This document shows positions 1-64,000 of a DNA stretch of 64,000 nt, in pieces. Origin of the DNA: Rubrobacter marinus. Lineage in GTDB: Bacteria > Actinomycetota > Rubrobacteria > Rubrobacterales > Rubrobacteraceae. A program made the translations under genes and the position numbers. The notes beneath the pieces are model-generated. The model saw only the letters and a list, made by a program, of their open reading frames with translations. It searched no databases and had not been told where the DNA came from. How positions within the stretch are numbered: position 1 is the stretch's first letter; every line of letters begins with the position of its first letter. The stretch is from contig NZ_CP045121.1 in NCBI RefSeq assembly GCF_011492965.1, positions 1,488,001-1,552,000 on the forward strand. Direction: 5' to 3'.

Positions 1-739
1 GCACCGTGAACGCCAGAAGCACCCCCGCTATCGTCGCGTGAACCCCCGAGAGCAAGAACGCCAGCCAAAGCCCAATGCCGAGCAGGGCGTAGACCAGCGT
101 CCTACCCACCCCGATCAGGTTGGCCACGATCAAGGCGACCAGGAAGAGCGCTGCGAATCCTAAAGCTCCCCAAGAGATCTCCGCCGTGTAAAAAAGGGCG
201 ATCACCAGGACCGCTACTATGTCGTCGACGATGGCCAGCGCCGTCAGGAACACCTTGAGCGCCACGGGTGCCCTCTCTCCGAGCAACGCGAGCACGCCCA
301 GGGCGAAGGCTATGTCGGTGGCCATCGGTATACCCCAGCCGGCCGCGCCCTCCGTCCCGGCGTTGATGGCGGCGTAGATTGCGGCGGGCAGTACTGCCCC
401 GCCCAGGGCCGCGGCCACCGGCAGCGCCGCGCCGCGCAGGGAGGACAGCTCGCCCACTAAGATCTCGCGTTTGATCTCCAGCCCCACGACCAGGAAGAAG
501 ACCGCCATCAGGCCGTCGTTGATCCAGTGGGTGAGGTCCTTGGACAGCGAGTAATCTCCCAGCCCCACAGTCAGTTTCGTGTGCCACAGAGCGGCATAGC
601 TCTCCCCCCAGGGGGAGTTGGCCCACGCGAGGGCGATCGTCGCGGCGGCTACTAGGAGTATGCCGCCGGAGGACTGCTTGCGGGTGAAGTCTTGGAAGGG
701 ACGCACGATCCTCTCCACCGGACGTCCTTCCGGGCTCAC
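1..739 (-). CDS. nhaA: Na+/H+ antiporter NhaA (C-terminal part beyond the window)
   Basis: About 246 N-terminal residues of an NhaA-type sodium/proton antiporter, an inner-membrane protein that expels Na+ in exchange for H+. Translating the minus strand from a GTG at 739 gives hallmark segments in order: [45 protein letters not shown] and [20 protein letters not shown]. The last carries the Asp-Asp pair that corresponds to the ion-binding D163/D164 of E. coli NhaA (family knowledge). GTG 739 is preferred because an AGGGAGGA ribosome-binding site lies about 9 bases upstream and the protein then begins just before the conserved FxRK/SSGGILL region. The frame is open to the window edge, so the 3' end is missing. 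Identification is secure. Confidence 0.93.
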
Positions 740-1227
740 GTAGCGCGTCCTCCCTTCTGGACTTGAGCAAGGGGCACCCCCGATGTTTTCGGCCGGATAA
801 TCGGTTCGAGTACGGGTAAAGGCACGCGAAGATAGTAACGCGTCCGGCCTCCACTCACGGTCCGCCGGACCTCGGGTCTTTTTTGGAGCAGGCCGTGCTG
901 CACGAGGGCCTTTGTCGTGCAACCGTTTGCGCCCGTCGTGAACGTATCCGTGGCGCCGCAACGACACTCGGGAGGACATCATGCTCTCGGCGCCCAGACG
1001 GGCACGGGGGCACCGAAGGCGCGGTCGATGGCTCAACCGATGGCAGTGACGAGGACGATGCCGCCCGCCAAGGAGGCAAGCTCACGCGGGGTGGTGAAGA
1101 GGCCCAGCCGAAGATCCCGTGTCCGGGTATAGCTCCTCCGTCTCCGACGCGCCGGAACAAACGATCGACCAGCGCGTCCCCGCCCTACTTCCGAGGAGGG
1201 AACGGGCCTCGATCGTCGGTATGGTGC
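740..1227. other. Intergenic, no gene recognised
   Basis: Between the nhaA start and the next minus-strand gene. All open frames here give Arg/Ser/Pro-rich low-complexity translations typical of high-GC shadow frames. No tRNA, repeat or clear terminator was seen. Confidence 0.5.
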
Positions 1228-1602
1228 TCAAGACCTCCTTCCGTCCCTACTGCTGCCCCCCGAACTTTGCGTTCCGTCGGACAAGTACCTGGCGGCGAGT
1301 ACACTCCCCAAGCCGAGCACCAAGCACGTTGCCTCAAAGGGACCACGATCGAAGGACCCGAACCAAGCCACACCGATCGGAAACGAGGCCAACTTTACCA
1401 CCAGCAGCAACACTCCCAAGCCTCCGACCATGTGACGGACGGTCGCAACGTCCCTCTGCAAGAAGCCCGCGTAGGCGAACAGCAGGCCCACTCCCACGTG
1501 GTAGAAGCCCGTCAGCGGGCCGAGGCCCCACAGGTTCGAGAAGCCCACAACACCGGTCATCAAGAGCGCCACGGCCGCCACCCGCACGTACAGGCGCAAC
1601 AC
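1228..1602 (-). CDS. Small four-helix membrane protein, DUF4383-like
   Basis: A 124-residue protein with four evident hydrophobic segments (about residues 7-25, 33-50, 56-75 and 88-105) and a charged Ser/Arg-rich tail. The pattern of a first helix, a Gly-rich turn and then GFYHVGVGLLFAYAGF resembles the DUF4383 protein at 28742-29047, which has LHNAIHLVVGALGVAAYYY at the same place, so I place it loosely in that family. Function unknown; the family consists of short integral membrane proteins of Actinobacteria. It starts at GTG 1602 with an AAGGG element about 10 bases upstream. It stands alone between long non-coding stretches, with no operon partner. Confidence 0.6.
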   Translation of the reverse strand: MLRLYVRVAAVALLMTGVVGFSNLWGLGPLTGFYHVGVGLLFAYAGFLQRDVATVRHMVGGLGVLLLVVKLASFPIGVAWFGSFDRGPFEATCLVLGLGSVLAARYLSDGTQSSGGSSRDGRRS

Positions 1603-2683
1603 GAAACGCTACCCTTCCCTCGTGGTTACGTCGGCGCCCCCCGGTCTCGGCACGAGGAGGGGGCCGAGGAGGCCTTCGAACCCCTGGTGGGGCGAAACAT
1701 GCCTCGGGGTACTGCCTCCCCTACGGGGCTGGCACTACCCGCGCCGCGCCTGAGCAAGAGTTCACGAGCAGCGCGGCTAGGCCTTTGAGTCGGGTGCGAT
1801 GCGTTGGATGCTGTCTGTGATCCTGAGGTGCCCATCCGTGCCCTCGCCAAACCGACCGCCGCCAGGCCACCCCCTGCTCCGCCGCGAAGCCTCACCGCCA
1901 GCGGCCCAACCCTGCTTCCTTTCGACGATCGGCCACAGACGCGGTCGCCCGGCCCGACGGGCGATCTTTGCCATGGCTTTTTCCTCCCCGTGTGACCTTG
2001 CGGTACCAGCCCTCGTCTGCGCGTGGTACTCGTACCCATCCACTTTGTAAAAAACCACATCTCATGCGCGAGCGACCGCAAATGTATGGGATAGGGGTAA
2101 GGGTTAATGGGCTACGACGACCCGGACAGCGCTGCCTTTACCGTACGCTAACAGGCCTTTACCTGGAGCTAACGGTGGCGAGCGACAATAAGGGAGCCGT
2201 TGCGGACCGGCGCCTTTCTACCTCCCCCGTTTCCACGCCGGTCCGCGCGGCGCAGTCTCCCCCTACCTGTCCATCCTTCGGTTCCGTACGACACCGGGCA
2301 CTCTGTACCGTGCCGCCCTAGCCCTCGGGTCGCCGGCCACCCTTGCGGTTTCGGCAGAGCCCTCGTCTGTAAACGCCCGAGCGCTGTTGATCGGGATCGG
2401 CCTTCGAGCAAACGAACTTTCTCGGCACGTCGGCTTGCTTTGCCGTCCAGCAGGAGCCGGTCGCGGAGGTTCGACGCGCCGAAGCCAAAGCTTTACCGAA
2501 CCTTTGCGGTTCCTTAACGAGCGAGGGGTAAACCGGAGCGAGCGACAGCGGTTCGAGCAACGAGCAGGAGGCACAAGTCCGAGGCGCACGGCGCGAAGAA
2601 ACCGTCCTCTTGTACGAGAGTAGGAAACAGACGAGGTCTGCCGCTGGCCGTCGCCGCGAATTGCCGCAGCGGGCAGGTGGCGG
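1603..2683. other. Long intergenic region, no supported gene
   Basis: About 1.1 kb. Open frames on both strands are Arg/Pro/Ser-rich and show no family resemblance. One minus-strand frame (1777-1974) has a good ribosome-binding site but no recognisable content; see rejected items. A comparatively A/T-rich patch lies at about 2045-2115. No RNA gene was recognised. Confidence 0.45.
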
Positions 2684-3434
2684 ATGACAAGCGCACCGGT
2701 ATTCGTTTCTCTTCTCGCTGCTCTCGGCCTGGCCGTCGTGCACCTTTTCTCCGGCAGGCTGCGCTTTCTGAATGGTACCCCCCGCAGTATCTGGCTCTCC
2801 ATCGCAGGGGGCGTCTCCGTGGCCTACGTCTTCGTGCATCTGCTGCCGGAGCTGGCCGAGGGGCAGGAGGCGATCGCCGAGGCCCTGGGGCAGGGTTTTC
2901 TGGCCCTCTTGGAGAGCCACGTGTACCTTTTGTCGCTCGTGGGTCTCGCTACCTTTTACGGCCTGCAGCGCGCGGCCAGCTCGTCAAGCAAGCGCCGCAA
3001 GGGGGCAGGGGAAGATCGGGCGAGCACCGGTGTGTTCTGGCTGCACGTCTCCTCGTTTACCGCTTACAACGCCATCATCGGTTACCTCCTGCTACGGCGG
3101 GAGGCGGGAGGCGGGCGTGTCGCAGGGGCTTCTCCTCTTCTTTCTGGCGATGGCCCTGCACTTCGTGGTCAACGACCACGGTCTGCGCGAGCAACACAAG
3201 TCCGCTTACCGCCGGGTTGGTCGCTGGGTCTTGAGCGCCGCGATTCTCCTGGGCTGGATGCTGGGCCTTCTGGTCGAGGTTCCCGAGTTCGTGGTCGCCG
3301 CGATAACCGCCTTCCTGGCCGGCGGGACCGTACTCAACGTCCTGAAAGAGGAGCTGCCCGAGGAGAGGGAGAGCCGCTTCTGGGCCTTCGCCCTCGGCGT
3401 CGCCCTGTACGCGACGATCCTGCTGGCGCTGTGA
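2684..3434 (+). pseudogene. ZIP-like polytopic membrane protein, frameshifted by a 7-bp tandem duplication
   Basis: The first frame (2684 to about 3105) encodes an N-terminal helix, then SVAYVFVHLLPELAEGQ and two further helices. The HLLPELAEG segment resembles ZIP-type metal transporters. The frame then shifts, and from about 3106 a second frame encodes VSQGLLLFFLAMALHFVVND and three more hydrophobic segments ending at 3434. The two halves join exactly if one copy of the repeated GGGAGGC at 3099-3105/3106-3112 is removed, giving LLLRREAGVSQGLLLFF and one protein of about 248 residues with about 8 membrane segments. A metal-transport role is inferred only from the ZIP-like patch. As sequenced the gene is broken. 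The lesion is a duplication, unlike the single-base homopolymer losses elsewhere in the window, so it may be real or phase-variable. Confidence 0.7.
3099..3112 (+). repeat. Tandem 7-bp duplication (GGGAGGC x2)
   Basis: Two adjacent copies of GGGAGGC inside the ZIP-like membrane gene. Deleting one copy restores a continuous reading frame. Slipped-strand replication is the usual origin of such a repeat. Confidence 0.85.
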
Positions 3435-3692
3435 TGGTTCTCCCTCTAACAGGCCTCGGGCGGGGCCGACCAGACCGCTGCACGCTGGCAGACGTATATT
3501 TCGAGCGGGGGTTGGCGCGCGGTCCTTCGTCGCGACGGCTGTCGGACCCGTCTCAGGGCTCCGTTCCGCAGGCCGCGAGCGAGGAGCACGGTCGACGGGC
3601 CGGCGGCACCGTCACGGCGAGCGAATCATCGAAGAGGGGGACGCAACGCTGGCCAATGCGACGTTGCGGCGCGGAGGACGGGTGAATAGGGG

Positions 3693-4940
3693 TTGAGCGA
3701 GTTGAACGTGGGGCTGGTAACCGTGGGGGCGCTTGTCCTCCTGCTTGGACTGCTCTCCAATTCGATCCATCGGGCGCCCATCTCCACGCCCATCTTGGCC
3801 TTGCTGGCCGGCGTTCTGGTCGGGCCCGCCGCGTTCGGCCTGCTCGACCCGGCACGCTGGGGCGATCAGCAAACGATTTTGGAAGAAGCGACGAGGCTAA
3901 CGCTCGCGATCTCGCTTATGGGGGTGGCGCTCAGGCTGCCCGGGCGGTTCTCCTTGCGCAACTGGCGGACGCTCGCGGTGTTGCTCGGGTTCGTGATGCC
4001 GTTCATGTGGCTCGCGAGCGGGCTCTTGGTGTACCTGCTGCTGGGCCTACCCTTCCTCGCGGCCCTGCTCGTCGGCGCCGTGATCACGCCGACCGACCCC
4101 GTGGTCTCCAGCACCATAGTCACGGGCGGGTTGGCGGAAAAGAACCTCCCCGCGCGCCTCAGGCACACCCTCTCCGCGGAGTCCGGCTTCAACGACGGCC
4201 TGGCCTACCCCTTCGTACTCCTGCCCATCCTCCTCCTCGCACGGCCGCCCGGTGAGGCCCTCTCGCACTGGCTGACCCACACCTTGGTGTGGGAGGTTGT
4301 AGCGGCCATGATCTTCGGCGGACTCGTGGGCTACGGGGCGGGCGAACTCGTGGAATGGGCCGAGGCGCGCGAGACGATAGGGGAGAGCTCCTTTCTCGTC
4401 TACACCATCGCCCTCTCCTTCGTTGTCTTGGGCGCCGCGAAGCTCATTGGCACCGACGGCATCCTCGCGGTCTTTCTGGCCGGGCTCGGCTTCGACCGGG
4501 CGGTGAAGGGCGATCGGGAGCAGCAACGACAGGTACAGGAGGCGGGGACGCGCTTCTTTATCCTGCCCATCTTCGCGCTGCTCGGCACGAGCATACCGTG
4601 GCGGGGGTGGCTGGAGCTCGGCTGGAGCGGGGTAGTGCTGGTCCTGGCCGTGCTTCTCCTGCGCCGGTTGCCCGCCGTGCTGGCGACGCGCCCGCTCATG
4701 AGTGGGGTAAGGGGACGGGGCGAGACCCTCTTCCTGGGATGGTTCGGCCCCGTCGGCGTCGCCGCGCTCTACTACGCCAACCTCGCGCTGCAGGAGACGG
4801 GGGTCGAGGAGGCCTGGACGGTCGGCAGCCTCGTCATCTGCGCCTCCGTGCTCGCCCACGGCGTGAGCGCTACCCCGCTGACCCGCCTCTACGGAAGGCG
4901 CCGCGCCCCTGATCGGGACGACGGCAAGGGGTGCCGGTAG
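3693..4940 (+). CDS. Monovalent cation/proton antiporter, CPA1 type
   Basis: A 415-residue integral membrane protein of the cation:proton antiporter superfamily, predicted to exchange Na+ (or K+) for H+ across the cytoplasmic membrane. Visible hallmarks are an N-terminal run of hydrophobic helices, AVITPTDPVVSSTIV at about residue 128 (the unwound helix motif with the conserved TDP), and SAESGFNDGLAYPF at about residue 163, where the Asn-Asp pair is the electroneutral CPA1 signature. It ends with a short basic tail and lacks a cytosolic TrkA domain. The start is TTG 3693, preceded by AATAGGGG. It lies downstream of the broken ZIP-like gene with a 258-base gap, so it is probably transcribed separately. 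Confidence 0.88.
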   Translation: MSELNVGLVTVGALVLLLGLLSNSIHRAPISTPILALLAGVLVGPAAFGLLDPARWGDQQTILEEATRLTLAISLMGVALRLPGRFSLRNWRTLAVLLGFVMPFMWLASGLLVYLLLGLPFLAALLVGAVITPTDPVVSSTIVTGGLAEKNLPARLRHTLSAESGFNDGLAYPFVLLPILLLARPPGEALSHWLTHTLVWEVVAAMIFGGLVGYGAGELVEWAEARETIGESSFLVYTIALSFVVLGAAKLIGTDGILAVFLAGLGFDRAVKGDREQQRQVQEAGTRFFILPIFALLGTSIPWRGWLELGWSGVVLVLAVLLLRRLPAVLATRPLMSGVRGRGETLFLGWFGPVGVAALYYANLALQETGVEEAWTVGSLVICASVLAHGVSATPLTRLYGRRRAPDRDDGKGCR

Positions 4941-5230
4941 GTGCAGATGCGGGGGAACTCGCGGGAGGGGCTGCCCACAAAGGTCACACGACCGAGTGGC
5001 CGCCCGACGCTCGTCCGAGAACCGGTTAACTCCGCGCTGCTGGTACTCGAGACAGTCTCTGGCCGTCGCGCCGTGCTACTGCTCCCAAAGCCCTGACGGG
5101 TCCGTTCGCATCGGAGGTTCGCGATGGTGGAAAACTCGGCAACTGCAAACGCCCGTAAGCTCGTTTGTTGGGCCTCTGATCCCGTTATCGAGCAGGTTCG
5201 TCGATCGTGGGACGCACGGAGTGTGGTGGC

Positions 5231-6139
5231 GTGAGCCGCGGCGTTTCGAGGTACTTCGCGGCGGTCCCGTTGGTAGTTTTGCTGATCGCGGGCTGCGGCG
5301 GGGAGGGGGGGACACGGCTGGCCCCGCAAGAAGAGAACGCTTCGGCCGCAACGACGATGAGCCAGGCCGGCGACGTGGAGGCCGAAGAGCCTGACCGAAA
5401 CGCGGAAGGCAAGCCCTCCTCCTGGTCGGGGCCCGAGAGCGGCGGGGGCGAGGGGGCGGCGAACCGTATCCGGGATGTCGAACTCGACTACCTGCGGGGG
5501 TACGATCGGGTGAGGATAGCCTTCGGTTCCGGGGAGGGGGAGGCGTCTAGGATCCCGCGCTGGTCGGTGGAGAAGCCCCCGGAGGGCGGGTACGTCCGAC
5601 TCCTCTTCCCGGGCGTGACCTCCACGCAGACCGCAGGGGAAGATCTGGCCGGGCTCACAACCGACGCCTACTACGTGGTCCAAGCGTCGGACGGCGGGCT
5701 GTTCGTCGACGTGCTCGCCCTCGACGCCTTCGAGTACCGCGTGACGGAGCTTACGGAGGCGGGCCAACTCGCCATAGATTTCCGCAACGCGCCGGGCGGG
5801 CTCACTTGTCCGGCGGTCCAGGCCGAGAACGTGGTCGTCACCGAACCGTGCGAGGCCGAGGAGGCGGTGGCGGGCGAGCCGCTCCCCATCGAGGGTTACT
5901 CGCGCAACCCCAAAGGCTCGATCGTCGCGGTGCTGCTCGACGAGCAGGGTGCTCCCATAGCCAGGGAGACGATCCGGGCCGAGGACGGGAACGGTGCCTG
6001 GGGACGCTTCGAGGCGACCATTACGGCACCACCTGCTTACGAGGGATTGGCTACCCTGCGGATCGGGGACGAGAACCCGATCGGGACGCAAACGGGGGCG
6101 GAGGTACCCGTGTTCTTTGGCGTGAGCCAGGATGGGTGA
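5231..6139 (+). CDS. Lipoprotein with GerMN-associated Gmad2-like Ig domain
   Basis: A secreted lipoprotein of about 302 residues. The N-terminus has a basic stretch, a hydrophobic core and the lipobox LLIAGC, so the mature protein would be lipid-anchored at Cys. It is followed by a low-complexity acidic linker (about residues 30-85), a beta-rich AMIN/GerM-like region beginning IRDVELDYLRGYDRVRIAF, and a C-terminal segment (VVTEPCEAEEAVAGEPLPIE to the end) resembling the Gmad2 Ig-like domain of spore-germination-type lipoproteins. The family assignment rests on overall pattern only. GTG 5231 is preferred over the in-frame GTG 5207 because it gives a compact signal peptide; no strong ribosome-binding site separates the two. 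It stands alone, and its role is unknown. Confidence 0.75.
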   Translation: MSRGVSRYFAAVPLVVLLIAGCGGEGGTRLAPQEENASAATTMSQAGDVEAEEPDRNAEGKPSSWSGPESGGGEGAANRIRDVELDYLRGYDRVRIAFGSGEGEASRIPRWSVEKPPEGGYVRLLFPGVTSTQTAGEDLAGLTTDAYYVVQASDGGLFVDVLALDAFEYRVTELTEAGQLAIDFRNAPGGLTCPAVQAENVVVTEPCEAEEAVAGEPLPIEGYSRNPKGSIVAVLLDEQGAPIARETIRAEDGNGAWGRFEATITAPPAYEGLATLRIGDENPIGTQTGAEVPVFFGVSQDG

Positions 6140-7284
6140 ACCGCGCGCGGCGCTACCAACGGCCAGGTCTCGGGACCGGAGTTGGCCCAAGGATTAAAGG
6201 ACGCAGTTCTTGCTGCCGCCCATCTCCATCCTGCCGTCCCTAGGGCGTCTAATCGGCGATGCCTCCTCGTCCGCCAGTGCCTTCGCCGCAAAGGGGTATC
6301 CGTCGTGGAAGCCGAAGGGGCAAGGGCGCCGCCGTGTTGGAAGGCAAGGCGTGGATACGGCAAACCATCGAGGCGCCGGAGCGTAGGAGTAAGGCACGAG
6401 CGTTACGACGACCGCCCGCCTGCACTAGCGAGACGCTGCCGCGGCGCGGCCGCAAGAGTTGCCGCCTCGAGAGCTACGTCGGCAGTCTACGTGAAGACTC
6501 TGCGGACCATGATGAGCAGCAGGTGGCGAACAGCATGCGCTTGCGTCGAGGACCACCGGTTCCGGGGAGCGGTGTTCGAACCATCGACCTAAGGAAGGCT
6601 TGCCGGGAGTATGCCGAGAAGGGGCCGTGACTAAGGATTTGCTGATGTCGGGGTGGCGGGCCGCACCCCGAGGAAGGAGGGGGGTGAGTGGGGAGCGCGA
6701 ACCCGCCACGCGCCGACTCCCCCGCGGTAGGGCTTCGGCGTAAAGGGCCCGTGAAGCTTGCGTTAAGCGATCGCAAAAAGGTTTCGCGGGGAGGGGGCGC
6801 CGGCAGCGATCGGGACGGTATTGTCGGACGACCGGTGCAGTCCGAGGGAGGGGAACAACTCGCCGCCACCGCCGAAGCGTCACAGGCCTCTCGCGCGGAG
6901 GGCGTTAGGACGAACGCGACGGCGAGCTACCGTCCGCGTACCGCGTACTTCTTTGGCCGCGAGGACGAGCGCGGTTCTTTGCGCAACCCGCCTTCGCCTG
7001 CCGTTGGCGGCCTACTCCGGCGGAGGCCAGCCTTGCCCTATATGGGCGCGGCGACCAGGTCTTCTCGATAGCGTGTCCCTTTTTGCGAGCGCTCGGCGAT
7101 ACTTCGACTGGCGCCGGGTGCTCGCATCCGTACCCTCGCCACGCCGCACTCGACGGCGTTTGGACTACGATCATCTCCGCGCCGTCGAAATCGTCCCCGA
7201 CGAAAAACGTCTCCGGTTCCACAGGGAGGACCAGTTCGGCATCGGCCCCCGGGTAGCTTTCTCGCACGAGGCCGAAAGCACGCT
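6140..7284. other. Intergenic, no supported gene
   Basis: About 1.1 kb with only Arg/Pro-rich shadow frames. A minus-strand frame at about 7130-7284 continues the P-type ATPase relic described next with an acidic, gene-like composition (ELVLPVEPETFFVGDDFDG), but I could not place it. Position 6181 carries GTTGGCCCAAGGATTAA, similar to an element near 60,036. A tRNA-like TTCGAACC at about 6565 was examined and rejected. Confidence 0.4.
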
Positions 7285-7500
7285 CGACGGCGCCGAGGAG
7301 GACGTAGATCAGGGAGTCATTGACTCGGCGCAGGAGGATGCGCAAAACGCCGTCGCCCCTGGCCCGCCCGAGGGTGTTCGGGCCAGACGCTTCGAGCCGT
7401 TTTTGGCCTCGGCCTCCGTCAGGCCGGCCGGAGAGCTGCCGACAAAACGTCGAGAACCTCTGCGGTCTCGAAGGAGTGCCAGTCAGCGTCGGACGGTCTC
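7285..7500 (-). pseudogene. Relic of the N-terminus of a P-type cation ATPase
   Basis: Three adjacent minus-strand frames together spell the cation-ATPase N-terminal domain: SDADWHSFETAEVLDVLSAA, then AGLTEAEAK, then KRLEASGPNTLGRARGDG and RILLRRVNDSLIYVLLGA. The order WH...GLTEAEAKxRL..GPN..L is the standard opening of type II P-type ATPases, as seen intact at 19680-22502 in this window ([19 protein letters not shown]). Frame breaks fall around the GGCC following LRPA and at a run of five T (plus strand 7400-7404). After LLGA the expected first membrane helices are absent, so only about 70 residues survive. It sits directly upstream of the universal stress protein gene's 3' end. It is non-functional in this form. 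Confidence 0.7.
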
Positions 7501-7540
7501 GTACGGCTTGTCGCCGTGGGCAAGGTTCTCGTCCGTCGTT

Positions 7541-8521
7541 TCAGGCGTGGTGAACGGTGTCTCGCCGCCGCGCTTGTTCGGTGTCGGCCCCGGTCCGGGC
7601 GCCCCGGCTCCGGGGGAGGATCAGCACCGACCCCGTGTGGGCCCGCGCGATCTTGGTCGAGACGCTGCCGAGGCGCGCCCGCCTTACCGCTCCCAGGCCC
7701 CGGCTGCCGACGGCCACGAGCGTCGGCTCCACCGTCTCCTGCGCCACTTCCAGGACCGTCATCGCGATCCCGTCGATGCCGTCGCTCCCTTCGTCGATCA
7801 CGAGTCGCGCCTCCGGGCGCCTCCCCAAGATCTTCTCTAGCTTCCTCGCCCTCTCGCGCAACGCGGCCTCCGCGTCCCGCAAGACCTCCTCGACGATGCG
7901 GGCCTCTTCCTCGCTCCTCCCGCGCGAGGTCTCAAGGAGCCTCGGGTAGACCTGGACCATGAGGGCCTCGGCCCCCAGGAGGCCGCCGATCTTCGCCCCA
8001 AGTTCTCCGGCCCTCAGGGCGTCCTCGGAGGAGTCGTCGGCGATGAGCACCCTCGCCGGCGGCCAGGAGGAGGCGTCGTTTCCCGGACGCACGATCAGGA
8101 CCGGGCAGTGGGAGTTGTGCATGACGCCTTCGGAGACGCTGCCCATCAGGAGGCGCTTGACCCCGCCCAGGCCCCGGCTGCCGACGACGATGAGGCCGGC
8201 GCCCATCTCCTCGGCGCAGCCGAGGATGCAGTCCACCGGGGAGCCCATGAGCAGGTGCGCCCCCGAGACCTTACCTCCCGCCTCCTCGATAAGCTCCACC
8301 CCTTCCTCGAGCATCCGCTGCCCGCGTTCGCGGGAGGCGAAGGGGGAGTGTAGCCTGAGCGCCACGCTCATGTACTCGCGGGGCGGGACGAACTCGAAGG
8401 CGTGGACGACGTGCAGCTCCGAGCCGCTCCTCCTGGCGAGGTCGATCGCCGCCAGGGTCGCGACCGCCGCGTCCTCGGAGCCGTCGGTGGCGAGCAGGAT
8501 CTTCCCCGGCGAGATACCCAT
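7541..8521 (-). CDS. Universal stress protein, tandem two-domain (UspA family)
   Basis: A 326-residue cytoplasmic protein made of two UspA domains. Domain 1 (about 7-147) begins KILLATDGSEDAAVATLAAI and contains the ATP-binding loop VVGSRGLGGVKRLLMGSVSE. Domain 2 (about 158-300) begins RVLIADDSSEDALRAGELG and has AVGSRGLGAVRRARLGSVST. Both loops fit the G-2x-G-9x-G(S/T) nucleotide-binding pattern, so ATP binding is expected in both halves. Such proteins respond to starvation, oxidative and DNA-damage stress (family knowledge). The start is ATG 8521, only four bases after the stop of the gene at 8526-8993, whose end provides the GGGAG ribosome-binding site, so the two form an operon. A second tandem Usp lies at 30069-30955. 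Confidence 0.92.
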   Translation of the reverse strand: MGISPGKILLATDGSEDAAVATLAAIDLARRSGSELHVVHAFEFVPPREYMSVALRLHSPFASRERGQRMLEEGVELIEEAGGKVSGAHLLMGSPVDCILGCAEEMGAGLIVVGSRGLGGVKRLLMGSVSEGVMHNSHCPVLIVRPGNDASSWPPARVLIADDSSEDALRAGELGAKIGGLLGAEALMVQVYPRLLETSRGRSEEEARIVEEVLRDAEAALRERARKLEKILGRRPEARLVIDEGSDGIDGIAMTVLEVAQETVEPTLVAVGSRGLGAVRRARLGSVSTKIARAHTGSVLILPRSRGARTGADTEQARRRDTVHHA

Positions 8522-8525
8522 CTCC

Positions 8526-8993
8526 CTAATCTCCCCGTACGGAGGCGAACGCTGCCTCCCTCGCGCGCTGCTGGGGATGATCGTCTGAGGTGCCTTCCAA
8601 GCAGGAGCTGAGAAAGCCTTCCCTGTGCACGAAAGCAGCGTTCGCCTCCCGTCCTGCCGGACCCGGGTCCAGCAGGACCCCGCTCACGCCGCGGCAGAGC
8701 GTCATGAGCATCGAGGAGAGCTCGCCTTCGGGAAACTCCCTCACGTGCCATCCCGCGCCGGGGAGAGCCGAGCGGAGGTAGCGCTTCGCCGTCGCCTCCT
8801 CAGCGAATACCGGCAGCACCTCACCGCCCGAGGGCAAGGAGAGAATCAGGGGGTCCAGGGCGCCGTTGACGCGCCTCACGATCAATCGTCGGGTATGCCC
8901 CCGAAGTCGGGCGCGGGAGCGAGGAGCGCCGCACCGCTGCCCCCTCCGCACGCCTCCCCGCCTCGCTTCCGGGACCGCCTCCAGAAACAGCAT
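8526..8993 (-). CDS. Hypothetical protein, conserved-looking C-terminal half
   Basis: The last 115 residues look like a genuine folded protein: VRRVNGALDPLILSLPSGGE, VLPVFAEEATAKRYLRSAL, GWHVREFPEGELSSMLMTL and a C-terminal LDPGPAGREANAAFV. The first 40 residues from ATG 8993 are Arg-rich and doubtful, so translation may begin at GTG 8879 instead. No catalytic motif is visible. The alternation of short beta-like and amphipathic segments recalls SseB-type or similar small regulatory proteins, but I do not assign it. It is immediately upstream of, and almost contiguous with, the tandem Usp gene, suggesting co-expression under stress. The divergent partner is the GAF-LuxR regulator at 9319. Confidence 0.55.
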   Translation of the reverse strand: MLFLEAVPEARRGGVRRGQRCGAPRSRARLRGHTRRLIVRRVNGALDPLILSLPSGGEVLPVFAEEATAKRYLRSALPGAGWHVREFPEGELSSMLMTLCRGVSGVLLDPGPAGREANAAFVHREGFLSSCLEGTSDDHPQQRAREAAFASVRGD

Positions 8994-9137
8994 GCGCCTC
9001 GTGCCTCCTCTTCGTGTTGTCCGTCTTTGGTCCGGACCTTTATCCGCCGCAAACCTTCCGCTGCGACCACGACCCTTCAGGGCAGTAATAATCCTTCCGT
9101 GGCAGGAGCGGTTCGTGAACAAAAAGCGGCGTTCGTT

Positions 9138-9154
9138 TGACCAAAGTTGTTCAT
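9138..9154 (+). promoter_or_regulatory. TGACCAAAG-type motif between divergent genes
   Basis: TGACCAAAGTTGTTCAT lies in the 325-base gap between the minus-strand gene starting at 8993 and the plus-strand GAF-LuxR gene starting at 9319. It matches 15 of 17 positions with the element at 59857-59873 upstream of the window's other LuxR-type regulator. The first bases (TTGACC at 9137) could also serve as a -35 box. Nothing else was recognised in this gap. Confidence 0.5.
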
Positions 9155-9318
9155 TTACGGGGACGGCGGTTGTAGTAACCTCCTGTTCGAAAAGGGAGGT
9201 CGTATGAGCTTGATCTCGTCCGGAGCGGTCGCACCAAACGGCGGGCTATGCGCGTCTGGGACTGCGGCACGCAGGCCTCTACGGTGGGCGGCTTGGGGAC
9301 CACGCGGCGGAGACCGGC

Positions 9319-10755
9319 GTGCCGCGGCGTACCCGGCGCCGTGAGGGAGGTGCCCGAGCAGGAGCTCCGGGGAGCCCGTCGTCGCGGGACGGGCTGGAGA
9401 CCCGCGTACGCCAGAAGGAGGCCGTCGCCTCTTTGGGCATCTTCGCCCTCTCGGGGCCGGAGCTACAGGTTCTTCTGGACGAGGCCTGCGCGCTCGTGGC
9501 GAGGACCCTCTCGGTGGAGTACGCCAAGGTCCTCGAGCTCCTCCCCGACGGCGAGCGCCTGCTACTCCGCTCCGGCGTAGGCTGGATGGACGGGTACGTG
9601 GGGAGAGCTACGGTCGGGACCAACCTCGAGTCGCAGGCCGGCTACACCCTCATCTCGGAGGGGCCGGTCGTGGTCGAGAACCTGCGGGAGGAGGTACGGT
9701 TCAAGGGCGCGCCTCTCCTGCACGACCATCGGGTGACGAGCGGCGTTACCGTAGCCATCCTCCTCGAGGACAGGCACTTCGGCGTGCTCAGCGCCCACAC
9801 TAGCCGCAAACGCGCGTTCGCCGATCACGAGATCTTGTTCCTCCAGGACGTCGCGGACGTCCTCGGCGCCGCCATAGAGCGCAAGCTCGGGGAAGACGAT
9901 TCTCGAAAGAAGGTTACCGAGCAATCGGAGAGGGCCGAGGCCGCCGAGCGCCGCTTCGAGTTTCTGGCCGGGGCGAACGCGCTGCTCTCGGCCTCCTCGC
10001 ACCTCGACTACGCGGCGGTGCTCGACACCACGGCACGCCTGGCGGTGCCCGCCGTCGCCGACTGGTGCTTCGTAGACGTGCTGGAGTCGGGCGGACGGAT
10101 CCACAGGGCCGTGGTGGGGACCTCGGGCTCCGGGGACGCGAAGCTCGCCGAGGGGCTGCGCCAGAAGTACCCGCTCGACCCCAACCTGCCGCACGGCACG
10201 CCGAGGGTGCTGAGGACCGGAAGATCGGAGCTCCTCCCGGAGATAGACGATCCGGTCTTGAGGTCCATCGCCCGCGACGCCGAGCACCTCGGGGTCCTCC
10301 GCCGCCTGAAGCCCCGCTCCTACATGTGCGTGCCGCTCCGGGGGCGCCGGAGGCCGACCGGGGCCATAGGGTTCGTCTCGGCCGAGAGCGACAGGAGGTA
10401 CGGCCCCGACGACCTGGCGCTCGCCGAAGGGCTCGCCCACTGTGCGGGCCTCGCCATCGACCACGCCCTCAATCGCGTCCCGGAGGAGGAGATGGCCCGC
10501 GAGATCCTGCGCCTCTCCGGCCGGGGTCGCACCGTCGTCGCCCCGAGCGCTGACGCTCCGGAGCTTACCCGCCGCCAGCTCGAAGTGCTGAACCTCATGG
10601 CCGAGGGCATGCCCGCCAGGGAGATCAGCCGCAAGCTCCACCTCTCCGAGGCCACGGTCAGAAACCACGTCCGCTCCGTCAAGCAGGCCCTCGGGGCCCG
10701 CTCGCAGCTCGAAGCCCTCGCCCAGGCCCGCAAGCTGGGCGTCCTCCCCCGCTAG
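9319..10755 (+). CDS. GAF-GAF-LuxR transcriptional regulator
   Basis: A 478-residue regulator. Residues about 35-195 form a first GAF domain (ALSGPELQVLLDEACALVAR through DHEILFLQDVADVLGAAIER), followed by a short coiled coil (KKVTEQSERAEAAERRFEFL). A second GAF domain spans about 215-385 (LDTTARLAVPAVADWCFVDV to LALAEGLAHCAGLAIDHALN). A LuxR/NarL-type helix-turn-helix closes the protein at about 415-475 (LTRRQLEVLNLMAEGMPARE, then SEATVRNHVRSVKQALGA). The GAF domains would sense a small ligand or redox state, and the HTH binds DNA. There is no receiver or kinase domain. The start GTG 9319 is uncertain because the first 30 residues are Arg-rich. Motifs of the TGACCAAA type lie both before (9138) and just after (10780) the gene, compatible with self-regulation (inference). 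Confidence 0.88.
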   Translation: MPRRTRRREGGARAGAPGSPSSRDGLETRVRQKEAVASLGIFALSGPELQVLLDEACALVARTLSVEYAKVLELLPDGERLLLRSGVGWMDGYVGRATVGTNLESQAGYTLISEGPVVVENLREEVRFKGAPLLHDHRVTSGVTVAILLEDRHFGVLSAHTSRKRAFADHEILFLQDVADVLGAAIERKLGEDDSRKKVTEQSERAEAAERRFEFLAGANALLSASSHLDYAAVLDTTARLAVPAVADWCFVDVLESGGRIHRAVVGTSGSGDAKLAEGLRQKYPLDPNLPHGTPRVLRTGRSELLPEIDDPVLRSIARDAEHLGVLRRLKPRSYMCVPLRGRRRPTGAIGFVSAESDRRYGPDDLALAEGLAHCAGLAIDHALNRVPEEEMAREILRLSGRGRTVVAPSADAPELTRRQLEVLNLMAEGMPAREISRKLHLSEATVRNHVRSVKQALGARSQLEALAQARKLGVLPR

Positions 10756-10779
10756 CGGCTCCCGTCCCCCGGACGACTT

Positions 10780-10796
10780 TGACCAAAAGTCGCTAC
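10780..10796 (+). promoter_or_regulatory. TGACCAAA-type motif 5' of the V-ATPase operon
   Basis: TGACCAAAAGTCGCTAC begins 25 bases after the GAF-LuxR stop and about 280 bases before atpD. It shares the TGACCAAA core with sites at 9138, 29787 (minus), 59857 and 59879 but diverges in its 3' half, so it is the weakest member. The remaining 10797-11073 interval has no gene and no obvious consensus promoter. Confidence 0.3.
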
Positions 10797-11073
10797 GAAC
10801 TTGGCAACAAACGACGATGGCGCTCGAACCCTCGCGTTTTACATTGTGCCCATCGACGCGGTAGCCGAGTTTTGGGGACAGTTATGAGAGGGGAGGCCCG
10901 ATTGCAAGCGACGACATTGTCGCCGCACCCCGACGGTAGCGGACCGTACGCGAGGCGGTCGACGGGAGAGCGGGGTACCGTGCCCCGAAACCAGCCGTCC
11001 GCAGCCGACGGGCCACGCACGCACGGGCTCCCCCAACCTCCGGCGGCTACCGCGCCCCCTTCCGAGCTCGACG

Positions 11074-11712
11074 TTGCGACGGGTTAGCGCGACCCGCAGC
11101 GAGCTCCTGGGGAGGCGGGCGAGGATCTCGCTCGCCGAGACCGGGCGCGACCTCCTGAAGGAGAAGCGGACCGCCCTTATGAGGGAGTTCGACCGCTTGA
11201 GCCGGTCGGCGCTCGCCGCAATGCGGGACCTGGAGGACCGGGCGGGCGAGGCGCGAGCCTCCCTTGGCGAGGCGGTCGCGCTCGACGGCCCCGAGGCCGT
11301 CGGGTCGGCCGCGCTCGCCGCGTCCGGGGACGTCGGCGTGGAGCTCGAGACGAAGAGCGTCGCCGGCGTGCCCATCGTCGAGCTGGACCACGAGCCCGTC
11401 AGAAGGGCGCGCGACGCGCGCGGCTACAGCCTCTCGGCGACCACGCCGCGCGTCGACCGGGCGGCCGAGGACTTCGAGGCGGTCCTCGAAGGGCTCCTGG
11501 ACGTGGTCGCCGTCGAGATCTCCCTGAGGCGGCTGGCCGAGGAGATCTCGCAGACTACCCGCCGGGTGAACGCCCTGGAGAACGTCGTCGTCCCCGGGCT
11601 CGAGGAGGAGCGCGACTACATCGCGATGGTGCTGGACGAACGGGAGATGGAGAGCCGCGTGCGCTTGATGCGGGCGAAGGGATGCTCGGAAAAGGAAGGG
11701 AAAGAGCATTGA
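11074..11712 (+). CDS. atpD: V/A-type ATPase subunit D
   Basis: A 212-residue homologue of the V-type ATPase central-stalk subunit D, which rotates inside the A3B3 head. Diagnostic segments are ARISLAETGRDLLKEKRTAL at the N-terminal helix and RRVNALENVVVPGLEEERDY plus VLDEREMESRVRLMRAK at the C-terminal helix, the two ends of the long antiparallel coiled coil. It starts at TTG 11074, and the stop overlaps the next gene as TTGA. In most bacterial V-type operons subunit D follows A and B; here it is the first gene and nothing equivalent follows atpB. The odd order is discussed under findings. Confidence 0.93.
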   Translation: MRRVSATRSELLGRRARISLAETGRDLLKEKRTALMREFDRLSRSALAAMRDLEDRAGEARASLGEAVALDGPEAVGSAALAASGDVGVELETKSVAGVPIVELDHEPVRRARDARGYSLSATTPRVDRAAEDFEAVLEGLLDVVAVEISLRRLAEEISQTTRRVNALENVVVPGLEEERDYIAMVLDEREMESRVRLMRAKGCSEKEGKEH

Positions 11713-12089
11713 GAGAGACCGACGGCAGGGCCCTGAACGCGGCATCCTCGAACGGCAAGCCGCCCGGGGAGACGGCGCTCGAGTCCGTCCGCCGGCTCGA
11801 GGAGACGCTCGAAGGCAAGCGGGAGCTGCAGGCGGCGGTCGAGGGGCGACTGAAGGCGGCGCGCGAGGAGGCCGGGCGCATCGTCCGGGAGGCGCGCGAG
11901 GAGGCGCGCCGGACCCTCGAGGAGCGGCGCGGGCAAGCCCTCGCCGCCGCCGACGAGGAGGCCGCCCGCGTCCTCGCCGGGGCCGAGGCCACGGCGGAGG
12001 ACCTGCGTGCCCTGGCCGCGAAGGACCGGCCGGAGGCGGTGCGGGCGGTCGTCGGGCACGTCCTGCCGGCGCGGGGCCGGGGAGGTTAG
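11709..12089 (+). CDS. atpH: V/A-type ATPase peripheral-stalk subunit H (G)
   Basis: A 126-residue, almost entirely coiled-coil protein rich in Glu, Arg and Ala (RRLEETLEGKRELQAAVEGR, then EEAGRIVREAREEARRTLEE), as expected for the H/G peripheral-stalk subunit that pairs with subunit E. There is no catalytic site. TTG 11709 is chosen because it overlaps the atpD stop (TTGA) and is preceded by AAGGAAGGGAAAG. Alternatives such as ATG 11682 would overlap atpD more deeply. Assignment is by position, composition and length, because the family is weakly conserved. Confidence 0.75.
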   Translation: MRETDGRALNAASSNGKPPGETALESVRRLEETLEGKRELQAAVEGRLKAAREEAGRIVREAREEARRTLEERRGQALAAADEEAARVLAGAEATAEDLRALAAKDRPEAVRAVVGHVLPARGRGG

Positions 12090-12093
12090 CGCG

Positions 12094-14088
12094 TTGCTCG
12101 CGAAGATGGCGAAGGTCCGGCTCGTCGGCCCGAGGGGCAGGTTGGATCTGGTGCTGGAGGAGCTGCACAAGCTCGAGCTCGTCCAGCTTGCGGACGTCAA
12201 AGGGGAGCCCTACAGGGTCTCCCCGCTCCCCGAAGACGACCGGAGGCTCGCGCGCGCCAGCGAGGTCAGGTTCCTCGTCGCGGAGCTCGAGGCCCTGCTC
12301 GACCTCCTCGGGCCGGACGCGCACCCGGGGCGGGGCGACCTCGTGCCCGGCGAGGTGGACGTCTCCTACGTCCGCTCGCGCCTTGCGGAGGTGGAGCCCG
12401 CCGTCGAAGGGCTCAGGGGGCGCATCGAGCATCTGGAGGACGAGAAGATCGTGCTTCCGCGCTACCTCGAACCCCTGGAGAACCTGCTCCCGCTCGTGCC
12501 GGAGCTCGCCGACCTCGAGGACCACGAGCTGGACAGGCTCCGGCTCGACACGGTGGCCCTCGTCCTGAACACGACCGATCTGAGCGTCGTCGAGACGCTC
12601 CGGCGGGAGCTCGCCGAGGTCTTGGGCTCCCGCTTCGAGCTGGTCTCCGAGGAGATAGAGGACGGCGCTATCGGCTGCGTGCTCGTCTTCTCCCACGACG
12701 ACACCGCGGCCGTGCACGAGCTGCTCGGCCAGGAGCACGTCCGCCACGCCACGCTCCCCGAGGGGTACGAGAGGCTCTCCCTCAGCGGCACCGTCGCGGC
12801 GATGGAGGGGAGGCTCGAGGAGCTTCCGGCGGAGATCTCCGCCGCGAAGGAGGAGCTCGACGCGCTCCTCCGGCCGCACGAGGAGGAGTGGCGCACCCTG
12901 CTCGCGGGCCTCCGCGCCGAGCTCGAGCAGCTCGAGGCCGCCGATCTACTCGGCGGGACGCGCCGGGCGTTCGTCGCGGCCTTTTGGGTCCCCAAGAGAG
13001 ACCTGCCCCGCCTGCGCGAGGAGCTCAAAGCCCGCGTGGGGGCCGAGGTGGTGGTCGAGGAGATGCCGGTGGACCGCTACGACGGGACGATGCCGGTCCT
13101 CATGAACAACCCCAAGCCGGTCAGGCCCTTCGAGGGGCTGGTCCGGTTCCTGGACCTGCCGCGCCCCGGCACGCTGGACCCGACCGGCCTGATGTCGCTG
13201 TTCCTGCCGATAATCTTCGGCGCGATGGTCGGGGACGTGGTCTACGGCCTCCTCCTGCTCGGGGTGGCGCTGTGGATGAAGCGGCGCTTCACCGGGCCGG
13301 GGATGCTCAAGGACCTCGGTTCGGTGCTGCTCGTCGGGTCGGTGTGGTCGATCATCTTCGGGTTCGTCTTCGGCGAGGCGTTGGGGAACCTGGGGTACGA
13401 CCTGCTCGGCTTCGACTGGGCGCTGTGGTTCTACCGGCCCGACGGGCTCGTGCCGCTCCTGGTCTTCGCGCTCGCCCTGGGGGCGACGCACGTCGTGCTC
13501 GGGCTCCTGCTCGGCATCTGGCAGGGCTGGCGGGAGCGGCACCGCGGCGAGGTCGCGGAGAAGGTCGGCACCCTCATCGCCCTCGCCGGGGTCTTCGGCC
13601 TCGCGGGCCTCGTGGCCGGGATGATGCCGTCGGGGGCCGTAACGCCCGCGGTCGCCGCGGTGGTCGTCGGGCTCGTCCTGATGATGGCCGCGCACGGCGG
13701 AGGGATGGGGCTGCTCATGGGGCCTCTGGAGCTTATCGGGGCGCTGGGGAACGTGCTCTCTTACCTGAGGATCGCGGCCGTCGGGCTCGCGTCCGCGTAC
13801 CTCGCGATCGTCGCCAACGAGTTCGCCGCGGTGGCGCCGCTGTGGATCGGGATCGTGATCGCGGCCTTCTTCCACGCGCTCAACCTCGCGCTCGCGGGCT
13901 TCAGCCCGATGATCCAGGCGATGCGCCTCCACTACGTGGAGTTTTTCGGCAAGTTCTACGAGGGGGGAGGCCGCCCGTTCACGCCCTTCGGCGCCCGGGC
14001 CGCCGGTCCCCCGGCCGAGGCCAGGGATGCCCGGGAGGACGCCGTCGAGGCGGAGCCCCGGGAGGGGAGGGAGGTGGCCCCGATCTAG
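12094..14088 (+). CDS. atpI: V/A-type ATPase membrane subunit I (a subunit)
   Basis: A 664-residue stator subunit. The N-terminal half (about 1-345) is soluble and helical and bridges the peripheral stalks. The C-terminal half carries 7-8 membrane helices starting at TGLMSLFLPIIFGAMVGDVV. The family signature near the end, MRLHYVEFFGKFYEGGGRPF followed by TPF, is intact. The ion half-channel is formed between this domain and the K ring. TTG 12094 is preferred to ATG 12106 because GGGAGG at 12079-12085 is correctly spaced for it. It lies four bases after atpH and is part of the same operon. The extreme C-terminus is a charged tail. Confidence 0.93.
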   Translation: MLAKMAKVRLVGPRGRLDLVLEELHKLELVQLADVKGEPYRVSPLPEDDRRLARASEVRFLVAELEALLDLLGPDAHPGRGDLVPGEVDVSYVRSRLAEVEPAVEGLRGRIEHLEDEKIVLPRYLEPLENLLPLVPELADLEDHELDRLRLDTVALVLNTTDLSVVETLRRELAEVLGSRFELVSEEIEDGAIGCVLVFSHDDTAAVHELLGQEHVRHATLPEGYERLSLSGTVAAMEGRLEELPAEISAAKEELDALLRPHEEEWRTLLAGLRAELEQLEAADLLGGTRRAFVAAFWVPKRDLPRLREELKARVGAEVVVEEMPVDRYDGTMPVLMNNPKPVRPFEGLVRFLDLPRPGTLDPTGLMSLFLPIIFGAMVGDVVYGLLLLGVALWMKRRFTGPGMLKDLGSVLLVGSVWSIIFGFVFGEALGNLGYDLLGFDWALWFYRPDGLVPLLVFALALGATHVVLGLLLGIWQGWRERHRGEVAEKVGTLIALAGVFGLAGLVAGMMPSGAVTPAVAAVVVGLVLMMAAHGGGMGLLMGPLELIGALGNVLSYLRIAAVGLASAYLAIVANEFAAVAPLWIGIVIAAFFHALNLALAGFSPMIQAMRLHYVEFFGKFYEGGGRPFTPFGARAAGPPAEARDAREDAVEAEPREGREVAPI

Positions 14089-14159
14089 GAGTCGCGCGGG
14101 TTAGGGACCACGTTGTTCCGGCGCCACCGGCGCCGGGTCGAGAGGAAGGAGAAGGGCTT

Positions 14160-14378
14160 ATGGAACTGGGGTTGATCGCGATAGGTGCGGGGCTCGCCAT
14201 CGGGCTTGCGGCGCTCGCTTCGGGGCTCGCTCAGAGCCGCATAGGGTCCGCCGCGATGGGCGCCGTGGCCGAGAAGCCGGAGCTCACGGGGCGGGCGATC
14301 CTGCTCATGGCGATCCCCGAGACCCTCGTGGTCCTGGGGTTCGCCGTGGCGGCCATGATCATCCTGCTCCTCGGCTAG
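14160..14378 (+). CDS. atpK: V/A-type ATPase subunit K (c ring proteolipid)
   Basis: A 72-residue two-helix hairpin forming the membrane rotor ring. Helix 1 includes ASGLAQSRIGSAAMGAVAEK and helix 2 LLMAIPETLVVLGFAVAAMI, with the ion-carrying Glu in the PET motif. A Gln in helix 1 aligns with the Gln of Na+-binding c subunits, but the same Gln and PET occur in the H+-driven Thermus enzyme (family knowledge), so the coupling ion cannot be decided. The ATG at 14160 is preceded by GGAAGGAGAAGG, the strongest ribosome-binding site of the operon, which fits the many copies needed per complex. Confidence 0.95.
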   Translation: MELGLIAIGAGLAIGLAALASGLAQSRIGSAAMGAVAEKPELTGRAILLMAIPETLVVLGFAVAAMIILLLG

Positions 14379-14391
14379 GGGGACAACGACG

Positions 14392-14997
14392 TTGAGCCCC
14401 CTGAAAGACCTGCTCGCCGCGATACAGGCCGAGGCGGACGAGGAGCGCGCCCGCGTCGAGGCCGAGAGCCGCACCGAGGCCGAGGCTATCCTGGCTGCGG
14501 CCCGGGAGGAGGCGCAAGCCGTCCGCGACGGCATCTTGCGCTCCGGCGAGCCCGGCATAAGGGCGGAGGCCACGCGCCGCGTCGCCCTGGCGAACCTGGA
14601 GGCTGCGCGCTCCTTACGCCTCGTGCGCGAGGAGTCCTACAAGCTCCTCGTCGCCGGCGCGCGCTCCGAGCTCGCCGCCCTGCGCGAGGACCCCGCCCGC
14701 TACCGCGACGCCATGTTCGCCCTCTTCGGGGAGGGCCTCGCCGCCCTCCCCGACGCCGATACCCTGCGCGTCGACCCGCGGGACGAGGCCCTGGCCGCCA
14801 ACACGGCGGACGGCCTCGCCGTCGAGACCGCGCCCATACCTCTAGGCGGCCTCGTGCTCGAGAGCGACGACGGCAGGACCCTGCGCAACACCTTCGAGGA
14901 CCGCCTGGCCAACGCGGACCCCGACCTGAGGCTCTGGTATGGCCGCCGGCTCGACGCCCTCGCGGCGGGCGTGGAGGCCGCGGGGGTGGCTCGTTGA
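14392..14997 (+). CDS. atpE: V/A-type ATPase subunit E
   Basis: A 201-residue peripheral-stalk subunit. The N-terminal 60 residues are a charged coiled coil (EADEERARVEAESRTEAEAI), followed by a globular domain with LGGLVLESDDGRTLRNTFED, the conserved strand-turn motif of subunit E (GG..l....G.....nT.e.Rl). The TTG start at 14392 is separated from atpK by 13 bases. The stop overlaps atpC as TTGA. It pairs with subunit H to hold the A/B head against rotation. Confidence 0.9.
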   Translation: MSPLKDLLAAIQAEADEERARVEAESRTEAEAILAAAREEAQAVRDGILRSGEPGIRAEATRRVALANLEAARSLRLVREESYKLLVAGARSELAALREDPARYRDAMFALFGEGLAALPDADTLRVDPRDEALAANTADGLAVETAPIPLGGLVLESDDGRTLRNTFEDRLANADPDLRLWYGRRLDALAAGVEAAGVAR

Positions 14998-16113
14998 AGA
15001 TACTCGGCCGTCCCGTCGCGCGCGCCGACTTCGGCTACGGCAACGCCCGCCTCAGGGCGCGCAAGGCCGGCCTCCTCGCGGGCGACGACTACGAGGCGCT
15101 ATTGGACAAGGACGTGGAGGGTGTTTTGGGCTCCCTCTCCTCGACGGCGTACGCGCCCGAGGTGGAGGGGGCCCTCACCCGCTTTCACGGGGCGAGGAGG
15201 CTGCACGAGGCGGTGAAGGGGCACCTCGTGCGCGCTTTAGAGGAGATGCGCTCGTTCTACGCGGGGAGGGCCCGCGAGCTCGTGGACCTCATGCTCTCGC
15301 GCTGGGACCTCTCCAACACCGTCGCGCTGTTGCGCGGGGAGGCGACGGCGCCCCACACCGAGGAGGCGCTCCAGAACGTCGTCCCGATCGGCCCGTTCCC
15401 GGGCGCCTACGCGCGCGAGGTGGCGCGCCAGAACGAGTTCGCCGCGGCGGTCGGGCTCATGGTTCGCTGGAAGCTCCCCGACCCCGAGACCGCCCGCAGC
15501 CTCGACGATGCCTGGCCCGACTACGAGCGAACCGAAGACCTCGCGGGCCTGGAGCACGCCATCGCCGCCGCCTGGGCGCGGCGCACGGCCGACGCCCTGG
15601 AGCGCACGGGCCCGGAAGGCGAGACGTTGATGCGGTCCTTCGCGCGCGAGATCGACGAGCGCAACCTGCTCGCGGCACTCAGGCTGCGCGAGGCGCTCGC
15701 CCGCGGCGAGACGGACGCGTTGCCCGTCCTCTCGGGCCTCGGGCCCTATCTTCCGGGCGGACACATCAAACTCTCCCGCCTGGACGATGCCATCCGGCTC
15801 CCCGACCCCGAAGGGGTGGCGGCCGCGCTCGCCGACGCCGGCGCTCCGGCATGGCGCGCCCCGCTCGAGCGGTGGGGGCGCAGCGCGGACCTCGTGGCGC
15901 TGCAGGGGGAGCTCGAGGCGAGGCGCGTCCGCGACGCGGTCTCCCTCTTCTATAGGGGGATCCCCTCGGGGTGGACATCCCCCTGGCGTACGCCGCCGCC
16001 AAGGAGAACGAGGCGAGGAACCTGCGCCTCATCGCCGAAGGCGCCTCCGGGGGGCTCCCCCCGAGAGGGTGCGCTCGCGCCTGATCCTGCCGGAAGCGGG
16101 GGGCGAAGGGTGA
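14994..16113 (+). CDS. atpC: V/A-type ATPase subunit C, two apparent single-base deletions near the 3' end
   Basis: Subunit C (the d-like socket linking the central stalk to the K ring). Residues 1 to about 320 read cleanly: DFGYGNARLRARKAGLLAGD, SFYAGRARELVDLMLSRWDL and SFAREIDERNLLAALRLREA. At the five-G run 15955-15959 the frame slips. Adding one G restores DPLGVDIPLAYAAAKENEAR and NLRLIAEGASGGLPP. A second slip occurs in the six-C run 16057-16062, after which ERVRSRLILPEAGGEG ends at a TGA at 16111. Uncorrected, the open frame runs on into atpF and looks like a fusion, which is an artefact. The corrected protein of about 373 residues matches family length. Both losses are in homopolymers and are probably sequencing errors. 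Confidence 0.85.
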
Positions 16114-16454
16114 GCCGCCTCATAGTCCTCACCACCCCCGACCTCGCGCCGGGCTACCGGCTCGCCGGGGCGGCGACCGTCGGTGTGGCCTCGCCCCAGG
16201 AGGCGGAGGCCACGCTGCTGGAGCTCGTGGACGGGGAGGGGGGCGTCATCGCCGTCCACGAGGCTTACCACGCGCGCCTGGACCGCGAGCTCCGGCGCCG
16301 CTTCGACGAGACCTTGAGCCCGCTCGTCGTGCCGCTCCCCGAGGGCGAGGCGCACGAGGCCGAGGGCGGGAGACGCGAGAGGCTGTTGAAGATGCTGTGG
16401 CAGGCCGTGGGATACGAGATCACGTTCGACGCCGAGGGAGGAGCCGCACGATGA
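16110..16454 (+). CDS. atpF: V/A-type ATPase subunit F
   Basis: A 114-residue central-stalk subunit starting at GTG 16110, overlapping the corrected atpC stop (GTGA). It shows the compact alpha/beta fold of the family: RLIVLTTPDLAPGYRLAGA, then GVASPQEAEATLLELV and GVIAVHEAYHARL, ending in a basic C-terminal helix. It modulates coupling and ATP hydrolysis in related enzymes. The stop overlaps the atpA ATG as ATGA. Confidence 0.88.
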   Translation: MSRLIVLTTPDLAPGYRLAGAATVGVASPQEAEATLLELVDGEGGVIAVHEAYHARLDRELRRRFDETLSPLVVPLPEGEAHEAEGGRRERLLKMLWQAVGYEITFDAEGGAAR

Positions 16455-18238
16455 CACAGACCGACGTTCGCAGCAGACCCGACCGGGGGGCGCGCATCGA
16501 CGGCGAGATCTGGCGCGTCTCCGGCCCGGTCGTGGTCGCCACGGGCCTCACGGATGCCCGCCTGTACAACGTGGTCTACGTCGGGGAGGCGAGGCTGCCG
16601 GGGGAGGTGATCCGGCTGGACGGCGAGAGGGCCACGATCCAGGTCTACGAGGACACCTCGGGCCTCCGCGTCGGCGAGCCGGTCGAGGACACCGGCGAAG
16701 CCCTCACCGTCGAGCTCGGCCCCGGCCTCCTCGGCGGCATCTTCGACGGCACCCAGCGCCCCCTCCCGACCATCGCCGCGGTCGGGGACGACCCCTACGG
16801 CGCGCCCACCATCGGGCGGGGCCTGCAGGTGCCCTCGCTGGACCGCGAGCGCCGCTGGACGTTCGTCCCCTCGGTCTCCGCGGGCGACAAGGTCGGCCCC
16901 GGCGACGTTTTGGGGATCGTGGCGGAGCCCACGGCGATCTCGCACAAGGTCCTCGTCCCCCACGGCGTCTCGGGCGTCGTCGAGGAGACACGCGAGGGCT
17001 CCTTCACCGTGGAGGAGCCCGTCGCCGTAGTCGGAGGGGAGCCGGTCGCGATGCTCAGGCGCTGGCCGGTGCGCGAGCCGCGCCCGGTGGCCCGGAGGCT
17101 CGACCCGGAGGAGCCCCTCGTGACCGGCCAGCGCATCCTCGACACCCTCTTCCCGGTCGCAAGGGGAGGGACAGCGACGATACCGGGCGGCTTCGGGACC
17201 GGAAAGACCGTGCTGGAGCAGTCGCTCGCCAAGTTCTCCGACGCCGACGTGGTCGTGTACATCGGCTGCGGCGAGCGGGGGAACGAGCTCACCGAGGTCC
17301 TGGAGGAGTTCCCCGAGCTCACCGACCCCAAGACTGGGGCCTCGCTCATGGGCAGAACCGTCCTGATCGCCAACACCTCCAACATGCCCGTCGCCGCCCG
17401 CGAGGCTTCGATCTACACCGGCATCGCCATCGCCGAGTACTTCCGGGACCAGGGGCTCGGCGTAGCCCTCATGGCCGACTCCACGAGCCGCTGGGGCGAG
17501 GCCCTGCGCGAGGTCTCCGGCCGCTTGGAGGAGATGCCCGCCGAAGAAGGGTACCCGGCCTACCTCTCGACCCGCCTCGCCGAGTTCTACGAGCGCGCCG
17601 GCTCCGTGGTCTGCCTCGGCGCCGACGAACGCGAGGGCTCTGTCACCGTCGTGGGAGCCGTCTCCCCGGCGGGCGGGGACTTCTCCGAGCCGATCACGCA
17701 GAACACTCTACGCCTCGCCGGCACGTTCTGGGCCCTGGACACCTCGCTCGCCCGCGCCCGCCACTTCCCGGCCATCGCGTGGGGGACGAGCTACACGCTC
17801 TACGAGCTGGACGGGTGGTTCGATCGGGAGGTCGCGGATGGCTGGTCCGACGGTAGGGCCTGGGCGCTCGACCTCTTGCAGAAGGAGGGGGCGCTCCTGG
17901 ACATCGTGCAGCTTCTCGGGGCGGACGCCCTGGCGCCCGCGCAGCGCGCGATCCTCGCCACGGGGCGTCTGATGCGCGAGGACTTCCTGCAGCAGTCGGC
18001 CTTCGACGAGATCGACGCCTACTGCGCGCTGCCCAAGCAGCGCCACATGCTCCGCGTCGTTCGGGCCGCTCACGAAGCGCTCGTCGCCACCGTTGGGCGC
18101 GGGGCGGCGTCGGAGGCCGGGGCGGCCGTCCCGGCGCTCCGGGAGGTCTCCCGCATGAAGTACTGGCCCGACGAGGAGGCGGAGGGGCGGGCCTCGGATC
18201 TGATCGAGCGCATAAGGAAGGAGATGGAGGAGCTTTGA
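16451..18238 (+). CDS. atpA: V/A-type ATPase catalytic subunit A
   Basis: A 595-residue catalytic subunit. After the N-terminal beta-barrel ([14 protein letters not shown]) comes the non-homologous insertion typical of V-type A subunits (about 115-190), then the Walker A loop GGFGTGKT at about residues 246-253. Further landmarks are [20 protein letters not shown], the Walker B region [19 protein letters not shown], and [17 protein letters not shown]. All catalytic motifs are intact. ATG 16451 overlaps the atpF stop. It hydrolyses or makes ATP at interfaces with subunit B. The insertion distinguishes it clearly from F-type beta. Confidence 0.97.
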
Positions 18239-19683
18239 GCGAGAGGAGCCCGAACGGCATGACGCAAGCCATCGCAGGCACGAACGGCCGCGCGAGCCTC
18301 TTCTCCCTCGAGCGCCGGACGGTAGGCTACGTCTCGGGGCCGTTGCTCGTCGCCGGGGGCGCCGAAGGGGTGGGCTACAACGAGATCGTGGACGTCGTCG
18401 CCCCGAACGGGGAGACGCGGCGTGGGCAGGTCCTCGAGGTCGAGGGCGACAAGATGGTCGTGCAGGTCCTCGGCGGCACCCGCGGCCTCGACCGGCCCGC
18501 AACGAAGGTCCGCTCGCGCGGCGAGGTCGCGACGATGGCCGTAGGGTCCGACCTCGTCGGGCGCATCCTCGACGGCTCCGGCCGGCCCACCGACGGCGGC
18601 CCCCCCCTGAGGCCCGCCGCGTACCGGGACGTGAACGGCGCGCCGTTGAACCCCTACGCCCGCGCCCATCCGTCGGATTTTATAGAGACGGGGATCTCGG
18701 CGATCGACGGCCTGAACACCCTCGTGCGCGGCCAGAAGCTGCCGATCTTCTCGGGCTTCGGGCTGCCGGCGGCGGAGCTTGCCGCCCGGATCGCCGAAGG
18801 GGCGAGCGTGGTCGGCGAGGGGGAGGGCGACTTCGTCGTGGTCTTTGCGGCGATGGGCGTCACCCACCGCGAGGCGGCCTTCTTCAGGAGGCGCTTCGCC
18901 GGGAGCGCCGCCCTCGAACGGAGCGTCCTGTTCCTCAACCTCGCCGACGACCCGTCTGTCGAGCGCATCCTCACCCCGCGCGCGGCGCTCACCGCCGCCG
19001 AGTACCTGGCGTGGGAGGAGGGGCGCGACGTCCTCGTCATCCTCTCGGACATAACGAATTATGCCGAAGCCCTGCGCGAGGTCTCGGCGGCGCGCGAGGA
19101 GATACCGGGCCGAAGGGGCTACCCCGGCTACATGTACACGGACCTCGCCTCCCTGTTCGAGCGGGCCGGGCGCGTCAGGGGCCGCCCCGGCTCGGTGACG
19201 CAGCTCATGATCCTCTCGATGCCCGACGACGACATAACGCACCCCATCCCGGACCTCACCGGCTACATAACGGAGGGCCAGATCGTCCTGAGCCGCGAGC
19301 TCGACCGCAGAGGCATAGATCCGCCGATAGACGTCCTCCCCTCCCTGAGCCGCCTGATGAACGCCGGCATCGGCGCCGGCAAGACGCGCGAGGACCACCG
19401 CCAGGTCGCCGACCAGCTCTACGCCTCCTTCGCCCGGGGCCGCGAGCTGAGGCGCCTCGTCTCCATCGTCGGAGAAGGCGCCCTCTCCGACGAGGACCGC
19501 CGCCAGCTCGCCTTCGCCGACGACTTCGAGGAGAAGTTCGTCGGCCAGGGCGTGAACAGGCGCTCCATCGAGGACACCTTGGAGACCGCGTGGCGTCTGC
19601 TCGGCCGCTTCCCGCCCGACGAGCTCAAGCGCATAAAGCCCGAGACGCTGGAGCGTCGCCAGACCATGGAGGAGGGGCTATGA
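18235..19683 (+). CDS. atpB: V/A-type ATPase subunit B
   Basis: A 482-residue non-catalytic nucleotide-site subunit. It has the B-type [20 protein letters not shown] and [17 protein letters not shown] in place of a canonical P-loop, and later [20 protein letters not shown] and [20 protein letters not shown], all characteristic. It starts at TTG 18235 overlapping the atpA stop (TTGA); an internal ATG 18259 is possible. The final TGA overlaps the ATG of the P-type ATPase gene. The usual next gene, atpD, is absent here and lies at the operon's start instead. Confidence 0.97.
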
Positions 19684-22502
19684 CGAGGGGGGCGCAGACT
19701 CAAGCATCGAAGGCTCCCGAGCACCCTGAGCGCGGCTGGCACGAGCTCGACGTCGGGGCCGTCGCCTCGGCTCTCGGGACAGATCCGTCGGCTGGCCTGA
19801 GCGACGAGGAGGCTCGGCGCAGGCTCGATGAGTACGGGCCCAACGAGCTCGAGGAGCGGGCCGGGCGCACGCTCGGGCAGATCATCTGGGAGCAGGTCTC
19901 CTCGATCCTGATCCTCATCCTCGTCTTCGCCGGCGGTATCGCGGCCCTCCTCGGCCGCCCCTACGACACCGCGGCGATTCTGGCGATCGTCGTCCTCTTC
20001 GTCGTGCTCGGGGTGGTGCAGGAGTATCGCGCCCAGAAGGCGATCGCCGCGCTCAAGCAGATGGCAGCGCCACAGGTGCGGGCAATGCGCGCAGGACGCG
20101 TGGTGGAGCTTTCGGCGCGCGAGCTCGTCCCGGGAGACCTGGTGCTGCTGGAGACCGGCGCTGTCGTGCCCGCGGACATGCGGGTGGTCGAGAGCGTCAA
20201 CCTGCGCGCCGGGGAGGCCGCGCTGACGGGCGAGTCCGAGCCCGTGGACAAGACCACGGCGCCCATCGCGGGCGCCGACACCCAGCTCGGGGACCGGGCC
20301 AACATGGCCTACCTCGGCACCTCGGTGACCTTCGGTAGGGGGTCGGCGCTCGTCACTGGCACCGGCATGCGCACGGAGCTCGGCCGCATCGCCGAGCTGA
20401 TCCAGGACGTCAGGCACGAGAAGACGCTCTTGCAGCGCAGGCTCGACGGGCTCGCCAAGGTGCTCGCCCTGATCGCGGTCGTAATCGCCGCCCTGGTGTT
20501 CGCCACCGGCCTCGCGCGCGGCGAGGACACCGCCCTGATCCTGCTCACCGCGGTCAGCCTCGCGGTCGCCATTGTGCCCGAGGGCCTGCCCGCGGTCCTC
20601 ACGTTCACCCTGGCCTTAGGCGCGCAGCGCATGCTCGGCCGCAAAGCCCTGATCCGGCGCCTCCCCGCCGTGGAGACGCTCGGCTCGGTCACCGTGATCT
20701 GCTCGGACAAGACCGGCACCCTGACGCAGAACCGCATGACGGTTCTCGCGCTCCGCTCCCCGGACGCGCAAGCCGACCTCGGCGAAACCTTGCGCGAGCG
20801 CGGACCCAAAGCCCGCCTCGAGCTCGACGACGAGGCCGCGCTGCTGGCCCCGCTGCTGGCGTCGGGCGCCCTTTGCAACGACGCGATCCTCGACCCGAAA
20901 ACTCTGGAGGCCGTCGGCGACCCGACCGAGGGCGCGCTGGTGGTCGTCGCCGCCCGCTACGGCCTCGACAAGCCCGACCTCGACGCGACGCTCCCGCGCG
21001 CGGCCGAGCTCCCCTTCGACTCCGGCCGCAAGCGTATGACGACCGTACACGAGGTGCCTTCCGGTGACCTCGGGGTCGTCGAGGGGCTGCGCGCGGTGGC
21101 CGACGGTCGCCCGTACGTGGCCCTGACCAAAGGCGCTGCCGACGCGCTGGTGGAGCGCTGTGTCTCTCTGTGGAGTGGCGGCAGGATCCTGCCGCTCGAC
21201 GACGCCGGGCGGGAGGGGCTCGGCCAGGAGATCGAGGGGCTGACGGCGGGCGGGATGCGCGTGCTCGCCGTAGCCGCCCGGGGGCTGAAGGAGCTCCCCG
21301 GCGAGGGCGACGCCGAAGGGGTCGAACGGGGGCTCGTCTACCTCGGCCTCGCTGCGATGGTCGACCCGCCCAGGCCCGAGGCCCGCGACGCCGTGGCGAC
21401 CTGCAAGACCGCCGGGATCCGGCCCGTCATGATCACCGGCGACCACCCCCTGACCGCCCGGGCCATCGCCGCCGACCTCGGCATGGCCGCTCCCGACGCG
21501 CGCGTCCTCACCGGCCGCGACCTCGAAGCGATGGGCGCCGGAGAGCTCAGGGAGGCGGTGCGTGAGGTGAACGTCTTCGCCCGCGTCTCGCCCGAGCACA
21601 AGCTGCGCATAGTGGACGCTTTGCAGGAGGAGGGCGAGGTCGTCGCGATGACCGGCGACGGGGTGAACGACGCCCCCGCCCTCAAAAAAGCGGACATAGG
21701 CGTCGCGATGGGCTCCGGCACCGACGTCGCCAAGGAGGCCGCCGAGGTCGTCCTTCTCGACGACAACTTCGCCACCATCGTCGCCGCCGTCGAGGAGGGG
21801 CGCGTCGTCTACGACAACGTGCGCCGGTTCGTGCAGTTCTCGGTCTCCGGCAACGTGGCGAAGGTCCTCATCGTGGCGATCCCGCCGTTCTTCGGGCTGC
21901 CGCTGCTGTTGGTCCCGATCATGATCCTGTTCTCGAACCTTCTCACCGACGGCCTGCTCGGCCTCGGGATGGGCGTCGAGCGCGCCGAGCGCGACACGAT
22001 GCGCCGCCCGCCCTACGCCCCGACCGAGGGCATCTTCAGCCGCGGGATCGCCCAGCACGTCACGACCATCGGCCCCGTGCTCGGCGCCGGCATGATCCTC
22101 GTCGGCTGGCTGGCCTGGCGGGCGGCGGGCGGCGCGGGCGCCGTTACCGCCACCGAGGAGGCGCTCGTCGCCACGACCGTGTTCACGGTGCTGGCGTTCG
22201 CGCAGCTCGTCCGCGCGCTCTCCAACCGCTCGTTCCGCGAGCCGGTGTGGCGCACGGGCCTCGGCGGCAACCGGGTGCTCCTGGCGATGATCGGCGCCGC
22301 GCTCGTCCTCCAGCTCGCCGTCGTGTACACGCCGTTCTTGCAGAACGTGTTCCAGACCGAGCCGCTCCCTCCGGTCACGCTCGCCGCCGGCGCCGCGGCG
22401 GCCGCGGTCATGCTCTGCGTCATGGAACTCGAGAAGGCGCTGCGCAGGAGGAGGACTCGACCCCTCGTCGCGTCGCCTGGGGAGGCCGGGGGTGGCGGCT
22501 GA
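19680..22502 (+). CDS. SERCA-like P-type cation-transporting ATPase
   Basis: A 940-residue type II P-type ATPase, probably pumping Ca2+ (or another cation) out of the cell. Domains in order are: cation ATPase N-terminus ([19 protein letters not shown]), actuator domain with TGES at about residue 181, [11 protein letters not shown] in membrane helix 4 at about 300, phosphorylation motif [12 protein letters not shown] with Asp at about 343, nucleotide-binding domain, hinge [17 protein letters not shown] at about 657, and [16 protein letters not shown] in helix 6. The helix 4 and 6 residues resemble SERCA/PMR1 calcium sites, so Ca2+ is favoured, though Na+ or Mn2+ cannot be excluded. ATG 19680 overlaps the atpB stop (ATGA), so translation is coupled to the V-ATPase operon, an unusual association. 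Confidence 0.93.
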
Positions 22503-22623
22503 GGTCCACCACGACCGCCCGGCAGGGGCGAGGGGGCCGCGCGTCCGGCGGGCGCCCGAGACCTTCTCGCAGCGTGGCGTGGACGGGGTCGCCGGTGAGG
22601 GAGCGGAGGGCCGTGTCTTCCGC

Positions 22624-22662
22624 GAGACGCCCGGGGCCGCTCGGCGCCCTCCCGGGCGTCTC
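22624..22662. terminator. Hairpin after the V-ATPase/P-ATPase operon
   Basis: A perfect 12-bp inverted repeat GAGACGCCCGGG / CCCGGGCGTCTC with a 15-base loop, 122 bases after the ATPase stop. There is no T tract, so it is terminator-like rather than a proven intrinsic terminator. Confidence 0.45.
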
Positions 22663-22799
22663 CCGGAGGAGGAAACGAAGTGGGTAAGATTCGAGTCCTC
22701 GGGACGTGGCGAACGCCGACGGAACGCGCAGGCGGACGCGTCTCGGACGGGGTCGCAAAGTACCCGGGAGAGCGGGTGAACGCCCGCGATCACGGAGTC

Positions 22800-23254
22800 G
22801 TGTCCGCCGGACCCGGTGGGCTGCGCGTCGTGATCGCGCTGGGGCAGGAGTACAACGTCTACGGGGAGGCGTTCGCCAGCGCCATCCTCTCTTACCGTCC
22901 GCGCGCGGTGGTCGAGCACGTCCCGCCCGAGGAGCTCGACGGGGCCGTAGCGCGCCTGGAGCCCCTCCTCGTCATCACGGACAGCGTCGGAGACGCGGCC
23001 GACGCGAGCGTGCTCGCCAGGGCCGAGATCTCCGCGGAGCCCGCGGAGCCGTCTAGGTTCGTCGTCGGGGGCAGGTCCGGGAGGTCCTCAACCCGTCGCT
23101 TGGGGACCTGCTCGCCCTCGTGGACGATACCGAGAGAACCATAGGCGGAGGAGACGGAGGTAGGAGCATCCGACGGAGGGAGGAGGTGCCTGACGTTCAG
23201 GAAAATCTCCTGGGGACGGGTGACGACCCCGGCGGAGGACCTTCGGAGAGTTAG
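22800..23254 (+). CDS. Lineage-specific response-type small protein (paralogue of 62208-62612), one frameshift
   Basis: A soluble alpha/beta protein of about 150 residues. The N-terminal half reads LRVVIALGQEYNVYGEAFAS, PRAVVEHVPPEELDGAVARL and EPLLVITDSVGDA. After a five-G run (23067-23071) the frame slips. Inserting one G gives VREVLNPSLGDLLALVDDTE and a stop at 23252. The layout (an RVVIA strand, a helix with Y-x-E, PxxxV, D-x-x-V-x-x-x-x-P-x-x-VI, then a terminal LLALVDDTE helix) is shared with the protein at 62208-62612. I recognise this pattern from Rubrobacter hypothetical proteins; the fold recalls a receiver-like domain without a clear phospho-Asp. GTG 22800 is one of several possible starts. 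Function unknown. Confidence 0.6.
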
Positions 23255-23302
23255 GCGAGGGAGGAGGCGCTCGTGGAGAGCAGGCAAACGGGGGCGACCG
23301 GG

Positions 23303-23530
23303 ATGACGGGGCCGACCTACGCCTCGCGGATGGAGTGGCGGCGCCAGCAAGAGCCCTGATGCCCGAGGAGTGGCGCGTCGGCGAGGGCGAGAAGCCGGCA
23401 GAGGAGCTCGTCCGCTGGGGCGGCGTGCTCGCCCACGTGGATCGCTACCCCAACCCGGAGGCGCCGGCGAAGCTGGTCGTTTTGCACGGCGGCGGAGGCT
23501 CCAATCGGGCGGCGTGCGGCGCGGTCCCCG
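23303..23530 (+). pseudogene. N-terminal fragment of an alpha/beta hydrolase
   Basis: From ATG 23359, residues MPEEWRVGEGEKPAEELVRW, GGVLAHVDRYPNPEAPAKLV and VLHGGGGSNRAA match the start of an alpha/beta hydrolase, including the HGGGG oxyanion-type turn. The sequence then becomes Arg-rich with no nucleophile elbow (GxSxG), catalytic Asp or His. An upstream frame from ATG 23303 (MTGPTYASRMEWRRQQEP) may be the true N-terminus separated by one frame break. About 60 residues of an expected 250-300 remain, so this is a remnant rather than an active enzyme. It lies between the 22800 gene and the membrane protein at 23673. Confidence 0.55.
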
Positions 23531-23672
23531 ACCTGCGCGGTCGCGGCTCCCGCCTCGAGCTCGAAGGCCCCCGCACGGCGGAACCGGAAACACCCACGGC
23601 CCGATGTAGGGGGCACCGGCGGGACGCCTACACGAAGTCCAGGAGCATAAGAAATACACGAAGGAGGAGAGC

Positions 23673-24044
23673 ATGACCAAGCTGACGTTAGGTTTCGGGG
23701 TAGCTCTGGTCCTGGTCGGGGTGATCGGTTACGCGGCGTCCGGAGCCGCGGGCACAACGGCGCTCGTACCGGCCTTCTTCGGCGTGCCGATGGCGGTGGC
23801 CGGCTGGATGATGGCGCGGCCATGCTCGCGCTTCGCGGGCCTCTACTCGGCCGTCGCGCTCGCCGCGATCCTGACGCTCGGGAGCCTGCGCGGGGTGAAG
23901 GCCCTGCTGGGCGGGGACTCGTCCGTTGCGTCCTTGATCCAGCTGTCGCTCTTCGTCGCGAGCATCGCGTACCTCGTCGCCGCCGGGCGCGAGGGGGTGA
24001 GCGGCAGTCGGGGCGGCGGGAGCGCGCGGCCGGGTTCGGCGTGA
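23673..24044 (+). CDS. Small four-helix membrane protein
   Basis: A 123-residue protein with four hydrophobic helices (about residues 3-25, 30-47, 53-73 and 84-102) and a short Gly/Ser/Arg tail. GAAGGAGGAGAGC directly before ATG 23673 is a very strong ribosome-binding site. No motif identifies the function. Similar short quadruple-helix proteins are common in Actinobacteria. It follows the hydrolase remnant and precedes the cation exchanger by 192 bases. Confidence 0.75.
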   Translation: MTKLTLGFGVALVLVGVIGYAASGAAGTTALVPAFFGVPMAVAGWMMARPCSRFAGLYSAVALAAILTLGSLRGVKALLGGDSSVASLIQLSLFVASIAYLVAAGREGVSGSRGGGSARPGSA

Positions 24045-24236
24045 AGGAGGTGGGGAAGAACCGGGCCGGATCTCTGGTGAGGAGCGAGCGAGAACCGGGC
24101 GGCTTGGCCTGGTCTGCCGGGCAGGAGTGGGTGGGATGAGGGGCAACCGGTCTCGCCCCTCCGGCTCGAGGGCCTGTCCGGGTAGCCCGACGTTGCGGGA
24201 TGCCGCAGTGGCGGGGATGGCGCCGCGAGGGACGGC

Positions 24237-25160
24237 TTGAACGCGTACGCCTTGCTGGTTTTGGGGGTGCTGTGCGCCGGATTGGGCGGGGAGATATTCG
24301 TGCGTGGCATCGTCGGGGTGGCCGATTGGGCGCGGGTGCCGCCGGGCATCGTCGCGGCGACGTTCGCGGCGTTCGCGACCTCCAGCCCGGAGCTCTCGGT
24401 GGCGGTGAACGCGGCGCTCGAGGACGCGCCGAACATCGCGCTCGGCGACGCCCTGGGCTCCAACGTGGTGAACGTCGCCCTGATCCTGGGTGCCACGCTG
24501 CTCTTCTCCGCCATCCGCGCCCCGCGCGACAGCGTACGACGAGATCTACCGGTCGCGCTCCTGGCCCCTGTGGTCGTCGGCGTGACGGTCTTCGACGGCG
24601 AGATGTCGCGGGCCGACGGGGTCGTGCTGCTCGGCTTGTTCGTCGCCTGGCTCGTTGCGATCACCTTCGAGGCGCGCAAGCAGAGGAGCGTTGCGGACGA
24701 GGTGCTCGGGGAGCGGAGCGGTCCGCGGGCGGCGCTGCTCTGCGCCGCGGGGCTCGCCCTCCTCGTCGCGGCCGGGCGCCTGATCGTGACTAGCGCCGAG
24801 CAGATAGCTCCCGCCCTGGGGCTCGACTACTTCGTCGTCGGCGCGACGGTGGTGGCGGCGGCGACCGGCACGCCGGAGCTGGCGGTGGCCCTCGTCTCGG
24901 CGCTGCGGGGCCACGAGGAGGTGGGTCTGGGCACGATCCTGGGCAGCAACGTCTTCAACGGCCTCTTCGTCGTCGGGCTGGTGACCGTCCTTTCGCCCTT
25001 CCGCGTCGCGGTCGACGAGGTGGCGGTGGGTCTGGTCTTCGGGCTCGTCACCGTGGCCGCGACGTGGCCGGGGCGAGACGGCCTGCTCGGGCGCCGGCGC
25101 GGTGCATCGCTCCTGGCCCTCTACGCCGCGTACCTGACCACGATCCTCTGGATCGGGTAG
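24237..25160 (+). CDS. Sodium/calcium exchanger family (CaCA) protein
   Basis: A 307-residue antiporter of the Ca2+/cation family (YrbG-like). It contains the two inverted alpha repeats: TFAAFATSSPELSVAVNAAL with GDALGSNVVNVALILG in the N-terminal half, and VVAAATGTPELAVALVSALR with GTILGSNVFNGLFVVG in the C-terminal half. The Glu of each TxPEL motif and the GSN(V/I)xN stretch form the ion-binding centre in the family. Ten membrane helices are expected; the hydropathy agrees. The start is TTG 24237. Together with the SERCA-like pump 1.7 kb upstream it suggests a local calcium-extrusion theme (inference). Confidence 0.9.
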   Translation: MNAYALLVLGVLCAGLGGEIFVRGIVGVADWARVPPGIVAATFAAFATSSPELSVAVNAALEDAPNIALGDALGSNVVNVALILGATLLFSAIRAPRDSVRRDLPVALLAPVVVGVTVFDGEMSRADGVVLLGLFVAWLVAITFEARKQRSVADEVLGERSGPRAALLCAAGLALLVAAGRLIVTSAEQIAPALGLDYFVVGATVVAAATGTPELAVALVSALRGHEEVGLGTILGSNVFNGLFVVGLVTVLSPFRVAVDEVAVGLVFGLVTVAATWPGRDGLLGRRRGASLLALYAAYLTTILWIG

Positions 25161-25224
25161 CCTGAACCTGGGGGCGTCTCCCGGGGAGAAGGAGCATATA
25201 AAGGGAGCGAAGGAAGGAGATGGA

Positions 25225-25602
25225 ATGTTCGCGAGAATAAGCACCTTCGAGGGTCTTGCCGAGCAGACGGCGGAGGGGATACGCCTGGCGCGCAGGCAGT
25301 TATTGCCGGTCGCGCGGCTCCAGGAGGGTTTCCGGGGCATGTACCTGATGTTCGACCCGGAGAGCGGGCGCTCCCTGGCCATGACGCTCTGGGAGACGGA
25401 GGAGGACATGGCGCGCAGCGAGGAGGCCGTGCGCCGGGCCCGCACGGAGAGCGCGGCCGTGGCAGGGGAGAGAGTGGCCTCGGTCGAGCGCTACGAGGTG
25501 GCCCTGAGCGAGCCCGTGACCGGGGAGGAGGTGGCGGGTGAGTCCCTCGGGGGACACGACCGGGATGCCTCTCCGTCCGCCCCTCCCGATCCGCGTCCCT
25601 GA
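25225..25602 (+). CDS. Antibiotic biosynthesis monooxygenase-like (dimeric alpha/beta barrel) protein
   Basis: A 125-residue protein whose first 95 residues have the ferredoxin-like dimeric alpha/beta barrel pattern: MFARISTFEGLAEQTAEGIR, GFRGMYLMFDPESGRSLAMT, LWETEEDMARSEEAV and VASVERYEVAL. This fold includes ABM-type heme- or quinone-handling enzymes and many unassigned small proteins, and no substrate can be inferred. The tail is Pro/Ser-rich and probably disordered. AAGGAAGGAG precedes ATG 25225. It stands alone, 64 bases after the exchanger. Confidence 0.8.
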   Translation: MFARISTFEGLAEQTAEGIRLARRQLLPVARLQEGFRGMYLMFDPESGRSLAMTLWETEEDMARSEEAVRRARTESAAVAGERVASVERYEVALSEPVTGEEVAGESLGGHDRDASPSAPPDPRP

Positions 25603-25868
25603 GAGGGCCCGCCGGGGTATGAACCCGCACGCGCAATAGCCAGGAGCGCGCCGGGATCGGACCGCCCCGTCGCTACCACGTGCCTCGCTCTCGTGAGCGA
25701 CTGCTCCGACTGCCGGAGACGCCGCGGAGTACGCTGCCGGGTTGTGATCGGGGTTTCGCGGCCTCGTGCTTGCGGGCCGAGGGACGCCCATCCGGAAGGG
25801 ATGAACTCCGGCGACGAGGGCTACGGAGGCGAGTCGAGGACGGACGAAAGACGAAGGAGGAGCCGAGG

Positions 25869-26789
25869 ATGGATGCCGGATCGACGTTCCTTTTGGAGGT
25901 GGAGCTACCGCCTCTGCCGTTAGATGAGTGGGAGGACACCAAGGAGACGCTGCACCGCTACTGCCAGATAGTAGGCAAGGTCCGCATGGAGCTCTCCCCG
26001 CCGAGAAACCACTGGTGGCACGTCACCCTCTACGTGACCCCGCACGGGCTTACCACCGGACCGGTCCCGTACCGGGCGGGAACCTTCGACCTCTCCTTCG
26101 ACCTGCTGGAGAACCGTCTCCTCGCGACCACGAGCGAGGGCGGGGCGTTCGGCTTCGCGCTGGACGACCTCCCCGTCGCCGAGTTTTACGGCAGGCTCTT
26201 CGATGGTCTCGGCTTCTTGGGCATAGAGGCCTCCATCAACACCAAACCCTTCGACCTCGACGACGAGCACACGCTGGCGGAGAACACCCGCCACCGCGCC
26301 TGCGAGCGGTCCCACGTGCGGCGCTACCACCGCGTGCTCGCGTGGGCGAACCAGGTCTTCGGGGAGTATGCGAGCCGCTTCAACGGCAAGCAGAGCCCCG
26401 TGCACCTCTACTGGCACAGCTTCGACCTGGCCGTGACGCGCTTCTCGGGAAAGCGCGCGCCGTTGCCCGAGGGCACCGACCCCGTCACCCGCGAGGCCTA
26501 CTCGCACGAGGTGATCTCCTGCGGCTTCTGGCCCGGGGACCGGAATGTGCCAGAGCCCGCCTTCTACTCCTACACCGCACCCGAGCCCGGGGGCCTCACC
26601 GAACAGCTCCTGAGCCCGGACGCGGCCGCCTGGCAGGAGGGCGGCGCGGCGCTCTTGCCCTACGAGGAGGTCCGAAGCAGCGCCTCGCCGAGGGATACCC
26701 TGCTGGGATTCTTGCAGAGCGCGTACGAGGCGGGGGCGAAGACCGCGAACTGGTACGCCGCAGACCTCGAGGCGAGAACCCCAGGGTAG
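25869..26789 (+). CDS. DUF5996 family protein
   Basis: A 306-residue cytoplasmic protein matching what I recall of the DUF5996 family. Characteristic stretches are LHRYCQIVGKVRMELSPPRN, HWWHVTLYVTPHGLTTGPVP, YHRVLAWANQVFGEYASRFN, SPVHLYWHSFDLAVTRFSG and SHEVISCGFWPGDRNVPEPA. The many His/Trp residues near W-HV, H-YWHSFDL and S-GFWPG suggest a binding or catalytic site, but no activity is known. AAGGAGGAGCC precedes ATG 25869. The 266-base gap upstream contains no gene. Confidence 0.85.
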   Translation: MDAGSTFLLEVELPPLPLDEWEDTKETLHRYCQIVGKVRMELSPPRNHWWHVTLYVTPHGLTTGPVPYRAGTFDLSFDLLENRLLATTSEGGAFGFALDDLPVAEFYGRLFDGLGFLGIEASINTKPFDLDDEHTLAENTRHRACERSHVRRYHRVLAWANQVFGEYASRFNGKQSPVHLYWHSFDLAVTRFSGKRAPLPEGTDPVTREAYSHEVISCGFWPGDRNVPEPAFYSYTAPEPGGLTEQLLSPDAAAWQEGGAALLPYEEVRSSASPRDTLLGFLQSAYEAGAKTANWYAADLEARTPG

Positions 26790-27638
26790 GGGGCAGACAG
26801 GCGCGAACGGTACAGTGGGAGGGGCGGGGAGCCTCGGCAAAGGGACGGGTTCGCCGCCGGCCCTGCGTTTGGCCCCGTGCGTCCTCGGGGCCGGGGACGA
26901 GATGGGTCCTCGCTGCCCGCGCCCGAGCTTGCCCGGCCGGGTGCGACTTCCGCGACGGGCTAACGAAGGGGGTCGTGCGGGGCCCGAAGCATCGCGGTTC
27001 CCGCCAAACCGACGAGCGAGTGCCAGCGTCGGGGTGCGCGGGCTCTTCTGCTCCCTTGGCCCGTGCTTGCCGCCGAACAATGACTAATTTATTGAGCAAT
27101 TTCGTTGATCCCCGGCGGCGCCCCTTCGCATAGATTGTGCCCGTAGGCCGACCCGAAGGTGGCGAGGTGGAAGCCGCGACGAGGCGCAGGATCGGACCCG
27201 AGAGCGCGACGGCGACCGTCGCGGTCCGCGAAGCTCTCGCCCGGCGCTCCGCTTGCTCGGGGACGCCACCCGGGTTCCGGAAGCGGCTGTAGCCGAGAAA
27301 TCGGTCTCCGCCGTCGGCCTCGAAAAGAAGGTAGGGCGCAGAGAAAGAGGGGTGAGCGGGTTGCCGGACACGCTGAGCGGGCTGGAGACGCAGGGCCAGA
27401 TCAACGGCCTGCTGGACGAGATTTGCGGGGTTCGCGACGGGCGTCGCCGAGGGGGAGGCCCCGAACCGGGCGATCAGGAACGGGCAGGGCTCGCCCTGCC
27501 TCCGTCCGCAGAAGACGGTTGCCGGCCCGGCTCGTCCAGCACGGCGAGCCCGAGCGGGCCGCCCGACGGAGACGGGTAGCAGGAGCACGGGTACCTCGGG
27601 GTCCACAAGCCGCGGGGAGATCGGCAGAAGGAGGCGAC
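26790..27638. other. Intergenic region with an A/T-rich patch
   Basis: No supportable gene. A conspicuous A/T-rich patch at about 27,078-27,112 contains ATTGAGCAAT followed by TTGATC. ATTGAGCAAT recurs in reverse orientation at 32,608-32,617. The remaining frames are Arg/Ser-rich shadows. Confidence 0.45.
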
Positions 27639-27962
27639 GTGCAGCGGAAAAAGAACACCTTTTGGGCCAATTTCTGGGCCAAGATCTTTGGGCCCTACCC
27701 GTCCCGGCGGCTCGAGAAGGTGCTCGACTACATCATGTACCGGATCAGCGACGGGGCGAACCTCAGGGAGGTGACGCAGGAGGAGTACGTCAGGCGCAAC
27801 GCCTCCCCGGACGAGGTGGAGAAGATCCTCGACAACCCCAAGCTCGTCGCGGCCGCCCGTAAGGCGATGGGCGAGGACTTCTCCTCCGGGGAGCTCGCCC
27901 CGAGCTCCAGGCCGGCCATAGAGGGACAACACACGCCCGAAAGCGACACCTTCAGGAGTTAG
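27639..27962 (+). CDS. Conserved small hypothetical protein (lineage-specific)
   Basis: A 107-residue soluble protein: FWANFWAKIFGPYPSRRLEK, then VLDYIMYRISDGANLREVTQ, EEYVRRNASPDEVEKILDNP and KLVAAARKAMGEDF, ending in a flexible tail. It looks like a helical, winged-helix-sized domain. I recognise near-identical proteins as hypothetical entries in Rubrobacter (recollection, not a search). GTG 27639 follows GAAGGAGGCGAC, a strong ribosome-binding site. Function unknown. It stands between a long intergenic region and the antiporter pseudogene. Confidence 0.72.
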   Translation: MQRKKNTFWANFWAKIFGPYPSRRLEKVLDYIMYRISDGANLREVTQEEYVRRNASPDEVEKILDNPKLVAAARKAMGEDFSSGELAPSSRPAIEGQHTPESDTFRS

Positions 27963-28185
27963 CCCCTGCGGAGGGCCCGAGGTGCCGGAGCCGAACGGTG
28001 CTCGAGGACGACGCCAAACGCGTTCCGGTAGGTTTCGAAGGAACACGCGCCGGGTTTGCGGAGCGAGCGCGCCCGTACGATTGCGTCCGGGGATAGGAAA
28101 CGCGCGCCTCGGGGGTAGCGGAGTGGCACGAGCGAGGGGTCGTGGCGGAGGTGCTCGTTCGAAGGGGGGGTACCGCGTCTCGGAG

Positions 28186-28544
28186 TTGAGCCTGGTTATG
28201 GTGCTGCTCGCCGCCGTAGCGGCGCTGGCGACGGTGGCACGCAGGATCGGGGTCCCGTACCCGATCCTGCTGGTCTTGGGCAGCCTGGCGCTTGCGTCCG
28301 TGCCGGGACTCCCCAGGGTCAAGCAGGACCCCGAGATCGTGGTCCTGCTCTTCCTGCTGCCTCTGTTATTCCTGGCGGCTTACTCGAGGAGCGCTCCAGG
28401 GCATACCAGTGCCTCGTACACGAGCTGGTCCGGGCGCAGCGCGAGCGGCTGGTCCGGCTGCGGGACGAAGGCGAGATCTCCGACGAGGCGCTCCATCGCA
28501 TAGAGCGCGATCTCGACCTCGAAGAAGCGCGCCTGGACTCGTGA
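28186..28544 (+). pseudogene. CPA1 Na+/H+ antiporter with large internal deletion
   Basis: The first 65 residues from TTG 28186 are the opening of a CPA1 antiporter: SLVMVLLAAVAALATVARRI, GVPYPILLVLGSLALASVPG and DPEIVVLLFLLPLLFLAAY. At about 28384 the reading passes, out of frame, straight into the C-terminal cytoplasmic tail of the same family: ERSRAYQCLVHELVRAQRER, LVRLRDEGEISDEALHRIER and DLDLEEARLDS, ending at TGA 28542-28544. Some 400 residues containing all the transport helices are missing. This cannot be a homopolymer error. The product would be inactive. An intact CPA1-type antiporter remains at 3693-4940. Confidence 0.8.
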
Positions 28545-28678
28545 GCCGGACCGTACCGCGAAACGCGGTCCCACGCGGCGTCGGATCGAACTGAGGGTCC
28601 TTGCCGCATTCTCGAACGTTCTACCGCTCCCAAGCAGTCGGCTAGGCTGTGTGAAAGAGGATCCACCGCTCACGCCGG

Positions 28679-28740
28679 CAAGAGGACCGGCGGAAGCCCG
28701 CCGGTCCTCTTGCGGACCCGAGGCCAACGGCCTCGGGTCC
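28679..28740. terminator. Two tandem hairpins between convergent units
   Basis: The first is a perfect 15-bp stem (arms 28679-28693 and 28698-28712, loop AAGC). The second is a perfect 12-bp stem (28714-28725 and 28729-28740, loop AAC). They lie between the plus-strand antiporter remnant and the minus-strand gene ending at 28742, so they can serve as a bidirectional terminator. Confidence 0.75.
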
Positions 28741-28741
28741 C

Positions 28742-29047
28742 TCAGTGCGAGGGGGAGATCCTACCCCCTCGGCGTCCGCTGAGCTGCGGGGCGAACTCGA
28801 GGGTGCCGATCAGCAGGAAGAGCACCCCGAGCCCCCGGCAGTGGCGCCTCGCCCAACCGGCGTAGTAGTAGGCCGCTACCCCGAGGGCGCCGACGACGAG
28901 GTGGATCGCGTTGTGCAACGCGTCGACGCCCATGAACCCGAACAGCAACCCTTCGTCCGTCGTGATGCCGGGGACGAACCCCAGGAGCCCGAGCAGCACG
29001 AACGCGATGCCCACCACCAGCGAGAAGGTCCGCGCCGTCTCGCTCAT
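28742..29047 (-). CDS. DUF4383 family membrane protein
   Basis: A 101-residue integral membrane protein with helices at about residues 9-27, 43-62 and 69-84. The sequence SLVVGIAFVLLGLLGFVPGI followed by GVDALHNAIHLVVGALGVAA is typical of the DUF4383 family (LHN-x-IHL motif). Function unknown; such proteins are frequent in Actinobacteria. ATG 29047 is preceded by GGAGACGGAGATG. Its 3' end abuts the tandem hairpins, and the next upstream gene on this strand is the membrane protein at 29126-29494. Confidence 0.85.
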   Translation of the reverse strand: MSETARTFSLVVGIAFVLLGLLGFVPGITTDEGLLFGFMGVDALHNAIHLVVGALGVAAYYYAGWARRHCRGLGVLFLLIGTLEFAPQLSGRRGGRISPSH

Positions 29048-29125
29048 CTCCGTCTCCTTCCCCGAGAGCTACCCAGTTCCCCGTGCGTGCTCTCCGCCGT
29101 CAACGGTGAACCCAAGCGCAACGCC

Positions 29126-29494
29126 TCAGGGGCTGGCGAGCGGGTCGGTCGGCCCCACGAGGCCGGGCAGCTCGCCCATACCCGCCACCAGCACGATCAG
29201 GAGCATGACCGTCGAAACGACGACCGTGAACGCCCCCGGTCCCCTGGCGCCCAGGGCGTACCCGGTGATCCCTAGTGCGATTCCGACCGCCTCGGGCGAG
29301 ACGTCCACGCTGATGATCCCCAGGGCTGCGGCGAAGAGTCCGGCCATGCTGGCCACCCACCCGAAGAACACCCCGAGCGCCCCGACACCCCCGGAGGCCC
29401 GCCCCAGTGACCCTTCGGTTACCGCTCCTGCCTGCGGCGCGGCGACCGGAGGCGCAACCCCCACGATCGGCCCGGCCGGCTTCGTCGTCTCCAA
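29126..29494 (-). CDS. Small membrane protein of unknown function
   Basis: A 122-residue protein with a Pro/Ala-rich N-terminal segment and three to four hydrophobic stretches: GVGALGVFFGWVASMAGLFA, AVGIALGITGYALG and AFTVVVSTVMLLIVLVAGM. TTG 29494 is preferred because AGGGAGGTACGG lies immediately upstream; longer in-frame extensions are Arg-rich. It is followed after 78 bases by the DUF4383 gene on the same strand, so the two may be co-transcribed. Confidence 0.6.
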   Translation of the reverse strand: METTKPAGPIVGVAPPVAAPQAGAVTEGSLGRASGGVGALGVFFGWVASMAGLFAAALGIISVDVSPEAVGIALGITGYALGARGPGAFTVVVSTVMLLIVLVAGMGELPGLVGPTDPLASP

Positions 29495-29786
29495 CCGTAC
29501 CTCCCTTCCCAGGAAGAACTTGCGGACGCAATTTATCCGTCGGGCGCACTCCTTCCATCGCGAACATTTGCCAAATAAGTAGCAAGATTGTGCCAATTCG
29601 GTTGTTCTTCGGCCGGCGAGCGGCGTTTTGCGTCGAGGGGGAGGGCGGGTGTTGGACGGCGGCCATCTATTACCTTGAACCTCAGAGGGATGCGTCGCCC
29701 CTTCGGCTTCGAGCTTCACCGTGCCGTCGAGATGACCGACGGACGTTCGACGCATACGGGCAAAATAGCCAAAATAGCGTCCCTCT

Positions 29787-29803
29787 ATAGCCAAGTTTGG
29801 TCA
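29787..29803 (-). promoter_or_regulatory. TGACCAAA-type motif in a divergent gap
   Basis: On the minus strand the sequence reads TGACCAAACTTGGCTAT, matching 13 of 17 positions of the 9138 site. It lies in the 574-base gap (29495-30068) between the membrane protein (minus) and the Usp gene (plus). The gap is unusually A/T-rich at 29,525-29,600 and 29,755-29,800 and holds no supportable gene. Confidence 0.4.
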
Positions 29804-30068
29804 GGGCGTTCGGCCTGCGTCGTGCCAAGATCTTGTTACGGCAGGCGGGCGCCCCTTCTCCCCCCTCCCTTCACCTACCACCGTTAGCGCCCGCCTCCGC
29901 CACCGATCGCAGGCGTAGGGCATGGAGGAGCCAGGCATGGAAACTTCGCCGAAGTTGGGTCACGAGTAGCGGTGCACCATCGGAAGGAGGAGCGGCGCAG
30001 CATTGGGCGGTCTCCGCTTCGGGCAGAGGCCGGACGGGCGATGTAGGTCGACGAGGAGCAGCGTAGGG

Positions 30069-30955
30069 ATGGAGTTTCCACGGAAGATTTTGCTCGCTAT
30101 GGACGATCCGGGGGAAGCAGGCCCGCCGGCCGCGTTGCGGTGGACCTCGCCGAGGGGGGAGGGGCCGCGCTCTACTTGCTGCACGTGGCGCGCGCGATCC
30201 CTCCGCACGTCTACGCCGAGGTGAGGCCCGACCTCTACCAGGACCTCTACGAGCAAGAGGTGGAGGAGCTGCTCTTCGAGATGGCCGGGTGCGTGGAAGA
30301 GGCGGGCGGCAGGGTGGCGGGGGCGTACTTGAGGGTCGGGCCCACGGTCGAAGAGATCCTGGGTTTCGGCGAGGAGGTGGGCGCCGGTATGTTGGTCCTC
30401 GGCAGCCGGAACCTCGGTCCGTTCGGGCGCCTCCTCCTGGGCAGCGTCTCCGAGGGGGTGATCCGCTCCTCCAGGATACCGGTCCTCGTGGCACGGGGCG
30501 TCGGGCAGCGATGGCCCCCGGAGCAAGTGGTGGTCTGGGACGGCGGTTCGGACGGCGCGAAGACGGCGAGGGCCCTGGCCTCGCGCCTGGGCGACCTCTT
30601 CGGGACGACGAGCCTCGTTCTGCCCGCCCGTCCCGAGCCCGCCGTACGCTCTGCCGCGAAGACGGAGGTGCGTGGGAGCCCTCCCACGGAGACCCGACTC
30701 GTCGCGGGAGATCCGGTAGAGGCCATATTGGACGCCGTCCGCGAACGCGAACGCTCGCTCGTGATCGTCGGCGACCCCGGCCCGGGGACCACCCGGCGCG
30801 CGAGGACGGGCGACGTCCCGATCTCGGTGCTGAGGGCCTACGGGGGACCGCTGCTGATATGCCCTACCAGGCCCGGGGTCGAAGGAGAGAAGGGCGAGGT
30901 CGCGCCGATGATCCGGCGAAACGAGCGCGTTCCCACCAACGGGACCGGACGCTGA
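30069..30955 (+). CDS. Universal stress protein, tandem two-domain, one frameshift
   Basis: A second UspA-type protein of about 295 residues. It opens EFPRKILLAMDDPG, then the frame slips in the five-G run 30110-30114. With one added G it continues to VAVDLAEGGGAALYLLHVAR. Domain 1 keeps the ATP loop LGSRNLGPFGRLLLGSVSEG. Domain 2 (from about residue 150) is divergent and its loop (VIVGDPGPGTTRRARTGDVP) departs from the consensus, so it may not bind ATP. ATG 30069 follows AGGAGCAGCGTAGGG. Compare the intact copy at 7541-8521. It lies alone downstream of a regulatory-looking gap. Confidence 0.82.
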
Positions 30956-31197
30956 GGCTCCGCCGGGCCAACCGCCCCCGGTACGTCGTACCCCATCGGT
31001 GATGAGGCGGGGCGTACCGGGGAGCCGGCGTTCCCGACCGGCCGGGCCGCGGTCGTGCCCCGCTCTCCGGTTGCACTACCGCGGAAGCGTCGCCGGAGGC
31101 GCGGGTTACCCGCGGGAGGGCGCCCTTCGGCAAAGTCGCCGCCGGTTCCCGGTATGCCCCCCGGCCACGCGGCGGGAGCGCGATGGGAGACGGTCGC

Positions 31198-31575
31198 TCA
31201 GGACGGGTCTTCGAAGATGAGCCAGGAGCCCTTGACGCCCGTACCGTTCGTGCGGCTGTTCCGGCCGGGGATGACGTTCATGAGCCGGGAACTTTCGTGG
31301 GCGAAGGTCTCGAGGGCCTCGGCGGCCTCCCCGGAGTGCACCACGAAGACGACGCGGTGTCGCCTCACCACGTCCTCCACGGAGGTTTGTCTGGCCTCCT
31401 CCTCCCCGATGGCCTCCGCGAGAAGCTTCTCCCGCTTCGCCGCCTCCTCCCAAAGCTTGGCTCGGTGCTCGGCGAGCTCGGCCTCGCGGACGCCCTCCCG
31501 CCTGCGCCACTCGTCTATGTGGTCCTCGATACGGTGCAGGATCCTCTCGGGGAGGAACCTCCGTTGGGTGTTCAC
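31198..31575 (-). CDS. Hypothetical charged protein
   Basis: A 125-residue soluble protein. The N-terminal two thirds is helical and highly charged (RILHRIEDHIDEWRRREGVR, AKLWEEAAKREKLLAEAIGE); the C-terminal third has beta-like VVRRHRVVFVVHSGEAAEAL and SSRLMNVIPGRNSRTNGTGV. GTG 31575 is chosen because GAGAGGAGAGA ends six bases before it; TTG 31578 is possible. No family recognised. The cupin gene lies 127 bases upstream on the same strand. Confidence 0.6.
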   Translation of the reverse strand: MNTQRRFLPERILHRIEDHIDEWRRREGVREAELAEHRAKLWEEAAKREKLLAEAIGEEEARQTSVEDVVRRHRVVFVVHSGEAAEALETFAHESSRLMNVIPGRNSRTNGTGVKGSWLIFEDPS

Positions 31576-31702
31576 CAATCTCTCCTCTCCGGGCGCCTGA
31601 AGGGGCCCCTTTGCCTTGACGGTACGCCGCTCATCGCCTACGGGGCTGCCTCCATCCCCTTCCACGGGACTCCTGCGTGGAACGGATTGCCGAGGGCGAA
31701 GC

Positions 31703-32158
31703 TCACGCGGGGAACAAGGGCCCCTTGATCTTGTCGAACGACACCTTGCCCTTTTGCTCCCTCTCCCGAGTCCCGCTCGTGGCGGCCGTCTTTTCCCTGG
31801 CGTAACGCTCGGCCCCCGAGAAGTCGAGCATCGTGCACGGCTCGTCGCCCACGGTCCACGCGTCGTGGCCCGGGGGGATCGTCATCGCGTCCCCGGGGCC
31901 GAGCTCCCCTTCGGAGCCGTCGTCCATCCTGACGTGCAGGCGCCCGGAGAGCACGTAACCCACGTGCGCGACCTGACAGCTGTCGGTCCCCGCAACGGGC
32001 TTGACGTGCTCGGACCACCGCCACCCCGGCTCGAAGACGGCCCTGCCCGCGACGACATCACCGCCGAGGTTGACGACGTCCATCCTGCCCTTCTCGAACG
32101 AGCGGACCTCGTCGGGCGAATCCAGGCTCTTGCCCTGCATACGCGCTGGCGCTTGCAT
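31703..32158 (-). CDS. Cupin-domain protein
   Basis: A 151-residue single-domain cupin. The beta-barrel motifs are visible as GRAVFEPGWRWSEHVKPVAG (first motif) and GDAMTIPPGHDAWTVGDEP (second), separated by AHVGYVLSGRLHVRMDDGSE. Metal ligands of the first motif appear reduced to one His, so catalysis is uncertain and a binding or regulatory role is possible. ATG 32158 is preceded by GGGAGAGGAGGCAGGGC. The C-terminus is Lys-rich. No operon partner is obvious. Confidence 0.85.
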   Translation of the reverse strand: MQAPARMQGKSLDSPDEVRSFEKGRMDVVNLGGDVVAGRAVFEPGWRWSEHVKPVAGTDSCQVAHVGYVLSGRLHVRMDDGSEGELGPGDAMTIPPGHDAWTVGDEPCTMLDFSGAERYAREKTAATSGTREREQKGKVSFDKIKGPLFPA

Positions 32159-32256
32159 GCCCTGCCTCCTCTCCCGAGCGACCCCCTACGGGCCGCTCAT
32201 GACCATTTCTCGGGCGGGGCAACGACCTCGTGCGGGTCCTCGCCCCACCAGTCGTT

Positions 32257-32511
32257 TCAGTGCTGGGGCGTCGTCCGCCGCGGCCCTGACGGAGGGGCCT
32301 CGAGGTTCTTGCGCCCCTCGAAGTAGCCGCCGACGATCGGCCCGGCCAGGCAGAAGTTGAAGGCCCCGGCCGCGATCGGCGCCAGGCCGATCAGCCCGAC
32401 GACGATCCCCGTCGTCCCGCCGATCCAGATCCCGGACGCGATGATCGCCAGCCCCAGCACCACCCTGATGATGCGGCCCATCGGCCGCGACATGAACCTC
32501 GCGAACGCCAT
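32257..32511 (-). CDS. DUF2892 (YgaP-type) inner membrane protein
   Basis: An 84-residue membrane protein: RFMSRPMGRIIRVVLGLAII, SGIWIGGTTGIVVGLIGLAP and AAGAFNFCLAGPIVGGYFEG. This is the DUF2892 two-helix pattern (R-xx-R-xx-G, then PxxxGxxxxCPxY/F), which often accompanies rhodaneses in sulfur metabolism. A rhodanese-linked relative lies at 53284-53882. AAGGAGGCGAGAGAC precedes ATG 32511. Upstream on this strand, ATTGAGCAAT at 32608-32617 forms part of an A/T-rich patch. Confidence 0.85.
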   Translation of the reverse strand: MAFARFMSRPMGRIIRVVLGLAIIASGIWIGGTTGIVVGLIGLAPIAAGAFNFCLAGPIVGGYFEGRKNLEAPPSGPRRTTPQH

Positions 32512-32696
32512 GTCTCTCGCCTCCTTCGCTCGCCCTTGATTGCGCCCTCAATGTAATTAGCGAGGTCAGGAACGGCATGAGCGGGATCGATCATCTCCGT
32601 GGTCAGGATTGCTCAATCTCGCGGCCGTGGAGCGAAGTGGTTTGGTGGCGACACGAAAGGAGCCCCGTCCCGATCCAGGGAGAGGCATCCCGGAGC

Positions 32697-33026
32697 CTAC
32701 CGTTCCCGGCGGGCGCTTATGTTCAGCAGCTCTTCCGCCTCCGCACCGCCGACCAGTACCTCGCCCATGACCCGGCGGTGCTCGGCGTCGATCGGCAGCT
32801 TCGAGTCCGCGTAGGCGCGTCGTGCCTTCTCCGGGTCGTCGACCTCCATGACGTACACGAGAACCGGCCCGTCGGAGCCCTCGAGCAAGAACGCCCTCTC
32901 GTGCCGGGTGCCCTCGTTGCGGAAGGTCTCCAGAACCTCGCCTTCGCGGTCTTCGATCTCCTTCATCCAGCTTCTCAGGTCGTCTACCTTGGCCTCGCGA
33001 ACACGAAAGAACCCCATTTCGAGCAC
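32697..33026 (-). CDS. DUF6176 family protein
   Basis: A 109-residue soluble protein: FFRVREAKVDDLRSWMKEIE, EVLETFRNEGTRHERAFLLE, GPVLVYVMEVDDPEKARRAY and PIDAEHRRVMGEVL. The layout, a ferredoxin-like fold with the central ETFRNEG-x-RHE motif, agrees with DUF6176 as I remember it. Function unknown. The start ATG 33026 could be replaced by the internal ATG at residue 4. It is transcribed toward the DUF2892 gene, but a 185-base gap separates them. Confidence 0.8.
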   Translation of the reverse strand: MLEMGFFRVREAKVDDLRSWMKEIEDREGEVLETFRNEGTRHERAFLLEGSDGPVLVYVMEVDDPEKARRAYADSKLPIDAEHRRVMGEVLVGGAEAEELLNISARRER

Positions 33027-33191
33027 GTCGTGAACCCTCCTATCCTGCAGAATGCCTACTCTTTGACAGAAGCGTACGCAAGGCGCGCCACGAGCCGCGT
33101 CGAGCCCGACTCGCGACGCTCGAGGTCCCTCTTCGCCCTACGTCGCCCGGTGCCCGAGGAGCCTCGCCTTACGGGCTCTCGCCCCTCGTCG

Positions 33192-33743
33192 CTAGTAGCC
33201 GGGATCGTAGCCGAGCAGCGGGTCCGGGTTGCGGGCCGCCCCGTAGGCCGCCACGGGCGTAGCCAGCGTCAGCCAGGCGAGCAGCGTACCGAGCGAGAGG
33301 GCGACGTCCCTGCGTCCGCTCTTGAGACTCAAGGCTACGCTGGCTACCGTCAGGAGCCAGTACGCACCGGTCCAGACCAGCGCCAGGATCGGGCTCTTCT
33401 TGCGGAAGTAGACGTAGGAGAAGGTCGAGTACAGCGGCCAGCTCGCGCCCTGCAACAGGAGGAGGGGCCGTCTGCCCCGGGTGCTCTCGGGCGAGTTGAG
33501 GAGCCTCAGGTTGCCCCACAACACGCTCGCGTTGTTGACCGTCCACGCGGGCCCGAAGGCCCAGGAGGGCGGCGCGAACTGCGCCTGCTCCTAGCTTTCG
33601 TAGAGCTCCCTGGCGTCCTCGGGGCTGAAGGCCGCCCATGAGGGGAGGTTGGCCAGGAGCCCGAAGCCGACCGCGTACCACCACCGGTAGCGCTCGGGCC
33701 GGAACGCTGCTCTGGCGAGTTTCTTGAGGCGTGCCTCTTCCAT
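33192..33743 (-). pseudogene. TspO/MBR-like tryptophan-rich membrane protein with an in-frame stop
   Basis: From ATG 33743 the frame reads MEEARLKKLARAAFRPERYR, WWYAVGFGLLANLPSWAAF and SPEDARELYES, then meets TAG (plus-strand CTA at 33591-33593). It continues in the same frame with EQAQFAPPSWAFGPAWTVNN, ASVLWGNLRLLNSPE and further helices to 33192. The FAPP-W-FGP-WT segment and five hydrophobic stretches mark TspO/MBR proteins, which bind tetrapyrroles or similar ligands. One base change (for example TTG or CAG to TAG) explains the break. It is a substitution, not a homopolymer slip, so it may be genuine inactivation. A downstream restart lacking helix 1 is unlikely to work. Confidence 0.75.
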
Positions 33744-33745
33744 GC

Positions 33746-34099
33746 TCAACCTTCCTTTGGTTCGCGGAGCCTGCCCGTACCCCATTCGCGCGGTCCTCCG
33801 TCGACGAGACGCTCGACGTAGATCGGGGCCCGTGCCGCAGAAGCTCCCTCGCGCCAGCGTCCGCGCAGCCGCACCAGGTTCGCGCGCACCAGGGCGCGGA
33901 AGGCGCTCGCCGCGTCCTCCTCCGCGATCCCCGCCCGTAGGCACAGGCCCCGCAGGTCCTCCGGCTCGAGCTTCAGGACTGCCTCCCCGGCATCGTGGGC
34001 CTCTTCCAGTTTCTCCCTCAGCAGCGAGAGCAACCGCCGGGTCCCTTCCTCCCGCCGGTCGCCGAACCGTACGGTCCCCGTCGCGCCGTTCTTCATCAC
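33746..34099 (-). CDS. Hypothetical protein, possible winged-helix fold
   Basis: A 117-residue soluble protein: EEGTRRLLSLLREKLEEAHD, AGEAVLKLEPEDLRGLCLRA, GIAEEDAASAFRALVRANLV and RLRGRWREG...PIYVERLV. The helix-helix-strand order suggests a small DNA- or protein-binding domain, but no family is recognised. CAAGGAGGAGGTCGTG precedes the tandem ATG codons at 34099/34096. It ends two bases before the TspO-like start, so the pair formed one operon. Confidence 0.6.
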   Translation of the reverse strand: MMKNGATGTVRFGDRREEGTRRLLSLLREKLEEAHDAGEAVLKLEPEDLRGLCLRAGIAEEDAASAFRALVRANLVRLRGRWREGASAARAPIYVERLVDGGPREWGTGRLREPKEG

Positions 34100-34187
34100 G
34101 ACCTCCTCCTTGCTGGCTTCTCCGGTGTCTCCCTAGTGTCCGTCGTCTCTCTCCGGTGTAGCTGCCTCCCGGTAGAGGCAGGCCCCG

Positions 34188-35786
34188 TCACGTGGCGATC
34201 GCGAGGCCGGCTTCGGGGCGAGGCTCGTCGTGCGGCGCCCCGAAACGGTCCTTCAGCGCCGATACCTGTACCTCGAGCTCGCCGCAGGCCTCCAGAACCA
34301 GATCCAGGCCCTCCTCGCGCGTGAGGTGGGAATAGGGATACGCGCTCCGTAGCCGCGACTCCGTCGTTGCGTATCCCCCGTCCGGGGTCTTCAGCCAACC
34401 AACGGACCGCATCTCCGCCCCCTCCAGAGGCCGGGCGAACGCGCCCAGGGAGTCGAGGTAGGCGGCGACCTCGGGAGAGGGGGCCCCGACTTCCACGGCC
34501 GCGCGCAGCAGGCGCCCGCTCAGGAGGTCGAAGGACGGCACGAGCAACTCGCCGTCCTGGACCTCAAGGGTTCGCGTCTCGGCGGTGGGCTTTACCCGCA
34601 GGCGATCTCGCCGGAGCCTCTCCGCGGCCCCGTAGACCGTCGCGCACGCCGCGAGGACCACCTCCGGGAGGTTCGAGTCCATGGTCCTGATCTCGACGGT
34701 CCCGTGGCGGCTGAGGCGCACCGGGTTCCACGAGAACCTGTCGGAGACGCCGCAAGTTCGTGCGAACAAACGGCGCTCCACGCCCGCCCCGCCCATCGCC
34801 CCGAACCAGGCCCGGGCTCGTCTCCTCTCGCGCTCGACGAGGTCCTCCACGTCCTCCGCGTAGGGCGCGAGGCCGCCGACTTCTTGCAGCGTGGCATAGA
34901 CCCCGTCGACCCCGAGACCGCCCCTGTATCGTGCCGTGCGGGCGGCGAGACCGTCGGCGCGCCCCTCGTAGAAGGGGCAGGACCGGGTCAGGGCCACGAG
35001 CGCCGGGTCGAAGGCCGTGGCGAGGTTGTAGAGGTCGAGCATCTCCCGGCGCGCTTCTTCGCGGGCGTCCCTGGCCACCTTGACGTCCGGCCACGCCGTC
35101 CCCGGCGGCAGCTCGAGGTGCAGGTGGGTCCCGGCGCACCTGCCCGCGTGCAGAAACCTCCCGCGCCCTATGACGCGGGACTTGAGCCAGTAGCGGGGGG
35201 CGTTGCGCATGACGGTTCCGGCGGGCAAGGGGTAGGTGCCCAGAGGATAGAGCCTGAGGCCGAGGCTTTCGCACGCTCTCAACGCCAGGCTCAAGTTGCT
35301 CAGGTAGACGTCGGCCAGAGCTTCGAACGTGGGGCTCGGGGGCGTGAGGATCTCGACCATGCCCATCGCGCACTCCCCTTTGAAGCAGGACGGGTCGAGC
35401 CCTGTTTCCCGGGCCTCCTCGCGGCAGAGCCCGAGGAAGCGATCCGCCTCCTGACGGAGCTCCCCCTTCTCGTCCACCAGAAAGAACTCCTGCTCCAGGC
35501 CGATCCTGCGCGTCGGGACCCATAAGCCGATGTCCTCGAGAGCATCGGCGCGCGTTGTGTCCGTGATGGTCTCGGACTGGGGAGGGGCGTTCCCAACGCC
35601 GTAGGGTGGGACGACGGTTGGGTTCGCCGACGAAACCCCCTTGGCCTCCGCACCTCGCGCCACCGGGACTGAGGAGTCGCTCCTGGAGAAGGGCGTCTCG
35701 ACCGGCTTATCGGCGGCTACGGGCACCTCTGCCGAATAAGGGAGCTTGCCTTGCGCTTCGAGGCGCGTGGTGCCGTCGGTGATCAC
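34188..35786 (-). CDS. Glutamate-cysteine ligase family 2 (GCS2) carboxylate-amine ligase
   Basis: A protein of up to 532 residues. The catalytic domain starts at about residue 92 with RRIGLEQEFFLVDEKGELR, the GCS2 signature (G-x-E-x-E for Mg-ATP binding). It continues with FKGECAMGMVEILTPPSPTF, GRCAGTHLHLELPPGTAWPD and FSWNPVRLSRHGTVEIRTMD. Family members join Cys or another amine to the gamma-carboxyl of Glu; the exact substrate cannot be read. The first 90 residues from GTG 35786 are low-complexity, but no start codon lies between them and the domain, so the extension is either real or the start is non-canonical. It stands alone on the minus strand. Confidence 0.82.
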   Translation of the reverse strand: MITDGTTRLEAQGKLPYSAEVPVAADKPVETPFSRSDSSVPVARGAEAKGVSSANPTVVPPYGVGNAPPQSETITDTTRADALEDIGLWVPTRRIGLEQEFFLVDEKGELRQEADRFLGLCREEARETGLDPSCFKGECAMGMVEILTPPSPTFEALADVYLSNLSLALRACESLGLRLYPLGTYPLPAGTVMRNAPRYWLKSRVIGRGRFLHAGRCAGTHLHLELPPGTAWPDVKVARDAREEARREMLDLYNLATAFDPALVALTRSCPFYEGRADGLAARTARYRGGLGVDGVYATLQEVGGLAPYAEDVEDLVERERRRARAWFGAMGGAGVERRLFARTCGVSDRFSWNPVRLSRHGTVEIRTMDSNLPEVVLAACATVYGAAERLRRDRLRVKPTAETRTLEVQDGELLVPSFDLLSGRLLRAAVEVGAPSPEVAAYLDSLGAFARPLEGAEMRSVGWLKTPDGGYATTESRLRSAYPYSHLTREEGLDLVLEACGELEVQVSALKDRFGAPHDEPRPEAGLAIAT

Positions 35787-36178
35787 GCTGGGGAAGCCCC
35801 TTCGCGCGTTGCGATCCTGCCCGTCGGTTCCCGGGAGGTACGCCCCTCGCTAGCGGACGGCTCCTCGCGGTCGCTGGGAGTTTCGGGGGATCGGCCGGAG
35901 CCTCTAGTGCGGACGACCGGTCGTCTGGCCCCCGGCGCGCTTCTGGGCACGTGCTCCACGCGCGCGGGGGGCTCCGTAAAGCTGTGCGCCACGGCGGCCT
36001 TTATGAGCACACCTTCCTCGTGTTCCTCCACCGGTGCTCGTAGCCCCTGCTCCCGGGCACCGGCCTTTCCCACCACGCGGACCAGATTAGCGCTCGCCGT
36101 CCGTCCCGCATTGACCACAATTGACCGTATGAGTAACAAATCTTGATCGGGGGCCAAAGGACGTTGCCCGACGACTTC
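35787..36178. other. Intergenic between the ligase and cydB
   Basis: A minus-strand frame covers most of it but is Arg/Pro-rich with no family resemblance. An A/T-rich patch at about 36,100-36,145 (ACCACAATTGACCGTATG and CTTGATC) could hold a promoter for the ligase gene. No terminator hairpin was found after cydB. Confidence 0.4.
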
Positions 36179-37219
36179 CTAATAACCTTCGTCCTCGAGA
36201 CGCACCTTGCCGCGGAAGAGGCGGTAGATGACGACGAAGTAGACCGCGGCGAGCGCCATGCCAATGCTCCACCAGACGAGCCCGACCGCCTGGCTGTAGT
36301 CCGAGGAGGCCGCGTTGAAGATCGTGAGGCTGTTCCTCGGGTCCACGGCGGGGAGCACGTTCGGGTAGACGGCGAAGACGGTGCTGGTGAGCATCCCGAC
36401 GATGTAGGCGCCGGAGGAGAGGAAGGCCGCCCGGTCGCGCCCCCTGAACGCGAAGTAGACCGTGCCCGCGAGGCCGGCGGCGGCGACGAGCGGCAGGACG
36501 TAGCCGTAGGGGCGCTCGGAGAAGCTCTCGAGCATCCAGGGGCTCACCCAGAACGTGGCGGGGGTGGCGACGGCGGTGAGCAGGACGAGGGCGAGGGAGA
36601 AGGCGCGGGAGAAGCGGAGGGCGCGGGCGTTCAGCTCGTCCTCGGTCTTCAGGGCGATCCAGTTCGCCCCGTGCACGATCAGGGTCGTCAGGGCGAGGAC
36701 GCCTATGAGCACGGTGTAGGGGTCGATGATGCCGGGGTTTTCGGAGAATGGGTTAAAGTCCGTCCACAGCGGCTGGAAAAAGTCGCCGTCCTCGTTCAGC
36801 GGGACGCCGCGCACGACGTTGCCCAGGGCCACCCCGAAAAAGACCGCCAGGAGCGCGCTCCCCAGGAAGAAGCCCGCGTCCCAGAAAGAGGCCCAGAGGG
36901 GGTTCTCTATGTGCCCGCGCAGCTCTATGGAGAGGCCGCGGATTATGAGGAGCCAGAGCACGACGAAGAGGGGCAGGTAGAAGCCGCTGAAGCCCGAGGC
37001 GTACAAGAGCGGGAAGGCAAAGAAGAGGGTGCCGCCGGCGGCGATGATCCAGACCTCGTTCCCGTCCCACACCGGCCCGATCGAGCGCAGGACCAGGCGT
37101 CGCTCCCGCTCGCCTTTGGCGACGAAGGGGTGGATGGCCCCCGCCCCGAGGTCGAAGCCGTCCAGGAGGACGTACACGGTGATCATCAAGGCCACCGCTA
37201 TAAACCAGACCGTTTCCAC
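36179..37219 (-). CDS. cydB: Cytochrome bd ubiquinol oxidase subunit II
   Basis: A 346-residue membrane subunit of the bd-type quinol oxidase, with eight to nine helices. It opens ETVWFIAVALMITVYVLLDG and contains GFDLGAGAIHPFV, PVWDGNEVWIIAAGGTLFFA and RGLSIELRGHIENPLWASFW, all typical of CydB. It starts at GTG 37219, 16 bases after the cydA stop, and is last in cydD-cydC-cydA-cydB. With CydA it reduces O2 to water using quinol, without proton pumping. Confidence 0.97.
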   Translation of the reverse strand: METVWFIAVALMITVYVLLDGFDLGAGAIHPFVAKGERERRLVLRSIGPVWDGNEVWIIAAGGTLFFAFPLLYASGFSGFYLPLFVVLWLLIIRGLSIELRGHIENPLWASFWDAGFFLGSALLAVFFGVALGNVVRGVPLNEDGDFFQPLWTDFNPFSENPGIIDPYTVLIGVLALTTLIVHGANWIALKTEDELNARALRFSRAFSLALVLLTAVATPATFWVSPWMLESFSERPYGYVLPLVAAAGLAGTVYFAFRGRDRAAFLSSGAYIVGMLTSTVFAVYPNVLPAVDPRNSLTIFNAASSDYSQAVGLVWWSIGMALAAVYFVVIYRLFRGKVRLEDEGY

Positions 37220-37235
37220 GGGGAGGCTCCTTTCT

Positions 37236-38597
37236 TCAGGTGGTCGCGGGCTCGGAACCGGGGACGTCCAGCTCGCCCTCTTCGGCCTCGGGGCCGTGGC
37301 TCACCTCGCGCACCATCAAGACGGCGTAGAGCAGGCCCATGACGAGGTACATCCCGGCGAAACCTATGAGCGTGAAGAGCACGCTGCCGGAGGAGATGAG
37401 CGGGGAGACCCCGTCGGCGGTGCGCATGAGGCCGTAGGCGAGCCAGGGCTGCCGGCCGAGCTCGGCGGTGAGCCAGCCGGCCGTATTCGCGATAAACGGG
37501 AACGGGATGGCGAGCATCAGGGCCCAGAGCATCGGGCGCGTCCGGTAGAGCCGGCCGCGCCACAGGAGGAGGGCCGCGATGACCAGGAGCCCTATAAAGA
37601 TCGTCCCGAGGCCGACCATGACGTGGTAGGAGTAGTAGAGGAGCGGGATGTTGTCCGGCCAGTCCTCCCTGGGGAACTCCTCGAGGCCCCGGATCTCGGC
37701 GGTCGGCGAGCCGTACATCAGGATGCCCAGGCCCCCGGGCAGGGCGACGGCGTTGTCGATGCGCCTGTTCTCGACGTCCGGCTGCCCGATGAAGACCAGG
37801 TCGCCCTGGCCGGTCTCGAAGTGGCCCTCGATCGCGGCGAGGGTGACCGGCTGCTTCTCGGCGAGCAGGTCGCTGTGGGCGTGGCCCGTCGGCCAGAGCA
37901 TCCAGACGCTCGCGACGACCCCCACGATCACGCCGACCTTCAAGAAGATCCTGCCGTAGGGCTCGGACCGGCCGGAGAGCAGATAAAAGGCTCCGAGGCC
38001 GGCCATGGCGAACGCCCCGCAGACCGTGGCGCCGCCCATGGTGTGGGCGTACTGCGGGATCATCCACGGGTTCGTGAGCACGGCCCAGTAGTCGTTGAGC
38101 TCGATCTCGCCGTTCTCCAGCGTCCGGTAACCCACGGGGTTCTGCAACCAGGCGTTCGTCGTGATGATGAAGTAGCCCGAGGCCCACGTGCCCAGGAAGA
38201 CCATGAGGGAGGAGAACCAGTGGACCCTCTGGCCGAAGCGGCGCTCGCCGAAGAGGAAGAGCCCGACGAAGGCTGACTCGAGGAAAAAGGCGAAGGCGCC
38301 CTCCATCGCCAGGGTCTGGGCGATGATGTCGCCGGTGAACGCGGAGAAGCGGGCCCAGTTGGTGCCGAACTGGAACTCCATCGGGATGCCGGTCACGACG
38401 CCCATAACGAAGGTGATCGCGAAGATCTTCCCCCAGAACCGCGCCGCCCTGTTCCAGGTCTCGTTGCCGTTCCTCATGTAGACGCTCTTGAGGATGAACA
38501 CGAGCAGCGCGAGCCCCATGGTGAGCTGCGGAAACAGAAAGTGGTAGGCCGCCGTGAAGGCGAACTGCAATCGGCTTGCCAGCAACGCGTCTTCCAA
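37236..38597 (-). CDS. cydA: Cytochrome bd ubiquinol oxidase subunit I
   Basis: A 453-residue heme-bearing subunit. The first heme ligand is His19 in FTAAYHFLFPQLTMGLALLV. GYFIITTNAWLQNPVGYR and PQYAHTMGGATVCGAFAM carry the b558 His, and ELGRQPWLAYGLMRTADGVS is the quinol-site GRQPW motif. The Q-loop is short, so this is the S-subfamily form found in many Gram-positives. High-affinity oxygen reduction supports growth at low O2 or under sulfide/NO stress. It shares strand and order with cydDC and cydB. It is also the nearest terminal oxidase to the sulfur island. Confidence 0.97.
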   Translation of the reverse strand: MEDALLASRLQFAFTAAYHFLFPQLTMGLALLVFILKSVYMRNGNETWNRAARFWGKIFAITFVMGVVTGIPMEFQFGTNWARFSAFTGDIIAQTLAMEGAFAFFLESAFVGLFLFGERRFGQRVHWFSSLMVFLGTWASGYFIITTNAWLQNPVGYRTLENGEIELNDYWAVLTNPWMIPQYAHTMGGATVCGAFAMAGLGAFYLLSGRSEPYGRIFLKVGVIVGVVASVWMLWPTGHAHSDLLAEKQPVTLAAIEGHFETGQGDLVFIGQPDVENRRIDNAVALPGGLGILMYGSPTAEIRGLEEFPREDWPDNIPLLYYSYHVMVGLGTIFIGLLVIAALLLWRGRLYRTRPMLWALMLAIPFPFIANTAGWLTAELGRQPWLAYGLMRTADGVSPLISSGSVLFTLIGFAGMYLVMGLLYAVLMVREVSHGPEAEEGELDVPGSEPATT

Positions 38598-38655
38598 ATC
38601 CTTACCTCCCGTCGAGACGGCCCCCGCGGGTCCGCCGATGTTTGCATTCGAGTCC

Positions 38656-38683
38656 CCGGGCCGCGGAGCGTTTCGCGGCCCGG
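38656..38683. terminator. Hairpin between cydC and cydA
   Basis: A perfect 10-bp stem CCGGGCCGCG / CGCGGCCCGG with an 8-base loop lies in the 125-base gap between cydC and cydA. There is no T tract. It may be a partial terminator or an mRNA processing/stability element that separates transporter from oxidase expression. Confidence 0.5.
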
Positions 38684-38722
38684 CGAAAGCCGGTCATTCG
38701 AGGCGAACGGGAGGCTTCTCCT

Positions 38723-40459
38723 TCACGCTGTTGCCAGCATCCCGTTCTGCACGTCGCGCATCCTGTTGTAGAGGCCGCCCGCCCCCGCGAGCTCCGCGTG
38801 CGTGCCGCGCTCGACGACGCGCCCCGCGTCGAGGACCAGGATCTCGTCCATCGCCTCCAGCCCGACGAGGCGGTGCGTGACCAGGAGGAGGCTCTTTTCC
38901 TGCCCGGGGTCCAGAATGGAGGAGAGCAGCTCCCCCTCGGTGAGGCGGTCGAGGTCGGCCGTCGGCTCGTCGAGGGCGAGGATGGGGGCGCCCTTGAGGA
39001 GCGCCCGCGCCACGGCGAGCCGCCTCCTCTCGCCGCCGGAGAGGCGCGAGCCGCCCTCCCCGACGTACTCGTCGAGCCCCTCCGGCAGGGCGCGCACGAA
39101 GTCCTCCAGACGAGCCCTCCGCAAGACCCTCCGGAGCGCGCCCTCGTCGGCCTCAGGATCGGCTACGAGCAGGTTCTCGCGCAGGGTGCCGGCGAAGACG
39201 TGCGGGTCCTGGGGCGCGACGGCTACCCCCGCGCGGAGGTCGTCGGCGGCGTAGGAGCGGGCGTCTTGGCCGCCGAAGCGGACCGAGCCCTCGTCGGGGT
39301 CGTAGAAGCGCAGGAGGAGGGCCAGGATCGTGCTCTTCCCGGAGCCGCTCGGGCCGACCACGGCGACCTTCCGGCCGGGCGGGAGCCGGAGGGAGACCTC
39401 GTCGAGCACGGGCGGGCCTGCGGGCTCGTAGCGGAAGCTCACCCGGTCGAGCTCGAAGGCGTGGTCTTCGGGAGGGGGGAGCGGATCCTCCGGGTCCCGT
39501 GCCCCGGGCTCTGCGTCCGTGACCTCGAAGAGCCGCCGGCCGGCGCTCAGGGAGCGGTCGAGGGAGCGGAAGGCGGTCCCGAGCGGGGCCACGGCTTCGA
39601 AGCTGCCCAGGACCACGAGCGCCAGGAAGGCGAGCCAGACCCCTTCGATCTCGCCGGCCGCGACGAGCGGGACCGAGAGGACGAGGACGGCCACGAGCGC
39701 GAGGCCCGTCATCGTCTCGGTCGCTGACTCCTGCAGCCCCGCGACGAGGGCCGACCTTCTCTGCGTCCCCTCGAGCTTGCGGTCGAGGGCGGAGATCTCC
39801 TGCTTCTCCGCCCCCTCCCGGCCGAAGGCGAGGAGGTCGCGCGCCCCGCTCACGCCGTCCAGGATGCGCGCGCCGAGCTCCGCCCTCAGCCCGAGCTCGC
39901 GCCGGCCGAGCCCCCGGGAGAGGCGGCGGACGAGGAGCGGCACCCCGACGCCGGTCGCCGCGAGGAACCCCAGGGCGACGAGGGCGAGCGTCCGGTCGAA
40001 GGGAAGGAGGACGGCGAAGGTCAGCAGGGAGACCAGCACGGCCACGACGAAGGGGGAGAGGATCCTCAGGAACACGTTCTCCAGCTCCTCGACGTCGCGG
40101 ACGAAGCGGGAGAGCAGGTCCCCCGAGCGGTAGCCCGAGAGGCGGGCGGGGGCGAGGGGCTCGAGGCGGGCGTAGAAGAACGTCCTGAGGCTCTGGAGCA
40201 GGCGGAAGGTGAGACCGTGGGAGACGAGCCTCTCGGCGTAGCGGGAGAAGGCGCGCGAGACGCTGAAGAAGCGCACGAGGTAGACGGCGAGGGCGAGCTC
40301 CCCGAGTAGGGGCTGGAGCGCCGCGGCGGAGATCACGTACGCCGCGGTCGCCAGCAGGCCCACCCCGCTCACGACCGTCGCCGCGCCGAGCGCCGCCGAG
40401 AGCGCCACCCTCCCTCCGTAGGGCCGGAGAAAGCCGAGCAGCCGCAGGAAGAGCCTCAC
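38723..40459 (-). CDS. cydC: ABC exporter subunit CydC (cytochrome bd assembly)
   Basis: A 578-residue ABC half-transporter: six membrane helices in the first 290 residues, then a nucleotide-binding domain with Walker A VVGPSGSGKSTILALLL, Q-loop VAPQDPHVFAGTLRENLL, signature GGSRLSGGERRRLAVARALL, Walker B APILALDEPTADLD and the switch His in LLLVTHRLVG. CydDC exports cysteine/glutathione or heme-related thiols and is required for cytochrome bd assembly. Its start overlaps the cydD stop (GTGA). Context with cydAB makes the name secure. No frame break was seen, in contrast to cydD. Confidence 0.93.
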   Translation of the reverse strand: MRLFLRLLGFLRPYGGRVALSAALGAATVVSGVGLLATAAYVISAAALQPLLGELALAVYLVRFFSVSRAFSRYAERLVSHGLTFRLLQSLRTFFYARLEPLAPARLSGYRSGDLLSRFVRDVEELENVFLRILSPFVVAVLVSLLTFAVLLPFDRTLALVALGFLAATGVGVPLLVRRLSRGLGRRELGLRAELGARILDGVSGARDLLAFGREGAEKQEISALDRKLEGTQRRSALVAGLQESATETMTGLALVAVLVLSVPLVAAGEIEGVWLAFLALVVLGSFEAVAPLGTAFRSLDRSLSAGRRLFEVTDAEPGARDPEDPLPPPEDHAFELDRVSFRYEPAGPPVLDEVSLRLPPGRKVAVVGPSGSGKSTILALLLRFYDPDEGSVRFGGQDARSYAADDLRAGVAVAPQDPHVFAGTLRENLLVADPEADEGALRRVLRRARLEDFVRALPEGLDEYVGEGGSRLSGGERRRLAVARALLKGAPILALDEPTADLDRLTEGELLSSILDPGQEKSLLLVTHRLVGLEAMDEILVLDAGRVVERGTHAELAGAGGLYNRMRDVQNGMLATA

Positions 40460-42213
40460 GCCGTCACCCCCGCCACGGAGGCCACGACGAGCCGGGCGTA
40501 CGCGCCGCCCCGCGAGAGGAGCTCCTCGTGGGTGCCGACCTCCACGATGCAGCCGTCTTCCAATACGGCGATCCTGTCGGCCGCCCTCGCGGTGTTCAGG
40601 CGGTGGGCGACGACGAGGGTGGTGCGGCCCCGGGCGAGGGGGGGCAGAGCTTCGGCGACGAGCCTCTCGCTCTCGGGGTCGAGGCTCGAGGTGGGCTCGT
40701 CCATCACGAGGATCGGGGCGTCCTTGAGGAAGGCGCGGGCGATGGCGAGCCTCTGCGCCTCGCCGCCCGAGAGGCGGGCCCCGCGCTCGCCGACCGCCGA
40801 GTCGTAGCCCCGCGGGAGCCGCCGGACGAACTCGTGCGCCCCCGAGAGCTCCGCCGCCCGCTCGACCTCGGCCCTGCTCGCCCCGGGGCGCGCCATCCGG
40901 ATGTTCTCGAGCACCGTCCCGTGGAACAGGTGGGGCCGCTGCGGCACCAGCGCCACCCCTCCCGCCAGACTTCGACCGGCAGCGAGGAGATCGGCGCGCC
41001 GTCCGCGTAGATGCCCCCCTCCCGCGGGACCGAGAACCCGAGCAGGAGGTCCACGAGGGTGCTCTTCCCCGAGCCGCTGCGCCCCACGAGCGCGGTCGTC
41101 GTGCCGGAGGACAAGGTGAGGTCGACGCCCCGGAGGGCCTCGCGCCCGCTCCCCGGGTAGGCGAACCGGACGCCTACGAGCTCGACGGTTGGTGCACCGG
41201 TGGGTGGGGGAGGGGTGGTGCGTGCCTCGCGACGCGGCGCGGCGGGGGTTTCGAGGACCTCGAGGATGCGGCTCGCCGCGGCCCTTCCCTCCAGTGCCGC
41301 GTGCCTAGTGGCGCCGAGCTCGCGCAGAGGCTTGTAGAACTCCGGGGCGAGGAGGAGCACGAGGAAGGCCTCATCGAAGGGGATCGCGCCGTTGATCAGG
41401 CGCACCCCCAAGGAGACCGCGACGAGAGCGATGGCGGCGGAGGTCATGAACTCCAGGACGAGCCCGGAGAGGAACGCGTAGCGCAAGACCTTCATCGTCC
41501 GCACCCGGAACTCCTCGCCCACGCGGGCCACCCGCTCCCTCTCGTCGCCCGAGCGGCCGAAGGCCTTGAGCGTCGGCAGCCCCCGCAGGGCGTCCAGGAA
41601 GTGCGCACCCATGCGGGAGAGCGCCGCCCACTGCCGTCCGGCGTGCTCCTCGGCGTAGGAGCCGACCAGGATCATCATCACCGGGATCACGGGCGCCGTC
41701 CCGAGGAGCAACAGGGCGCTCAGGGGGTCCATCGCGAAGACGAAGCCGGAGACCATGAGCGGAACGAGGACGCTCAGGTATGTCTGCGGCAGGTAGCGGG
41801 CGAGGTACGGCTCGAGCTTCTCCACGCCCTCGGTCGCGGTCGTCGTCAGCTCGCCGCAACGCTCCCCGCCGCGTACGAGGGCCCGAGGCGAAGGACGTGC
41901 GAGAACAGACGCTCCCTGAGCCCCGACTTGACCCGCGCCGCCCCTTTGAGGGCCACGACCTCCCTCGTCCACAGGAGCGCGCCCCGCGCCAGCACGGCCC
42001 GAGCAGGAGCAGGACGACCGGCGCCAGGCGCGCGAGGTCCTCCCCGCCTACGAACGCGCCGGCCACCACCTCGCTCAAGAGCGCCATCTGCGCCACGGTG
42101 ATGGCGGCCGCGAGCAGCCCCACCCGACCACCGCGGCGAGGGAGGCCCGGGCGGAGCGGACGAGCCCGAGGAGCGCGCGATCGGGGCGCCGGCCCGACGC
42201 CCTCGCGCCCTCC
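40456..42213 (-). CDS. cydD: ABC exporter subunit CydD, four apparent single-base deletions
   Basis: Pieces in successive frames assemble into one CydD half-transporter of about 580 residues: RPDRALLGLVRSARASLAAV; GLLAAAITVAQMALLSEVVA; RGALLWTREVVALKGAARVK; GELTTTATEGVEKLEPYLAR through the membrane domain; Walker A LVGRSGSGKSTLVDLLLG; then ALVPQRPHLFHGTVLENIRM, signature ARLSGGEAQRLAIARAFL and LVMDEPTSSLDPE. Breaks fall at plus-strand C runs 42123-42125, 41998-42000, 41864-41867 and 40956-40959, each cured by one added C. Losses of one sign, all in homopolymers, argue for sequencing error. The 5' end is approximate because no convincing start codon is readable there. cydC follows with an overlap. 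Confidence 0.8.
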
Positions 42214-42814
42214 TTCGCGCGGCGCCCACCGGCGACGCGGCGGTCAACCCGCGCGCCCGGGTCGCATCCGACGAGCCCTCCCGGTCGCAGGAGGGACGCG
42301 CACCCGCCCCCTCGACCGACAGCCCCTACTCGCAAGATCCCGTAAACGCAAGTTCCCCGGCGACCCGGCGTCGACCCGATCAAACCCACCTCCACGCGGC
42401 CCTCCTGTTCTCCGAACGGTCTTCTCCAACCAAGCTCCGGGGGCGGCGCCCGGTTCCGGCAGAGGGGCGCCATCCCTCCACGCCACGAATCTTCCTCCCC
42501 GCGGAGCCGGGAGGCGCGGACCCTCTGGACCATCCTTCTAGCCAAAATTGATCACTATGCCTCCGTAAGGACGGGTAGATCGGCGGCTCCCGTCGGGCTC
42601 GTGACCCGCTCCACGGCGCCGGGGCTGCTACGGGCTCGCCGTCGGTGGGCGCCGGGGAGAGCGAACATGGACAAAGCTGACCAGAGAGATGACCCATCCC
42701 GGTCATGCCGCTCCCCTCTACCCCCGGTACGATCGGCGTGGAAGCAGACGAAGGCAGCGGGAGTCATGGGTTCGCAAGGTTCACGCCCCGGAATGCGGGC
42801 CGCGCCTCCGGAAC

Positions 42815-42865
42815 GGCGCGGCGCAGGCGCCGACATCCCGAGGAAGTCGGCGCCTGCGCCGCGCC
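42815..42865. repeat. Perfect 20-bp inverted repeat (long hairpin)
   Basis: Arms 42815-42834 and 42846-42865 are perfectly complementary, with an 11-base loop. The stem is almost entirely G/C. It lies in a divergent region, not after a gene, so an ordinary terminator role is not obvious. Confidence 0.85.
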
Positions 42866-42922
42866 GGAAATGTCCCTCCGCCGTCCCTCGGAGAGCCGAC
42901 CGCGGAGCCCGAGAGAAGACGC

Positions 42923-42960
42923 TTGCGCGCTTCTACATTGCTAAATTACAATATTGTAAT
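42923..42960 (+). promoter_or_regulatory. Putative promoter with 16-bp palindromic operator
   Basis: TTGCGC (42923-42928), an 18-base spacer and TACAAT (42947-42952) make a plausible sigma-70-type promoter for the operon starting at 43007. The perfect palindrome ATTACAATATTGTAAT (42945-42960) covers the -10 box. Its ATTAC-N6-GTAAT shape resembles the imperfect palindrome before the ArsR gene (54496-54511), suggesting repression by that protein. Confidence 0.55.
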
Positions 42961-43006
42961 ACAAATATGTGCTGACAACGACGGAAGGCGCATCCGAGGA
43001 GGAGAG

Positions 43007-43276
43007 ATGGGCGTTCGGGTGTACGGAGAGATGGACGAGAGGGCGCGCGGGCACTCCGGGCAGGTTGAGGGATCTCGCCCGGCGGTGTGGGGGAGGGGGC
43101 GGCGCCGCTCTGGCCGGGTCGAGAGCGGGGAAGGTGGGCCTGCCCCCGGCTTCGCGTCGCGAGGCGCGGCGGCGAGTGCGGGCGAGCTCTCGGCGATGGT
43201 CGGGGGCGGGGGCGCTGCTCGCGGGGACCCCGCTCCGGGCTCCGGGCTCGGGCATCTCGTGCGGTGGCGCTCATGA
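43007..43276 (+). CDS. Possible small leader ORF coupled to the FeS-NrfD gene
   Basis: An 89-codon frame starting at ATG 43007 after CCGAGGAGGAGAG, the best ribosome-binding site in the neighbourhood. Its TGA overlaps the ATG of the ferredoxin-NrfD gene as ATGA, and that gene has no ribosome-binding site of its own, so coupled translation is plausible. The first 25 residues (MGVRVYGEMDERARGHSGQV) look ordinary; the rest is Gly/Arg/Ala-rich and may be distorted by G-run errors. No family recognised. It could be a small subunit, a leader, or chance. Confidence 0.35.
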   Translation: MGVRVYGEMDERARGHSGQVEGSRPAVWGRGRRRSGRVESGEGGPAPGFASRGAAASAGELSAMVGGGGAARGDPAPGSGLGHLVRWRS

Positions 43277-44868
43277 CGAGCTACGGCTTCGTAATAGACA
43301 ACCGCAAGTGCATCGGCTGCCACGCGTGCACGGTCGCGTGCAAGGCCGAGCACGAGGTGCCCGTCGGGGTGAACCGGACGTGGGTGAAGTACGTGGAGAA
43401 GGGCGAGTTCCCCAACACCGAGCGGGCGTTCCACGTGATGCGCTGCAACCATTGTGAGGATGCCCCGTGCGTGGAGGCTTGTCCGGTAACGGCGTTGTAC
43501 GTCCGGGACGATGGGATCGTGGACTTCGACTGGGACCGGTGCATCGGGTGCAACGCCTGCATCCAGGCCTGCCCTTACGACGCCTTGTACACCGACCCGG
43601 GCACCCATACCACGGCGAAGTGCAACTACTGCGCCCATCGGGTGGACGTGGGGCTCGAGCCCGCGTGCGTGAACGTCTGTCCGGAAGAGGCCATCATCAG
43701 CGGCGACATTGACGACCCCGAAACCCCGATCAGCCGCCTCCTCGCCCGCGAGAAGGTTACGGTCCGCAAGCCGGAGAAGGGCACCAAGCCGAAGCTCTTC
43801 TACATAGACGGCGACGAGGCCGCGCTGACCCCCGGGGACGCCCCGCCCTCCTCGGACTACATGTGGGGCAACCAGCGGCGCGGCGTCGGCCGGTTCGTCC
43901 CGGGGAACGGGCACGGCGACGGGGCTGGCGTGATGCAAGGCGTCATCCCGCTCGGCCGCAAAGGCGGAGGGGGCTCCCCGGCCGCGACGGAGACGAAGAG
44001 GCTGTCCGGGGGGGCGCGGAGGACCTACGACGCCCCGAACAAGGGGGTCGCGTGGGGCAAGGAGGTCCCCGGCTACGTGTGGACCAAGGCGATAGCGAGC
44101 GGCTCGGTCGCCATCCCGTTCCTGATCGCGGGGCTCGGGGTCGCGGTGGAGGGCGCGGCGCTGTGGGCGGGGACCGTACTCGGCCTGGTGTTCATGGTGG
44201 CGACCGGGGCTTGCTGGTCCTGGACCTCGGGCGTCCGGACCGCTTCCACTACGTGCTGCTCAGGCCCAGTGGAAGAGCTGGCTGGTGCGGGGGCATACAT
44301 CATCACGGGCTTCGGCGGGTTGCTGGCGCTGTGGGCGGCGCTTGATCTCCTCGGGATCGGGGCGGCGACGGCGGTGCTGGCGTGGCCGCTCGTGGCGTTC
44401 GCGGTCGCGACGGCCGTGTACACGGCGTTTCTGTTCGGTCAGGCGAAGGGGCGGGACTTCTGGCAGAGCCCGGCGCTCCCGTTGCACATGCTCGCCCACG
44501 CCGTGGTGGGCGGGGCGGCGGCGCTGTACCTGGCGTCGCTGTTCGTCGGGGGGCTCGAGCCCCTGCGCGAGGTGTTGCGGTGGACCCTCGGGGCGGGGGT
44601 ACTCGTCGCGCTCGTCGTGATGTGGGTCGAGCTCGGGATGCGCCATCCAACCCTCGATGCCGAGCGGGCGGCGAAGATGATCTACGCGGGCCGCTACAAG
44701 GTCCTGTTCTGGGTGGGGTCCGTGCTCCTCGGCTCGCTGGTCCCGCTCGCCGGGGTGGCGGTCGGCGCCCCGCTCGCGGTCGCGACGGCGGCGGTGCTGT
44801 CCCTGGTGGGGATGCTCGCCACCGAACACGCGTGGGTCGAGGCCCCGCAGACCATACCGCTCGCCTGA
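43273..44868 (+). CDS. Ferredoxin-type electron-transfer subunit fused to NrfD membrane subunit, three apparent single-base deletions
   Basis: One polypeptide joins the electron-transfer and membrane subunits of a DMSO-reductase-superfamily complex. Residues 1-190 bind four [4Fe-4S] clusters through CIGCHACTVAC, CNHCEDAPCVEACP, CIGCNACIQACP and CNYCAHRVDV...CVNVCP. A flexible linker follows (about 190-265). An NrfD domain with eight to nine helices starts at KAIASGSVAIPFLIAGLGVA. Between 44206 and 44293 the frame slips three times (GGGGC at 44206-44210, CCC 44265-44267, G5 44289-44293). Correction restores LLVLDLGRPDRFHYVLLRP, the conserved NrfD motif, and the outer frame stays open. No Tat or Sec signal precedes the FeS domain, so it faces the cytoplasm. 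It would pass electrons between the next gene's Mo enzyme and quinone. Confidence 0.88.
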   Translation: MTSYGFVIDNRKCIGCHACTVACKAEHEVPVGVNRTWVKYVEKGEFPNTERAFHVMRCNHCEDAPCVEACPVTALYVRDDGIVDFDWDRCIGCNACIQACPYDALYTDPGTHTTAKCNYCAHRVDVGLEPACVNVCPEEAIISGDIDDPETPISRLLAREKVTVRKPEKGTKPKLFYIDGDEAALTPGDAPPSSDYMWGNQRRGVGRFVPGNGHGDGAGVMQGVIPLGRKGGGGSPAATETKRLSGGARRTYDAPNKGVAWGKEVPGYVWTKAIASGSVAIPFLIAGLGVAVEGAALWAGTVLGLVFMVATGACWSWTSGVRTASTTCCSGPVEELAGAGAYIITGFGGLLALWAALDLLGIGAATAVLAWPLVAFAVATAVYTAFLFGQAKGRDFWQSPALPLHMLAHAVVGGAAALYLASLFVGGLEPLREVLRWTLGAGVLVALVVMWVELGMRHPTLDAERAAKMIYAGRYKVLFWVGSVLLGSLVPLAGVAVGAPLAVATAAVLSLVGMLATEHAWVEAPQTIPLA

Positions 44869-44883
44869 CCCAAGGGAGAAGAG

Positions 44884-47787
44884 ATGCGCACACGGAAGCC
44901 ACGCCGCTCCTTCGTCGAGCGGGCCGCGGCGAGGATAGGGCTCATCCCGAAGCTGGACGAGCCGGAGGATGTAGCCGGAGAGATAGAGCGTCTCTCTCCG
45001 GGCTCGGCCCTTACGGGCTTTCCGCCGCCGGAGAGGTGGGACGACTGGGTCGAGTACGAGGCGAAGGGCTGGACTCGCGGGGAGAAGCGGCGTTACCAGA
45101 TCGTCCCGACCGTCTGCTTCAACTGCGAGTCGGCGTGCGGGCTCCTGGCGTACGTGGACCGGGAGAGCGGGGAGGTCAGGAAGTTCGAGGGGCACCCTTT
45201 GCACCCCGGCAGCCGCGGGCGCAACTGCGCGAAGGGGCCGGCGACCATCAACCAGGTCAGGGACCCGGAGCGCATCCTCTACCCGATGAGGCGCAAGGGG
45301 AAGCGCGGGGGCGGAGAGTGGGAGCGGGTGAGCTGGGACGAGGCGCTCGACGACATAGCGTCGCGCATCCGCAAGGCTCTGGAGGATGGCCGCAACGACG
45401 AGGTCATGTACCACGTCGGGCGGCCCGGCTTCGAGCACCAGCACATGGAGAGGATCTTCCGGGCCTGGCGCGTGGACGCCCACAACTCCCACACCAACGT
45501 CTGCTCCAGCTCCGGGCGCTTCGGGTACCAGCTCTGGGGCGGGTTCGACCGGCCCTCGCCGGACTACGCGAACGCCAGAGCCATCCTGCTCATAAGCGCC
45601 CACCTGGAGAGCGGCCACTACTTCAACCCACACGCCCAGAGGATCATCGAAGGAAAGACGAAGGGCGCGAAGCTCATCGTCGTAGACCCGAGGCTCTCGA
45701 ACTCCGCGGCGATGGCCGACCACTGGCTGCCGGCCAGGCCCGGCTCGGAGGCGGCGCTCCTGCTCGCGATGGCCAAGGTCATCCTCGACGAGGGGCTCTA
45801 CGACGAGGAGTTCCTGCGCGACTGGACCAACTGGCGGCAGTACCTCGAAGAGGAGCACCCCGAGAAGGACCCGGACTCCTTCGAGGCGTTCGTCCGGGCG
45901 CTCGGGGAGGACTACGCGGGGTACACCCCCGAGTACGCGGAGGCCGAGTGCGGGGTCCCGGCCGAAAAGGTGGTGGAGGTTGCGCGCGTGATCGGGCGGG
46001 CCGCCCCCGCTGTGGCGGCGCACAACTGGCGGGCCGCTGCCGCCGCAAACCTCGGAGGCTGGCAGGTCTCGCGCTGCCTGATGCTCCTGAACGTCCTCAC
46101 CGGGAGCTGGGGCCGGCGCGGGGGCACGAGCCCGAACGGCTGGAACAAGTGGCTGCCCCATTTCTGGGAGGAGCCGCCGCCCCAGGGGGTCTGGAACACC
46201 TTCACCTACCCCGACGAGTACCCTTTAGCGCAGTACGAGATGAGCCCGCTCCTGCCCTACTTCCTGATGGAGGGACGGGGGAGGCTCGAGGTCTACTTCA
46301 GCCGCGTCCTGAACCCCGTGTGGACCTACCCGGACGGGTTCTCCTGGATCGAGGCCCTCACGGACGAGGACGCCGTCGGCTGCCACGTCGCCCTCACCCC
46401 GACCTGGAGCGAGACGGCGTACTTCGCCGACTACGTGCTGCCCCTGGGCCACGGCCCCGAGCGCCACGACCTGATGAGCCAGGAGACGCACGCGGGGGTG
46501 TGGCTCTCGTTCCGCCAGCCGGTGTTGCGGGAGGCGGCCAGGAGGCGCGGAGAAGAGGTCCGGTATACGTACGAGACCAACCCCGGCGAGGTCTGGGAGG
46601 ACGACGAGTTCTGGATCGAGCTGAGCTGGCGCATAGACCCGGACGGCGAGATGGGGATAAGGCGCTTCTTCGAGAGCCCCTACAACCCCGGCGAGAAGCT
46701 CACCGTCGACGATTACTACCGCTGGATCTTCGAGAACGCCGTACCCGGCCTCCCGGAGAAGGCGGCCGAAGAGGACCTTACGCCTCTGGAGTACATGCGA
46801 AAGTACGCCGCCTTCGAGATTAAGCGGGAGGTCTACGAGCGGAACATGCGCGAGCTCGGTCCCGAGGAAATCGAAGGGGCCAGGGTCGGGCCCGACGGGA
46901 CCGTAACGACGCCGGAGAGCCGCGACGGCGGCGTGATCCGGGCGAACCGGCGCGTCCCGCACGTCGGCGTCCACGTGGGCGGAAAGGCGCGTGAGGGTTT
47001 CCCGACGACGAGCGGGAAGCTCGAGGTCTGGTCTCCAACCATGGCCGAGTGGGGCTGGCCGGAGTACGCTACCCCCGGGTACGTGAAGAGCCACGTACAC
47101 CCGGAGAACCTCCAAGAAGGGCAGCTCGTGCTGAACGCCACCTTCCGCCTCCCGACGCTCATCCACACCAGGAGCGGCAACGCGAAGTGGCTGAACGAGA
47201 TCTCGAACAAAAACCCGGTCTGGGTCCACCCGAAGGACGCGCGCGAGCGCGGCATCGAGACCGGCGACCTCGTGCGGGTGACGACCGAGATCGGCTACTC
47301 CGTCAACCACGCCTGGGTGACGGAAGGCATCTCGCCCGGCGTCGTCGCCTGCTCCCACCACCTCGGCCGCTGGCGCCGCAAGGGGGACGAGGCGGACCGC
47401 TGGAGCAACTCCCTCGTGGACATAACGCGTGCCGGCGACGGCTGGCGCCTCAGGCAGATCGAAGGCCCCGCCCCTACGCAAGCGTCGACCCCGACACGAG
47501 CCGCATCTTCTGGGGCGACGGCGGGGTGCACCAGAACCTGACCTTCCCCGTCCACCCCGACCCCGTAAGCGGGATGCACTGCTGGCACCAGGCTGTCTAC
47601 CTGACGAAAGCTCGCCCGAAGACCGCTACGGCGACGTCTACGTGGACACCGAAAAGAGCCGCGAGGTCTACCGCCGCTGGCTCGCCATGACCCGCCCCGG
47701 CCCGCGCCCCGACGGCCTCAGGCGCCCCGAGGTCTTCGACCGCCCTACAGGCCGGACCGGAAGGTCTACTTCGTGGACGGAAAATGA
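44884..47787 (+). CDS. Molybdopterin oxidoreductase catalytic subunit (SoeA/PsrA/PhsA-like), three apparent single-base deletions near the 3' end
   Basis: A DMSO-reductase-superfamily enzyme of about 968 residues after correction. The N-terminus binds one [4Fe-4S] cluster (VCFNCESACGLLAY and GRNCAKGPAT). NSHTNVCSSSGRFGYQLWGG lies where the Mo-ligating residue usually sits and offers a Cys. Later motifs include AKLIVVDPRLSNSAAMADHW, VLNPVWTYPDGFSW and LPTLIHTRSGNAKWLNEISN with the pterin-binding C-terminal domain. Frame slips at C runs 47466-47469, 47615-47617 and 47743-47745 interrupt the tail; corrected, it reads YASVDPDTSRIFWGDGGVHQ ... YFVDGK. There is no twin-arginine signal, so it is cytoplasmic. 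This and the adjacent SulP genes favour sulfite oxidation (SoeABC-like), but polysulfide or thiosulfate reduction is possible. Confidence 0.85.
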
Positions 47788-47797
47788 CGCACTCGGC

Positions 47798-49603
47798 ATG
47801 ACGGAAGGGACGGACAACCGCGCGCAGACCCCTAAGCCTTCGGGAGCCCTGGCGAAGGCTTTCCCGGCCTACGCCTGGCTCCGGGGGTACGACCGGGAGG
47901 ACCTGTCCAAAGACTTCACGGCGGCCCTGATCATCACGGTGATGCTGGTCCCGCAGAGCATGGCCTACGCGATGCTGGCGGGGCTGCCGCCGATCTACGG
48001 GCTGTACGCCTCGATCGTCCCGACGATCGTGTACGCCCTGTTCGGCACCTCCCGGCACATGCCGGTCGGCCCTCCGGCGCTGATGGCCCTCCTGACCCTG
48101 ACGTCGGTCTCGGCCCTCGCCCGGTCGGGGACGGAGGAGTACATTGGCCTCGTCCTCCTCCTCGCGCTGACGGTCGGCGTCGTGCAGCTCGCCATCGGTC
48201 TCCTCGGGATGGGGTTCATAACCAACTTCATCTCCCGCCCGGTCCTGAGCGGCTTCATCTACGCCTCCGCGGTCATCATCCTGCTCAGCCAGGTGAAGCA
48301 CCTGCTCGGGATAAGCCTCCCGGAAGGGACCTCGATGCCGGCGCTGGTCGCGGAGATATGGCGCAGCATCGGCGAGACGAACCCCATCGCCCTCGCCCTC
48401 GCGGTCTTCGGCTTCGCCACGATACTCGTCCTCGCCAGGGTCGCGCCGCGGTTGCCCGGGTCCCTGATCGCGGTTGCGGCGAGCACGCTCGCCGTCTTCC
48501 TCTTCGCCCTCGACGGGAGGGTGGACATCGTCGGGGAGGTGCCCCGCGGGCTCCCGGACCTCTCCCTTCCGGTCCTCGACGTAGAGGCGATCCGGGCCCT
48601 CCTCCCCGCGGCCCTCGTCGTCGCCTTCGTCGGGTTTATAGAGTCGATCTCGGTCGCCAAAGCCGTCGCCGCCAGGGAGCGTTACAAGATCGACTCGAAC
48701 GCCGAGCTCAGGGCTTTAGGGCTCGCCAACGTCGCCGCGGCGTTCTCCTCGGGCTTCCCGGTCGCGGGCTCCTTCTCGCGCACGGCCGTCCAGTACCAGT
48801 CGGGAGGCCGGACGCAGGCCGCCTCGATCATGACCGCCCTGATGGTTGTCGCGACCATCCTGTTCCTGACCCCCCTCTTCTACTACCTGCCGAACGCGGC
48901 GCTTGCGGCCGTGATCGCCGTCGCCGTCTACGGGCTGCTCGACTTCAAGGAGGTCCGGCGCGCCTTCAGGACCAGAAGGGCCGACGGGCTGGCGCTCCTG
49001 ATCACCTTCGCAGTAACCCTCCTCGTCGGGGTGGAGCAGGGGATCATCGCCGGAGCCGCCTTCGCCCTGCTCGCCTTCGTCAGGCGCACGGCCTACCCCA
49101 ACACAACCGAGCTCGGCTACGTGGAGAGCGAGGACGCCTTCCTCGGCCTGCGCAGCTACCCCGAAGCGAAGACGTACCCCGAAGCCCTGATCGTGCGCTT
49201 CGACGCCCGCCTCTACTTCGCCAACATCCCCTTCCTGGAAGAGTGGCTGATCTCCGCGGTCGCCGACCGCTCGCGCCTGAAGTGGATCGTCCTCGACTGC
49301 CGCGGCGTGAATGGCATCGACTTGACCGCCATAGAAGGACTCGAAAACCTGGTCTCCAAGTACCGCGCCACGGACATCGAGGTCCTGCTCACCCACGTAA
49401 AGCTCCAGGTCCGTAAACCCCTCGAAGCCGCCGGCTGGAACGAAAAGTTCGAAGGCAGCATGAGATACCCAACCACCAGAGACGCCCTCAGAAACATCGG
49501 CCTCCTCGACGAACGAGAGGCCCGTGCCACCCACAACGGCCCCCGCCCCGACACACCCAACCCCCCCGCGAGCCCGACGTACCCGCAAAACCTCGGAGAC
49601 TAG
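47798..49603 (+). CDS. SulP family sulfate permease with STAS domain (copy 1)
   Basis: A 601-residue SLC26/SulP transporter. It opens WLRGYDREDLSKDFTAALII, followed by the family signature VPQSMAYAMLAGLPPIYGLY, about 12-14 helices (GFIESISVAKAVAARERYKI is the conserved helix 10 region) and a C-terminal STAS domain from about residue 440 (ALIVRFDARLYFANIPFLEE, WIVLDCRGVNGIDLTAIEGL). SulP proteins move sulfate, bicarbonate or related anions; direction is not fixed by sequence. The start lies 11 bases after the Mo-subunit stop, so it belongs to the same operon, suggesting it handles the sulfate or other oxyanion made or used by that enzyme. Confidence 0.93.
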   Translation: MTEGTDNRAQTPKPSGALAKAFPAYAWLRGYDREDLSKDFTAALIITVMLVPQSMAYAMLAGLPPIYGLYASIVPTIVYALFGTSRHMPVGPPALMALLTLTSVSALARSGTEEYIGLVLLLALTVGVVQLAIGLLGMGFITNFISRPVLSGFIYASAVIILLSQVKHLLGISLPEGTSMPALVAEIWRSIGETNPIALALAVFGFATILVLARVAPRLPGSLIAVAASTLAVFLFALDGRVDIVGEVPRGLPDLSLPVLDVEAIRALLPAALVVAFVGFIESISVAKAVAARERYKIDSNAELRALGLANVAAAFSSGFPVAGSFSRTAVQYQSGGRTQAASIMTALMVVATILFLTPLFYYLPNAALAAVIAVAVYGLLDFKEVRRAFRTRRADGLALLITFAVTLLVGVEQGIIAGAAFALLAFVRRTAYPNTTELGYVESEDAFLGLRSYPEAKTYPEALIVRFDARLYFANIPFLEEWLISAVADRSRLKWIVLDCRGVNGIDLTAIEGLENLVSKYRATDIEVLLTHVKLQVRKPLEAAGWNEKFEGSMRYPTTRDALRNIGLLDEREARATHNGPRPDTPNPPASPTYPQNLGD

Positions 49604-49614
49604 AGCCTATATAC

Positions 49615-49651
49615 ATAACCGTATTGACATATAGAGATTAAAGGCTATCAT
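49615..49651 (+). promoter_or_regulatory. Promoter with ArsR-site-like operator before the MBL-rhodanese gene
   Basis: TTGACA (49624-49629), a 16-base spacer and TATCAT (49646-49651) form a near-consensus sigma-70 promoter 44 bases upstream of the ATG at 49695. ATAACCGTATTGACAT (49615-49630) overlaps the -35 box and matches 12 of 16 positions of the reverse complement of the site before the ArsR gene (54496-54511), sharing ACCGTAT. Confidence 0.65.
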
Positions 49652-49694
49652 CAGGTCAACGCCGGAAAGGACCGGAGGCGCGAAGGAGGCAGTT

Positions 49695-51092
49695 ATGTTG
49701 TTCGAGAGGATCTACGACGAGGACCTGGCGCAGGCCAGTTACTTTATCGGGTGTCAGCGGGCGGGTACTGCGGTTGTCGTGGACCCCCGGCGCGACGTGG
49801 GGGTCTACCTGGAGAAGGCCGAGAAGCACGGCATGCAGATCCTCGCCGTCACCGAGACGCACATCCATGCGGACTACCTCTCGGGTTCCAGGGAGCTTGC
49901 GGCTGCGACGGGGGCGACGCTGTACCTCTCCGACGAGGGCGACGCCGACTGGAAGTACGGCTTCGAGGGCGAGGGCTCTACGACGGGAGCGAGATCCGGG
50001 TGGGCAACGTCGTGCTGACGGCCGTCCACACGCCGGGCCACACCCCCGAGCACCTCTCGTTCCTCGTCACCGACGGCGCTACGGCGGACGAGCCCGGGTA
50101 CATGCTCACCGGCGACTTCGTCTTCGTCGGCGACATCGGCAGGCCCGACCTACTCGACGAGGCCGCGGGCGGTAAGGACACGCGCTTCGGCGGGGCCAGG
50201 CAGATGTTCGCCAGCCTGCGCGACAAGTTCCTCACCCTGCCCGACCACGTACAGGTCTGGCCGGGACACGGGGCGGGGAGCGCCTGCGGCAAGGCTTTGG
50301 GGCCGTGCCCACCTCCACCGTCGGCTACGAGCGGCTCTTCTCGTGGTGGGGAGCTTACCTCGAACGGCGGGACGAGGATGGGTTCGTCGAGAAGCTGCTT
50401 GAGGGCAGCCCGACGCGCCTGTCTACTTCGGGCGCATGAAGCTCCAGAACAAGTCCGGGCCTGCGCTGCTTGGGGAGAGGCCGCCGCTCGTGCGCCACGA
50501 AGGCCGCGCGCTCGCCGGGGAGATCGAGCGGGGCGCGGTCCTGTTCGTCGACACCCGTTCGCGCGGGGCGCTCGCCGACGGCATGGTGCCGGGTGCCCTG
50601 AACGTCCCGGCCGGCAGCAGCTTCGTCACGTGGGCGTCGTGGGTGGTAGACCCCGAGGGGGACGACAGGCCGATCGTGGTGCTCGCAAAGGACGAGGCCG
50701 AGGCGAAGCTCCTTCGCGACCGGCTCTCGTACGTCGGCATAGACCGCGTCGAGGGCTACGTCACGGACCTCGAAGGGCTCGAAAAGGAGCCCGTGCCCAC
50801 CGTCTCCCCGGAAGAGCTCGACGAGATGGAAGACCCCTTCGTGCTCGACGTGCGCGCTAAAGGCGAGCACGAGGCCGGGTACATCCCGGGGGCGATCCAA
50901 CTGCACGGCGGGCGCGTGATGTGGCACCTCGACGATCTGCCGGGGGATAAGCCCATCGTCATCCACTGCCAGACCGGCGCGCGCGCAGCCGTCGTCGCGA
51001 GCGCCCTGAGGGCCGCGGGCTTCGGCCCGGTGCTGGAGCTCGAAGGCAGCTACGAGGGCTGGGCCGCCCGCAAGCAGCGGGTCCCCGCGTAG
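49695..51092 (+). CDS. MBL-fold persulfide dioxygenase fused to tandem rhodanese domains, three apparent single-base deletions
   Basis: About 466 residues after correction. The metallo-beta-lactamase domain has [56 protein letters not shown] and [15 protein letters not shown], matching persulfide dioxygenase-rhodanese proteins (CstB-like), which oxidise glutathione or protein persulfide to sulfite. Two rhodanese domains follow. The first ([15 protein letters not shown] ... [11 protein letters not shown]) lacks the active Cys; the second has [17 protein letters not shown] with Cys in the loop. Frame slips at GGG 49973-49975, GGGG 50299-50302 and GGG 50403-50405 each need one added G. ATG 49695 follows CGAAGGAGGCAGTT. 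It has its own promoter, probably ArsR-controlled. The HxHxD motif is followed by Tyr rather than His. Confidence 0.88.
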
Positions 51093-51109
51093 GACGGGCC
51101 GCCGCAAGG

Positions 51110-51145
51110 GGAGGCGCCGCGGGACGGCTACCCCGCGGCGCCTCC
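51110..51145. terminator. Hairpin after the MBL-rhodanese gene
   Basis: A perfect 14-bp stem (arms 51110-51123 and 51132-51145) with an 8-base loop, 18 bases after the stop codon. It probably attenuates transcription before the small rhodanese gene. Confidence 0.65.
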
Positions 51146-51178
51146 GGCATGTCCAACCTCTTATCCAACGGAGGCATC

Positions 51179-51511
51179 GTGGTGTATCAGCAGAGTTTTT
51201 CAGAAGACGCTTTTCAGGAGATCTTCCCGGAAGAGGTCGAACGGTGGCGGCAGAGGGGCGCTCGCATCGTCGACGTGCGCGAGAGGTGGGAGTACGAGGG
51301 GGGGCACCTGCCGGGGGCGCGGAACGTCCCGCTCGGCGAGCTGCCGGAGCGCGTGGAGGAGCTGCGGGGAAGCCCCGTGGTGCTCGTGTGCGCGAGCGGG
51401 AACCGCTCGGAGGGGGCCGCGCGGTTCCTGAGCCGGAGCGGATTCGGCGAGGTGGCGAACCTTCTGGGCGGGACGGCCGGCTGGGCGCAGCGCGGCCGGC
51501 CTCTAGAGTAG
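51179..51511 (+). CDS. Single-domain rhodanese
   Basis: A 110-residue rhodanese: FPEEVERWRQRGARIVDVRE, WEYEGGHLPGARNVPLGELP, and the active-site loop VVLVCASGNRSEGAARFL with catalytic Cys. It ends with the LLGGTAGWAQRGRPL typical of the fold. It would transfer sulfane sulfur between persulfide carriers. GTG 51179 is chosen because GGAGG lies six bases upstream (an alternative is GTG 51182). It precedes the second SulP gene by eight bases, so the pair is an operon. Confidence 0.9.
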   Translation: MVYQQSFSEDAFQEIFPEEVERWRQRGARIVDVRERWEYEGGHLPGARNVPLGELPERVEELRGSPVVLVCASGNRSEGAARFLSRSGFGEVANLLGGTAGWAQRGRPLE

Positions 51512-51519
51512 GCCGGAGG

Positions 51520-53220
51520 ATGTTCGAGAAGGTGGTCCCCGCGGCCGGCTGGCTGCGTCGCTACCGGAGCGAGGACCTCGCCGGGGACGTGTCGGCGGGC
51601 CTGATCGTGGCGGTGATGCTCGTCCCTCAAGGGATGGCCTACGCGATGCTCGCCGGCCTGCCCCCCGTGGTCGGGCTGTACGCCTCGATCGTGCCGCTCT
51701 TCGTGTACGCCCTGTTCGGGTCCTCGCGCCAGCTCGCGGTCGGGCCCGTCGCCATCGTCTCCCTGTTGACCCTCACCGGCGTCTCGGCCGTCGCCGAGCC
51801 GGGCACGGGCGAGTTCGTCGCACTGGCGGCGCTGCTGGCGCTCATGGTGGGGGCCATACAGTTCGGGCTCGGGCTGCTTCGGGCGGGCTTCGTCGTCAAC
51901 TTTCTCTCCCACGCCGTCGTCAGCGGGTTCACGTCTGCGGCGGCGATCGTGATCGGGCTGAGCCAGCTCGGCCAGCTCCTCGGCGTGAAGCTCGAGTCGA
52001 GCTTCTCCGTCCCGTTGCTGCTGTGGGAGGCGGCGGGGAGGCTCGCGGAGGTCGACCCGCCGACGCTCGCCATCGGGGTCGGGAGCATCGTCGCTCTGGT
52101 CGTGTCCAAAAGGGTCTCGCCGCGCTTCCCGGCGCCGCTCCTGGTTGTGGCCGCATCGACCCTTTTGGTCTACGCCTTCGGCCTGGACGAGCGGGGGGTG
52201 AGCATCGTCGGCGAGGTGCCGGGCGGCCTGCCCGCTCTCGCGCTACCGGCGATCGACGCGGGCGCGGTCGTCGCCCTGATCCCGACCGCCCTCACCATCG
52301 CCTTCGTCGGCTTTATGGAGTCGATAGCGGTCGCAAAGTCCATCGCCGCCAGGGAGAAGTACGAGGTCGACGCGAACCGGGAGCTCGTCGGGCTCGGGCT
52401 CGCCAACGTCTTCGGCTCCGCGTTCTCGTCGTACCCGGTGACGGGCGGGTTCTCGCGCTCGGCCGTGAACTACGGCGCCGGGGCGCGCGCGCCGCTCGCC
52501 TCGGTCATCACCGCAACCCTCGTCCTCCTGACCCTCGTCCTGTTCACCCCGCTGTTCTACTACCTGCCGAGCGCGGTGCTGGCGGCGATCGTGATGGTCG
52601 CGGTCTACGGTCTGATCGACGTGGGGGAGCTCGTGCGCCTGTTCAAGGTCAAGCGGGCCGATGCGCTGACCCTGGTCCTGACCTTCGCCGTCACGCTCCT
52701 CGTCGGCATAGAGCAGGGGATAATCGCCGGCATCGTCTTCTCGCTACTCGTCTTCGTGTGGCGCAGCGCCCAGCCTCACACGACGGAGGTGGGCTACCTC
52801 GCGGACGAGGACGTTTTCCGCAACGTGAGCCGCCACCCCGAGACCCGGACCTTCCCCGGGGCCCTGATCGTGCGCGTCGACGCCTCGCTCTACTTCGCGA
52901 ACACGGCGTTCCTGAAGGGCTGGCTCGACGACGCGGTCTCCCGCCGCCCGGACCTCCGGTACCTGATCCTGGACTTCTCCGCCGTCAACGACATAGACGC
53001 CGTGGCCCTGGAGACGCTGGAGGGACTGGCGACGGAGCTCGGGTCTCGCGGGATCGAGCTGCACTTCGCCGGCATGAAGGGCCCGGTGCGCGACGTCGTC
53101 GCCCGCTCCGCCTGGCCGAAGGAACTGGGGAAGAACGCGACCCACCTCTCCGTGAAGCACGCCCTCGACCGCCTGGACCTCTGGCGCCAGCCGAGCAAGG
53201 CGCCCCAACCCACGGCATAA
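51520..53220 (+). CDS. SulP family sulfate permease with STAS domain (copy 2)
   Basis: A 566-residue SulP transporter closely similar in layout to copy 1: WLRRYRSEDLAGDVSAGLIV, VPQGMAYAMLAGLPPVVGLY, GFMESIAVAKSIAAREKYEV, then a STAS domain (ALIVRVDASLYFANTAFLKG, LILDFSAVNDIDAVALETLE). The STAS domain regulates transport in the family. The ATG at 51520 is preceded by GGCCGGAGG. Linkage to a rhodanese rather than to the Mo enzyme suggests a different regulatory setting or substrate (sulfate, sulfite, thiosulfate or bicarbonate; not resolvable). It ends just before a 40-bp palindromic terminator. Confidence 0.93.
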   Translation: MFEKVVPAAGWLRRYRSEDLAGDVSAGLIVAVMLVPQGMAYAMLAGLPPVVGLYASIVPLFVYALFGSSRQLAVGPVAIVSLLTLTGVSAVAEPGTGEFVALAALLALMVGAIQFGLGLLRAGFVVNFLSHAVVSGFTSAAAIVIGLSQLGQLLGVKLESSFSVPLLLWEAAGRLAEVDPPTLAIGVGSIVALVVSKRVSPRFPAPLLVVAASTLLVYAFGLDERGVSIVGEVPGGLPALALPAIDAGAVVALIPTALTIAFVGFMESIAVAKSIAAREKYEVDANRELVGLGLANVFGSAFSSYPVTGGFSRSAVNYGAGARAPLASVITATLVLLTLVLFTPLFYYLPSAVLAAIVMVAVYGLIDVGELVRLFKVKRADALTLVLTFAVTLLVGIEQGIIAGIVFSLLVFVWRSAQPHTTEVGYLADEDVFRNVSRHPETRTFPGALIVRVDASLYFANTAFLKGWLDDAVSRRPDLRYLILDFSAVNDIDAVALETLEGLATELGSRGIELHFAGMKGPVRDVVARSAWPKELGKNATHLSVKHALDRLDLWRQPSKAPQPTA

Positions 53221-53223
53221 GCC

Positions 53224-53263
53224 CGCGGGGGCGCGGCGGTAGATCTACCGCCGCGCCCCCGCG
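53224..53263. terminator. 40-bp perfect palindrome between convergent genes
   Basis: A perfect inverted repeat centred between 53243 and 53244 with 20-bp arms and no unpaired loop bases, located between the stop of SulP copy 2 (plus) and the end of the rhodanese-DUF2892 gene (minus). It is a bidirectional terminator by position. Confidence 0.8.
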
Positions 53264-53283
53264 ATAGCCCGGGAAGTGCTTGC

Positions 53284-53882
53284 TCAGGCCGCCGAAAGCT
53301 CCTTTCCCTCCTTGAGTGCGCCCACCATCGCGTCCACGTCACAGTTCGCCCCGCGGTTGTAGGGCAGCTTCGAGAGCACCGACGCCATCCCGCAGGTGTC
53401 CGTAACGCCCGCAAAGACCAGCCCTGCGCCGACGGCCGCGGGCAACGCCCCGAAGCGCGGGCTCACGGTCAGGGCGAGCACCCCGCCGGCCGCCGCCAAA
53501 GCCCCCGCGACTATCCGGACCTGACGCTCCATGGAGATGCGCCCCCGCCCGCGCTCGACCGGCTTGCCGGCCGCCACCCACGCCCCCATGCCCCCCTCGA
53601 GGACGTGCAGGTTGGGCATCCCGCCTCCGACAGGGCCTCCCGAGCCTTCCGGGCCCGCCCCCCCGACTGGCACACGAGCACGACCGGCTCCTCGACGTTC
53701 TCGCGGATCTCCCGCGCATGCTCCCCCAGGAGATCCAACGGAACGTTGTACCCGCCCCGAATATGCACCGACTCGTACTCCCCGGGCGTCCTCACGTCGA
53801 GCACCCGCACGTCCGGGCGCTCGTCCATCAACTCACCCAAACGCTCCACGTCGATCACCGCGGGTATAGTGGCCGTCTGCAT
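53284..53882 (-). CDS. Rhodanese-DUF2892 membrane protein (YgaP-like), one apparent single-base deletion
   Basis: About 199 residues after correction. The N-terminal rhodanese domain reads ERPDVRVLDVRTPGEYESVH, then VVLVCQSGGRARKAREALSE with the catalytic Cys. At the plus-strand CCC 53620-53622 the frame slips; one added base gives MPNLHVLEGGMGAWVAAGKP and the C-terminal DUF2892 region MERQVRIVAGALAAAGGVLA ... GVTDTCGMASVLSKLPYN, with two membrane helices and the conserved C-GM motif. YgaP-type proteins are membrane-tethered sulfurtransferases. ATG 53882 has GAAGGAGGCGTT upstream. It is next after the ArsR gene on the same strand, with an operator-like palindrome between them. Confidence 0.87.
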
Positions 53883-53921
53883 AACGCCTCCTTCGACAGA
53901 CTACGTACTTCAGCTATTTTA

Positions 53922-53947
53922 TATGACCACATTAGTATGTGGTCATA
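53922..53947 (-). promoter_or_regulatory. Operator-like inverted repeat overlapping a promoter
   Basis: Perfect 11-bp arms (TATGACCACAT / ATGTGGTCATA) with a four-base spacer. On the minus strand TATGAC and TATAAA lie 18 bases apart across the repeat, making a promoter for the rhodanese-DUF2892 gene that starts 40 bases downstream. Binding of a dimeric repressor here would block it. The arms differ from the ACCGTAT-type sites. Confidence 0.65.
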
Positions 53948-54125
53948 ATAAGGAGGGTGCGCGCCGCCGGGGCGATGTTCGGCCGTTGGTCTGCGGGTAG
54001 GCGGTTCGGCTGCTCGGAGCGCTGGGGGCTTTGTGCGTTGGGGTGCGGCCGTGCGGGACCTTCCGCCGGTGCGAGGCTTCGGTGATCGGCGCGTTGTCGG
54101 GGAGGAGGTATAAGGTTGGGGCGCT

Positions 54126-54485
54126 CTAGGAGCTTCTGGAGAAGCCGCCGAGGTTCGCCTGGAGGCGGTCCTGGATCGAGCCGCACATCAGGTCGCAGAG
54201 CTCGAAGATGGTGGGGTCGGCTATCCTGTAGTAGGCGTTGAGGCCCTGCTTTCTACGCCCGACGATGCCCTCTTCGAGCAGCATCCTGAGGTGCTTTGAG
54301 ACGTTGGCCTGAAGCGCGCCCGTCTCCTGCACGAGCTCCGATACGGTCCTCTCGCCGTCCATGAGGGCGTAGATCAGACGCAGCCTCATCGGCTCGGCGA
54401 GCGCCTTGAACCGCTCCCCCAGCATCTCGAACGCCTCGTCGCTCAGATCTTTGCCGCTGTACCTGGCCACGTCCGTCCTCCACAT
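54126..54485 (-). CDS. ArsR/SmtB family repressor, candidate sulfur/persulfide sensor
   Basis: A 119-residue winged-helix repressor: EMLGERFKALAEPMRLRLIY, ALMDGERTVSELVQETGA, LQANVSKHLRMLLEEGIVG (recognition helix) and RRKQGLNAYYRIADPTIFEL. The C-terminal helix carries two cysteines in ELCDLMCGSIQDRL (C-x3-C). No ELCVCDL metal site is present in the recognition region. Given the flanking rhodaneses and persulfide dioxygenase, a thiol-based persulfide sensor of the BigR/SqrR kind is the likeliest role, but those use a Cys pair placed differently, so this is inference. ATG 54485 lies 11 bases from an operator-like palindrome, suggesting autoregulation. Confidence 0.88.
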   Translation of the reverse strand: MWRTDVARYSGKDLSDEAFEMLGERFKALAEPMRLRLIYALMDGERTVSELVQETGALQANVSKHLRMLLEEGIVGRRKQGLNAYYRIADPTIFELCDLMCGSIQDRLQANLGGFSRSS

Positions 54486-54495
54486 AAAAAATCAC

Positions 54496-54511
54496 ATTGC
54501 CATACGGTAAT
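54496..54511. promoter_or_regulatory. Putative ArsR autoregulatory operator
   Basis: ATTGCCATACGGTAAT, an imperfect palindrome (6 of 8 positions per half), 11-26 bases upstream of the ArsR start. Its reverse complement shares ACCGTAT with the site before the MBL-rhodanese gene and the ATTAC-N6-nAAT outline with the palindrome at 42945-42960. Confidence 0.55.
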
Positions 54512-54951
54512 AGTCTAACACCGCCGCTCCTGTGGTCCTCTCGATCCCGAGTGTCCCGTTGTTTCGCGACGCCGGTCTCGGGCGATCGCCGGCGCCCCGC
54601 GTGCGTTATCGCGCGGGTCGTTTGACCGCGCGCACGGCGGTGCTCCTCTGCCCGCGTTCGTCCCCGATCCGGCAGAGGTTCGAGAGGCCGCGCGGCGGGC
54701 TTGGCGTGGCGGACGGCCCCGCCGACGGGGCTAGACATTTTTGATCAGGCGTATGAGCGCGTTGGATCATTACGCCACGGAGTATGGGAGGTAAGGTTCG
54801 GCCGTATCGGGGCGCAAGCGTGAAGGGAAAGGCGCGCCGACGACGGTAGCAGCGTGGTGCGAAAGGGACGGGTTGAGGCCTTGAGGGATCTGTGCCGGCG
54901 TCGCCTAGACGACCATTACCGTCGGCGGAAGTCGCAGAAAGAGGCTCAGCG
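54512..54951. other. Intergenic, no supported gene
   Basis: Between the divergent ArsR and PRC-barrel genes. Frames are Arg-rich shadows. One A/T-rich spot at 54,735-54,748 (ACATTTTTGATCAGGCG) may be promoter-associated. No RNA gene seen. Confidence 0.45.
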
Positions 54952-55197
54952 ATGCGCACGGCGACAGACCGCAGTAGGCTCACCGACCGGATCGGGGCGC
55001 CGGAGGATTACGTCGGGTACGGCGTCCACGACCCAGAGGGGCGCAGGATCGGGAGCGTGAAGGAGCTGTTCGTGAACCGGCGCGGGGAGCCGGAGTACGT
55101 CAAGCTGCGGACGGGGCTCTTCGGGCTGAGGACGTACTTGCTGCCGGTGGACGTCGTGCTGGTCGACGAAGAGCACAGGGTCCTGAACCTGCAATGA
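54952..55197 (+). CDS. PRC-barrel domain protein
   Basis: An 81-residue single PRC-barrel: LTDRIGAPEDYVGYGVHDPE, GRRIGSVKELFVNRRGEPEY, VKLRTGLFGLRTYLLPVDVV and LVDEEHRVLNLQ, the six-strand small barrel seen in photosynthetic reaction centre H subunits, RimM and many actinobacterial stress proteins. It probably binds RNA or protein. ATG 54952 follows AAGAGGCTCAGCG. It lies 36 bases before nuoJ on the same strand. Confidence 0.85.
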   Translation: MRTATDRSRLTDRIGAPEDYVGYGVHDPEGRRIGSVKELFVNRRGEPEYVKLRTGLFGLRTYLLPVDVVLVDEEHRVLNLQ

Positions 55198-55233
55198 AGC
55201 TCCCGAGCGCCGGATGCCGAACGGGGGTGGGGC

Positions 55234-55878
55234 GTGACCGTCGCGTTCGTGTTCCTCGCCTCGATGACCCTGCTCTGCTCCCTCGGGTGGTCCTGAGCCG
55301 GAGCGTCGTGCGTTCCGCTCTGTTCATGTCGGGGGCGTTTCTGGGGTGGCGGGCTTCTACGTGATGCTCAACTCCCCTGTGCTCGCGGCGTTTCAGGTGC
55401 TCATCTACGTGGGGCGGTGACCGTGGTGATCCTATTCGGGATCATGTTCACCCAGAAGCCCCAGGCGAGGCGCTTCGGCGCGATCTTCAACGGGCAGCTC
55501 TGGCCCGGCGTCCTGGTGGCGGCGGGGGTCGGGGCGTTTCTCGTCTACGTGGTGTCGGCTCAGGGATGGGCCGGAAAGGCTCCGGGCAACGGGCCGAGGG
55601 ACGCGGCGGAGCTCGGGCGGATCCTGCTGGGCGTCGCCGGCGGTGGGAGCGAGGTCTTCGCCCTGCTCTTCGTGCTGGCGTCGGTGCTGCTCATGGTGGC
55701 GTTGGTGGCCGCCATCGTGATCAGCTACCGCAAGCACGCGCCCGCGTCGCCCGAGGAAGACGACGTCTTCGTGGGCCGCGACAGGACCGCGTCTCGCGAG
55801 GAAGGGGCGCTCGACGGGCTCCCCGGCCCCGCGTCGCCCCCTGAGGGGAGCCCGCCATTGGTGCATCGAGACTCGTAG
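55234..55878 (+). CDS. nuoJ: NADH-quinone oxidoreductase subunit J, three apparent single-base deletions
   Basis: About 215 residues after correction. GTG 55234 gives VTVAFVFLASMTLLCSL; slips at GGG 55285-55287, GGGG 55343-55346 and GGGG 55411-55414 are each cured by one G. Together they yield VVLSRSVVRSALFMSGAFLG, VAGFYVMLNSPVLAAFQVLI, YVGAVTVVILFGIMFTQKP and two further helices. The AxFQVLIYVGAVxVxxLF segment is the hallmark of NuoJ, a proton-channel membrane subunit of complex I. No other nuo gene is in the window, so it is either an orphan paralogue or displaced from its operon. The C-terminal tail is acidic and disordered. The next gene is a DUF6069 protein 24 bases downstream. Confidence 0.82.
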
Positions 55879-55902
55879 CAAGCGAGAATGAGGAGGAGGA
55901 AG

Positions 55903-56343
55903 ATGCAGAACACGCAGCCCGCGCCCATCGGAACGGCCGGTATAAGCCACCGGCGCCTGCTGCTGGCCGCCCCGCTGGCCGCGGGCGCGGCGGCGCTGGC
56001 CAACGCCCTCGTCTACGCGATCGCGTCGGCTCTGGGGACCATCCCCACGGACGTCCCCGTCCCGGCCTCGGGGGAGCCCATAACGCTGTCGCCCGTGATC
56101 GTGACGTCCGTGATCGGGGCCCTCGGCGCGGCTGCGGTCTTCGCCGTTATCGCCGCGATCTCGTCCCGGCCGGCGCGGTTGTTCTGGTGGGTCGCCCTCG
56201 TGGTCCTCGCCCTCTCGTTCGCCACGCCCTTCACCATCCCCGGCGCCCCCGCCGCGATGATCGCCTCTCTGCTGCTGATGCATGTCGTGGCCTGGGCCGT
56301 CTCCGTAGCGCTCCTCGTCCGGCTCCCCGCAGCGCGGCGTTGA
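55903..56343 (+). CDS. DUF6069 family membrane protein
   Basis: A 146-residue protein with four membrane helices: HRRLLLAAPLAAGAAALANA, a loop with PTDVPVPASGEPITLSPVIV, then SVIGALGAAAVFAVIAAISS, FWWVALVVLALSFATPFTIP and MIASLLLMHVVAWAVSVALL. The order and the loop match DUF6069 as I recall it. ATG 55903 is favoured over 55888 because AATGAGGAGGAGGAAG is its ribosome-binding site. Probably co-transcribed with nuoJ. Function unknown. Confidence 0.82.
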   Translation: MQNTQPAPIGTAGISHRRLLLAAPLAAGAAALANALVYAIASALGTIPTDVPVPASGEPITLSPVIVTSVIGALGAAAVFAVIAAISSRPARLFWWVALVVLALSFATPFTIPGAPAAMIASLLLMHVVAWAVSVALLVRLPAARR

Positions 56344-56502
56344 GGCAAGGTCTTCTCTGCGTGGCGGGTAGAGGCTCCTAGTAGCCCACGGCACCGCTCC
56401 GTCGAGCGGTCTGGCCGAAGCGGGGGCTCGGCTGGGGGTGCGTCGAGTAGGCCCCTCTCGACGCGACCGCTCCTGCTCGTCACCCCGGATCACCGCCGTC
56501 GA

Positions 56503-56778
56503 TCACGAGGTGGGGGAGTGGGGACGTCCGTCCTTCCTTCGGGCCGCCGGTGGACCTGCCTCACGGGGCGTTTTCGCCGGGGGTGCATCGTCTTCTTCGA
56601 GTTCGCGTCGGCCCGGTCGCTCCTTTTGGCCGCCGTGGTCCTCCTGGAGGCCCTTGTGTAGCTCCCGCACCCCGGTGCCCAGAGACCGCGCCAGGTCGGG
56701 AACGCGCCGGGTCCCGAAGAGCAGCAGGACTATGGTGAGGATGATCAGCAGCTCCGTCGGTCCCAGGTTGGGGATCAT
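56503..56778 (-). CDS. tatA: Sec-independent protein translocase subunit TatA
   Basis: A 91-residue TatA/B-type protein: NLGPTELLIILTIVLLLFG forms the single N-terminal helix, then the conserved FGTRRVPDLARSLGTGVREL amphipathic hinge and helix, and a long acidic and basic disordered tail. TatA multimerises to make the twin-arginine export pore. The short tail and FG hinge favour TatA over TatB. AACAAAGGAGGAACGC precedes ATG 56778. No tatC is nearby. Neighbouring exported proteins (secreted Ig-like protein, multicopper oxidase) are possible clients. Confidence 0.92.
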   Translation of the reverse strand: MIPNLGPTELLIILTIVLLLFGTRRVPDLARSLGTGVRELHKGLQEDHGGQKERPGRRELEEDDAPPAKTPREAGPPAARRKDGRPHSPTS

Positions 56779-56870
56779 GCGTTCCTCCTTTGTTGGTGAC
56801 TTCTCCTAACCGGCCTCGCCCTGCCGTGCCCCCGCGCTTGGCGCCTCGTCGGGCTCTCTCGTACCGGCGC

Positions 56871-56905
56871 GGGGCGGCCGTTCCGGTCTTTGGAACGGCC
56901 GCCCC
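56871..56905. terminator. Terminator hairpin after the secreted protein gene
   Basis: A perfect 14-bp stem (56871-56884 with 56892-56905) and a 7-base loop, 30 bases beyond the stop of the minus-strand gene 56935-58548. Confidence 0.75.
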
Positions 56906-56934
56906 CTCGCCTACGACAGGAGTTCGGGTGACGT

Positions 56935-58548
56935 TCAGCGGATCACCCTGAACGTCCTGTTGGGGCTGATGCTCGCACGGGTGTCGGCGTCGCCGGCGAA
57001 GCTCGCCCTGACCGAGTAGAGGCCGGTGCGGGTCGGCTTGTAGCGGAACGAGAACGTGGAGGCGACGTTGCGCACCGCGACGATCCGGCCGCCGCGCCTG
57101 ATCGTCACCTTCACCGGCCTGCCCGGATGCGCCGGGGTCAACCTGCCCGAGATGAGGCGGGTCTGGCCCAGCTTCAGGTTCGAGCGCGCCACGGTCAAGG
57201 CAGTCGAGCTCGGCGTGATGATCACGTCGGGCTGCCTGACGATGTAGACGAACGACGCGTCGCGGCGGTTGCCGGCACCGTCTACGGAGAATGCGTTGAT
57301 CGTGTGTACGCCTAGACCGAGCGGGATCCTCTGCCCGTCGTAGAGCCTGCTGTTGTTGTTCGGCGGGAACCCGTCGGTCGTGAAGCGGATGGCCTCCCCG
57401 CCGTCGGAGATAAGGGCGACGCCTACCCCATTAAGGTAGGTGCCCGGCGCGGGGTCCGAGGTCAGGACCGGCGGTATCGTGTCCTTGCGCATCGTCTTCG
57501 TGTCGGTCGGCGGCACCCCGTTGCCCGTGAAGGAGGCCGTGATCACGAAGTCGCCCTGCGGCAGGGCCGCAAGCTCGGCGGCCGGCACCGTCGCCTGCCA
57601 GGTCCTCTGGCCGCCCTGGGGGCCGCCAAGGGTCGCGTTGTTCGGTTGTCCGCCGGGGACGGAGACCGTGACGGCGCTCACTTGAGGCTGCGCGACGCCG
57701 CTGACGACCATGGGCGTGCCGACGTTGGCCGCGTTCACCACGGTGCGGTCGACCGTCGTGATCGCGGTGCGGGAGAAGGCCGGGCACTCGGGCGTGGCGG
57801 GGCCACCGGCGGTCCCGATCGGCCCCGCGACGGTGGACTCGAAGGAGTTAGCGCCCGCCGACGGCTTGACGTACTGGAGCGTCACGTCCCCGCCGGCCCC
57901 TCCGAGAGCCTGGTTGAAGTTGCCGGCCGCGTCGGGGAGGACGAACTCCCGCACGCCGGCGGGTTCACGCCTCGCCTCGATGAACTCGTCGCCCTCCGCC
58001 ACGAGCCCGGTGATGGGGGCGGCTACGTCGAACGTGCCCGGGGCGGTCTCCACGCCCCTCGCGGTGCCGACCACGGCCCCGCCGACCTCCTCGAAGGCGA
58101 GGTCGCGCACGAACGTGAAGTCCACGTCCGCCGTGTTCGCCGTGTTCGTAACCTGGACCTTGTCGCCCGGGAGGATGTCCGGCGTCGCGTCGGGCGCGTT
58201 CGGGTCCAGCGAGTTCGGGCCCCAGCAGTCCCCGTTGGGGAAGGCGCCGCCGCCGAGGTGGTTGATCTCCAACAGCCCGGTGGCGTCTGTTTGCTGGGTG
58301 GTGGAGCCGACGACCACGTCGTTCGGGCCACGCAGCACGTCGACCCGCATCGCGGTGTTGGCCGGGTACGCCTCCAGCAACACGAAGTCGAGCGAGTAGT
58401 CGACCTCGAGGTTGCGGTTAGCCCCGTTTACGGCCCCAAACGATGGCGAGGCGAGCGCTACGCCGAGCGCCAGGGCGGTAAAGGAGGCGCCGAGCAGCCC
58501 CTTGAGGCCGACCCTGCGCCCCGTGTGTTTCCCGTAGGCTGTATCCAT
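56935..58548 (-). CDS. Secreted surface protein with chitobiase-type and C-terminal Ig-like domains
   Basis: A 537-residue exported protein. Residues 1-39 are a signal peptide (basic start, then LLGASFTALALGVALASPSF with cleavage after FGA). The mature part is Asp/Asn/Gly/Thr-rich and beta-structured. At about residues 365-430, PGTYLNGVGVALISDGGEAI, RFTTDGFPPNNNSRLYDGQR and LGVHTINAFSVDGAGNRRDA match the chitobiase/beta-hexosaminidase C-terminal-like (CHB_HEX_C) Ig module. The last 90 residues (SNLKLGQTRLISGRLTPAHP ... VRASFAGDADTRASISPNRT) form an Ig-like domain common in actinobacterial surface proteins. No catalytic domain or sortase signal is seen. Probably an envelope or matrix protein. 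Confidence 0.82.
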   Translation of the reverse strand: MDTAYGKHTGRRVGLKGLLGASFTALALGVALASPSFGAVNGANRNLEVDYSLDFVLLEAYPANTAMRVDVLRGPNDVVVGSTTQQTDATGLLEINHLGGGAFPNGDCWGPNSLDPNAPDATPDILPGDKVQVTNTANTADVDFTFVRDLAFEEVGGAVVGTARGVETAPGTFDVAAPITGLVAEGDEFIEARREPAGVREFVLPDAAGNFNQALGGAGGDVTLQYVKPSAGANSFESTVAGPIGTAGGPATPECPAFSRTAITTVDRTVVNAANVGTPMVVSGVAQPQVSAVTVSVPGGQPNNATLGGPQGGQRTWQATVPAAELAALPQGDFVITASFTGNGVPPTDTKTMRKDTIPPVLTSDPAPGTYLNGVGVALISDGGEAIRFTTDGFPPNNNSRLYDGQRIPLGLGVHTINAFSVDGAGNRRDASFVYIVRQPDVIITPSSTALTVARSNLKLGQTRLISGRLTPAHPGRPVKVTIRRGGRIVAVRNVASTFSFRYKPTRTGLYSVRASFAGDADTRASISPNRTFRVIR

Positions 58549-58687
58549 TTCCGTTCCGTCCTTCTGTTGCCTGCCGCCGCTCTCTCCGGTTGCTTCTCGC
58601 CGTGGGCGCTAGGGGGGACGCGGCCTCGCGTCCTCTCCGGAAGACCGTTTCGCCGTGTTCACGTCTCCTCACTTCGCTCCGATTGTC

Positions 58688-59008
58688 TTACTGGTGGCCG
58701 TGGCCGTCTCCGGCCGGCTTCTCGGCGCCTCGGCCGGCCGGCGCTTCTTCTAACGCGACCGGGCGAGCGCCTCCGAAAGAGAGCCGTAGGTCCTCCTTCC
58801 CCTCCGATACCTGGAAGACGAGCGTCCCGGTCGCGGCGCTGCCGGGGGGCACCTCCTTGGCGTCGAGCCGGTGCCGGATCGGCCCGGTCTCCTCGACGCT
58901 TTCGCCGGAGACCCGGAAGTCTTCGGGCGAGGGGGAGAGCGGCGCGAGCCCGGCGTCCGACTCCCGGGCCGCAGCGGCGACCGGGCTCTTCGTTGCTTCC
59001 GCATCCAA
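58688..59008 (-). CDS. Hypothetical protein, DUF4352-like C-terminal strand pair
   Basis: A 106-residue soluble protein. RHRLDAKEVPPGSAATGTLV followed by FQVSEGKEDLRLSFGG resembles the final strands of DUF4352/telomeric-repeat-like Ig lipoproteins (PG....G.l.F.v......L.f), but the signal peptide and earlier strands are missing, so this may be a truncated relic. The ends are low-complexity. ATG 59008 has AAGGTGATG upstream. It is downstream of the response regulator on the same strand. Confidence 0.5.
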   Translation of the reverse strand: MDAEATKSPVAAAARESDAGLAPLSPSPEDFRVSGESVEETGPIRHRLDAKEVPPGSAATGTLVFQVSEGKEDLRLSFGGARPVALEEAPAGRGAEKPAGDGHGHQ

Positions 59009-59095
59009 GGTGCATCACCTTCCCGAACGAGGCGTCCTACGAAAGTGAATGTTGCTACTTGGGGGCAGGACGGGCACCACTAGAACGGGCGATCT

Positions 59096-59129
59096 TTTAT
59101 TGGCCCCCTACGGTTAACCCCTTTGCGCT
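59096..59129. repeat. TTGGCCC...GGTTAACCCCTTT element, copy A
   Basis: ATTGGCCCCCTACGGTTAAC followed by CCCTTTGCGCT. The same arrangement with small changes occurs at 60036-60066. It lies in the gap between the response regulator stop and the gene starting at 59008. Confidence 0.5.
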
Positions 59130-59793
59130 AGCTCCGACGGGACGCCGGGGGAATGCTGACGAGGCCGTGGCGGAGGGCGAAGGCCAGGGCGCCCACCCGC
59201 GAGCGCACGCCGAGCTTGGCGTAGATCCTGACCAGATGGGCGTGCTCCGTCTCCCGGCTCATGCCGAGCCGCCCGGAGATCTCCTTGCCGTCCAGCCCTT
59301 CGGCGAGGGCTTCGAGAATCTGGCGCTCGCGCGCGGTAAGGCTGGACGCGGCGAACAGCGCGATCTTGTCGCGTTCCCTGCGGCGGCTGCCGAGACGCAG
59401 CAGCTCGAACATCTCCTTCGAGGCGTAGATCTGCTCCCCGTCGCGCAGCTTCCGTATCGTCTCCAGGACCTCTGCGATGTCGGCGGACTTGTGCAGCACC
59501 GCGCTCGCCCCCGCCTCGATCGCGCGCCCGAACATCTCCCGGTCGACGGAGGAGGTGAGCACCAGGATGGGGACGCTCGGGTTCCGCTCGAAGATCTCGG
59601 AGATTAGCTCTATGCCTGTTCCGTCGGGCAGATGGAGGTCTACCACGGCGAGATCCATGTCTTCGAGCAGGGGACGGGCCTCGGCGAGGGTGCCCGCCTG
59701 ACCGGTGACGGTGAAGCCCGGCTCGCCCTCGAGGGCGACGGCCAGCGCCTCGCGCAGGGCCGTATGGTCTTCCACCAGCAGCATGCGGGTCAT
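59128..59793 (-). CDS. NarL/FixJ-type response regulator
   Basis: A 221-residue two-component response regulator. The receiver domain begins MTRMLLVEDHTALREALAVA, with the acidic pocket ED and the phospho-acceptor Asp in MDLAVVDLHLPDGTG (about residue 53), the Thr/Ser switch in VLTSS and the conserved Lys in VLHKSADI. The LuxR-type HTH is at about 150-210 (LTARERQILEALAEGLDGKE, SRETEHAHLVRIYAKLGVRS). ATG 59793 is preferred over ATG 59895 because it places the receiver strand at the start, with GAGGAACGATCGAAGCC upstream. The longer version would overlap the TGACCAAAG tandem sites. No cognate kinase is in the window. Confidence 0.93.
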   Translation of the reverse strand: MTRMLLVEDHTALREALAVALEGEPGFTVTGQAGTLAEARPLLEDMDLAVVDLHLPDGTGIELISEIFERNPSVPILVLTSSVDREMFGRAIEAGASAVLHKSADIAEVLETIRKLRDGEQIYASKEMFELLRLGSRRRERDKIALFAASSLTARERQILEALAEGLDGKEISGRLGMSRETEHAHLVRIYAKLGVRSRVGALAFALRHGLVSIPPASRRS

Positions 59794-59856
59794 GGCTTCG
59801 ATCGTTCCTCGTCTCCGATGTTTGTCGAAGCGTATCGAACCGTAGGCGTCGAGCCC

Positions 59857-59895
59857 TGACCAAAGCTGCTCATCCCCATGACCAAGGTTGCGCAT
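59857..59895 (+). promoter_or_regulatory. Tandem TGACCAAAG-type motifs upstream of the response regulator
   Basis: TGACCAAAGCTGCTCAT (59857-59873) and TGACCAAGGTTGCGCAT (59879-59895) start 22 bases apart, about two helical turns, and lie 64-102 bases upstream of the regulator's ATG. They match the 9138 site in 15 and 14 of 17 positions. Such spacing suits cooperative binding by a dimeric regulator. Confidence 0.6.
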
Positions 59896-59981
59896 CTGCG
59901 AAGAGCCGCATCGGCTAGGGGTCGCGGCGGCCGCGCCGCCGGCGTCTCAGCGAGCGGCCTCGCTGCCTCCGTAGGAGTTGG

Positions 59982-60019
59982 GTCGGCCCGCAGCACGGCC
60001 TCCCGTGCTGCGGGCCGAC
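59982..60019. repeat. Perfect 17-bp inverted repeat with CCTC loop
   Basis: Arms 59982-59998 and 60003-60019, four-base loop. It lies between the divergent response regulator and multicopper oxidase genes, where no transcript needs to end, so its role is unclear. It is comparable to the hairpin at 42815-42865. Confidence 0.85.
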
Positions 60020-60035
60020 GATTGGGCTAGCGCGG

Positions 60036-60066
60036 GTTGGCCCAAGAAGGTTAACCCCTTTCCGCT
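60036..60066. repeat. TTGGCCC...GGTTAACCCCTTT element, copy B
   Basis: TTGGCCCAAGAAGGTTAACC followed by CCTTTCCGCT, about 100 bases upstream of the multicopper oxidase ATG. It shares GGTTAACCCCTTT-CGCT with copy A at 59096-59129; a third partial copy (GTTGGCCCAAGGATTAA) lies at 6181. Confidence 0.5.
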
Positions 60067-60168
60067 GCAAAAAGTTCACGCGCATGGGAGATGGCGGGGG
60101 CGGCGCCCGGTGCGACGATTGGGTTGGCGGCAGGACCGCCGCAGTACCGCGCAGGAAAGGGAGCAGCG

Positions 60169-62109
60169 ATGCAGTCCGCTAACAAACCGAACCCCAGGAT
60201 GCTGACTCGCAAGGACCTGCTGAAGCTCGGTCTTTTGGGCGGGGCGGCGTTGTTCTTGCCCCTTGAGCGCGTCGCTCGCACCCAGCTCGCCTCCCCGCGC
60301 ATCCCGGAGGACCAGATCCCGACACTCCTGCCCCCCTTCGAGAGGAACCTCGCGTACCCGCCGGTCCTCCAACCCGTGGGGACCCGCGGCCTCACCGACT
60401 ACTACCAGATCACGCAACGGGCCGCGAACGTGGAGATCGTGCCCGGATTGCAGACCCAGATCTACGGCTACAACGGCATCACGCCCGGCCCGACCATCGT
60501 GCAGCGTAGGGGCCGCACGACCGTCGTGCGGCAGATCAACGCCCTGCCCGAGACCACGGTCCACCCGGATCAGACCTACCGGACCACGACCGGGACCCAC
60601 CTGCACGGGAACGCCTCGGCGCCCCAGTTTGACGGCTGGGCCGAGGACGTGACCGCCCCGGGCGAGGGCAAGGACTACGTCTACCCGAACGAGCAGGACG
60701 CCCGGATGCTCTGGTACCACGACCACGCCGTCCACCACACCGCGAACAACGCCTACATGGGCCTCGCGGGGCTGTACGTTACCCGCGACGAGATCGAGGA
60801 CCGGCTGCCGATCCCGAAGGGCCGCTACGAGCTGCCGCTGGTCCTGAAGGACCTCATCGTCGCCGAGGACGGCTCGCTTCTCTTCGACAACGGCGGGGAG
60901 AGCAGCCTCTTCGGCGACATCGTCACGGTGAACGGCGTGCCCTGGCCCCGCGTCGCGGTCGAGCCGAGAAAGTACACCCTGCGCTTCCTCAACGCCTCCG
61001 TCTCCCGCGGCTACAACCTCGCCCTCTCGACCGGCGACCCGTTCACCGTGATCGGGCACGACGGCGGCCTGGACCCCTCGCCCAACGACGTGACGAGCTT
61101 CCGTATCGGGATGGCCGAGCGCTACGAGGTCGTAGTCGACTTCGCCAACAGGAGGGGGCAGCAGGTCGTCCTGCGGAACCTCGGCCTCCCCAACAACGTG
61201 GACTTCCCGCAGACGGACGTCGTGATGCGCTTCGACGTCGGCGACACCGTTACGGACCCCACAAACAACGAGGTTCCGGCCCAGCTCAACCCGAGCGACC
61301 ACCCCTTCAGCCCGATGAACCTCACGGAACAGGACGCCGTGCGCACCCGCGTCTTCGAGTTCGGCCGCAACGGCGGGCTGTGGACTATAGGCGTGGACGG
61401 GGGGCCGGGCCGGATCTGGGACCCGAACAGGGTGGACGCGAACCCCGCGCTCGGCGACGTGGAGATCTGGGAGTTCACGAACAACTCCGGCGGCTGGTTC
61501 CACCCGATCCACACGCATCTCATAGACTTCAAGATCCTCTCCAGGGACGGAGGATCTCCCCACCCCTACGAGGGCGGACCCAAGGACGTCGCCTACGTCG
61601 GCGAGGGAGAGACGGTACGCGTCATCGCCAGGTTCGGCCCCGAGAGGGGCAAGTATATGATGCACTGCCACAACCTCGTGCACGAGGACCACGACATGAT
61701 GACCCAGTTCGAGGTCGGCTCCGGCGGCCCAGACCCCGAGTCGGTCCCCGCGGTACCCGTGAACAGGCTGGGACCGCTGGTGCCGGTCCTGCCGCCTCCG
61801 CCGCCGCCGCCCGCGAACACCGCGCCGGTCGTAACGCCCCTCACGCCGCGCCCCAACTCGACGATCCGCGGCCTCAGGCCTACCATCGCGGCGGTGATGC
61901 GCGACGCCGAGACCGACCTCGCGAAGGCGAACATAAAGCTGTGGATCGACGGCCGGCGGGTGCTCGGGTTCACGTACGCCCGCTCCTCGAACAGGCTGGC
62001 GTACAGGCCGCCGCGCCCGATGCGTGCGGGGCTCCACGCCGTGCGGATAACCGCCAACGACGGCAGGGGGCGCTCGACCACGAAGACGTGGAGGTTCCGC
62101 ATCCGCTGA
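60169..62109 (+). CDS. Multicopper oxidase with C-terminal Ig-like domain
   Basis: A 646-residue three-cupredoxin-domain multicopper oxidase (CotA/bilirubin-oxidase-like). Copper ligands are all present: THLHGNASAPQFDGW, LWYHDHAVHHTANNAYMG, FHPIHTHLIDF and HCHNLVHEDHDMM, the last supplying the type 1 Cys, two His and the axial Met. The N-terminus (MLTRKDLLKLGLLGGAALFL) is an export signal with an Arg-Lys variant of the twin-arginine motif, so Tat export is possible. After residue 535 a Pro-rich linker (VLPPPPPPPANTAP) leads to an Ig-like domain of about 100 residues, an unusual addition. It oxidises phenols, bilirubin or metal ions with O2; the substrate is unknown. GGAAAGGGAGCAGCG precedes ATG 60169. 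Confidence 0.93.
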   Translation: MQSANKPNPRMLTRKDLLKLGLLGGAALFLPLERVARTQLASPRIPEDQIPTLLPPFERNLAYPPVLQPVGTRGLTDYYQITQRAANVEIVPGLQTQIYGYNGITPGPTIVQRRGRTTVVRQINALPETTVHPDQTYRTTTGTHLHGNASAPQFDGWAEDVTAPGEGKDYVYPNEQDARMLWYHDHAVHHTANNAYMGLAGLYVTRDEIEDRLPIPKGRYELPLVLKDLIVAEDGSLLFDNGGESSLFGDIVTVNGVPWPRVAVEPRKYTLRFLNASVSRGYNLALSTGDPFTVIGHDGGLDPSPNDVTSFRIGMAERYEVVVDFANRRGQQVVLRNLGLPNNVDFPQTDVVMRFDVGDTVTDPTNNEVPAQLNPSDHPFSPMNLTEQDAVRTRVFEFGRNGGLWTIGVDGGPGRIWDPNRVDANPALGDVEIWEFTNNSGGWFHPIHTHLIDFKILSRDGGSPHPYEGGPKDVAYVGEGETVRVIARFGPERGKYMMHCHNLVHEDHDMMTQFEVGSGGPDPESVPAVPVNRLGPLVPVLPPPPPPPANTAPVVTPLTPRPNSTIRGLRPTIAAVMRDAETDLAKANIKLWIDGRRVLGFTYARSSNRLAYRPPRPMRAGLHAVRITANDGRGRSTTKTWRFRIR

Positions 62110-62115
62110 TCGCCG

Positions 62116-62153
62116 GCGGGGCGGGCGAGCGCACCTCCCCTCGCCCGCCCCGC
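62116..62153. terminator. Hairpin after the multicopper oxidase
   Basis: A perfect 14-bp stem (62116-62129 with 62140-62153) and a 10-base loop, seven bases after the stop. Confidence 0.75.
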
Positions 62154-62207
62154 ATCTCCTGGGGCTATGCGCGCGGGGGTCGGGACCATCAAACTGAGGA
62201 GGCCGCG

Positions 62208-62612
62208 GTGACGAAGATGCGTGTGCTGCTGGCGAACGAGCCGCTCTCGTACCGGGAGATTTTGGCCTGGGTTCTGATGATGCTCAAGCCAACGTGGGAG
62301 GTGCGCGTGGCCGAGCCCGGACAGATCGACGCCGAGGTTCGCGCCTTCTCGCCGCACTTCGTGATCTGCAACCGCGTGACCCCTGCGGTGGAGGCGATGG
62401 CCCCGGCCTGGGTCGAGCTCTACCCCGACTTCGGCCCGCTCTGCAGGGTCCGCTCCTCCGACGGGCGCTACGCCGTCTCCGAGATGGAGTTCACAGACCT
62501 CCTCGGCCTCGCCGAGGGAGCGGAGCAGCTCCTTGAGCCCCGCGATGGTCAGGGGGAGATCCGGGAGCTCACTCGGGCAGGCCCCCTCGGCGCGTGTCCT
62601 CCGGAAGAATAG
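62208..62612 (+). CDS. Lineage-specific response-type small protein (paralogue of 22800-23254)
   Basis: A 134-residue soluble protein: MRVLLANEPLSYREILAWVL, EVRVAEPGQIDAEVRAFSPH, FVICNRVTPAVEAMAPAWVE and SSDGRYAVSEMEFTDLLGLA. The alternating strands and helices and the opening RVLLA...SYRE...LxP...VxVAEP resemble a receiver domain lacking the phospho-Asp. I recognise this family as multi-copy hypothetical proteins in Rubrobacter (recollection). GTG 62208 is preceded by GAGGAGGCCGC; ATG 62217 is an alternative. It shares the same order of segments with the gene at 22800-23254. Function unknown. Confidence 0.75.
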   Translation: MTKMRVLLANEPLSYREILAWVLMMLKPTWEVRVAEPGQIDAEVRAFSPHFVICNRVTPAVEAMAPAWVELYPDFGPLCRVRSSDGRYAVSEMEFTDLLGLAEGAEQLLEPRDGQGEIRELTRAGPLGACPPEE

Positions 62613-62706
62613 GCTCGTCTCCCCGTTTTCGGTCAGCAGACACGGCCAGGAAAAGACCGGCCCTTTCAGGGAGGCGAGAGGAAACGGGCGGCGATGCTCC
62701 GCTCCG

Positions 62707-63531
62707 TCAGCCCCGTTGGAGCCGTTCGGTCGGGTACTGCTCGGGGTCGAAGGCGGGGGGGTGCTGCGGGTCAATCTCCCGCAGGGCGTCGACGAGAAGC
62801 TGGGCGACCACGATGCTGCTGAAGCGCCTGTTGTTGGCCGGCACGACGCACCAGGGGGCGCGAGGGGTGGAGCAGCGTCCCGACAGGGTCTCGTAAGCCC
62901 CCATGTAGGCGTCCCAGTGCTCGCGTTCCTCGAGGTCCTCCAGGGCGAACTTCCACAGCTTGTCCGGCCTCTCGAGGCGGCGGTGCATCCTCTTCAGCTG
63001 GTACTCCTTGGAGATGTGCAGGAAGACTTTTACGAGGCGCGTGCCGGAGTCGTGGAGCATCTTCTCGAGGCAGTTGATGTGCTCGTAACGGCCCTCGACG
63101 AGGGACGCGGGGACCGTCTCATGGACGAGCGGGACCAGGACGTCCTCGTAGTGGGAGCGGTTGAAGACCCCGATGTGGCCTCTGGCCGGCGTCCGCCGGT
63201 GGATGCGCCAGAGGAAGTCGTGCGCCAGCTCCTCTTGGGAGGGGGCCTTGAAGCTTACGACGTAGCAGCCCTGGGGGTTCACGCCGCGGAAGACTCGCCT
63301 TATGGTGCTGTCTTTCCCGCCCCCGTCCATGGCCTGCAGCACGAGGAGCAGCGAACGCTTCCCCTCGGCGTACAGACGCTCCTGTAGGCCCGAGAGCTTC
63401 TCCAGCTCCCCGGCGAGCAGCCCTCTGGCCTCCTTGCCTCTCAAGCCCTGCGTCTCCTCCGGGTTCACGCCGTCGAGCCGGAACGCGGCGCTCGGCTCGA
63501 CGCGGTACCGCTCGTGGTAGCGCTCGCCCAC
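62707..63531 (-). CDS. Polyphosphate kinase 2 (PPK2) family protein
   Basis: About 274 residues. The N-terminal GERYHERYRVEPSAAFRLDG is followed by the PPK2 Walker A VLQAMDGGGKDSTIRRVFRG, then GVNPQGCYVVSFKAPSQEEL, Walker B GHIGVFNRSHYEDVLVPLVH, the lid region and EHWDAYMGAYETL. It makes NTPs from polyphosphate and NDPs/NMPs, or the reverse. GTG 63531 is the listed start. A coupled frame MTRLKATLERTGGLKVYQR beginning at ATG 63590 (overlapping the upstream stop as ATGA) would join directly with one added base near 63537, so the true start may be 63590. It follows the hemerythrin-like gene in an operon. Confidence 0.9.
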   Translation of the reverse strand: MGERYHERYRVEPSAAFRLDGVNPEETQGLRGKEARGLLAGELEKLSGLQERLYAEGKRSLLLVLQAMDGGGKDSTIRRVFRGVNPQGCYVVSFKAPSQEELAHDFLWRIHRRTPARGHIGVFNRSHYEDVLVPLVHETVPASLVEGRYEHINCLEKMLHDSGTRLVKVFLHISKEYQLKRMHRRLERPDKLWKFALEDLEEREHWDAYMGAYETLSGRCSTPRAPWCVVPANNRRFSSIVVAQLLVDALREIDPQHPPAFDPEQYPTERLQRG

Positions 63532-63586
63532 TACCGCTGGTAAACCTTCAGGCCGCCGGTGCGCTCCAGGGTTGCCTTGAGGCGCG

Positions 63587-64000
63587 TCATGGAATCGCCG
63601 AGGGGCTTGGATCGCCGCCGTAGCGAGCGGACAGCCGCTCGGAGATCTCCTCCAGCGCCTCATTCGGGAGTCTCTCTTCGAGGTAGCGGTACTCTTGCTC
63701 CTCCTCCAACACGCCGCGGGCCAGCCCGTAGGCGAACTTTTGTAGCGTGAAGGACCCCACACGGCCTCGCGCAGCCTCACCACCCAGCCGCGAGATCTCC
63801 TTGCGTATGCGGGCGTGTCCCAAGAGCATGCGCGTCACCGGCTCGAAATCGTCCCGGACCGTCCCGTAGCGCGCCAGGACGGGCAGGAGTGCCTCTTCCT
63901 CCTTGCGGAGGTGACGGCTCACCCGCTCGCAGAGCTCCGAAAAGTCGGGCGCCGACGCTACGGATGAGGGGACATCACCCGAAAGTGCGTCCTGAAGGGC
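63587..64000 (-). CDS. Hemerythrin HHE-domain-like protein (N-terminus beyond the window)
   Basis: About 137 C-terminal residues, open to the window edge. SELCERVSRHLRKEEEALLP, VLARYGTVRDDFEPVTRMLL and GHARIRKEISRLGGEAARGR show the hemerythrin/HHE helical pattern with H-xx-KEEE and a later GH-xx-I, followed by an amphipathic helix and LEEEQEYRYLEERLP. Such proteins bind diiron/O2 or act in redox stress. Its stop overlaps an ATG leading into the PPK2 gene (ATGA). Confidence 0.8.
   Translation of the reverse strand, partial: ALQDALSGDVPSSVASAPDFSELCERVSRHLRKEEEALLPVLARYGTVRDDFEPVTRMLLGHARIRKEISRLGGEAARGRVGSFTLQKFAYGLARGVLEEEQEYRYLEERLPNEALEEISERLSARYGGDPSPSAIP

Follow-up and report, generated by a model that had tools for sequence, protein, structure and literature searches.

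In a window of 64,000 nucleotides (the whole stretch of Rubrobacter marinus DNA analyzed here), a single open frame joins a 16-cysteine ferredoxin domain to an NrfD-type membrane domain, and genes for a molybdopterin (Mo) catalytic subunit, two SulP-type permeases, a persulfide dioxygenase (PDO)-like protein, and a rhodanese follow on the same strand (Table 1). Both domains of the product, as proposed in the preliminary description, are recognized by Pfam: Fer4_11 at residues 53–145 (E 1e-22) and NrfD at residues 359–519 (E 2e-15, over the cut-off). The ferredoxin domain (residues 1–187) matches PsrB (2vpw_B, E 3e-54) and has exactly 16 cysteines within residues 1–185, all of them invariant in two alignments (19 and 38 sequences). 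This is the arrangement of 16 cysteines in four motifs that marks four-cluster FeS subunits of the PsrB/NrfC/TtrB type.

For the membrane half we used the structure model of a relative that is 74% identical (L038); the ferredoxin domain of that whole-protein model is mostly at pLDDT <50 and unreliable, and no inference was taken from it. The NrfD part consists of eight high-pLDDT helices that match ActC (6lod_C, Z 26.3) and PsrC (2vpw_C, Z 21.5), and the features by which the NrfD/PsrC family is recognized—8 to 10 helices, two four-helix bundles, and conserved quinone-site residues—are found in the fused family. Between the conserved blocks lies a linker (residues 188–247), predicted to be disordered (pLDDT <50 at 190–253 in the L038 model). 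At about 60 residues it is shorter than the roughly 75 first proposed, and comparison with relatives confirms that it contains no frame break.

A genome search for SulP found no others beyond the two at this locus, and the same genome gave no strong SQR match. Upstream of the fusion, on the opposite strand, cydAB and an ABC pair that we take to be cydDC occupy positions 36179–42101; in one relative (L126), CydB directly adjoins the fusion. Multicopper oxidase domains lie at 60091–62106 (+ strand).

Table 1. Features of the fused locus and its surroundings (positions within the window)
Feature	Position	Strand	Basis or remark
Cytochrome bd oxidase, subunits II and I; may act as the quinol oxidase	36179–38597	−	Domain match
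Fused FeS–NrfD gene	43273–44868	+	One open frame, 531 aa, ATG to stop
Ferredoxin domain, 16 Cys (four 4Fe-4S motifs), PsrB/NrfC/TtrB type	43273–43830	+	Pfam/NCBIfam, 2vpw_B, invariant Cys
Linker, ~60 residues, variable in length and sequence	43834–44013	+	Alignment; low pLDDT in L038 model
NrfD/PsrC-type membrane domain, eight helices	44014–44865	+	Pfam NrfD; L038 structure model
Frame-scrambled stretch within NrfD	44206–44293	+	Three one-base gaps at homopolymers, against intact relatives
Molybdopterin catalytic subunit without a Tat-like signal; 885 aa in the assembly	44884–47541	+	Pfam Molybdopterin, Molydop_binding, Fe4S4
SulP-type sulfate permease with STAS	47849–49603	+	TIGR00815 over cut-off
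Persulfide-dioxygenase-like MBL + rhodanese gene	49695–51092	+	467 aa in one gene in L118; frame-broken here
Single-domain rhodanese	51149–51511	+	Domain match
Second SulP-type permease	51574–53220	+	

Assembly Errors and the Reality of the Fusion

Could a frame error in the assembly have joined two separate genes? The assembly does have frame errors, both in the fused gene and in its neighbors. In the interval 44206–44293, three G/C runs are each one base shorter than in two intact relatives; the three gaps scramble about 29 NrfD residues, and the correct frame is regained after the third. Two quinone-site positions that are D and S in 37/37 relatives read T and E in the window copy because of these errors. 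Further frame breaks affect the gene at 49695–51092 and the C terminus of the Mo subunit (47466–47621), which by comparison with L118 passes from frame 1 to 3 to 2 and continues to about 47746; in relatives this subunit is 962–966 aa long. The linker, however, is untouched, and the argument for a genuine fusion therefore stands. Moreover, the domains are joined in one continuous frame in 80/80 of the best named loci (the best 80 of 578 confirmed relatives) and in 12 genomes of the family. Because relatives carry the same one-frame fusion, we rejected an artefactual origin, which has practically no chance of being correct. The preliminary description had held that errors further downstream did not create the fusion; they did not, although errors also lie inside it, in the NrfD part.

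Distribution and Ancestry of the Fusion

How widespread is the fused gene? The best 80 of the 578 relatives span about ten phyla, with carriers in Bacteroidota, Calditrichota, Chlorobiota, Planctomycetota, Acidobacteriota, Nitrospinota, Gemmatimonadota, Spirochaetota, Latescibacterota, Krumholzibacteriota, KSB1, and the Rubrobacteraceae. Within the genus and family, the full fusion is present at 69–78% identity in 12 of 35 sampled genomes (among 60 sampled relatives). Matches occurred in 46 of the 396 genomes of the phylum sample: 38 were scored as fused (31 full-length, one partial, and six FeS-only matches in frames of 418–542 aa, two of which were checked) and 8 as split, of which five were checked. 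Plasmids carry the fusion in Rhodococcus jostii RHA1, Thermomicrobium roseum, Natrinema, and Halomarina.

The initial view of the fusion as an oddity, set against the usual separate genes, is thus not borne out, as this domain order is widespread across phyla. The preliminary description had counted a fusion both widespread and already described as a refutation: half of this holds, as widespread it is, and it would be at least partly in print if it is the same as PSRLC3 (see below). A literature search found no description of the fusion, a result that does not establish that it is undescribed. Overall, the fused gene is genuine and common, the preliminary description is right in most respects, and the product is most likely a fused version of an enzyme type already known.

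The fused and split labels require two changes on a tree of the ferredoxin domain, and a single fused clade is not rejected (p-AU 0.43). In this tree the window sequence groups with those of the Rubrobacteraceae, which the haloarchaeal plasmid sequences adjoin, and the unfused Sulfurovum sequence forms a long branch with no settled place. In genome G292, the length of the open frame and a tblastn match in a single piece suggested a second, independent fusion, which was rejected because the translation has a stop after the FeS gene. Two haloarchaeal plasmid proteins (L035 and L037) have a Gly/Cys-rich insert in the linker, absent from the aligned bacterial fused proteins, that may be a metal site.

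Mo Partner and Sulfur Genes

Which genes accompany the fusion? In 67/80 named loci (best 80 of 578) and in 12/12 family loci, a Mo gene of the same strand lies downstream of the fused gene, no more than 500 nt away. At least one of SulP, MBL, rhodanese, TusA, and DsrE is encoded in 47 of the same 80 loci and in 11 of the 12; the other 33 of the 80 show none of the five in the flank covered, and some of the contigs are short. Over 86 loci, the neighbor clusters (each named from one representative) include SulP (36), PDO-rhodanese (34), SQR-like (15), a Crp-like regulator (13), two Sulf_transp clusters (12 and 12), MoaD (12), and MoaE (11). Four Chlorobiaceae loci (L091, L100, L109, and L110) have the fused gene and Mo gene followed by matches to DsrE, rhodanese, and TusA. 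Genes for ArsR-like or CsoR-like regulators, possibly persulfide sensors, lie near the fused pair in L034, L036, L113, L153, and L156.

The association with PDO-rhodanese extends to whole genomes. In the phylum sample, this gene was present in 28/38 fused-positive genomes vs. 96/358 others (Fisher P = 2e-8, kinship ignored). Among the fused-positive named genomes (50 of the best 80), it was found in 37; four of the remaining 13 have DsrA over the cut-off and two a strong partial DsrA, which leaves 7 of 50 without both PDO-rhodanese and DsrA. AprA was over the cut-off in 0/50 of these genomes, and the 14 controls of the search also gave no positive.

Membrane Orientation and Quinone Site

On which side of the membrane does the FeS part lie? 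The fused protein itself has no export signal, and Tat signals were found in 0/79 N termini of the partner Mo subunits by a crude rule that flags two of four control Mo subunits (Halobiforma and PhsA were caught, TtrA and Azoarcus missed). Lysines and arginines in the loops of the fused NrfD number 15.4 on the FeS side vs. 0.5 on the other, and the sign of this bias is the same in 37/37 sequences (range, 12–19 on the ferredoxin side and 0–3 opposite). Six relatives with split genes show the opposite sign: TtrC of E. coli, the Azoarcus and Sulfurovum proteins, and the three actinobacterial split NrfD (L146, L147, and L148); here helices were placed by hydropathy and charge sums read manually. 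Twin-arginine Mo genes accompany these reversed-charge relatives, which are mostly exported. The FeS part of the fusion thus most likely faces the cytoplasm, as originally suggested.

Is the quinone site retained? The quinone residues listed for TtrC in an excerpt of PMC8076601 (D75, S93, Y146, and T147) align to D, S, Y, and T that are invariant in 37/37 fused proteins. Because these residues are kept and the loop charges are flipped, the quinone site should, judging from the sequences, face inward, the reverse of its orientation in exported relatives. The same excerpt hypothesizes an inverted NrfD-like anchor for SoeC, since the partners of SoeC are cytoplasmic. The Psr/Ttr arrangement, in which the catalytic subunit is Tat-exported and the FeS part and quinone site lie outside, is not the one that the crude Tat rule and the loop charges indicate for the fused pair.

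A Candidate Sulfite:Quinone Oxidoreductase

What might the complex do? We infer its substrate, direction, electron route, and the role of the fusion from genomic context, from which the fused protein is probably, on balance, the half that transfers electrons and reduces quinone in a two-gene, cytoplasm-facing Mo enzyme, itself a candidate sulfite oxidizer. A sulfite:quinone oxidoreductase is favored because of the cytoplasmic location, the quinone site, the two kinds of sulfite-producing neighbors, and the sulfate permeases. In the proposed mechanism, sulfite would arise in the cytoplasm through persulfide dioxygenase or, in green sulfur bacteria, through reverse Dsr, and the Mo subunit would oxidize it to sulfate. 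Electrons would leave the Mo subunit through its own 4Fe-4S cluster and cross the four clusters in the ferredoxin part of the fusion; reduction of quinone would take place in the first NrfD helix bundle, on the cytoplasmic side; the quinol would be reoxidized, perhaps by the nearby bd oxidase; and SulP would carry the sulfate away. The fusion attaches the beginning of NrfD helix 1 to the ferredoxin domain and would thereby hold NrfD in the orientation in which its quinone site points inward. The preliminary description had the fusion fixing the path from Mo enzyme to quinone in one chain, and it is fair to infer that the proposed path is so fixed, the Mo subunit itself remaining a separate protein. 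Several points count against sulfite as the substrate. According to a passage of PMC9774590, CstB-related PDO-rhodanese proteins can yield thiosulfate, not free sulfite. In addition, the best scores of the Mo subunit, to PhsA, DmsA, and related models, are all far below the cut-offs. The genomes and loci that show none of the sulfur genes sought (7 of 50 and 33 of 80, respectively), the lack of a positive control in the AprA search, and the lack of a strong SQR match in the genome of the window also weigh on this side.

Might the electrons flow the other way? PsrB and PsrA are among the closest solved relatives, the best NCBIfam match of the Mo subunit is PhsA, and the neighbors include TusA, DsrE, and rhodanese, which carry sulfane sulfur. 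These observations would suit a cytoplasm-facing polysulfide, persulfide, or thiosulfate reductase running in the Psr/Phs-like direction, with quinol electrons reducing sulfane sulfur inside the cell. The neighboring and co-occurring genes are oxidative, however (SQR-like, persulfide dioxygenase, SulP, and Dsr in Chlorobiaceae), and many carriers of the fused pair belong to mostly aerobic groups, so that we regard a reductase as unlikely. It is also conceivable, given the broad names of the Mo family, that the enzyme acts on formate or a different small molecule and that the sulfur genes are nearby by chance; a passage of PMC8076601 tentatively names an uncharacterized NrfD group, FqoABC, as formate:quinone oxidoreductase and places actinobacterial and Chlorobi members in FqoC. 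Yet the sulfur neighborhood recurs across phyla, and the FqoC reference, ct0494, appears in an excerpt as one of three subunits, with eight TMHs and no fusion, making this alternative very improbable.

How could a cytoplasmic complex have arisen from an exported one? In a tentative scenario, which may well be wrong, an ancestral exported three-subunit complex like that of Sulfurovum lost its Tat signal, NrfD flipped, and the fusion, acting as a topology lock, made the flip irreversible. The outcome would be one widespread, mostly unannotated family of cytoplasmic sulfite:quinone oxidoreductases in about ten bacterial phyla and the haloarchaea, which might supply a missing sulfite-oxidizing step in PDO heterotrophs without APS reductase.

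If the sulfite-oxidizing reading is true, the fused enzyme can go unnoticed in surveys that count SoeABC only when its three genes are separate. Excerpts of a sediment survey (PMC12345210) report that SoeABC was not detected, that persulfide dioxygenases were common in Bacteroidota and Gemmatimonadota, among others, and that they rose in Planctomycetota transcripts; the fused pair occurs in all three phyla (best 80 of 578 relatives). Although the novelty is modest, the fused pair would be of use in two ways. Its NrfD module, apparently flipped and pinned by the fusion, is a one-chain test case for whether such a module works upside down relative to its kin; and for lineages in which an AprA search (with negative controls too) detected no APS reductase, the pair is a sulfite oxidase candidate.

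Relation to Known Systems

PSRLC3 is a PsrBC fusion. For green sulfur bacteria, an excerpt of PMC6338057 names PSRLC3 as an alternative system for sulfite oxidation, and a passage of a genome note describes it as "2 genes." As described, this layout resembles that of the fused pair in the Chlorobiaceae loci, and the shared two-gene layout, together with these statements, suggests that the fused family includes PSRLC3, an identity that rests on the two-gene description. SoeABC, likewise compared through its description, has cytoplasmic Mo and FeS parts and an NrfD-like anchor expected to be inverted (in the same excerpt of PMC8076601), as in the fused pair, whereas it is encoded by three genes. 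The fused pair thus shares its cytoplasmic location and lack of a Tat signal (by the crude test and loop charges) and differs in having one gene in place of separate SoeB and SoeC.

PsrABC, TtrABC, and PhsABC share the Mo and four-cluster FeS families with the fused pair, and Psr and Ttr also the NrfD-type anchor, whereas PhsC is annotated as a cytochrome b subunit. All three are encoded by split genes and exported, E. coli TtrA and PhsA starting with twin-arginine signals; TtrC has the same quinone-site residues as the fused family but reversed loop charges. A different subunit fusion in the same complex superfamily is ActB of alternative complex III, which is next to the NrfD-like ActC. The ActB FeS domain, within a chain of 933–1039 aa (PDB chain lengths), is fused to a Mo-like part, not to NrfD.

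A plasmid complex of Sulfurovum mangrovi (L140) comes closer: its FeS protein is 50% identical and its Mo subunit belongs to the same family (36–44%). It differs in having two separate genes, a Tat signal before the Mo match, a TorD chaperone, and lysines and arginines on the opposite side. Because its FeS gene ends in a linker-like tail, its NrfD gene begins right after, and a Tat-like start precedes the Mo gene, it looks like an unfused, exported counterpart of the fused family. A second, split FeS/NrfD/Mo complex is present in the phylum genomes L146, L147, L148, L151, and L152; four were inspected, and all four have a twin-arginine Mo gene. The Mo gene of this split complex is similar to the one in the plasmid complex of Azoarcus, whose TorD chaperone also has matches at two of the loci.
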